28,147 bases of DNA from a virus, in the IMG/VR virus record IMGVR_UViG_3300046003_002170, positions 1 to 28,147 of that record; one strand, 5' to 3'. The translations under genes and the position numbers were made by a program. Numbering within the stretch: position 1 is the first letter of the stretch; every line of letters starts with the position of its first letter. Shown here in pieces: positions 1 through 28,147 of the stretch. The notes under the pieces are model-generated. The model did no database searches and was not told the origin of the DNA. It worked only from the letters and a program-made list of their open reading frames with translations.

Positions 1-1
1 T

Positions 2-511
2 ATGGCTTTAATGGCTAAGGCATTTACTGTAGTAGAAAAAATGCTTATTCCTTCTGACAGTATGGATGAAGATCATGGCACGCAAATCAACCACGATATG
101 AACGATGATATTTCTATGGATTACACAGAGCCTGAGCATATGGTTCAGAACGAAGGCATACAAGATTATAATCATACTTTTGAAGAAGACATTATGGATT
201 TATTAGATGATGGTGTAAGCAAACCTGAAATATTAACTCACTTTAAAGATATTTTAAAAAATGCTAATCCTCGTATGGAGGAATCTATAGAAAACGAAGA
301 TGTAGATCCATTCGGTTCTATAAAAACTGGTATCGATCAAATTACTCAAGGAGATGACGGCGATATGGATATGAGCGACGACGATAGATTCGATCAATTG
401 GGTGGAGATAAAATAAAAGCAGGTATCGAAGGTTTAATGGGTGATGGATTCGACTACAGAGAAATTTTGCAATTCGTTAAAGATACAATTGCTTCTAAGA
501 GAAATTACTAA
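2..511 (+). CDS. Acidic hypothetical protein with two similar helical segments
   Basis: I do not recognise this 169-residue protein. It begins with ATG at the second base of the window, so the true start may lie upstream and the gene may be partial. It is very rich in Asp, Glu and Met and has no membrane segment. Two segments resemble each other: residues about 62-84 (EDIMDLLDDGVSKPEIL then FKD) and about 142-164 (IEGLMGDGFDYREILQFVKD). Both follow a pattern of hydrophobic helix, D-G turn, then EIL-x-x-(F/V)-KD, which suggests a duplicated small helical hairpin joined by an acidic linker. It precedes a 56-residue ORF and a terminator, so it probably ends a transcript starting outside the window. 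A scaffold, DNA-mimic or regulatory role is possible, but nothing in the sequence settles it. Confidence 0.75.
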   Translation: MALMAKAFTVVEKMLIPSDSMDEDHGTQINHDMNDDISMDYTEPEHMVQNEGIQDYNHTFEEDIMDLLDDGVSKPEILTHFKDILKNANPRMEESIENEDVDPFGSIKTGIDQITQGDDGDMDMSDDDRFDQLGGDKIKAGIEGLMGDGFDYREILQFVKDTIASKRNY

Positions 512-529
512 TATCAAAAAATGTAAGTT

Positions 530-700
530 ATGCAAGTTTTGATAGTGGAAGAGGTGGACGAACAAGCAATAGAATGCGACGAAATAAAACTAGTAGCATT
601 CAGACCTAAAATGAGAGCACTCTGTTTCGAAGAGGCCGCTCAGTTCGAAGAGGCAGAACTTAAGTTAAAAGAACTCGGTGTTACATACGAATTATTATAA
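530..700 (+). CDS. Small hypothetical protein, 56 residues
   Basis: This short ORF starts at ATG 530 and stops at TAA 698-700. It lies 18 bases after the preceding gene and just before a clear terminator, which supports it being real. The product is acidic and amphipathic: a beta-like start (MQVLIVEEVDEQ), a central strand (IKLVAFRPKM), then a Glu/Ala/Lys helix (FEEAAQFEEAELKLKELG). A strand-strand-helix layout of this kind would suit a small regulatory or binding protein. I cannot name a family. The upstream sequence is A-rich with no clear Shine-Dalgarno motif, as for several other genes in this window. Confidence 0.6.
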   Translation: MQVLIVEEVDEQAIECDEIKLVAFRPKMRALCFEEAAQFEEAELKLKELGVTYELL

Positions 701-703
701 GAG

Positions 704-730
704 TAGGGGCCCCAGCCCCTATTTCTATGT
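704..730 (+). terminator. Rho-independent terminator after the first + strand genes
   Basis: A perfect 7-bp GC-rich stem (TAGGGGC at 704-710 paired with GCCCCTA at 715-721) has a 4-base loop CCCA and is followed by a T-rich tail (TTTCTATGTT). It begins three bases after the stop codon of the 56-residue ORF, so it ends the transcript of the first two genes. The tail is not a pure T-run, so termination may be partial. Confidence 0.75.
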
Positions 731-769
731 TACTAGGAACTTAAACGAATAGATTTGATAGATTTTTCG

Positions 770-777
770 TATATTTG
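770..777 (+). promoter_or_regulatory. Candidate promoter -7 element (TATATTTG)
   Basis: TATATTTG matches the TAnnTTTG -7 element known for Bacteroidota housekeeping promoters. It lies between the terminator at 704-721 and the first gene of the glycosylase/nuclease operon, where a promoter is expected. A TTTG at 754-757 is closer than the usual -33 spacing, so that half is a poor match. Transcription would start near 783, leaving a leader of about ten bases before ATG 793. An 8-mer with six fixed positions is common by chance in AT-rich DNA, so this rests mainly on its location. Confidence 0.35.
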
Positions 778-792
778 ATTACAATAAAAGTT

Positions 793-1566
793 ATGAGATT
801 ACAGACATCACCTTACCTCACTAGACAGGAAGAGTACAGAGACGACCCTTGGAAAATGCTAATGGTCTGTTTCATGCTAAATCAAACACATCACAGACAA
901 GTGGACGAAGTTAGAGAACACTTCTTTAACAAATGCAACACAGCAGAACGTTTAATCGACTGCCCTGACGCAGAGGTCATAGCGATAATCAAGCCTTTAG
1001 GTTTTTATAACAAACGAGTAAAAGCTTGGAAGGAGTTCTCCTATCAGTGGTTGGACTTAGTAAAAGAATACGGCAATCCTATTTATATTCCTGTTCATAA
1101 ATTAATTGGACTTAAAGGAGTTGGTAAGTACGCAATAGATTCATGGAGAATATTCCAATGTTTCGATTACGAAGTAGAACCAGAAGATCACGTACTAAAC
1201 TTCTACGTTGAGTGGGCAAGAGTAGAAAAAGAAAGAGTACTAAGAGAGCAAGCCACACCTAAGCCTATGACAGTTTATTACGCACACTACACTAATTCGA
1301 GAGAGGAACAACCTAATTGGAATAATTTAAAAGATTATGTTTGCTGTGTTATGGCAAGAACTCAAGGTGAAGCTATAGAGAAAACTAAACGCATTGCATT
1401 AAAACGTGAAGGCGCAGTGCATCTTAAAATTGCAGGTATCGGATTTGGTAGAGAGGAGTGGGTAGACGAAGAGCATTGGTTGGATACTGACGAATCTTAT
1501 TACAGCGTACACGTAGACGCAATGCAAAAAAGAATGGAAGCAAGAAGACAATTAGAAAACAAATAA
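793..1566 (+). CDS. MBD4-like HhH-GPD DNA glycosylase with C-terminal extension
   Basis: The first ~145 residues look like the glycosylase domain of MBD4, a mismatch thymine/uracil DNA glycosylase of the HhH-GPD superfamily. Counting from ATG 793, DPWKMLMVCFMLNQT lies at residues 18-32, KPLGFYNKR at about 67-75, and the helix-hairpin-helix IGLKGVGKYAIDSWRIF starts at about 105. PEDHVLNFY follows at 130-138, and Asp132 is at the position of the MBD4 catalytic Asp. No Cys-rich iron-sulfur cluster motif is seen. The last ~110 residues (YYAHYTNSREE through HVDAMQKRMEARRQ) have no recognised fold and may bind DNA or a partner. An in-frame TTG at 775 would add six residues, but it overlaps the candidate promoter and is a weak start, so ATG is preferred. 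Expected role: removing a specific or damaged pyrimidine base from DNA. It leads the operon that contains two further glycosylase-like proteins. Confidence 0.8.
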   Translation: MRLQTSPYLTRQEEYRDDPWKMLMVCFMLNQTHHRQVDEVREHFFNKCNTAERLIDCPDAEVIAIIKPLGFYNKRVKAWKEFSYQWLDLVKEYGNPIYIPVHKLIGLKGVGKYAIDSWRIFQCFDYEVEPEDHVLNFYVEWARVEKERVLREQATPKPMTVYYAHYTNSREEQPNWNNLKDYVCCVMARTQGEAIEKTKRIALKREGAVHLKIAGIGFGREEWVDEEHWLDTDESYYSVHVDAMQKRMEARRQLENK

Positions 1567-1577
1567 AAAATAAACAT

Positions 1578-1874
1578 ATGAAAACTTTGATCAACACAGA
1601 TTCAAATGGCGCAACTAAAAACGTAAAAGACATTATCTTTTGGGGTAATGGAGACACTTTTAAATTAATAAGCAAAGCATCTTCAATAGAAGAGGGTTGG
1701 ATGAAATCAACCAAAGCAATGGAAATTGCAGGAGTTGGTTGTGTAGTCCAAGTAACAACTCAACAAGGCGACAATATTGCAGAAGCACTAACGTTTGTTC
1801 CTAATACTGAAATAGAAGAAACAATGCACGAGGTTGATGGATTAGTTTCAAGAAGATTAGTAAAATGTCTATAA
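1578..1874 (+). CDS. Hypothetical protein, 98 residues
   Basis: This small soluble protein is not recognised. ATG 1578 lies 11 bases after the glycosylase stop in an A-rich spacer, and the next gene starts 8 bases downstream, so all three are probably cotranscribed. The sequence suggests an alpha/beta fold: a strand (DIIFWGNGDTFKLI), an amphipathic helix with a Trp (SIEEGWMKSTKAMEI), a strand (GCVVQVTTQQG), then an Ala/Glu-rich segment (NIAEALTFVPNT) and a C-terminal helix. No catalytic motif, signal peptide or membrane segment is visible. Its place in the operon hints at a role accompanying DNA processing, but that is only context. Confidence 0.65.
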   Translation: MKTLINTDSNGATKNVKDIIFWGNGDTFKLISKASSIEEGWMKSTKAMEIAGVGCVVQVTTQQGDNIAEALTFVPNTEIEETMHEVDGLVSRRLVKCL

Positions 1875-1882
1875 ATTAAAAT

Positions 1883-3055
1883 ATGATTACAGCAAACCCA
1901 AAGTGGATTACAACCACGCCGTATTACGAAGAATTTTTACGCTATTACCAAATGGCTAAAACACAACAAGAAGAGTGTAACTTAGGAATTATAAAACATG
2001 CAGATAGCTCTGTGCCCGATGACTTAATGAAACACGTTGAACTATACGACGTGGTTGAAAGAAAGTACGCAGGATTCTCACAGATAGTTAACGATGTTTT
2101 TTATGGTTTTTCCGAAGATCACCCTTACTGGAATAAAATGACTCAAGGTCATATGACAAAACAGAGAGAAACCGTTTCTAAAAATTGGACAGGCAAGCGC
2201 AGCGTGTTTGGTTTAAAGGAGTGGATCTATTTGTTCTTGTTTCACAGATTAACAGGTTCTGGTATTAACTACTCGATGAAGCCTTCAGGCTATCACAACA
2301 CGCTCTTGTTCGAGATGCATCAAGCTGACAATATACCTCAGCTGATAGACATCATAAAAGGAGCCACTAAACCATTCTACACATCGGTAGGCTATCAGTT
2401 CCCAAGTTTTCCTAAACCTCAAGGCAATTACAAACGTGGAGGAGATTATTTCCTTTGCGAATTCGTTCCTCAACTTGCAGAAGACGTAGCTAACTTCTTA
2501 GAGCAGGGCGAGAAAAAAGACTTGAGAGAAGTAGGAGACTTTATGTTTAAGTGGAACACAGACAGAGGCCTTAGAGCTTTCAGATTTCAGTACGCTGCAT
2601 TTATTGCTGACATAGCTGATTGGTTCCCTGAATTCGTTAACCGCGAAAGTCCATTTTATTACGGTACGAACGCAAAGGAATGCGTTAGCTATTTAGCAAA
2701 GAAATCTACTAAAATGCAAGAAGAAGTATTTTTGGATTCAGTAATGATGAAGATATACGACGACACTGGCAGTTATCCGTACAACGCAGAGGACGTAACG
2801 TGTGACTCAATTCGATGGATTGAGAACTACGTAAAACCCGGAGCAGACTACGATCACTTAGATTTCGATCATGTATGGAACAGCAGCAGTATTATAGACC
2901 ATCCATACGGTCGACAGAAAGCAATGTTAGATCTTGGTCTTGTCCCAAGTTTTAACGGTATTACAGAACACCCTTCCGATGACAAGGTACTTAAATCACT
3001 TCTTATAACAGAAGAGCAATACAAGGACAGGGTACAACAACATTATAACAAATAA
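1883..3055 (+). CDS. Glycosylase-like protein, alpha-glutamyl/putrescinyl-thymine pyrophosphorylase type
   Basis: This 390-residue protein looks like the helical, DNA-glycosylase-derived family proposed to build hypermodified thymine in phage DNA (alpha-glutamyl/putrescinyl-thymine pyrophosphorylases, possibly clade 3). Visible family-like blocks, in order, are WIYLFLFHRLTGSGINY (114-130), GYHNTLLFEM (136-145), PFYTSVGYQFPSF (164-176), YFLCEFVPQLAED (189-201), FRFQYAAFIADIADWFPEFV (233-252), FYYGTNAKECV (258-268) and YPYNAEDVTCDSIRWIENY (298-316). In the known pathway such enzymes displace a pyrophosphate from an activated 5-hydroxymethyl-uracil base and attach an amine. I cannot confirm that this member keeps that activity, because no hydroxymethyl-uracil kinase is present in the window. 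The gene shares one base with the next in a TAATG junction. Family assignment is from remembered sequence patterns and is moderate; a DNA-binding glycosylase homologue of other function is the alternative. Confidence 0.55.
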   Translation: MITANPKWITTTPYYEEFLRYYQMAKTQQEECNLGIIKHADSSVPDDLMKHVELYDVVERKYAGFSQIVNDVFYGFSEDHPYWNKMTQGHMTKQRETVSKNWTGKRSVFGLKEWIYLFLFHRLTGSGINYSMKPSGYHNTLLFEMHQADNIPQLIDIIKGATKPFYTSVGYQFPSFPKPQGNYKRGGDYFLCEFVPQLAEDVANFLEQGEKKDLREVGDFMFKWNTDRGLRAFRFQYAAFIADIADWFPEFVNRESPFYYGTNAKECVSYLAKKSTKMQEEVFLDSVMMKIYDDTGSYPYNAEDVTCDSIRWIENYVKPGADYDHLDFDHVWNSSSIIDHPYGRQKAMLDLGLVPSFNGITEHPSDDKVLKSLLITEEQYKDRVQQHYNK

Positions 3056-3615
3056 TGGCTTACACAACAAACAAATCTGCAAAGCAGACAAAAAACATCC
3101 ACATCCAAGGATTAACAGGAGAAAAAATATTTAACAACGTTATGCAAGATATGGGCTACAAAGTCCATATCAATCCAGATCCATACGGATACAACGATCA
3201 CTTAGTATTTTTTGATAGACAAACTCCAACCATTACTCAATTAAAAACGATTTCTCCTTATCATCAACACAATTGTTGGGCATTAGATGCCGATTCAGGT
3301 AAACAAGTAGAACACGCTTTAAAGTGCGAGAAACTTTATATCTTAAGTATTCCTATGGTATGGGAAAACGAATACGATGGTTGGTTACTAGAAGTGGATC
3401 TTAACATTCTAAAGACAGAACCAAATTCAATTAGACCTTTACCGAACAGCACTCAGAATTCTTTGATTATTCCAAGATCTGAACGCTACGTTAGAAAGAT
3501 ATACAAATTGAATAAAACAGAAGAAGACATCATTTTAAAGTATGCAGTATCAGATTATGCAAAGAAGACTTCTACTTATGTTAAGAAAAAACCTACAAAA
3601 AAAATAGCAAAATAA
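3055..3615 (+). CDS. Putative PD-(D/E)XK-type nuclease
   Basis: This 186-residue protein has the layout of a small restriction-endonuclease-like fold. There is an N-terminal helix with GEKIFNNVMQDMGY (22-35, candidate Glu23), then a strand with DPYGYNDHLVFF (42-53, candidate metal-binding Asp48). The strand TPTITQLKTIS (58-68) follows and supplies a Q-x-K in place of (D/E)-x-K, with Lys64 as candidate catalytic residue. A later strand (KLYILSIPMVW, 93-103) suits the core sheet. The tail is Lys-rich (KKTSTYVKKKPTKKIAK), as expected for DNA contact. It is coupled at both ends by TAATG junctions to the two glycosylase-like genes, which suggests a stoichiometric complex or a shared DNA substrate. 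The Gln in place of an acidic residue could mean a divergent or inactive nuclease. Confidence 0.5.
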   Translation: MAYTTNKSAKQTKNIHIQGLTGEKIFNNVMQDMGYKVHINPDPYGYNDHLVFFDRQTPTITQLKTISPYHQHNCWALDADSGKQVEHALKCEKLYILSIPMVWENEYDGWLLEVDLNILKTEPNSIRPLPNSTQNSLIIPRSERYVRKIYKLNKTEEDIILKYAVSDYAKKTSTYVKKKPTKKIAK

Positions 3616-4619
3616 TGAGTGAAATTTTATTTCCAAACACTTGCGAAGTAGAATTTAAAGGCAAAAAACCAAAGGACTCTTGGATGCGAGATTGGTCGTT
3701 AGATCAGCGTATCGAAAAGTTCTTTGAGTTCTGCCAAAAATTCGATAACAGAAAAGACTCTCTATTAAAATCAGAGTATCAAATCTTTTCTCATCGCTTG
3801 CATTGGCACGAGCATCCTTACTGTTACTACATGAGGGACAATGTTACAGACAACGAACTGCGAATGTTTTATACTTTAGTGTTTAGTTTTAGTAACGAAC
3901 ATTGGGGCACATTCATGAAATTGGCAGAAGAAGGCATTGATGCAACTAAACAACATTTCGTTAATAACCGCCACGCTAGAAACGATCTATTTCAAATCTA
4001 TTATCCAAAAGGTACAGACGTTAAGAGTTGGTTATTAAACGGACCTAGAATTGCTGGTAAAGTGTTAGCCTATCTTTTACAAGACGTTGAAGAAGGCCGA
4101 CGTGGAAAGTACACAATGATGGAGTTCGCTAAGAAGTTGGAGACTTACTTTAAAGAGTATCAAAACTTTAGAAGTCCTTTGTATCCATGTAAGAACACTG
4201 CAAGATACATCGCAATGAGTTATCCACACTTGGTAGATCCCGAGTCTATCTTATTCGGTGGTACTGGTCACTTCGATGGATTGCACCAGATATTCGGTGG
4301 TCAGAACCTAAACGGTAAAGTTAAGTACACTATTAACGAAGCCGGAGCATTCACACCTGAGAATAAACCGGCAGAGCAATGGTTGTATCAGATGGATCTG
4401 CTAGTGAATCACCCGTTAAACCCAATGACTGAACAGAAGTATCTGAACATTGAAGACAAGACCTGTTTCTTTTGGAAGCACATCGCAATCTCTCATGGTG
4501 AAAAGAAACCGACCAAAAATATTCCTTACACTTGGATATTTCCAGACACATTCAGTCTGGCTCTAACAGATCAAGAGGAGTTTATGAATGGAATTGAACA
4601 CAGAGGTTTAATGTATTAG
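3615..4619 (+). CDS. Second glycosylase-like protein, probable thymine-pyrophosphorylase family (clade 2-like)
   Basis: This 334-residue protein is probably a distant relative of the 390-residue protein two genes upstream. Residues 202-228 (SYPHLVDPESILFGGTGHF, then DGLHQIFGG) align with that protein's FPEFVNRESPFYYGTNAKE block, sharing P-x-(L/F)-V-(D/N)-x-E-S and a following G-T. Other blocks are a His/Tyr-rich segment (LHWHEHPYCYYMRDN, 62-76), a helical core (ELRMFYTLVFSFSNEHWGTF, 81-100) and GPRIAGKVLAYLL (143-155). A Trp/His-rich end (CFFWKHIAISHG) completes it. It resembles, from memory, clade 2 of the alpha-glutamyl/putrescinyl-thymine pyrophosphorylases. The expected action is on modified pyrimidines in DNA, but substrate and chemistry are not shown. 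The gene ends the + strand operon, followed by a strong terminator. Assignment is tentative. Confidence 0.5.
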   Translation: MSEILFPNTCEVEFKGKKPKDSWMRDWSLDQRIEKFFEFCQKFDNRKDSLLKSEYQIFSHRLHWHEHPYCYYMRDNVTDNELRMFYTLVFSFSNEHWGTFMKLAEEGIDATKQHFVNNRHARNDLFQIYYPKGTDVKSWLLNGPRIAGKVLAYLLQDVEEGRRGKYTMMEFAKKLETYFKEYQNFRSPLYPCKNTARYIAMSYPHLVDPESILFGGTGHFDGLHQIFGGQNLNGKVKYTINEAGAFTPENKPAEQWLYQMDLLVNHPLNPMTEQKYLNIEDKTCFFWKHIAISHGEKKPTKNIPYTWIFPDTFSLALTDQEEFMNGIEHRGLMY

Positions 4620-4641
4620 GACCATACAGTTAGTAAATAAG

Positions 4642-4676
4642 AAAGGGAGCTCATTTGGGCTCCCTTTTATTTTCGC
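4642..4676. terminator. Bidirectional terminator between convergent operons
   Basis: AAAGGGAGC (4642-4650) pairs with GCTCCCTTT (4659-4667). The stem can extend by a C-G and a T-G pair to leave loop ATTT. On the + strand it is followed by TTTTATTTT. On the - strand the exit side reads CCCTTTCTTATTT, which is also T-rich. It sits between the stop codons of two convergent genes (4619 and 4700), so it probably stops transcription from both sides. Confidence 0.9.
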
Positions 4677-4699
4677 TTAATATCTTATCGTAATTGTTA

Positions 4700-5197
4700 C
4701 TACTCTTCGGCCTCGAGCTCGGGTGTGATGGGATTGACGTCCCTGCGGTACCATTTGCCTGCTATATTCTCGTTATAGCTTTCCACCTCTAAAACTCTTA
4801 AGGTCATTTGATAATAGGTCTCCCAATAACTCATCTGTTTCTTTGTGGTGCATAGCCTTAATACTTCTCTAGTGAATATATCTTTACCAAAAAGTTTAAT
4901 ATCGTCTATGATCAACTTACTAGATCCGTAGTAGTCGGCCCAATTGCTCTCTTTGATCTCCTTTCTTTTCTTTGGGACGCGTCCTGGTTTTACCCACTCT
5001 GAAATCTCCTTCTTTGTTAGGGTCTTTGTTAAAACGTTTCTAAGGATTTTTTTACCGACGTAGAATTTGCCGGTCTTATTGTTTGTGACTTTGTAAACGA
5101 ATCCAACCACGTTCTCTGGAAAATCAGAAAGCTGAGTAAGCGGTTTTACAAAATTAATGGGATCGTGATTACCATCGTACGTAAACCAATTTGACAT
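4700..5197 (-). CDS. GIY-YIG family endonuclease
   Basis: This 165-residue protein carries the GIY-YIG nuclease pattern in diverged form. GFVYKVTNNKTGKFYVGKK (32-50) provides the first two strands, with FVYKV in the GIY position and FYVG in the YIG position (Tyr46 likely catalytic). Then come WADYYGSS (86-93), the helix with FTREVL (Arg110 candidate catalytic Arg) and SYWETYYQ (Glu126 candidate metal ligand), ending with YNENI (141-145). The spacing of the Arg and Glu helices fits the family. In T4-like phages such free-standing genes are often homing endonucleases. A DNA-repair or host-DNA degradation role is also possible. It is the last gene of the - strand block, next to a duplicated virion-module gene, and has an AATATTTAT element in front of its start. 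Confidence 0.75.
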   Translation of the reverse strand: MSNWFTYDGNHDPINFVKPLTQLSDFPENVVGFVYKVTNNKTGKFYVGKKILRNVLTKTLTKKEISEWVKPGRVPKKRKEIKESNWADYYGSSKLIIDDIKLFGKDIFTREVLRLCTTKKQMSYWETYYQMTLRVLEVESYNENIAGKWYRRDVNPITPELEAEE

Positions 5198-5210
5198 AGA
5201 CTGTTTTCTA

Positions 5211-5219
5211 ATAAATATT
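5211..5219 (-). promoter_or_regulatory. AATATTTAT element upstream of the GIY-YIG gene
   Basis: On the - strand the spacer between two genes contains AATATTTAT, ending 13 bases before the GIY-YIG start codon. It is one of four identical 9-mers placed in short spacers of the - strand block (also at 5533-5541, 17463-17471 and 20320-20328). It could be a late-promoter box or a translation or processing signal. The function is inferred only from its repeated placement. Confidence 0.4.
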
Positions 5220-5527
5220 TAACTATCCCAACGAATGACGAAGGTAATATCGGTATTAGAAGGAATCGGATACGGAGTCGATAATTTACCCACAACCAAC
5301 AATTCTTCTTTGTCGTTGTATAAACCCACAGTTGTAGCGTAAGGGTGGAATTCCGAACCTGTGACTGCATTTATATAAGATCCGGTAGTACTGCTCTTAA
5401 TTGCGCTTGGATTTAGAGTGTAATTGAAGTCGTTTTCATTTACGCGACACTTAACTTCTGTTTGGTACACTGTAGATTCCGCAGAGAATCCTAATCGAAA
5501 TGGTAGGTATGAGGTAGGGTATGCCAT
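5219..5527 (-). CDS. Stand-alone virion-module protein, 102 residues
   Basis: This protein matches the C-terminal ~80 residues of the 346-residue virion protein encoded at 18592-19632. Shared features in order are FNYTLNPS versus YNYTSNPS, YATTVGLYNDKEELLVVGKLS versus YMTTVGMYNNNNELLAVAKLS, and a terminal basic/hydrophobic strand ending RWDS or KLDW. It therefore represents a single beta-rich module expressed alone, possibly a decoration or capping subunit that occupies the same site as the larger protein's C-terminus. It has no signal peptide or catalytic motif. It lies about 13 kb from the structural genes, after the glycan island, and copies of the AATATTTAT element occur on both sides. 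A degraded gene remnant is the alternative, but the frame is intact and the start is clean. Confidence 0.7.
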   Translation of the reverse strand: MAYPTSYLPFRLGFSAESTVYQTEVKCRVNENDFNYTLNPSAIKSSTTGSYINAVTGSEFHPYATTVGLYNDKEELLVVGKLSTPYPIPSNTDITFVIRWDS

Positions 5528-5532
5528 ATAGA

Positions 5533-5541
5533 ATAAATATT
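5533..5541 (-). promoter_or_regulatory. AATATTTAT element upstream of the 102-residue module gene
   Basis: The element follows immediately after, and overlaps, the stop codon of the methyltransferase-glycosyltransferase fusion and ends 5 bases before the start of the next gene. It is identical over nine bases to three other spacer copies. Such a short distance to the start codon would leave almost no leader if it were a -10 box, so a translation-related role should also be considered. Confidence 0.35.
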
Positions 5542-7864
5542 AGTTCTCTCGTCTTTCCTCAGGTGTATAGAATTCTATTCTATTATGATTGATTGGACTC
5601 GCCAACAATATGGCTGGTTTTAAATTGCCTTTTTGAGTTTCTTGGAACATATAACTCATCCACGTTTGTTCGTAAGGTCTTGCCCATGTAGTATCTAAGA
5701 ACATCTTTTGATTTCCCTTTTTGCCTGCTATGGTTGGCCAATTGCAGTAGTAGATATCGCCTGTTATATAACTAACTCCATCTACAACTTCTATAGAATC
5801 AAATTTTGTTCTTGGACAATTAGGGTCTAATCCATTAGTAGGTAATTTATCGTAGTTGGGCCAAAACTCTGATCTTACTGTTTGAGGTACGTTATACCAA
5901 GACACTTGAATGTTATTATCCATGTAAACTTCGGTATACGATAACTTTAAAAAATCTATATCAGATCCTTCTATAATTTTTAATGCGGTATCGTATAAGT
6001 TAGGAACATAGAATCTAAATCCATTTCTACAGTATCCGGTTTGATCTGGAGCATGTATTCCCATATCGTCTTCTAAGAATAGATAATAATCACTATCAGA
6101 TTCTTGAAAGTGTTGAGCAGCTCTCATTCTACCGCCGTTTATACCAGTATTTTCGTTAGTGATAATGTGTTCGAAATTATATTTATCACATAACGCTTTA
6201 TTAGCTATTCTCGCTTCTTCGTTAGTAGAGTTATCTATTAATATATTTCTAGTCTGAGTTAAAAACTTATCGTGTTTTAACCAAGTTTGTATTGTGTGTT
6301 CTACTTGTTTAGGGAAATTAAATGTCAACATATAGATTGACATCTTTAAATTAGAAGTATTAACCTTCTTTACGATAGGTGCAACTTTGCCCTCTGGTAC
6401 CGGTTCTAATTGTATATTATCCTCTAATAAGTTCTGCGCAAATTTAACGATCAATCCATTAGAATCCAAAGAGTATCTTTTAAACGTATGAGGATCTTGA
6501 TAAGCCATAATACTAAAGATGCTCTCTTCTGTACCCATGTATCCATCACGTAATGTATTATTTAGTAAGTGCCAATACATCGAGTTTCCAGATATGATGC
6601 TTTCTCTTGTTCCACCAAAAAGACCGCCTCTACAAACGTATTTAACAGTTTCTCCAGCATAACGATTAATTGCATTAAAATCAAATCCGTGTATTTCGTC
6701 GTTAGCTTCGTAAGGGTAACTTAAGAATAAGAATGGATCGAAGTGAGGAATAATCTTATCTAGTATCTTGTGTTCCGTAAAATATTTTTCGTAAACAGTA
6801 TTAGTAATACCTGCATCCAACCACATGAAATATTCTGATTCGAATGGATCCCATACCGTAACGTTGTGTAACATTGAGAACTTGGACATTACTATTGGAT
6901 TGTACCACTCTAAAACGGCTTGAGGAGAATTTTTCAACCAACCATTTTCTCCTGTCATATTGTACCAAGCTGGATCGTTACGTATCTGTTGAGTTTTATC
7001 CCAAAAAGAATCGTACATTTGTTTCATGTCTTCTAACTCCCATATTTTAACAACGGTGTTAGATTTATCTCTTTTTTCCCAAACCAAATGTTCGTGTTTT
7101 GCGGAGATATGAATGTACATATTGCAGTCTGTTTCCAATAATTTTTGAAAACACTCTATATAGTGTTCGAAAGATCTACCAGGTCTACCGATATCCCACA
7201 ATCCTGTTACTACAGTTAATTTAGACTTTTTTAATTTTTGTGTTTCATCTTTTAGATAGCTTATTACTTTACAATCTTGATATTGATTTTCCAATTGTTG
7301 TTTTATATTTTCAAAATCTAATTTTCTAGAATCTAAAACGATATCTAATTTTTTATTTGATTGATTATCTTTAATGTAGATTCCGTAATCGTATCTAATA
7401 CACAGTGGTCTAAATCCTTTGTACTTCTCTAAAAAACTTTCGTTAGTTAAATTAGGTTGTAGGTGTATTTCGTATTTGTTATCTTCATAAATGCCCTGTT
7501 CTGAATTGAATGGAATTCCTATTATTAGATCGTTACACTTTTCGTATATGCGTTCTATAAATTTAATGCCTTCTGATTCTTCTATGTGTTCTAGTATGTC
7601 TCCTACTATAATTAAATCGTAGTAATTAAAATCAAAAGTAGTTGCGTCTTGTACGAATAAGTTTTTGTATTTTTCTCTTAGCGCAAACTGATCTACGTAT
7701 GGTTCGAATATTTCAACACCGTCCATCCCGTAAAAATGATTTCTAAAAAAATCGGCATAAGTACCGCATCCTGCACCGATGTCTAAAACTGTGCTTGTCT
7801 TATTAAACTTATTTTTTACAAAGTCTACTATTTCTTGTTTAAATATATTGGTAGAATGGGGCAT
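5540..7864 (-). CDS. Three-domain fusion: SAM methyltransferase, HtrL/YibB-like, GT-A glycosyltransferase
   Basis: This 774-residue protein appears to join three enzymes. Residues 1-165 form a class I SAM-dependent methyltransferase: VLDIGAGCGTYADFF (26-40) is the SAM-binding motif I and DLIIVGDILEHIEES (83-97) matches the later core strand. Residues about 216-480 resemble the HtrL/YibB family linked to lipopolysaccharide synthesis, starting TVVTGLWDIGRPGRS (217-231) with FMWLDAGI (346-353) and CRGGLFGG (411-418) further on. Residues 506-774 look like a family-2 type GT-A glycosyltransferase, with a nucleotide-sugar start (MSIYMLTFNFPKQVEHT), an NTGINGGRMRAAQ turn and the metal-binding EDD (598-600). 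It probably transfers and methylates sugars of a surface or virion glycan. It ends the glycan island. Substrates cannot be read from the sequence. Confidence 0.8.
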   Translation of the reverse strand: MPHSTNIFKQEIVDFVKNKFNKTSTVLDIGAGCGTYADFFRNHFYGMDGVEIFEPYVDQFALREKYKNLFVQDATTFDFNYYDLIIVGDILEHIEESEGIKFIERIYEKCNDLIIGIPFNSEQGIYEDNKYEIHLQPNLTNESFLEKYKGFRPLCIRYDYGIYIKDNQSNKKLDIVLDSRKLDFENIKQQLENQYQDCKVISYLKDETQKLKKSKLTVVTGLWDIGRPGRSFEHYIECFQKLLETDCNMYIHISAKHEHLVWEKRDKSNTVVKIWELEDMKQMYDSFWDKTQQIRNDPAWYNMTGENGWLKNSPQAVLEWYNPIVMSKFSMLHNVTVWDPFESEYFMWLDAGITNTVYEKYFTEHKILDKIIPHFDPFLFLSYPYEANDEIHGFDFNAINRYAGETVKYVCRGGLFGGTRESIISGNSMYWHLLNNTLRDGYMGTEESIFSIMAYQDPHTFKRYSLDSNGLIVKFAQNLLEDNIQLEPVPEGKVAPIVKKVNTSNLKMSIYMLTFNFPKQVEHTIQTWLKHDKFLTQTRNILIDNSTNEEARIANKALCDKYNFEHIITNENTGINGGRMRAAQHFQESDSDYYLFLEDDMGIHAPDQTGYCRNGFRFYVPNLYDTALKIIEGSDIDFLKLSYTEVYMDNNIQVSWYNVPQTVRSEFWPNYDKLPTNGLDPNCPRTKFDSIEVVDGVSYITGDIYYCNWPTIAGKKGNQKMFLDTTWARPYEQTWMSYMFQETQKGNLKPAILLASPINHNRIEFYTPEERREN

Positions 7865-7874
7865 TATTTTGTTT

Positions 7875-9527
7875 TTATTTTATAAAGTAGTAATCTTCTA
7901 TTATCAACCTGTCCATTTCAGATTCGTTAAATATTTTAAAAGCGTCCTTTAAGGTAGAAAGTATTGGTTTTCTATTTACGTTAAAAGAAGTGTTCAATAA
8001 AACACCAACGCCTGTTTTTTCGTGCATCTTAGTAAGAACGTCGTATATCCAAGCGTTTTGTTCTCTTGTAACTGTTTGCACTCTCGCTGTACCATCTACG
8101 TGAGTAATGGACACTAATTTATCTTTCCACTCTTCTTTTACTTTTGGACAGAAACTCATGTGTCTTGATTCTCCTTCCCATTCAAAGTAAGTAGAAACGT
8201 CTTCTAATCTAACCATAGGTGAAAAAGGTCTATACCACTCTCTATGTTTTACTTTAGCGTTTAGAATGTCTTTCATTTCTGGAATTGTAGGATCACATAT
8301 GATACTTCTATTTCCCAAGGCTCTTGGTCCATGTTCCGAATTTCCCCTAACTACACCCATGATAGATCCGTTTATTAAATCGTCTATAACTTCATCAATG
8401 TTAGTAATAGAGTCAGAAGGATAGTCTTCTGTATTTTCTTTTACTATTTTCTTGACTAGTTTAGCGCAACCTGTATTGAAGTATTCTGTAATTGCTCCGT
8501 AATCTAATATTGGAATTCCTTTATAGGTAATATCTACCGCTTGCTCTGGCTTTGTATGTGCTAACAATAAACCTAAAGCTAATCCACAATCGTTAGGATT
8601 CGGACCCACAAATACTTCTCTATTCAATTCTTGTTTTATTCTTGTGTTCAGTAATATATTCAATCCGCATCCTCCAGCTATACAAATTGGTAGATCTTTG
8701 TATTGTTCTAAATAAGGATTCGCTACTTCAAAGAAGCATTCTTCGAAAGCTCTTTGCGCTGTAGCCGCAATATCGTAAGCAGTTTGACCGGATAATCTAT
8801 CGTGTTTATTAAATGTAACTCCGATTCTATCGCCGATCAATCTTTGAATTTCTGCTTCGTATTCTCCGCTTTGCGCATTCTCTTTATAGTAGTCCATAAA
8901 ATAAGGAATCCAATCTTCGTGCACGTTACCATAAGAACACAATCCCATTATTTTTCCAGGGTAAACTAGGTTACCATCTACGATAGGCTCTTGATTTATG
9001 TCTGCGAAAAAATCTCCAAAGGTTGCATAAGGAAAACCTAAATCGTATTTAACATGATCGTTATTGTGTTTAGGATTAGAAACTGCTTCTAACAAAGTTA
9101 CGCCCTCTTTTCTATTCGCTTTGTATATATTAAATTTACCATCATTTCCTCCACCATCAAAAGAAAATATCAATGCATCTTGAAAATCTGATTGGTAAAA
9201 AGCTCCTGCAGCATGACCTTCGTGGTGATTTATTAAAACTGTATTTTTGTGAGGTATCATGTGGTGTAAATTATATGCTTTACCGTGCATATTAACTGTC
9301 ACAGAATTAACCATACAATTATCGAACTCTTCTATGTTGTAAGTTTTTAAAATCCACGAAACAACATTTTCCATTGTTAAGTGGATATCCTTTACAGTTT
9401 TGTATTGCGCTATTCCTCCATTTTTGTAATTTACAAATCTTTCCAATTCCAATACACAGAGAATTTCTCCGTCTTTTTCTATTGCGAAAGCCGAATTATG
9501 AGATCCGTAAAATCCTATATTAGTCAT
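7875..9527 (-). CDS. NodU/CmcH-family carbamoyltransferase
   Basis: This 550-residue protein transfers a carbamoyl group from carbamoyl phosphate (through a carbamoyl-adenylate) to a hydroxyl, typically on a sugar or polyketide. The N-terminal Kae1-like ASKHA domain starts GFYGSHNSAFAI (5-16). It carries the metal-binding HHEGHAAGAFYQS (101-113), FSFDGGGNDG (121-130), IAGGCGLNILLNTRI (283-297) and GPNPNDCGLALG (308-319). The C-terminal domain has RGNSEHGPRALGNRSI (394-409), HREWYRPFSPMV (428-439) and a late LLNTSFN block. The length matches the family and all main motifs appear intact. It overlaps the upstream glycosyltransferase by eight bases, so the two are coupled. In this island its probable acceptor is a sugar residue of the phage-encoded glycan. 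Confidence 0.93.
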   Translation of the reverse strand: MTNIGFYGSHNSAFAIEKDGEILCVLELERFVNYKNGGIAQYKTVKDIHLTMENVVSWILKTYNIEEFDNCMVNSVTVNMHGKAYNLHHMIPHKNTVLINHHEGHAAGAFYQSDFQDALIFSFDGGGNDGKFNIYKANRKEGVTLLEAVSNPKHNNDHVKYDLGFPYATFGDFFADINQEPIVDGNLVYPGKIMGLCSYGNVHEDWIPYFMDYYKENAQSGEYEAEIQRLIGDRIGVTFNKHDRLSGQTAYDIAATAQRAFEECFFEVANPYLEQYKDLPICIAGGCGLNILLNTRIKQELNREVFVGPNPNDCGLALGLLLAHTKPEQAVDITYKGIPILDYGAITEYFNTGCAKLVKKIVKENTEDYPSDSITNIDEVIDDLINGSIMGVVRGNSEHGPRALGNRSIICDPTIPEMKDILNAKVKHREWYRPFSPMVRLEDVSTYFEWEGESRHMSFCPKVKEEWKDKLVSITHVDGTARVQTVTREQNAWIYDVLTKMHEKTGVGVLLNTSFNVNRKPILSTLKDAFKIFNESEMDRLIIEDYYFIK

Positions 9528-10377
9528 TTTTTTCGTGTATTTTTGCGTAGTAATCCAATATGAAACTAACCCATTCTACTGGATAAGTGGCTTGATCGTT
9601 AACATGTTCTCCCGTTCTATTTCTTAAAACGTGGCATCCGCTACTTTCGAATGGTAAAGTATTCTTTAAAGGAAAACTATTACATGGTCTACCAAAATGA
9701 TTAACTAATCTAAAATCTGTTTCTTTGTCCCACGCTACGCACTTAATTTCGTATCCTTTTTTAGCAACGTAATAAGCCATAATAATATCGTCTGACCAGT
9801 GGAAGTTCATTAAAAAATCCTTATCTAAAAAGCTATCGTCAAAGAAAGATCTTTTATACGATACGGAATGCCAATGACCTGTAATGGCCAAATTCATGTC
9901 TTGTTTAACTGGAAAGTTGTCTCCTATGTGTAAGAATATGTGCTTCTTAATTCCATCCTCTTCCCACTCTCTTTTTTCATGGAGTCTATCTCCTCTAAAA
10001 GCTATAGCGCAATTAGGATACTCGTCTAATTTCTTTACGTGGTATTCTAACATGTCTTCGTGATACTCGTGGTCGTCATCGCACACAATCAATACATCGT
10101 CTGGTTCGTTTGTGTATAAAACACCTCCAACTATTTTTGTAACAGGACCATAATCTTCTCCTCTATTTAAAACCAATTTATCGTTTTCTTTTTGTAATTC
10201 TAATACCCACTCAGGAATTATAATTTCTTCGTTCTTTTCTTTGTACAATAAAGGTACATTATAAAGAACCTTATAATCTTTGTCTGTATTTTGATTTAAT
10301 AAAGAAAGTAGGTTTAGTTTTGCGGATCTTTCAAATTCCATTCTATTAGGAACCGTTGTTAGTGATATATAAATCAT
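9520..10377 (-). CDS. GT-A type glycosyltransferase
   Basis: This 285-residue protein looks like a family-2-like GT-A glycosyltransferase. It starts with a Rossmann-like ISLTTVPNRMEFERSAKLNL (4-23). The middle has GPVTKIVGG (77-85) and the acidic metal/nucleotide-sugar motif VCDDDHEY (98-105), where a DxD is expected. Later residues include AFRGDRLHEKREW and MNFHWSDDIIMAYYVAKKGY, the latter consistent with the acceptor-side D-D catalytic region. There is no membrane segment, so it should act in the host cytoplasm. It lies between the FkbM-type methyltransferase, one base away, and the carbamoyltransferase, with which it overlaps, so it probably adds a sugar that these enzymes decorate. Donor and acceptor are unknown. 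Confidence 0.75.
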   Translation of the reverse strand: MIYISLTTVPNRMEFERSAKLNLLSLLNQNTDKDYKVLYNVPLLYKEKNEEIIIPEWVLELQKENDKLVLNRGEDYGPVTKIVGGVLYTNEPDDVLIVCDDDHEYHEDMLEYHVKKLDEYPNCAIAFRGDRLHEKREWEEDGIKKHIFLHIGDNFPVKQDMNLAITGHWHSVSYKRSFFDDSFLDKDFLMNFHWSDDIIMAYYVAKKGYEIKCVAWDKETDFRLVNHFGRPCNSFPLKNTLPFESSGCHVLRNRTGEHVNDQATYPVEWVSFILDYYAKIHEKND

Positions 10378-10378
10378 C

Positions 10379-11119
10379 TTATAATAAATTTAAAAAGCTT
10401 AAGTCTAAATCGTCTTTTGATAAATTGTTTCTTCTATCCAAGTAACTGCACGGATATACTTTATTGTCCACCATTGTATAAGGTACTAAATCCTTATTAA
10501 TAAAAGTAAATTCAATAACGTCAGGTATAGAATACGGTTTTATGTAATTGTTTGGAAGTACTTCTTCATACACAAAATTATTTGCGTAATTATTACCGTG
10601 TACATGACAAAGCAAGTAGTGTTCGTTTAATTTTGCCATAGATTGGAAAAATTCCTCTCTTCTAACTGGATTAGACAAATAATGGAATTCGAAGATTAAT
10701 CCTGTAGTAATCTTGGCCATTTCTGCAATATCGGTATTTAAAATGAATTCGTACTCTGCTCCTTCGGCATCGCATTTGAATAACACCCTATCGCTAGCAT
10801 TTCTTTCTTTGTAATGTTCTAAGAAGTTATTCATGTTTTCGGCCTTAACTCCTGACAAACCTTCTTTTGTATAAATTAAATTAGGTTTGTAATTATCTTC
10901 TATTGCGATATCATCTATAGTGTGATCGAAACAGTATGCCATTCTGCCTGTTGCATCTACGTAGGCTTTTTCAAAAGAGATATCGTTACCAACTCCGTAA
11001 CTAAATAGAGCCGAACTTCTGCCTAAGGATTGTAGTGCTACTACGTAACCTCCATCCCAAAAATTGCCTATTCTAACTTTCTGTAAAATAGGATCGTAAA
11101 GCCTTAATAAATTTATCAT
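10379..11119 (-). CDS. FkbM-like SAM-dependent methyltransferase
   Basis: This 246-residue protein fits a class I methyltransferase related to the FkbM family, which usually O-methylates sugars or polyketides. The N-terminal part reads GNFWDGGYVVALQSL (18-32), then SYGVGNDISFEKAYVD (40-55) in the SAM-binding loop position. The family-type acidic core KCDAEGAEYEFI lies at 115-126, and a following strand LIFEFHYL matches the usual (V)xEFH pattern. It is somewhat short for FkbM, but no key segment is clearly missing. Its start codon shares a base with the stop of the GDP-mannose dehydratase (TAATG). Likely job: methylating a sugar hydroxyl of the glycan made by this island. Confidence 0.75.
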   Translation of the reverse strand: MINLLRLYDPILQKVRIGNFWDGGYVVALQSLGRSSALFSYGVGNDISFEKAYVDATGRMAYCFDHTIDDIAIEDNYKPNLIYTKEGLSGVKAENMNNFLEHYKERNASDRVLFKCDAEGAEYEFILNTDIAEMAKITTGLIFEFHYLSNPVRREEFFQSMAKLNEHYLLCHVHGNNYANNFVYEEVLPNNYIKPYSIPDVIEFTFINKDLVPYTMVDNKVYPCSYLDRRNNLSKDDLDLSFLNLL

Positions 11120-12087
11120 TATATTTTGTTTAAGTAAAAATCAATCATTTCGTCCATCGTATCTTCAAAACTAAATTCTGGTATCCAACCAGTATCTCTT
11201 GTTAATTTGCTGTGATCGCCTTTAAAATGTTTAGTTTCTTGAGGTCTCACAAAGTTTGGGTCTAATTTAACATAATCTCTATAGTCCATTCCCAATCTTC
11301 TGAAAACATATTCGCAAAGGTCCTTTATACTATGAACCTTGCCAGTAGCACATACATAGTCGTCTGCTTTGTCTTGTTGTAAAATTAAATGCATTGACTT
11401 AACATAATCTTTAGCGTGACCCCAATCTCTATACGAATCTAGGGTGCCCAATTTTAAATCCGCTTGAAGTCCTTTGTGTATTTTAACTGCGGCCTTAACC
11501 ACTTTAGTTGTAACAAAATTTTCTCCTCGTCTAGAAGATTCATGATTAAATAAAATACCATTACTGATATACATGTTGTAAGCCACTCTATAATTAACTC
11601 CAACATTAAAAGAAAATGCTTTGGCGCATGCGTAAGGATTCGCAGGTTTAAATGGAGTGGTTTCTCTCTGATAACCGTCTTCATCTATAGAACTTCCAAA
11701 CATTTCAGAAGTACAAGCCTGATACACTTTACTATTTGTAGAATGATGCCTTATGGCTTCCAATAAATTTAGTGTGCCAATTGCGATAGTATTTGCTGTG
11801 TATATTGGATTCTCGTAACTAACCTTAACATCCGATTGAGACGCGAGATTATATACTTCGTCTGGTTTTGATTTGTCAACTATCTTTTGCATAGAATCTA
11901 AATCCGTAAGGTCCGCGTATTCTAAATTAACGTCTTTTATTATGTGACCAATTCTTGAATTAATCACTTCGTCTATTGAATGTCTACGTATAGATCCAAA
12001 CACTTCGTATCCTTTAGAAAGAAGCAATTCTGCTAAAAATGACCCATCTTGACCCGTTATGCCGGTAATTAATGCTCTTTTTTTCAT
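11119..12087 (-). CDS. gmd: GDP-mannose 4,6-dehydratase
   Basis: This enzyme converts GDP-D-mannose to GDP-4-keto-6-deoxy-D-mannose, the precursor of fucose, rhamnose, perosamine and related deoxysugars. The extended-SDR features are complete. The NAD(P)-binding ALITGITGQDGSFLAELL lies at 5-22 (G9, G12 and G15), YADLTD at 57-62, and YNLASQSDV at 79-87. ACTSEMFG (124-131) holds the catalytic Thr/Glu, NPYACAK (150-156) gives the Tyr152/Lys156 pair, and NGILFNHESSRRGENFVTTK (176-195) is a GMD signature. GTLDSYRDWGHAKDYV follows. The length of 322 is slightly short of the usual ~340-370 residues. No 4-keto reductase, epimerase or aminotransferase gene is visible in the window, so the product must be finished by a host enzyme or by a gene elsewhere. 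It lies between the two GT60-like genes and the FkbM-type gene. Confidence 0.93.
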   Translation of the reverse strand: MKKRALITGITGQDGSFLAELLLSKGYEVFGSIRRHSIDEVINSRIGHIIKDVNLEYADLTDLDSMQKIVDKSKPDEVYNLASQSDVKVSYENPIYTANTIAIGTLNLLEAIRHHSTNSKVYQACTSEMFGSSIDEDGYQRETTPFKPANPYACAKAFSFNVGVNYRVAYNMYISNGILFNHESSRRGENFVTTKVVKAAVKIHKGLQADLKLGTLDSYRDWGHAKDYVKSMHLILQQDKADDYVCATGKVHSIKDLCEYVFRRLGMDYRDYVKLDPNFVRPQETKHFKGDHSKLTRDTGWIPEFSFEDTMDEMIDFYLNKI

Positions 12088-12088
12088 C

Positions 12089-13360
12089 TTATATTGCGTG
12101 TTCTACTCTTTCACACCAACCTCTTTGTTCGCTGTAAGCCCAATAAACAACTCTCTTTGGTTCTGTGTCGGTTAAGAAAAATTCTTCGTAATGTATTCTC
12201 TCGCCTTTGTTCATAAAGTTTTCTAGATCAAGTCCTGTTATGTACTTATTATTGATAGACTTTCCGTTTTCGTCGTCGAACGCAACAAGTATGTGTTTGT
12301 AATCTGTGCCCGGTAAATTATGTTTTTCTATATTAACTAAATAGTAGAATGACTTCATAAAAGATTGCTCCCATAACTCGTCGTCTTCTATCAATGGATT
12401 CGGTGGATACTTATTGTCCAAAGTGTATTTTTGAACAGCCTTTCTTTTGAAGTGAAAGCCTGCGTATTTCTCGTAGTCTTTTAAACTTCTTACCGTTCCT
12501 AAATCGTAACCAGTTAAATCTATGTTAGGATCCTCTTCAGTTCCCAATAAGACTCTGATCTTCTTTCTAGCATACTCTTGTTTGTTAAACCAATTCACTC
12601 CCAATTTAGAATCGTCGTCCCACTTCAACATACCTGCTCTTTCTTCTCTCATTGTAGAATGCCAAACAACTAATTTGTGTGGGTGGAATAAATCGTATCC
12701 ATGAGTGTAAGATCTAACTGTTAAGTTTAATTCCTCTCCACTAAAGTAGATATCCGGATCGTGTCTAATTTCTTTGGCCCATTCAGCTCTTGCAAAACAA
12801 AAATGACCTGATAAAAATCTACTCATTGGCGGTTTGGTCATGTCTTGCCAACCAGTTAATAATCCTGGTCTAATGAATATGGTTCCATGAGGATAGAAGC
12901 AAGCAAAGGTCTGCTGCCATGGCTCCATTGTGCGTCCTTCTGGATCGTTAAACGGATTGTACAAAGGTAAATAAGCCCCTAAGATTGGTTTGTACCCATC
13001 AGCTTCTAATTCACTATGCATGTCTATTAGAGTTACGTCCCAATCCTTTTCAAATCTATGATGAGAATCTAACTGTAAAATATAATCTTGGTTGGTCAAA
13101 AGCGTTTCGTTGATTTGAGCTCTTGCCCACGGTAAACCTTTTGCTTCTTTGTAAGGAACATCCATTATATGAAATCTTGAATCTTTTCTAAACTCATCAA
13201 GATTGTCAAATTCGTCAGTCTCACAGAATTGTCTACAAATACCAAAGTGTATTCTCTTTGGATACTTTGCATTTTCTAGTGCGTTCTTAATAGTTGGTAC
13301 CAATTCTGGGTCCCTATAAGCTGGCAAATGTACGAGTATGGTCTGTAACTTATTATTCAT
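12089..13360 (-). CDS. GT60-like GlcNAc transferase, copy 2
   Basis: This 423-residue protein resembles the glycosyltransferase (GlcNAc) family that includes UDP-GlcNAc:polypeptide and Skp1 hydroxyproline GlcNAc transferases (CAZy GT60). The start LVHLPAYRDPELVPTIKNAL (9-28) with AKYPKRIHFGICRQ (31-44) is the typical nucleotide-sugar region. The DxH-type motif LQLDSHHRF (95-103) is in the metal-binding position, and later HFCFARAEWAKE, FSGEELNLTVRSYTHGYD and HKLVVWHS complete the catalytic domain. The C-terminal ~100 residues, with LVAFDDENGK and RGWCERVEHAI, match the neighbouring paralogue but are not part of the standard domain. It overlaps the paralogue by eight bases. The substrate could be a Ser/Thr/Pro-rich protein or a growing glycan. 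Confidence 0.85.
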   Translation of the reverse strand: MNNKLQTILVHLPAYRDPELVPTIKNALENAKYPKRIHFGICRQFCETDEFDNLDEFRKDSRFHIMDVPYKEAKGLPWARAQINETLLTNQDYILQLDSHHRFEKDWDVTLIDMHSELEADGYKPILGAYLPLYNPFNDPEGRTMEPWQQTFACFYPHGTIFIRPGLLTGWQDMTKPPMSRFLSGHFCFARAEWAKEIRHDPDIYFSGEELNLTVRSYTHGYDLFHPHKLVVWHSTMREERAGMLKWDDDSKLGVNWFNKQEYARKKIRVLLGTEEDPNIDLTGYDLGTVRSLKDYEKYAGFHFKRKAVQKYTLDNKYPPNPLIEDDELWEQSFMKSFYYLVNIEKHNLPGTDYKHILVAFDDENGKSINNKYITGLDLENFMNKGERIHYEEFFLTDTEPKRVVYWAYSEQRGWCERVEHAI

Positions 13361-14609
13361 ATGATATTTTTTGTTCTATTCTTTCCATCCAGCCTTTAGA
13401 CTCTGAATGAGGCCAAACTCTCCAACATACTGGTCTTTCTACTGCTTCAAAATTTCTCCATATATGAATGAACTTATTATTAGCCTCAAGATTCATCATA
13501 CTTTGAATTTCTCCCTTATTACAATCTTGTCGGTATACGTCTTCTCCGTTCTCATCCAAAAATGCAACAACAAAAGAATCGTAATCCGTTTCTGTTAAAG
13601 AGCCTTTATAAATGTCTATGCAATATTTTTGGCTAGAAGCAAGACCTGATTCGTAATCTGATTTTATTGGAGGAAGACTGTTTTTTAAAGTCTCTCTGTG
13701 TATTTGTCTTGTTGCGAATTTTAAACCTGCATATTTTTCAAAATCTGTTAAAGATCTAGCTGGTCCGAATCCATAAGGCGCTAATGCTTTTCTTTGACAA
13801 GGCGTGCAACCCGGATCCATACCAAATAGTTTTCTAAATCTTGCGTATGAGTCGTCGTCTTTTTGTTTCCAATCTTGACTGTCGTCCCAATGTCTTTTCT
13901 TTCCCTCTCTCGTGTATTCGTGCCATACAATCACTTTGTGTGGAGCAAATAAATCGTATCCATGAGTGTAAGCTCTAGCTGCTAAAGAACTCTCTTCTCC
14001 ATGAAAGTATAAATTAGGATCGTAAGGCACTTCTTTTGCAAATTTTCCAATTGTAAAAATAAAGTGAGCGGATATGAATCTAGTTAAGAAGGGTTCTTTT
14101 AATTCTTGAAATTTATCTATGTGATGAGGTCTTAAGAATATTGCGCCTGCGGGCATAAATCTATCTATGTTCAAACCCCAAACTTCGTTAACCCTATTTT
14201 CAGGATCTTTTTCAGGGAAGTATCCGGGAATGTAAGCTGATAGTAAAGGCTTCTCATGACCTTTACACATAAGATAGTGCAATAGATCTTTTAATTGTAC
14301 GTCCCAATCTTTTGTAAATCTGTGATGAGAATCTAATTGAAGGTAATAGTCTTCGTCAGTGTAAAGCTTTTGTATTTCGCTTCTTGCCCAACAAACGCCT
14401 TTGGACTCCTTATAGTCGATATCAATAATCTTAAATCGTGGGTCCTTTTTGTATTTCTTTAGAGTGTCCCATTTGTCTTCTTTTGAATGTTGCCACCCTA
14501 TACAAATGACAAGGTCTTGAGGGTACTTTGCGTTCTCTAATAAATTTTCAAGTGTGGGAAGTAATTCGGGATCTCTATAAGAAGCGATCGAAACAAATAT
14601 TTTGGCCAT
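13353..14609 (-). CDS. GT60-like GlcNAc transferase, copy 1
   Basis: This 418-residue protein is a clear paralogue of the next gene and has the same layout. IFVSIASYRDPELLPTLENL (4-23) and LENAKYPQDLVICIGWQ (24-40) form the first strands. SKGVCWARSEIQ (69-80), LQLDSHHRFTKDWD (90-103) with the DxH motif, and SAHFIFTIGKFAKE follow, with FHGEESSLAARAYTHGYD and HKVIVWHEYTREG late in the domain. These match the GlcNAc transferase family found in eukaryotic protein-glycosylating enzymes and in many bacteria and phages. The C-terminal extension VAFLDENGE, then ESKGWMERIEQKI, is shared with the paralogue. It is the first gene of the glycan island after an AT-rich spacer. The PS/T-rich virion protein gene lies just upstream, making that protein an attractive but unproven acceptor. 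Confidence 0.87.
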   Translation of the reverse strand: MAKIFVSIASYRDPELLPTLENLLENAKYPQDLVICIGWQHSKEDKWDTLKKYKKDPRFKIIDIDYKESKGVCWARSEIQKLYTDEDYYLQLDSHHRFTKDWDVQLKDLLHYLMCKGHEKPLLSAYIPGYFPEKDPENRVNEVWGLNIDRFMPAGAIFLRPHHIDKFQELKEPFLTRFISAHFIFTIGKFAKEVPYDPNLYFHGEESSLAARAYTHGYDLFAPHKVIVWHEYTREGKKRHWDDSQDWKQKDDDSYARFRKLFGMDPGCTPCQRKALAPYGFGPARSLTDFEKYAGLKFATRQIHRETLKNSLPPIKSDYESGLASSQKYCIDIYKGSLTETDYDSFVVAFLDENGEDVYRQDCNKGEIQSMMNLEANNKFIHIWRNFEAVERPVCWRVWPHSESKGWMERIEQKISYE

Positions 14610-14665
14610 AACTTAATTTAAAACTTTTATTTTATATTTTTAAATTTATTTTTAAAGTGCTATTA
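14610..14665 (-). promoter_or_regulatory. AT-rich spacer ahead of the glycan island
   Basis: This 56-base gap lies between the small gene at 14666-14830 and the first GT60-like gene. It is almost pure A/T and contains AAAATAAATTT and AATATAAAATAAAAG on the - strand, similar to A/T-rich phage promoters. There is no GC hairpin, so no terminator separates virion genes from glycan genes. It is the longest gene-free stretch within the - strand block, so a promoter for the glycan genes is plausible. No exact consensus is matched. Confidence 0.3.
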
Positions 14666-14830
14666 TTAGTTTATAGATACAATAGTTCCACCCATTTTTT
14701 CTAAACGCTTATTAGCTTCAACTTGGACTTGTTCAATTGCTTCTTGATAACTGTTGGTATAGGCCACATATGGGAATGTAACCTGTGTTACACCATCAGC
14801 TTTTAGATAAATAAATTCTATATTATACAT
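14666..14830 (-). CDS. Small hypothetical protein, 54 residues
   Basis: This short ORF reads from ATG at 14830 to TAA at 14666-14668, starting 16 bases after the stop of the long repeat protein. It fills an otherwise empty 236-base gap, which supports it being real. The product begins with two beta-like strands (MYNIEFIYLKADGVTQVTFP), followed by a helix (SYQEAIEQVQVEANKRLEKM) and a short end strand (GGTIVSIN). This beta-beta-alpha-beta outline would suit a compact binding protein. No family is recognised. It could assist the repeat proteins or the glycosyltransferases, but position is the only evidence. Confidence 0.6.
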   Translation of the reverse strand: MYNIEFIYLKADGVTQVTFPYVAYTNSYQEAIEQVQVEANKRLEKMGGTIVSIN

Positions 14831-14846
14831 TTTTCGTATTTTTTAA

Positions 14847-17450
14847 TTATTCTGGTGCTGGTGGAGCAGTACATTGTGCTGCTGTAGGACAAGATACATA
14901 AGAAGTAGAATTCATTAGTATTGCAGGTGAACCAGATTGGAATATACTTCCAATTTTATAAGCAAATCCTGTACCAGAAGTTGGTCTATAATATCTTGTA
15001 GGATTTGGACTAAAGCCTGGTGTAAACGCGCCATATGCTTCAATCCCATTATCAACACAATCACCGTCAAGGCATCCATATTCATACATTATGAATATAT
15101 CATAATTAACTGGTGTCGAAACAGATACGCTAGGACAAGGAGTGGTAGGTGGCGTCACAGAAGGCGTAAGAGATACTGGAGGAGTTGTGCCACAAGCTGC
15201 GTAACAGGTATCGTAAGGCGTTGTACTACACAATGTTCCACCTAATGATGGATCAACTGAATTTATAATTTTGTACGAATAATCTTGGAATCCGCTAGCT
15301 TGCAAGTAGAATTTTCCGACTACAGCAGAATAATTACTAGGGAACTTGGCGTAAGTGTCGAACTGTGATCCGTATTCGCATCCTAATCCACAATTATGAG
15401 CTTCAACATAGTAACTATTATATGTAGGAGTAACAGGCGGTGTCAAAGAAGGCGTAAGAGATACCGGAGGAGTCACACTAGGAGTTAAAGATACAGAAGG
15501 AACTCCCGAACAGTCATAAACTACATTATTAATATATCCATAGGCGTCTACAGTTACTGCGTATTTATCAAGACTTCTTTGAAATAAATAATATCCACTA
15601 GTAGTAGCGGGATTCCAGTAAGTGGTTAGGGTGTTATCCGTATATAATCGAGCTCCTACAGTAGGAACCGCTCCATAAGCTGGGGCTTGCCAAATAGTAG
15701 TTCCGGTAATAGTGCCCAAACAAGCGAGATACGTAGTAGCATAAGTAGATGTAGATCTCACAAAACTAAACGGCATCTGAGTTGGTGTAATACTAGGGGT
15801 TAATGTGATACTAGGAGTAATACTGATTGTAGGAGTAATCGATATAGTAGGAGTCATAGATGGAGTCCTAGATATAGAAGGCGTAATGGAAACTGAAGGA
15901 GTGACGCTAGGAGTCAAGGATATCGATGGTATAGTAGAACAATCTACAAAGTCTAAGATCTGGCCTAGAGCTCCAATTTTTACTGCCCATACTGTAGCGC
16001 CTCTTTGCATTTTGTGATAGTTAGTACCACCATCATAAGTAGTCGTTAAACCAGTATCCGTATAAACGTAGTGATTTAAAACTGGACTCGTATCTCCTGG
16101 CATCATGTATCTATTAACAGTAGGATTGCCATTAGCGCAAGCTAAGAAAGCAGTAGAGTACTGAGATAGATCGGTAAAGTAAGCTAAAGCTTGTTGTGTA
16201 GTCGTAATTGATGGAGTTACAGATAAACTAGGAGTTAACGATGGTGTTCTTGTTATACTAGGCGTTATTGTTATACTAGGAGTAATGCTAACAGTTGGCG
16301 TTACACTCGGAGTTAATGTTACGCTAGGCGTAATACTTGGAGTTATAGATACTGTAGGCGTAATACTGATAGTAGGACTCACTGTAATAGTAGGCGTTAA
16401 ACTAGGCGTTCTTGTTATAGAAGGTGTTATTGATACCGTAGGAGTCATACTCGGAGTTAGCGTAATACTTGGAGTTATAGATACACTAGGCGTAATACTA
16501 ATAGTTTGACTTACGCTAGGTGTTATTGTTACACTAGGCGTTACACTAACAGTAGCTGTTGTACTTGGAGTTAATGTAATGCTAGGCGTTATACTAACCG
16601 TAGGACTCACTGTAATAGTAGGAGTTAAACTTGGTGTTATAGACACTGTCGCAGTGATAGTAACAGTCGGAGTCATACTCGGAGTTAACGTTATCGAAGG
16701 AGTTACACTAGGAGTTCTAGTAATACTTGGAGTAAGAGTAACTGAAGGCGTTATAGAAACTGTAGGAGTTACACTAGGCGTTAATGTTACACTAGGTGTT
16801 AACGTTATGCTTGGCGTAATTGAAACCGTAGGCGTAGTGCTCGGAGTCAATGTAACGCTTGGAGTAAGAGTGAATGTAGGTGTAATTGAAATTGTAGGTG
16901 TAGTACTTGGAGTCAATGTAATACTTGGCGTTAGAGTAATACTTGGAGTAATTGAAACCGTAGGAGTTACACTAGGAGTTCTAGTAATACTCGGAGTTAG
17001 AGTTACACTAGGCGTAATTGAAACTGTAGGAGTTACACTGGGAGTTCTAGTAATACTCGGTGTTAATGTAACGCTTGGAGTAATTGAAACCGTAGGAGTT
17101 AATGATACACTAGGAGTTTTAGTAACGCTAGGAGTCAATGTCACACTAGGAGTTAAAGTTATGCTTGGAGTTAAAGTTATGCTTGGAGTAACTGTAACGC
17201 TAGGAGTGAGGCTATAACTAGGAACAACAAAATTGTATCTGACTCTATTGCCGCTTCCGTAAGGGTCTAAATTCTCTAATTCTACGTAGTAACTAAAATC
17301 GTCTACATAAACTTCCTTTCCAGCAATTAAAACATCTAACGGAACACTGGTAGCGGTCAAAGTGCCGGCGCCGGTGAACGAGGTATTGTATCGGATATTG
17401 AAGGGTCCGACAGAGTTACCATAGTCCGTTAATGTTATTAATATTTGCAT
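14847..17450 (-). CDS. Mucin-like Pro-Ser/Thr repeat virion protein with cysteine modules
   Basis: This 867-residue protein is probably a tail-fibre or surface decoration protein. Residues 1-78 form a non-repetitive beta-rich head (MQILITLTDYGNSVGPFNIR...), likely the attachment domain. Residues 79-417 are a low-complexity array of TPSxTxTPS-type hexads with a 22-residue higher-order period at 118-249. Two similar globular modules follow, at 421-507 and 560-650. They share Y-(S/A)-T-x-(F/Y)-LAC, (V/L)YTD..LTT, an M/F-QR segment and a closing (V/Y)DCS. A shorter repeat linker (508-558) separates them. Two further modules with paired cysteines (678-756 and 782-860) end the chain. There is no signal peptide or membrane segment. 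Repeated Ser and Thr flanked by Pro make it a good candidate for O-glycosylation by the nearby GT60-like enzymes, which is inference. Adhesion is the likeliest function. Confidence 0.8.
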   Translation of the reverse strand: MQILITLTDYGNSVGPFNIRYNTSFTGAGTLTATSVPLDVLIAGKEVYVDDFSYYVELENLDPYGSGNRVRYNFVVPSYSLTPSVTVTPSITLTPSITLTPSVTLTPSVTKTPSVSLTPTVSITPSVTLTPSITRTPSVTPTVSITPSVTLTPSITRTPSVTPTVSITPSITLTPSITLTPSTTPTISITPTFTLTPSVTLTPSTTPTVSITPSITLTPSVTLTPSVTPTVSITPSVTLTPSITRTPSVTPSITLTPSMTPTVTITATVSITPSLTPTITVSPTVSITPSITLTPSTTATVSVTPSVTITPSVSQTISITPSVSITPSITLTPSMTPTVSITPSITRTPSLTPTITVSPTISITPTVSITPSITPSVTLTPSVTPTVSITPSITITPSITRTPSLTPSLSVTPSITTTQQALAYFTDLSQYSTAFLACANGNPTVNRYMMPGDTSPVLNHYVYTDTGLTTTYDGGTNYHKMQRGATVWAVKIGALGQILDFVDCSTIPSISLTPSVTPSVSITPSISRTPSMTPTISITPTISITPSITLTPSITPTQMPFSFVRSTSTYATTYLACLGTITGTTIWQAPAYGAVPTVGARLYTDNTLTTYWNPATTSGYYLFQRSLDKYAVTVDAYGYINNVVYDCSGVPSVSLTPSVTPPVSLTPSLTPPVTPTYNSYYVEAHNCGLGCEYGSQFDTYAKFPSNYSAVVGKFYLQASGFQDYSYKIINSVDPSLGGTLCSTTPYDTCYAACGTTPPVSLTPSVTPPTTPCPSVSVSTPVNYDIFIMYEYGCLDGDCVDNGIEAYGAFTPGFSPNPTRYYRPTSGTGFAYKIGSIFQSGSPAILMNSTSYVSCPTAAQCTAPPAPE
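15501..15773 (-). other. Globular module B of the repeat protein
   Basis: This codes for residues about 560-650. It matches the module at 15930-16190 in order and spacing: YATTYLACLG versus YSTAFLACANG, LYTDNTLTTYW versus VYTDTGLTTTYD, LFQRSLDKYAVTVD versus KMQRGATVWAVKIG, and YDCSGVPS versus VDCSTIPS. The paired Cys residues could form a bond or bind a ligand. I do not know the fold. Confidence 0.6.
15777..15929 (-). repeat. Second Pro-Ser/Thr repeat tract
   Basis: This tract encodes residues 508-558 and is built from the same TPSxSxTP-type hexads as the long array. It separates the two similar globular modules and so acts as a linker or stalk segment. Confidence 0.85.
15930..16190 (-). other. 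Globular module A of the repeat protein
   Basis: This codes for residues about 421-507, the first of the two similar modules placed between repeat tracts. It has LAC near the start and DCS at the end, with YTD..LTT and QR in the middle. Its likeness to module B points to duplication together with the adjoining repeat linker. Confidence 0.6.
16200..17216 (-). repeat. Long Pro-Ser/Thr-coding repeat array
   Basis: About 1 kb of DNA encodes some 339 residues of mainly Thr, Pro, Ser, Val, Ile and Leu in six-residue steps (TPSVTL, TPSITR, TPTVSI and similar). At DNA level the units differ mostly at third codon positions, so both the hexad and the 66-base period can be seen. The reverse strand of this array is open over long stretches and gives hydrophobic Val/Gly/Leu phantom proteins, which are not real genes. 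Confidence 0.95.
16704..17099 (-). repeat. Six tandem 66-bp units inside the array
   Basis: Residues 118-249 consist of six consecutive 22-residue units, starting at residues 118, 140, 162, 184, 206 and 228. Each reads TP-T-(V/I)-SI, then TPxxTL, then TPSxT(L/R), then TPS(V/T). The first two units have identical protein sequence and very similar DNA. Such an array can expand or contract by whole units without breaking the frame. Confidence 0.9.
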
Positions 17451-17462
17451 CTATCTCTTTTT

Positions 17463-17471
17463 ATAAATATT
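17463..17471 (-). promoter_or_regulatory. AATATTTAT element upstream of the repeat protein
   Basis: The element lies in the 28-base spacer between the 369-residue virion gene and the mucin-like gene, ending 12 bases before the latter's start. On the - strand it is followed by AAAAAGAGATAG and the ATG. It is identical to three other spacer copies in the block. Confidence 0.4.
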
Positions 17472-17478
17472 TTTATTC

Positions 17479-18588
17479 TTATACTGAACATACAGTTGAA
17501 CAGTTTGTGCTATGGACGCTGATGTCTAATATAATTGCTACTCCGTAAGTACTGTATTCAGTTATCTTATATACAAATCCAGTATGACCAATATCAGAGT
17601 AGTAGTGAGTGCTAATGTATCCGGATCCTTGAGGAATAGCCACTAACACATCGGTATTGATTAAAGTACATCCAGGGAAATCACAACTATACTCGTTGGC
17701 TAAATAGAAGTCGTAAAGTGAAGGAAGACTAGGCGATATAGACACACTTACGGTAACACTAGGAGTAATCGATACAGTAGGCGTTTTACTTGGTGTAAGT
17801 GTTATGCTTGGCGTAATACTGAAAGTAGGCGTAATACTAGGTGTCAAAGATATCGATAAACCTGGTGTATTAGAAATACTAACTGTTGGTGTTATGGAAA
17901 CAGTTGGAGTTAGCGTAACACTTGGAGTTTGCGTAATACTTGGAGTAACACTAGGAGTAATAGATAAACTAGGACTCACCGATATACTAGGGCTTGGTGG
18001 TATTACAGAAACGGAAAAAGTAAAGTGATTATCCGATAAAGCCGGGATATAGTTTGTATTGACTACAGTTACAATACCTTGAGCATACAAAATATTACCA
18101 ACGTGTTCGTAATTATTGAATGCATCGACAATATTTCCGTTTCCGTCGTCTATAATTTTGTAAGTGCTATTATTTGTAGATTCCCAAGTAAAGGTTTTTC
18201 TAGCAATTTGCTCTCCAAAAGTTCTTGTAGGTATTGCAAAGAATCTTATTTCATCTCCACTTGCGGTAGGAAAATATCTAAGATCGTTATCGTAACTTCC
18301 TGATGCAGCTGTAGATTGGAGACTTGGATTGTATCCACTTCCTGTTCCTAATAAAGAAGATGAAATGTATTCTTTGTAGTAAAGCTGTTGTATAGTTTTA
18401 TACTTAAGCGCATACTGAACGTTTGGGCTTAGTACAGAACCAGATAAAACAGTGGGTACATTTACCCCTTTATTTTGAGTAATTCCATAAGAAGCCAGAG
18501 ATGAACTGGCGAAAGATGAAGAATACTTTAATTTTATTGGGGTAGTTGTTATATCTGAAAACCGTATGGTATTCTTTGCGATACTCAT
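17479..18588 (-). CDS. Virion protein with Pro-Ser/Thr stalk and C-terminal cysteine module
   Basis: This 369-residue protein has three parts. Residues 1-190 form a beta-rich head that includes EIRFFAIPTRTFGEQIARKT (113-132) and IIDDGNGNIVDAF (145-157), patterns found in virion proteins of T4-like environmental phages. Residues about 197-290 form a Pro-Ser/Thr stalk of the same type as in the 867-residue protein. Residues 291-369 form a cysteine module (YDFYLANEYSC, then CTLINTD, YYSDIGHTGFVYKI, and final CSTVC) that resembles the two modules at the end of the larger protein. The two genes are 28 bases apart and probably make partners in one fibre or decoration complex. There is no signal peptide. 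The exact position on the particle cannot be told. Confidence 0.75.
   Translation of the reverse strand: MSIAKNTIRFSDITTTPIKLKYSSSFASSSLASYGITQNKGVNVPTVLSGSVLSPNVQYALKYKTIQQLYYKEYISSSLLGTGSGYNPSLQSTAASGSYDNDLRYFPTASGDEIRFFAIPTRTFGEQIARKTFTWESTNNSTYKIIDDGNGNIVDAFNNYEHVGNILYAQGIVTVVNTNYIPALSDNHFTFSVSVIPPSPSISVSPSLSITPSVTPSITQTPSVTLTPTVSITPTVSISNTPGLSISLTPSITPTFSITPSITLTPSKTPTVSITPSVTVSVSISPSLPSLYDFYLANEYSCDFPGCTLINTDVLVAIPQGSGYISTHYYSDIGHTGFVYKITEYSTYGVAIILDISVHSTNCSTVCSV
17719..18000 (-). repeat. Pro-Ser/Thr repeat tract of the 369-residue virion protein
   Basis: This tract encodes residues 197-290, built from TPSVTL/TPTVSI-type hexads with some Ser-rich variants (SVSISPSLPS). It is shorter and less regular than the array in the neighbouring gene, and shares its codons and motif, which suggests a common origin. 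Confidence 0.88.
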
Positions 18589-18591
18589 TTA

Positions 18592-19632
18592 CTACCAGTC
18601 TAATTTTACTCTAACTAATGCTTCTTTGGTGAAATCTTTAACTAAAGGTTTTGATAACTTTGCAACGGCTAAAAGCTCGTTGTTATTGTTATACATGCCC
18701 ACAGTTGTCATATATGTTTGAGGACTATTGATAAAGTTAGAATAAACTAAATTACCAGATCCAGATATAAATGAAGGATTAGAAGTGTAATTATACTCAC
18801 CATTTTTAATTCTTACAAACACATAATCAGAAGATATTGTTTCTTGAGAATTTAATGTAAATCCAACGCTTGAAGCGCCGCTGCCACTAATTAAACTAAA
18901 CATCTTAGCGTTATTCAAACCATTTACTGTGGTAAGAGTTGACCATGTTACATTTAAACCTCCGCTTGCTACTGGTGCTCCTAATGCTTTTGGATTCAAG
19001 ATAATCAATCCAACGTCTGGTAAAAATAAACCGTAAGAACCGGAGTTAGTGTAACCTTTGGTTGGATTTCCTTGAGGAGTAACCGTTAAACTTGCTGCAG
19101 TGCCATTAGAACCAGAAATAATATCAAAAGCTCTTCCACAATCTAGGTAAGTAACCGTAGATACGTCGTTAGAGTTATCAGTCAATCTTAAAGAATCACT
19201 ACCATTTTTTAGAATTAAATTAAAAGTACCTGGAAATAAATTTCCCTTGTATCTATTTCTATCTATAGGAATTGCAATAAGATCTAAAGAAGAGGTATTG
19301 CCAGTTCCAAAGTTTACAGCAGACTCAGCGTCTCCGTAAATAAGATTTCTATATTGACCGTAAGTGATTCTACTAGGCGTATTCTGAGGTACCAAACTAT
19401 TTAAAGGCACTGAACCAGTTCCGTCGATGTGACCGTAAGCAATAGAGAATTGTACTGCTGCTGCGCTATCAGTAGAGGCGGTTTGATATACGTCTACGTA
19501 ATAACTACCAGTCGCATTACCTGAAAGAGTATAAAATGATGTTAATGTTGGTGCGTTTGTACTCCAAGCTGGTGCAGTAACTGAATCTGAGGATACTACG
19601 AAATCGGTTGGATCAAGCTTTGTGAAAGACAT
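18592..19632 (-). CDS. Phage virion protein with reusable C-terminal module
   Basis: This 346-residue protein is a beta-rich virion component. Its centre includes ITYGQYRNLIYGDAES (89-104) and LDLIAIPIDRNRYKG (116-130), followed by FPGTFNLIL. This layout recalls the (A)IP..(R/T)..(F/Y)G segment of the next protein and known T4-like tail proteins. Residues about 265-346 form the module that is encoded separately at 5219-5527 (NYTSNPS, MTTVGMYNNNNELLAVAKLS, LDW end). The composition is Ser/Thr/Asn/Gly-rich without Cys clusters or a membrane segment. It lies three bases from the next gene and ten from the previous one, inside the structural operon. A tail-fibre or baseplate peripheral role is likely. 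No exact homologue is recognised. Confidence 0.75.
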   Translation of the reverse strand: MSFTKLDPTDFVVSSDSVTAPAWSTNAPTLTSFYTLSGNATGSYYVDVYQTASTDSAAAVQFSIAYGHIDGTGSVPLNSLVPQNTPSRITYGQYRNLIYGDAESAVNFGTGNTSSLDLIAIPIDRNRYKGNLFPGTFNLILKNGSDSLRLTDNSNDVSTVTYLDCGRAFDIISGSNGTAASLTVTPQGNPTKGYTNSGSYGLFLPDVGLIILNPKALGAPVASGGLNVTWSTLTTVNGLNNAKMFSLISGSGASSVGFTLNSQETISSDYVFVRIKNGEYNYTSNPSFISGSGNLVYSNFINSPQTYMTTVGMYNNNNELLAVAKLSKPLVKDFTKEALVRVKLDW

Positions 19633-19642
19633 ATACTAAGTA

Positions 19643-20302
19643 TTATTGATTTGTTTTAATGATTGTTACAGGTACACTAATTCTAGCTCCAGAGTCTCTA
19701 CCTACAACGATTAATGTTGTTTGAAGAGTGCTGTTTGTACCGAATAAAGTATTTACTGTTGTAGCGGTCAAGTTAATTGTGGTACCAATAACTGTCTTAC
19801 TTACGTTAGTTCCAATGGTTGTTGTAGCGTTCAAAGAAGTAACCTCAGGCGTGTTTATACCAACTCCTGTAACATTACTCATTGTTCTTACATCTCCTAT
19901 AGTTACAACGTAGCCTGATTGCTCATATGTGCTTGTAGCGCCCAAATAGTTCAATGTTTGAGGTGTAATTGACAAAGAAGCTCCTTGACGTAAGCTAATA
20001 TTATTGTATCCAATATCCAATACTGGAAGTTTTGCTGTACCTCTTGGTAAAGTGATCAACTTATATTTCATGATTTCAGTATCGTCAGGGAAGGCCTGTA
20101 ATACTGGCATCGCTTCTATGGCTTCTCCGTAGAAAGCAGATCCTGAAGGATGGTTTGGATTATACAAAGTGTAATCTATCTCGTCGTCTGACAAAGAAAA
20201 TTGTGTAATTTGAAAAGAGCCGTCGTTTCTGGCCAATAATTCTCTACCTTTTTTGGTTAGAATTGCGTCTACTACGACTGAAGTGCTACTTAAATAAGAC
20301 AT
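19643..20302 (-). CDS. Virion structural protein, 219 residues
   Basis: The N-terminal part (SVVVDAILTKKGRELLARND at about 8-27, then FQITQFSLSDDEIDYTLYN) is a pattern I associate with a structural protein found next to tail/baseplate genes of many T4-like environmental phages. The C-terminal half (from about residue 105) is Thr/Asn/Val-rich with repeated short strands (TTTIGTNVSKTVIGTTINLT) and looks like an immunoglobulin-like beta domain, ending VPVTIIKTNQ. No enzyme motif is seen. It follows the 1352-residue tail protein across a 27-base spacer that contains an AATATTTAT element, so it may begin a separately expressed late group. Confidence 0.75.
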   Translation of the reverse strand: MSYLSSTSVVVDAILTKKGRELLARNDGSFQITQFSLSDDEIDYTLYNPNHPSGSAFYGEAIEAMPVLQAFPDDTEIMKYKLITLPRGTAKLPVLDIGYNNISLRQGASLSITPQTLNYLGATSTYEQSGYVVTIGDVRTMSNVTGVGINTPEVTSLNATTTIGTNVSKTVIGTTINLTATTVNTLFGTNSTLQTTLIVVGRDSGARISVPVTIIKTNQ

Positions 20303-20319
20303 ATAAATGGGCTTTAAAA

Positions 20320-20328
20320 ATAAATATT
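20320..20328 (-). promoter_or_regulatory. AATATTTAT element upstream of the 219-residue gene
   Basis: This is the fourth copy of the 9-mer, placed just after the stop codon of the 1352-residue gene and 17 bases before the next ATG. This spacing would suit a promoter box with a very short leader, or a processing site between structural genes. Confidence 0.4.
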
Positions 20329-20329
20329 G

Positions 20330-23300
20330 CTAAATTAGGTTTTGTTGTTTTAATGATTTTACCACGTTACCAGAATTATCTCTGACAATGGGGTCTATAT
20401 ATTGGGGGAATATCAAACCATCGTCAGTAATGTTCGAAGATCCTGAAAATGCTAATATTAGGTTAGTTTCATCAGGAGATCTTCTTAGTGCTATGTACTT
20501 AGAAATATAACCAGGTATAGCGTATGTGTCGGTGTCTTTTGCATTTAATTCTCTATCTAGAGTAAAATACCAAAAAGTAACACTAGAACTAACTTCAGAA
20601 TATATATTGTTTACTCTATATTCAGATTGATTAAAATTTCCCCAGGCGCTAGCTGAATTATACAATCTTACTAAATCCATTTGATCTAACGAAAAATTAG
20701 ATATTGGTGTCTCTAATCCAGCAGCAGTGTTTAACTCTATAAATTGATTGTAATACAAAGATTGAGTGGCTGATAATCTTATTGTTCTATCGTCAACTGC
20801 ATACCACCTGCTATCAGAATCGGTAACAGAAGTATAATATGCGCTACTAGATATCGATGCTCCAGTATTATCATAAAAATATTCTTGAGATATAGATACA
20901 GTGAGAGTATCGCCCATTACCCAGTTATAAGGAGATGTGGGGATATTTACAGTGTAATAATACGGAGAAGATTGAGCTGCAGCTATTTGTTCTGTATGAC
21001 TAAATGTATCGTAAGGCGCTAACCAAGGTCTAGCCGTATTTGTTACTAACACATTTACCCAAGTGTCTTGTGCGGCATTAGGAGTCACTTTTGCGCTAGC
21101 TGTAAAATTAAGTAATAGGATACCAGGAGGCGCACTCATTACAACAGTTACGGATCCCCAATAGCCTTGATCAGTTGGGGCTAAATACGTGTAAGACGGA
21201 GTGGAGGTAGTGGTAGTTACTTCTATAGGTGTATTTAAAGAGTATACTTTATTATTGTTAGATCCATCTGTACTATGCAGAATTGGGCTATACCTAAATC
21301 CTCCTTCGTATATATTAACGTTTTGATTGTTAGTAAGATACTGCGCCATGTTATTATTGGGATCGTAGTTGAAAAGCGATATATTCACGGGTTCTCCTGA
21401 CATAAACACATTTTGCGTAGTGAATACGTTTGCATTTGCCTTGGTTAAATCCAATACATTTTGATTGTTATCTAACATGTACTTTATCTGAGCATTTACT
21501 CTGCCAGGTAATTGAAAGGACGAAGAATACATGTCCACCAAGTAACCGTATTGATATTTTATTTTATCGATAGCCGCCGTACTACCGTAAGAGCTGTCTC
21601 CTATTGTATAATCGTTGTAAGTTGCACTAATTGTTTTTGATCCATAATATCTAGGAATTGTAAAACTTTGTAATGCGTAGTTTGAATCTTGTAGCTCTGC
21701 GTAAGGAATATTAGGATTAGTATATGCGGCATTGTTATCGTAACCTGGAACTTGGCTTGCCGATATGGACTGAGTTACTATTCCGTAATTTATAGGCGTA
21801 GATTGATTAGAGGTGTAATCTAAATCGAAATATTTTTTAGATCTAACTGATCCTGTAACGTTTTGATATGTGGCTCCCAAAGATTGAGTTACAAACCCCG
21901 AAGCAGTAACTGTAAAATTTTGAGAAACTTCGTATTGTTTAGCAAAAGTAGTTAGTGTAGTCGCTGTAATAACAGATCCGCTAAATTCGCCAGTGTATTT
22001 TTCTACTCCTTGAGAAGATGTGTAAGGCGCGTAGCCAATTAGAGTTAGTAATGGCGATTCCCAAGCAGTAGATCCTGATATGCTATTTGCAGCAGACCCA
22101 GTTATTGTTAGTAGTTCTATAGACTGACTTAGGTTATTGTCAAAGCTTGAACTAGGCTCGTGTCTAGCGTATTTGTTTCTTTCTAGAATGTGTGACTTAA
22201 TAACGATACCAGTAGAAACATTAGATCTTGCAGGAACAAAATCCCTTATCATTTTAAATACGCTATTATTGTAGTACTTAATTAATCTAATGTATTCCCA
22301 AACGCTGTGAGAACCTGTAGTGAATTGAAATGTAGACTGTCTTAAAGTGTCTAATGCCCCGTAAGAACTGGATTGTGCGTATCCAGGATCTCCAATATAT
22401 TGATCTATGTTAAAATAACCCAAAGAGGAAGTAACAAAAGCATTGATAGAGTTTGCAGGACTGAATCCAACTTCTACATCAGGTATATTAATTCTATTAT
22501 TAGTGCTATAGTATTGTATTGTGGTTTCTGGAGATAGTAAAGAACTTGATAAAGACGCACTAAAGCTTCCAGTTATGATGGATACTTTTTCGTTGTTTAT
22601 ACTAAAAACTCCATCTTTACTTGCAATAGGATATCCACCAAATTCATTTACGGTAAGAATATTATCTGGAATACCGAAAGTACTTAACAATGCTTTTATG
22701 CCTCTTTGTGTTCCTCTTGTCTTAAGTAAGTAAGGTAAGTTGTGATATATTCTTTTGTAAATTTCTTTCTGAATAGTATCTGCTGCCAAAGTTTGTAAAC
22801 TACTAGTTACATTTACATAATTTGTAATTACTTCAGACCCTGTAGGAGGCAGTAAAGTTCCATCTTGATTGATACCAAATAAACTATAGTAAACGTTATC
22901 AGATACGTTTGTGTTGGTGTATAATTGAATGCCCAATCCTTTCAAAGCATCGGCAACAAGATCCAAAGACACGCCAGTCTCAGGATTATTGGTAGCGTTA
23001 AATCTATTAGATACATCCTTATAATAGATCCAGATGTTATCAAAGTGTTGACCAATCATATCCAAGAAAGTCAGATATGGTTGATTGTTATCGTCGTCCA
23101 ATAGATACTGAGGAGCAGTATTTCTTAATAGATCCTTATTAGTGTAATCGTAAAAAGAAGCTGAGTAAAGTAAAGAAGAAGTAGTTGGAGTAGGTACAGT
23201 GTCTACGGCGCCTAACCAATTGCTAGCTTGAGAAGAGGATACAGAGTAGAGTACGTAAGGCTTTGTATTTGTTCTTTTTGGCCAAGTATAACTTCCTGAA

Positions 23301-24388
23301 CTAAAGTACAAATAGTATTCGTAAGGATCAAATTTCTCTACTAAATTAGTGATAGAGCTTTGTAGAGATCCTATAGAAGATGAGGCTAATTGATTGTTTA
23401 CAGATCCACTAACCGCGAATAAAGAGCTAGAATATATTTGAGCATTATAGCTCTCTATCAATCTTAATTTGTAAACGAAATTGTTTAATCTCTCTTCGGC
23501 AGAACTAAAGTGAATAAAGTTTTCAAAGTTCGTATAGTCTACGTTGATGGCTACAGACTTATCTTGATAGTAGCTCATCAATTGTTGGAAAGAAGAACTT
23601 ACATTACTAGTCAATAAACTGTTGTAGGTATAATAAGGCGTAGTTTGACCTACTTTTTGTTCTACTCTAACTTTAAAATTTGGACCTCTTAAATTGTTTT
23701 GAGAAGCAGGTTCCTCTGATTCTATTTGAATGTCTACGTTAAAACTTACTGACTCTGCTACTTTATTAGATATCCATAATTGCGTCTTAACATCGTAATC
23801 TATAGGAAGAGGTTCATATAGTTTGATTAAAAGGTAAGATCCTTCATTATCGGTTGTGTACGCTACGTTTGTTGCAATGATCAATTCATTGTTTCCAAAG
23901 TTAAGATAGAAATCAGCGTAGTAATTTTTGCTAGCAACGTAAGATTGATACGCACTAAATCCGCTCAAGATACCGCTATCGCTTATGGTTTGAGATGCTA
24001 ATTTAATCTCGGTTCTAGAGTTAGAAATTTCTTTGATCCAATAAAACTTTCCGTATTGAGAATTAAATAGATTGGTTAAAAAGCTGTATTGAATATTTAA
24101 AGCACCTCTATTATACCCAGATCTTTGTAAATCATTTTTAGGATCTAAAGAGATACTAGAATATAAATTGGTCTGAGAATCCGCAGTTAAATTAGGATAA
24201 TAATCTAAAGCGTTATAGTTGGACTGTAATAACTGACCAGTAATATCGTAAATAAACGATTCTATGTAATCGTTAGTATTACCGAATTGAGCATTTATAA
24301 AATTAGACGTAAGTAATTGTACGTCTTGATTCAAATAGGTTTGCTCTTGTACTCCAGGCCCAGTGTATGTTATATTAACTAATTCCAT
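20330..24388 (-). CDS. Large tail/baseplate protein, 1352 residues
   Basis: This very large Ser/Tyr/Asn-rich protein lies directly after the baseplate wedge genes, so it is probably a baseplate or tail-fibre attachment component, comparable in position to T4 gp7. A recognisable block lies at residues about 541-585: KEIYKRIYHNLPYLLKTRGT followed by QRGIKALLSTFGIP and NEFGG. This block recurs in tail proteins of T4-like environmental phages and resembles the conserved region of P2 gpI-type tail proteins. The first ~500 residues include long helical/beta stretches (SVAINVDYTNFENFIHFSSA; SSSIGSLQSSITNLVEKFD), and the rest is beta-rich with many short SS and SG motifs. No enzymatic motif is seen. 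Its start codon shares a base with the stop of the small coiled-coil gene upstream (TAATG). Naming it gp7 would go beyond the evidence. Confidence 0.8.
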   Translation of the reverse strand: MELVNITYTGPGVQEQTYLNQDVQLLTSNFINAQFGNTNDYIESFIYDITGQLLQSNYNALDYYPNLTADSQTNLYSSISLDPKNDLQRSGYNRGALNIQYSFLTNLFNSQYGKFYWIKEISNSRTEIKLASQTISDSGILSGFSAYQSYVASKNYYADFYLNFGNNELIIATNVAYTTDNEGSYLLIKLYEPLPIDYDVKTQLWISNKVAESVSFNVDIQIESEEPASQNNLRGPNFKVRVEQKVGQTTPYYTYNSLLTSNVSSSFQQLMSYYQDKSVAINVDYTNFENFIHFSSAEERLNNFVYKLRLIESYNAQIYSSSLFAVSGSVNNQLASSSIGSLQSSITNLVEKFDPYEYYLYFSSGSYTWPKRTNTKPYVLYSVSSSQASNWLGAVDTVPTPTTSSLLYSASFYDYTNKDLLRNTAPQYLLDDDNNQPYLTFLDMIGQHFDNIWIYYKDVSNRFNATNNPETGVSLDLVADALKGLGIQLYTNTNVSDNVYYSLFGINQDGTLLPPTGSEVITNYVNVTSSLQTLAADTIQKEIYKRIYHNLPYLLKTRGTQRGIKALLSTFGIPDNILTVNEFGGYPIASKDGVFSINNEKVSIITGSFSASLSSSLLSPETTIQYYSTNNRINIPDVEVGFSPANSINAFVTSSLGYFNIDQYIGDPGYAQSSSYGALDTLRQSTFQFTTGSHSVWEYIRLIKYYNNSVFKMIRDFVPARSNVSTGIVIKSHILERNKYARHEPSSSFDNNLSQSIELLTITGSAANSISGSTAWESPLLTLIGYAPYTSSQGVEKYTGEFSGSVITATTLTTFAKQYEVSQNFTVTASGFVTQSLGATYQNVTGSVRSKKYFDLDYTSNQSTPINYGIVTQSISASQVPGYDNNAAYTNPNIPYAELQDSNYALQSFTIPRYYGSKTISATYNDYTIGDSSYGSTAAIDKIKYQYGYLVDMYSSSFQLPGRVNAQIKYMLDNNQNVLDLTKANANVFTTQNVFMSGEPVNISLFNYDPNNNMAQYLTNNQNVNIYEGGFRYSPILHSTDGSNNNKVYSLNTPIEVTTTTSTPSYTYLAPTDQGYWGSVTVVMSAPPGILLLNFTASAKVTPNAAQDTWVNVLVTNTARPWLAPYDTFSHTEQIAAAQSSPYYYTVNIPTSPYNWVMGDTLTVSISQEYFYDNTGASISSSAYYTSVTDSDSRWYAVDDRTIRLSATQSLYYNQFIELNTAAGLETPISNFSLDQMDLVRLYNSASAWGNFNQSEYRVNNIYSEVSSSVTFWYFTLDRELNAKDTDTYAIPGYISKYIALRRSPDETNLILAFSGSSNITDDGLIFPQYIDPIVRDNSGNVVKSLKQQNLI

Positions 24389-24726
24389 TATACTATATTG
24401 CTTATATTAAGGTACGTTTGACTTAAATCCAAAATTTGTTGTCTTAAAGAATTAATCTCTTCTATCAGTGCTTGCTTCTCAGCGTCTATTACAGATCCTC
24501 CAATATATTGTTGGCTTCTTTGAACTAGATACGTGTGAGAATTTATAGATCCTGATACGGGGATGTCGAAGAATAGTTGATCGTAGTAACTAAAAAAATC
24601 GCTAACGGTTACAACACTTGCAGTTACCGCGAGAGTGGGAGATATTAATTCCGTAAAATTAGTATCTATAGCCTTATTGTAAGTGTTTATTCCGTAAACT
24701 TGTTTTATTAAATCAACGTTTGCCAT
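24388..24726 (-). CDS. Small virion-operon protein with C-terminal coiled coil
   Basis: This 112-residue protein is not recognised by family. The N-terminal ~75 residues are mixed (LIKQVYGINTYNKAIDTNFT; FFSYYDQLFFDIPVSGS). The C-terminal ~35 residues are a likely coiled coil (DAEKQALIEEINSLRQQILD, then LSQTYLNIS), with hydrophobic residues in heptad-like positions. TAATG junctions couple it to both neighbours, so it is probably produced in step with them and may be a baseplate linker or an assembly chaperone for the large tail protein. There is no signal peptide or catalytic motif. Confidence 0.7.
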   Translation of the reverse strand: MANVDLIKQVYGINTYNKAIDTNFTELISPTLAVTASVVTVSDFFSYYDQLFFDIPVSGSINSHTYLVQRSQQYIGGSVIDAEKQALIEEINSLRQQILDLSQTYLNISNIV

Positions 24727-25832
24727 TATCTTGTTATTTTGAAGATAGAGTTATTGTCTATTTCTATTGACTCTCCGTCAGGTAATACTGTTTTCAACAA
24801 TAATTTATAATATCTTTCTGGTTCTAGTCCATTCATGTATACATCGAAATAACTGCTTGTACCATCGCAACTTACTTTAGTATAGTTGTTGTCAAAATCT
24901 ACAACGATGTCTTCAGCCTTAACATCCTGAATTGCCCAATAAGATTGTTGAGGTAAAGCTTTATTGGTAAGGTACACAGAAGAGGTTGTGAAAGTTCTTG
25001 CTGGATAGGTATCTCTAGCGTTCACTCTAAATCTATATTTTCCCGTATTGGCTTTAAAGCTTCCTACGTTATTATCAAGAGAGGCGATAAATTGATTATT
25101 AGATATAACGCTCAAGCTTCCCGTGGTATAAGCACTATCGTCCCATTTCATTTCTAATGTAGGAGGATATATGGTATGAGTATCTACAGAGAAAAAATTC
25201 AATACTATATAACTACCAGAATCATTTTCTATTGCGGTTGGATGCTTAACAATAAATCCGTTATTATAAATAGATCCACTAAACCAACTATTTACTAGAC
25301 TCGTTACATTTGCGTTTATGTCTTTGCTATCCTTATAAGAAAATGATTGAGTTGCATAAGAGCCTGTAAAGTTGCCGCCGCCTGGGGTTAGATAGTAAGA
25401 GCTATCTATCCATAGATTTGTAGTTCCAGTAAAACTAGTTGGACTTTCCCAAGAGGCCCCGTTAACCGTTACAGGATAGTCTGAAAATTTACCTGTGCCC
25501 ATTTCCCAAGAAGAAGAGACTTGTCTAATTTCAAGACTATACGTAGTTGTTAAATTTTCAGCGTTAGCTAAATATAGTTTTAATCCTGCGCTCCAAGATC
25601 CAGTAGTAAAAGATTTTATTGTTTGGATATCAGCATCCGTAAAAGATATTAAAGATCTTCTTAAATCGTCGTTTAATATCGGAGTATTCGGTTGGGGTTC
25701 GTATAGGTTTACTGCTACGTTAATTCCATTTTTTACGGAAACCTCTAATATCTCGTCCAATCCAGTGTTTTGAGTTGGAAATCTAGAGTATAGAGAGGTG
25801 TCAGCTGTAGGAAATATTTTATATACTGCCAT
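24726..25832 (-). CDS. DNRLRE/CBM96-like virion protein
   Basis: Residues about 1-230 fit the DNRLRE (CBM96-like) beta-sandwich, a domain of secreted and surface proteins that often binds carbohydrates. YKIFPTADTSLYSRFPTQNT (4-23), ISFTDADIQTIKSF, GLKLYLANAENLT, a W-rich centre (SWEMGTGKFSDYPV, GASWESPT) and DINANVTSLVNSWFSGS then NNGFIVKHP match the order seen in that family. The last ~130 residues are a further beta domain (FKANTGKYRFRVNARDTYPA, KVSCDGTSSYFDVYMNG, RYYKLLLKTVLPDG). It lies between the gp6-like gene and the large tail protein and is therefore probably part of the baseplate or a receptor-binding element. Sugar binding is an inference from the family. There is no signal peptide, which fits a virion protein. 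Confidence 0.7.
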   Translation of the reverse strand: MAVYKIFPTADTSLYSRFPTQNTGLDEILEVSVKNGINVAVNLYEPQPNTPILNDDLRRSLISFTDADIQTIKSFTTGSWSAGLKLYLANAENLTTTYSLEIRQVSSSWEMGTGKFSDYPVTVNGASWESPTSFTGTTNLWIDSSYYLTPGGGNFTGSYATQSFSYKDSKDINANVTSLVNSWFSGSIYNNGFIVKHPTAIENDSGSYIVLNFFSVDTHTIYPPTLEMKWDDSAYTTGSLSVISNNQFIASLDNNVGSFKANTGKYRFRVNARDTYPARTFTTSSVYLTNKALPQQSYWAIQDVKAEDIVVDFDNNYTKVSCDGTSSYFDVYMNGLEPERYYKLLLKTVLPDGESIEIDNNSIFKITR

Positions 25833-25843
25833 TGTTGTTTAGT

Positions 25844-27706
25844 TTAAAAAGATACTACGCGACCTTGAATGTCCGAAGTTGGGTATTTTACTTCGAATAC
25901 AGAAGGATCTAGTGAAGGATATATTACGTTGTTTAATGAGCCGGCTGAAATATCATAACCGTATTGAGAATAACCATTGTTAACTCCAGACTTATTTACA
26001 ATTTCTACTTTTTTAACAGTTTGAACTCCACTAACTTGATCTAGTATACTGTATACTTCTGATAAAATAATGGGTTGATTCACCTGCCAATTGTCAATGT
26101 TGAAGTAATCTTGTAATGACAATAAACATCTTGCAATAACGTCTTGACCATTAAAATTAGGTCTAATAATAACATCGAAATTACATCCAATATTAATTAT
26201 ATAAGCGCTCTTAATATTAACAGCGTCTGTCAACATTCTGTATTCGCTCAACCAATTCTGTACGTTTTGCATTAAAGCTGCGGATGGAACTGCTAAGTTA
26301 TTGTTGCTATCAAGACCCAAAATATACATGCTGATTAGCATAGAGTCTCTTTCTGCTATATCTGATGCCATGTAGTTTTTAAAAGTAGCGTCGTCTTTTG
26401 TTACATACGCTTTACTAACTTTTCCAAATTTAGAAGGCATACTTAGAGTTCTAGCCAAATAATCCTCTTGAGTAACCGCTCTTAATTGACTTGGATATTC
26501 AGCCGAAATATTCAATCTTAATTGTTCTACTGTATCTCCATCGCCACCACCAACTGCCGGATTAGCATTATTGGTAGCTATAGTATTTTGATACGTTAAT
26601 TTGTTTGCTAAATTACTTACGCTTGTCGCGATAGGAATTGTTAATTGATTCGACATCGCATTTGAAGCTGCTCCTCCTCCCACTAAATACTGCACTGTTA
26701 AGGTTACATTTTGTGGAGCCAATCCGTAGGTTTGTGTAGTTACGAAGTTTGTAGGATCGTAAGCAGTATTCAATAAAGTAAGACCGTTAGAGTTACCTAT
26801 ACTTACGTTATTTGGATTTGGAATGATTGCGGAATCTGCTTGAGAATTAATTCCTGAACCGAATTCAATTTGTAATGAGTTATCTGATTTGAATCTTGTT
26901 ACAAATCTTCTTGGAACTTGTAATTTTTGAATCATGTAAGGAACTTGATTCGATTGTTGATACAAAGTAGGATAATTAGTTGCTGTATTTTGTACAGGAT
27001 TTAGTATATAGTCTTGAGCTAAATAAGGAACTTCATACCAAGTGTAACCGTTACTATCCGTAATAGATAGTATATTAATGATATTAGAATCTTGTAAATT
27101 AATAGTAGCAAATCTTTGTCCAGTTCCAAAAGAAAAAGACTGATTCTTAACTTGACCAGAAATGGCTTGAGCTTTCTTTTGAATTAAATAGCTTTGAGGT
27201 ACGTTACTTGCATTAATTGTATACACAGAAACATTAGTAGGATCTAAAGAAGACGAAGTATTAAAATCTACTTTGTTTGGGCAATAGAATACAATTGAAT
27301 TATCTATGTTCGATTTTACTTGCATTCCTGAGGCCACAGTTAGTGCGTAAGACCAATCGGGAATTTGACTTCCAGAGACTGTTACTGCGGGAATTTGCAT
27401 GTATACATCTAGATCTGTTATAGCTGCGCTTGTTACTTTTGGGCGATATCCCATCATGTAAGCAAGGGTGTATAAATTATTTTTTTGTTTTGCGTATTGT
27501 AAGAAAGTTTCTTGTAATTGGTTGTCCAAATAGAAAGATAAAACGTCACCAACATAAGAAGCCATTTCAATAAACATAGAACCAGGACTAGGCTGACTAA
27601 AGTCATTGTAAGCAGTTGGATAATACGATTTAGCATATTCAATCAAGTCAGATTTGAAGCTGGTAAAGTCTTTATTTAGATATTTTACGTCTATCTGATT
27701 AGGCAT
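25844..27706 (-). CDS. 6: Baseplate wedge protein, T4 gp6-like (J-type)
   Basis: This is the structural core of the baseplate wedge, forming with gp25 and other wedge proteins the ring that opens on contraction. The 620-residue length is close to T4 gp6 (660). The N-terminal block YLNKDFTSFKSDLIEYAKSY (9-28), followed by PSPGSMFIEMASYVGDVLSF and YLDNQLQETF, then AKQKNNLYTLAYMMGYRPK, is the family hallmark. The middle contains IQKLQVPRRFVTRF with LQIEFGSG, and GGGDGDTVEQLRLN followed by AVTQEDYLARTLS, typical of baseplate J-like proteins. The C-terminal part (VQNWLSEYRMLTDAVNIKSA, IIRPNF, IILSEVYSILDQVSGVQTV) matches the dimer-forming end. It lies two bases after the gp25-like gene. Confidence 0.92.
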   Translation of the reverse strand: MPNQIDVKYLNKDFTSFKSDLIEYAKSYYPTAYNDFSQPSPGSMFIEMASYVGDVLSFYLDNQLQETFLQYAKQKNNLYTLAYMMGYRPKVTSAAITDLDVYMQIPAVTVSGSQIPDWSYALTVASGMQVKSNIDNSIVFYCPNKVDFNTSSSLDPTNVSVYTINASNVPQSYLIQKKAQAISGQVKNQSFSFGTGQRFATINLQDSNIINILSITDSNGYTWYEVPYLAQDYILNPVQNTATNYPTLYQQSNQVPYMIQKLQVPRRFVTRFKSDNSLQIEFGSGINSQADSAIIPNPNNVSIGNSNGLTLLNTAYDPTNFVTTQTYGLAPQNVTLTVQYLVGGGAASNAMSNQLTIPIATSVSNLANKLTYQNTIATNNANPAVGGGDGDTVEQLRLNISAEYPSQLRAVTQEDYLARTLSMPSKFGKVSKAYVTKDDATFKNYMASDIAERDSMLISMYILGLDSNNNLAVPSAALMQNVQNWLSEYRMLTDAVNIKSAYIINIGCNFDVIIRPNFNGQDVIARCLLSLQDYFNIDNWQVNQPIILSEVYSILDQVSGVQTVKKVEIVNKSGVNNGYSQYGYDISAGSLNNVIYPSLDPSVFEVKYPTSDIQGRVVSF

Positions 27707-27708
27707 TT

Positions 27709-28122
27709 TTAAACGTTTTGTATTTGAATTGAAACAGCATCTGTCTCACTAGTGTTAATTAAGGTATAACTAAATTTTATCTTTATCGAATTTCTACCAG
27801 GATCTCCTGAAACTTCTATTTGGGCTACTTTTACATTTTGAAAATTAGCTTCTACTTGACTTATGATGGATTGCTTTAGCTCATCCAGTGTTGTCGAGGT
27901 AATTTGTTGAAACAGTCTCGATCTTAAACCTGCTCCAAAAGTAGGATTAAAAGGCCTCTCTCTTCTGTCAGTGAGTAAGAAGTTAATTAGGTTATACTTA
28001 GTTTGCTCCTTAGTTGTATACACAGATTGAAACGCCGTCTTTGCAGAAAAGGGTATTTTAACTCCTATTCCTGTAGAAGGTCTCAAATCAAGCGGTGATA
28101 TTTGTCTTAATCCGTATGCCAT
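27709..28122 (-). CDS. 25: Baseplate wedge protein, T4 gp25-like
   Basis: This 137-residue protein is the small wedge subunit of the IraD/gp25-like family (T4 gp25 has 132 residues). The central conserved block TTKEQTKYNLINFLLTDRRE (36-55), then RPFNPTFGAGLRSRLFQ (56-72), carries the usual E-R-x-x-x-P-x-F-G core. The C-terminal strands (VKVAQIEVSGDPGRNSIKIK, FSYTLINT) match the sheet that pairs with gp6-like proteins. Although related to lysozyme-like folds in older descriptions, it is structural, not catalytic. Its start shares a base with the stop of a gene running in from beyond the window edge, and the gp6-like gene follows after two bases, so it is part of the baseplate operon. Confidence 0.92.
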   Translation of the reverse strand: MAYGLRQISPLDLRPSTGIGVKIPFSAKTAFQSVYTTKEQTKYNLINFLLTDRRERPFNPTFGAGLRSRLFQQITSTTLDELKQSIISQVEANFQNVKVAQIEVSGDPGRNSIKIKFSYTLINTSETDAVSIQIQNV

Positions 28123-28147
28123 TATATTTGTCCTTTAGCCAACATTT
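28122..28147 (-). CDS. C-terminal end of an upstream gene (partial)
   Basis: Reading the - strand into the window gives ATG-TTG-GCT-AAA-GGA-CAA-ATA-TAA, i.e. a frame ending MLAKGQI-stop. Its TAA shares one base with the gp25-like ATG, the same TAATG junction used elsewhere in this operon. This is good evidence that a coupled baseplate or tail gene ends here. Seven codons are too few to identify it. The AAAGGA in this end may also act as the ribosome-binding site for the gp25-like gene. Confidence 0.45.

Follow-up and report, generated by a model that had tools for sequence, protein, structure and literature searches.

A putative phage-encoded mucin-type O-glycosylation system with S/T-P stalk proteins and paired GT60-like enzymes

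Known glycosylation systems and the phage locus

Mucin-type O-glycosylation, in which a DxH-type GT-A enzyme transfers the sugar from its nucleotide form directly to Ser/Thr-rich stalks, is to our knowledge known from eukaryotes, i.e. animals, trypanosomes and apicomplexans. Virion glycosylation was reportedly described by Freeman et al. 2023 for the mycobacteriophages Che8, Corndog and Myrna. According to the available text of PMC7185993, GT27 and GT60 have the DxH motif in common and both O-glycosylate Ser/Thr, and the characterised GT60 relatives are described as modifying Thr-rich mucins (available text of PMC9472816). In the Xanthomonas jumbo phage XacN1, at least two virion glycoproteins were detected by its authors, who named ORF334 as a candidate and did not see tail fibres, as far as the available text states (PMC5852040). 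In a literature search covering few subscription journals and no preprints, GT60 was nowhere described together with S/T-P tracts in a phage; the search on GT60 with phage returned nothing, and the PF11397 match concerned a brown alga.

The DNA studied here (the window) comprises positions 1 to 28,147 of IMG/VR record IMGVR_UViG_3300046003_002170 (28,147 nt), and all features described below are on its minus strand. Like the GT60 alpha-GlcNAc-transferases, i.e. TcOGNT of Trypanosoma cruzi and Skp1 Gnt1 of Toxoplasma and Dictyostelium, the two enzymes of the window score far above the PF11397 cut-off and have the DxH motif, and the proposed acceptor is Thr/Ser-rich and mucin-like, as described for the T. 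cruzi enzyme in the accessible parts of PMC9472816 and PMC6939170. Unlike the eukaryotic GT60 enzymes, the phage proteins are presumably cytoplasmic instead of Golgi-located, they occur as paired paralogues A and B in a tail operon, and GT60-A has an extra C-terminal domain (about residues 300-418). The mycobacteriophages likewise glycosylate the virion with phage-encoded enzymes, which may shield it, but there the modified sites are the capsid and tail-tube C-termini (available text of PMC12619734 and PMC12363180), whereas here they would be putative baseplate-proximal S/T-P stalks, the enzyme family is different, and an exchangeable sugar cassette is present in the window.

The best reading of the locus, to which we assign a probability of roughly 0.7, is that the phage itself encodes a mucin-type O-glycosylation of its baseplate-proximal stalks. 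What the data show directly is the order of the genes, the fold and motif of the enzyme, its co-occurrence with the tract and the exchange of the cassette; that the enzymes act on the tracts is what we infer.

Tract proteins and their setting in the tail operon

Long Pro-Ser/Thr tracts in two adjacent genes had been pointed out in a sequence-only reading of this DNA, and were confirmed by a fixed composition rule (50-aa windows with at least 18% Pro and at least 40% Ser+Thr). ORF867 (14847-17450, 867 aa) is composed of an N-domain, three S/T-P tracts (residues 76-296, 304-420 and 503-567, at 16563-17225, 16191-16541 and 15750-15944, respectively) and about four small beads, among which two alike pairs were seen, bead1 with bead2, and bead4 with the C-end of ORF369. 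ORF369 (17479-18588, 369 aa) is a tail-region protein with an N-terminal domain, one tract of 112 aa (residues 180-291, at 17716-18051) and a small C-terminal bead. The tracts contain 17-18% Pro, 44-51% Ser+Thr and 2-4 charged residues per tract, and when the window was simulated 100 times with a first-order Markov model, no ORF satisfied the rule. The tracts are long, Ser/Thr-rich, Pro-containing, charge-poor and tandemly repeated, in the manner of mucin-type stalks.

Within the tracts, S/T and other residues alternate near-strictly (S/T at lag 2, 0.93; at lag 1, 0.03), with S/T at every second residue and Pro spaced by 4 or 6 residues. The alternation is a feature that was missed in the sequence-only reading. 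In animal mucins S/T residues stand in clusters, unlike the strict alternation of the phage tracts. Tract length differs between near-identical phages by even residue numbers. A tblastn search of the tract protein against the phage collection gave one weak place only, because low complexity is filtered.

The N-terminal domain of ORF369 (about residues 1-190) is also found in phages without a tract. Its model, of moderate confidence (pLDDT 75), matched predicted phage proteins named LamG, ConA-like lectin and baseplate wedge subunit, and had no match in the PDB at E≤0.001. Upstream of the tract genes are a gp25-like baseplate wedge protein (27709-28122) and a baseplate J/wedge (gp6-like) protein (25844-27706), which place the operon in a contractile-tail module, and two tail-region proteins, at 19643-20302 (the anchor for the matched control) and at 18592-19632 (upstream of ORF369 and used for the tree). 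From the same-strand upstream baseplate genes and the N-domain matches to predicted phage proteins, we infer that the tract proteins are of virion type.

The gene layout claimed earlier also held. Two GT60-like genes follow the tract genes on the same strand, and no terminator-like site is listed in the 237-nt gap between ORF867 and GT60-A, where a 54-codon ORF (14666-14830) was read by eye. After them come the expected GDP-sugar dehydratase, methyltransferases, carbamoyltransferase and more glycosyltransferases, i.e. the exchangeable genes for a GDP-mannose 4,6-dehydratase-like protein (11119-12087, in 0/18 relatives), an FkbM-like methyltransferase (10379-11119, a weak Pfam match below Pfam's cut-off), a GT2-like glycosyltransferase (9520-10377) and a NodU/Nol-like carbamoyltransferase (7875-9527), and then a methyltransferase/HtrL_YibB/GT2-like fusion (5540-7864, kept in 16/18 relatives) and a small protein at the far cassette end (5219-5527, present in 17/18). 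Close relatives differ in which sugar genes lie downstream, as these are exchanged, and the GT60 genes are retained.

Alternatively, such a cassette could keep other phages out by altering the polysaccharide on the host surface (capsule or LPS), with the tract as an incidental neighbour. Iyer and co-workers proposed a host-surface role for the glycosyltransferase clusters found in cyanophages and jumbo phages, arguing from the sporadic presence and the polymorphism of these clusters (available text of PMC7824862), and the cassette here is polymorphic too. We consider this explanation quite improbable, as flippase, polymerase and lipid-carrier transferase were unmatched among the seven cassette proteins, the cassette sits in a tail operon, the fold neighbours of GT60-A are polypeptide transferases, and tract and GT60 co-vary (both described below).

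Family and fold of the GT60 enzymes

GT60-A (13353-14609), a predicted polypeptide O-glycosyltransferase, matched PF11397 (E 1.8e-70) and phrog_24687, and GT60-B (12089-13360), the second PF11397 enzyme (E 9.5e-54), is 43-44% identical to it and keeps the DSHH motif. The profile scores of the two proteins were 183.6 and 238.6 bits against a curated cut-off of 21; the GT60 assignment is made via Pfam PF11397, with GT60 being the family of the characterised members according to the papers. The motif of GT60-A is D93-S94-H95 (DxH instead of DxD), and D93, H95, H230 and R234 were invariant in an alignment of 90 relatives. PF11397 genes are common among viral contigs, with at least 586 found.

The predicted model of GT60-A (pLDDT 95.4, pTM 0.91) has the GT-A catalytic fold of the ppGalNAc-T type. 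In the Foldseek search against the PDB, ranks 1-32 were polypeptide GalNAc-transferases (best E 1.6e-11), and on re-scoring with VIA-align these occupied ranks 1-29 with Z 19.7-23.2, the next unrelated structure being at 16.9. The closest solved folds are thereby those of GT27, the mucin-type initiators of animals and Toxoplasma, which share the DxH motif and were aligned over about 260-280 residues. Identity to them is 12-17% and the Foldseek alignment represents the catalytic part. GT27 enzymes have a C-terminal ricin-type lectin domain; GT60-A residues beyond about 330 were barely aligned to GalNAc-transferase structures by VIA-align. No glycosyltransferase was returned by the PDB sequence search with one GT60 protein, and neither a glycosyltransferase nor a GT27 chain by the PDB profile search with a 93-row GT60 profile, so the likeness to GalNAc-transferases is drawn from the fold comparison and not from sequence searches. 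Membership in GT27 by sequence was rejected, as the best Pfam match was PF11397 and not a GT27 model, and no GT27 PDB chain was found. Judging from the model, GT60-A would work like a GT27 polypeptide GalNAc-transferase while not being a GT27 member.

The same comparison bears on the idea that phage DNA is the target of the transferases, which would then make hypermodified bases. Glycosylation of phage DNA is well known (cited in the available text of PMC12619734), but a base-modification gene was unmatched among the scanned ORFs of the window and the solved structures closest in fold are those of polypeptide transferases, which makes this idea very improbable.

Co-occurrence of enzyme and tract, and its meaning

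The sequence-only reading had proposed a survey of related phages for co-occurrence of the two components. Among orthologues of one tail protein, the tract was present in 18/19 GT60-positive and 2/39 GT60-negative loci (Fisher p 7.6e-12, kinship uncorrected), a count that excludes duplicates and near-duplicates (L091, L093, L026, L007, L019, L094, L040) as well as orthologues cut by the locus end, and for which the check that GT60 is absent extended to the entire record in 41/80 tail-anchored records and to the fetched locus in the remainder. GT60-negative relatives that were scanned whole had a tract in 0/8 cases, and two of the seven GT60-negative polymerase relatives of at least 100 kb were scanned for tracts. 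In three loci (L025, L027, L030), tract genes were located between GT60-A and GT60-B.

It had also been stated that GT60-like genes occurring independently of any Pro-Ser/Thr-rich protein would speak against the proposal. Long contigs do not show such independence: a tract was present in 14/14 examined GT60-positive contigs of at least 90 kb, sometimes far from GT60 (eight scanned whole, G055 minus its last 179 bases, and the tract of the other six seen in the fetched locus; the GT60-positive G108 of 91 kb was outside the scan), and GT60-positive contigs without a neighbouring tract had one elsewhere when the contig was long. On the other side, 5/8 GT60-positive contigs of 54-74 kb had no tract (G064, G071, G062, G072, G113; 54-73 kb), an absence that is not decisive because these are fragments.

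In the reversed survey, the TPS[I/V] DNA pattern gave 33 tract-bearing contigs, with PF11397 in 9 and absent in 24, so the tract does not imply GT60; among those of at least 100 kb (n=13), six were without PF11397. One 308-aa tract protein was found in both a GT60-positive and a GT60-negative contig, and one locus (L136) had 920 tract residues in total and no cassette. Tree-based contrasts gave five pairs on supported branches, in which PST changed in the same direction in 4.4 and in the opposite direction in 0.1 (sign test p 0.06-0.38); independent evolutionary contrasts for the link are few (about 5). That analysis excluded L091, L093, L026, L007 and L019, plus loci with <4 kb downstream and no tract, and L039 and L040, whose tract is upstream of the anchor, were for this reason scored as GT60-positive and tract-negative.

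A tract ORF by rule was found in 22/80 bacterial GT60 loci, several of them in G+C-rich genomes and resembling chance frames. Due to such frames, only four clear chromosomal loci with GT60 beside an S/T-P protein are named (L174, L176, L182, L192). Two members of the bacterial set, L173 and L198, resemble phage contigs.

These data also weigh on the possibility that the tract serves unmodified as an extended or beta-rich spacer, that GT60 targets another virion protein (capsid, tail tube or beads), and that the two co-occur as members of large tail-decoration modules. Tracts do exist without GT60, strict S/T alternation would align all hydroxyls on one beta-strand face, for which a structural reason other than glycosylation can be given, and mycobacteriophages are reported to glycosylate capsid and tail tube, not stalks (available text of PMC12619734 and PMC12363180). 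However, GT60 co-varies with the tract within the same orthologous protein, the four bacterial chromosomal loci repeat the neighbourhood, and Thr-rich mucins are the substrates of the characterised relatives (PMC9472816, in part), and we regard this possibility as unlikely.

Both components are present in cultured phages, as RAS14 combines GT60 with 9 tract ORFs, each at least 150 aa long, and XacN1 has GT60 and a 263-residue tract; RaK2 had neither. ORF334 of XacN1 is the GT60 homologue, with an adjoining carbamoyltransferase, and ORF350 is the S/T-P protein. Unlike the window, XacN1 has a single GT60 gene and the tract gene is about 12 kb away, and the available text draws no link between enzyme and tract and does not match the glycoproteins to the tract protein (PMC5852040). 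The earlier proposal that the repeat-tract proteins are the acceptor is supported by the fold and invariant DxH of GT60-A, the co-occurrence and the XacN1 virion glycoproteins.

Under mucin-type O-glycosylation of the stalks, the two tract proteins would be present in the host cytoplasm late in infection, and GT60-A (and B) may transfer GlcNAc or GalNAc, the probable first sugar, directly from the UDP-sugar to tract hydroxyls. GlcNAc as the donor sugar, named in the sequence-only reading, is a guess. The conserved HtrL/GT2 fusion would then extend the glycan, and the exchangeable genes (deoxysugar synthesis, methylation, carbamoylation, further transferases) would finish it into a phage-specific coat. 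The tract proteins may dock near the baseplate via the conserved N-terminal domain, exposing extended stalks. The likely benefit would be a stalk that is stiff, hydrated and resistant to proteases, and whose variable surface the phage makes itself; the earlier suggestion of shielding or adhesion is likewise a guess.

More broadly, it is on balance probable that phage mucins with dedicated initiating enzymes exist as a widespread system, in which a GT60 polypeptide transferase with the mucin-initiating fold and register-locked (S/T-X)n stalks co-evolve in unrelated large phages and in some bacteria, and exchangeable sugar cassettes lend the phages serotype-like coats. RAS14 and XacN1, as cultured phages with both parts, make the hypothesis readily testable. 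If true, a phage version of mucin-type O-glycosylation would explain the frequency of PF11397 genes in viral contigs and give a function to the low-complexity TPS/TPT tracts that large phages carry. It would also extend the short list of known virion glycosylations by stalk glycans, and O-glycoproteins could be engineered in bacteria with a simple system of one enzyme and one peptide.

Tail operon and S/T-P tracts

The right half of the 28,147-base virus record is a minus-strand tail operon, in which genes for gp25-like, baseplate-J/wedge and several tail-region proteins are followed by ORF369 (17479-18588(-)), ORF867 (14847-17450(-)), the glycosyltransferase genes GT60-A (13353-14609(-)) and GT60-B (12089-13360(-)), and five sugar genes, in line with the further downstream sugar genes named by the sequence-only reading. 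That reading saw no terminator between the tract gene and GT60-A, and none of the terminator-like sites listed falls in this gap, which contains a 54-codon ORF (14666-14830(-)). A perfect sigma-70 consensus (TTGACA, 18 nt, TATAAT; 15446-15417(-)) inside ORF867, ca. 0.8 kb before GT60-A, might drive the sugar cassette or have arisen by chance.

The long Pro-Ser/Thr tracts described earlier were recovered by a fixed rule (50-residue windows with P ≥18% and S+T ≥40%), which covered 403 residues in ORF867 and 112 in ORF369, and gave tracts in 0/100 simulated windows. In ORF867, 65 of the 69 proline spacings counted among the leading classes were of six (48) or four (17) residues. Recurrence of S/T in the four tracts of the window (14847-18051(-)) was 0.93 at lag 2 and 0.03 at lag 1, and in 115 tracts of viral loci with a PF11397 gene (GT60+) 0.82 and 0.12, respectively; S/T parity was 0.89, against 0.61 in shuffled tracts. 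Tracts retrieved by DNA pattern alternated similarly, though the pattern itself favours TPS[I/V]. In a comparison of L006 with L007, two near-identical phages, the small bead domains were almost constant and the tract indels (14, 6, 6, 2 and 6 residues) were all even, and thus a two-residue S/T register is maintained. This register, stricter than that of animal mucins, fits a beta-like stalk as well as an array of acceptors on one face.

GT60 enzymes and their sugar cassette

Both genes called GT60-like from sequence matched PF11397 far above cut-off. The fold of GT60-A, predicted with an alignment of 90 relatives, had a pLDDT of 95.4, and its closest PDB matches were exclusively polypeptide GalNAc-transferases both in Foldseek (rows 1-32) and in VIA-align (rows 1-29, Z 19.7-23.2), where a Leptospira transferase (Z 16.9) and SpsA (16.6) came next. 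Residues ca. 300-418, a mainly stranded C-terminal domain past the Pfam match, were barely covered by the structure comparison. The DxH motif residues D93 and H95, like H230, did not vary among the 90 relatives; H230 is presumably the third metal ligand, as judged from GT27 structures. Families GT27 and GT60 are put together by motif and Ser/Thr O-glycosylation in a passage of PMC7185993, and the Trypanosoma cruzi GT60 product is given as GlcNAc-alpha-Thr in mucins in a passage of PMC9472816. GT60-A and GT60-B are accordingly predicted to be polypeptide O-glycosyltransferases, with the fold alone proving neither function nor donor choice.

Among 18 relatives, GT60-A was present in all (54-94% identity) and a clear GT60-B orthologue in 14 (69-85%), and the HtrL/GT2 fusion (16/18) and small end protein (5219-5527(-); 17/18) were kept. 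The GDP-mannose dehydratase (0/18), FkbM-like (4/18), GT2-like (6/18) and carbamoyltransferase (5/18) genes were variable. Since some loci were cut short, all absences in this comparison are upper bounds. L006, with a 94% identical GT60-A, carried different genes in the interval between GT60-B and the fusion. The cassette looks like a conserved initiator with exchangeable outer sugars, and a flanking GIY-YIG endonuclease (SegE family, PF19835, E 4e-27; 4700-5197(-)), with homologues in 26 of 86 GT60 loci, could drive the exchange.

Co-occurrence of tracts and GT60 genes

Surveyed from the GT60 side, the co-occurrence raised by the sequence-only reading was found in the fetched stretch of 51 of 86 loci, a set that counts XacN1 and RAS14 and retains near-duplicates, mostly with the tract ORF directly upstream of GT60-A. 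In L025, L026, L027 and L030, tract genes also separated GT60-A from GT60-B, a pair that stands side by side in most other close relatives. The long contigs scanned whole were drawn from GT60+ loci without a neighbouring tract, and tracts were located elsewhere on all six of 106-233 kb (L049, L059, L054, L056, L064, L057) and, via L118, on that of L032. Counting whole scans together with contigs having a tract in the fetched locus, each of the 14 examined GT60+ contigs that reach 90 kb carried one. Of the eight scanned GT60+ contigs of 54-74 kb, three had a tract (G051, G055, G061) and five had none (G064, G071, G062, G072, G113).

As matched controls, 80 viral loci were retrieved with a conserved tail protein (19643-20302), of which 53 extended 4 kb or more in the downstream direction; among these, 5 had both features, 7 a tract alone, 0 GT60 alone and 41 neither (Fisher p 2.8e-4); two of the seven tract-only loci (L100, L118) were on contigs with GT60 elsewhere. 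No tract was found in five GT60- contigs (94-173 kb) of this tail-anchored set or in two from a DNA-polymerase set. Phage RaK2 had neither feature, and XacN1, its distant relative according to a passage of PMC5852040, had both, as did RAS14. The sharpest test was given by ORF369 N-domain orthologues, in which, duplicates and cut genes dropped, a tract was present in 18/19 GT60+ versus 2/39 GT60- loci (raw rows including duplicates: 24, 2, 6, 43). A tree of 66 loci calls for at least 7 changes in GT60 and 11 in the tract, and in five independent supported pairs differing in GT60 the tract followed GT60 in an average of 4.4 and went against it in 0.1 (sign test 0.06-0.38), a consistent direction with few independent events.

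The implication is one-way, in that the enzyme seldom seems to lack an acceptor, but acceptor-like tracts commonly occur where the enzyme is absent: PF11397 occurred in 9 of 33 contigs retrieved by tract DNA and in 7 of the 13 of at least 100 kb. One 308-residue tract protein (L398:5233-6159, L413:2761-3687, and related) was shared by the GT60+ contig G085 with GT60- contigs, G077 among them, and in L136:6300-12183 a tract protein with 920 rule-defined residues was followed directly by end-protein and GIY-YIG homologues (by eye), the cassette being absent. Phages with a tract but no PF11397 gene may use host enzymes or other transferases, or bear an unmodified stalk.

Bacterial loci and virion glycosylation

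A GT60 gene adjoined an S/T-P protein in four bacterial loci, namely Jiulongibacter (L174), Gemmatimonas (L176), Prosthecobacter (L182) and L192. In the chromosomal L174:7942-11227 and L192:7468-13752, GT60 flanked a small S/T-P protein whose start is twin-arginine-like (by eye), possibly a cellular version of the system.

Virion glycosylation is known in mycobacteriophages, according to work that PMC12619734 and PMC12363180 cite. For the XacN1 virion, the PMC5852040 passage gives at least two glycoproteins, for which its authors suggest the two glycosyltransferases of the phage, one being the GT60 homologue ORF334; a review (PMC7824862) proposes that phage glycosyltransferase clusters modify the capsule. 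GT60, phages and S/T-P tracts were not found joined in the literature searched, which covered few subscription journals. Virion glycosylation and mucin-type initiation by GT60 are already known in kind; the tract-GT60 neighbourhood is real, the proposed link between the two is well supported by inference, and the chemistry by which GT60 would act on S/T-P tracts is a prediction.
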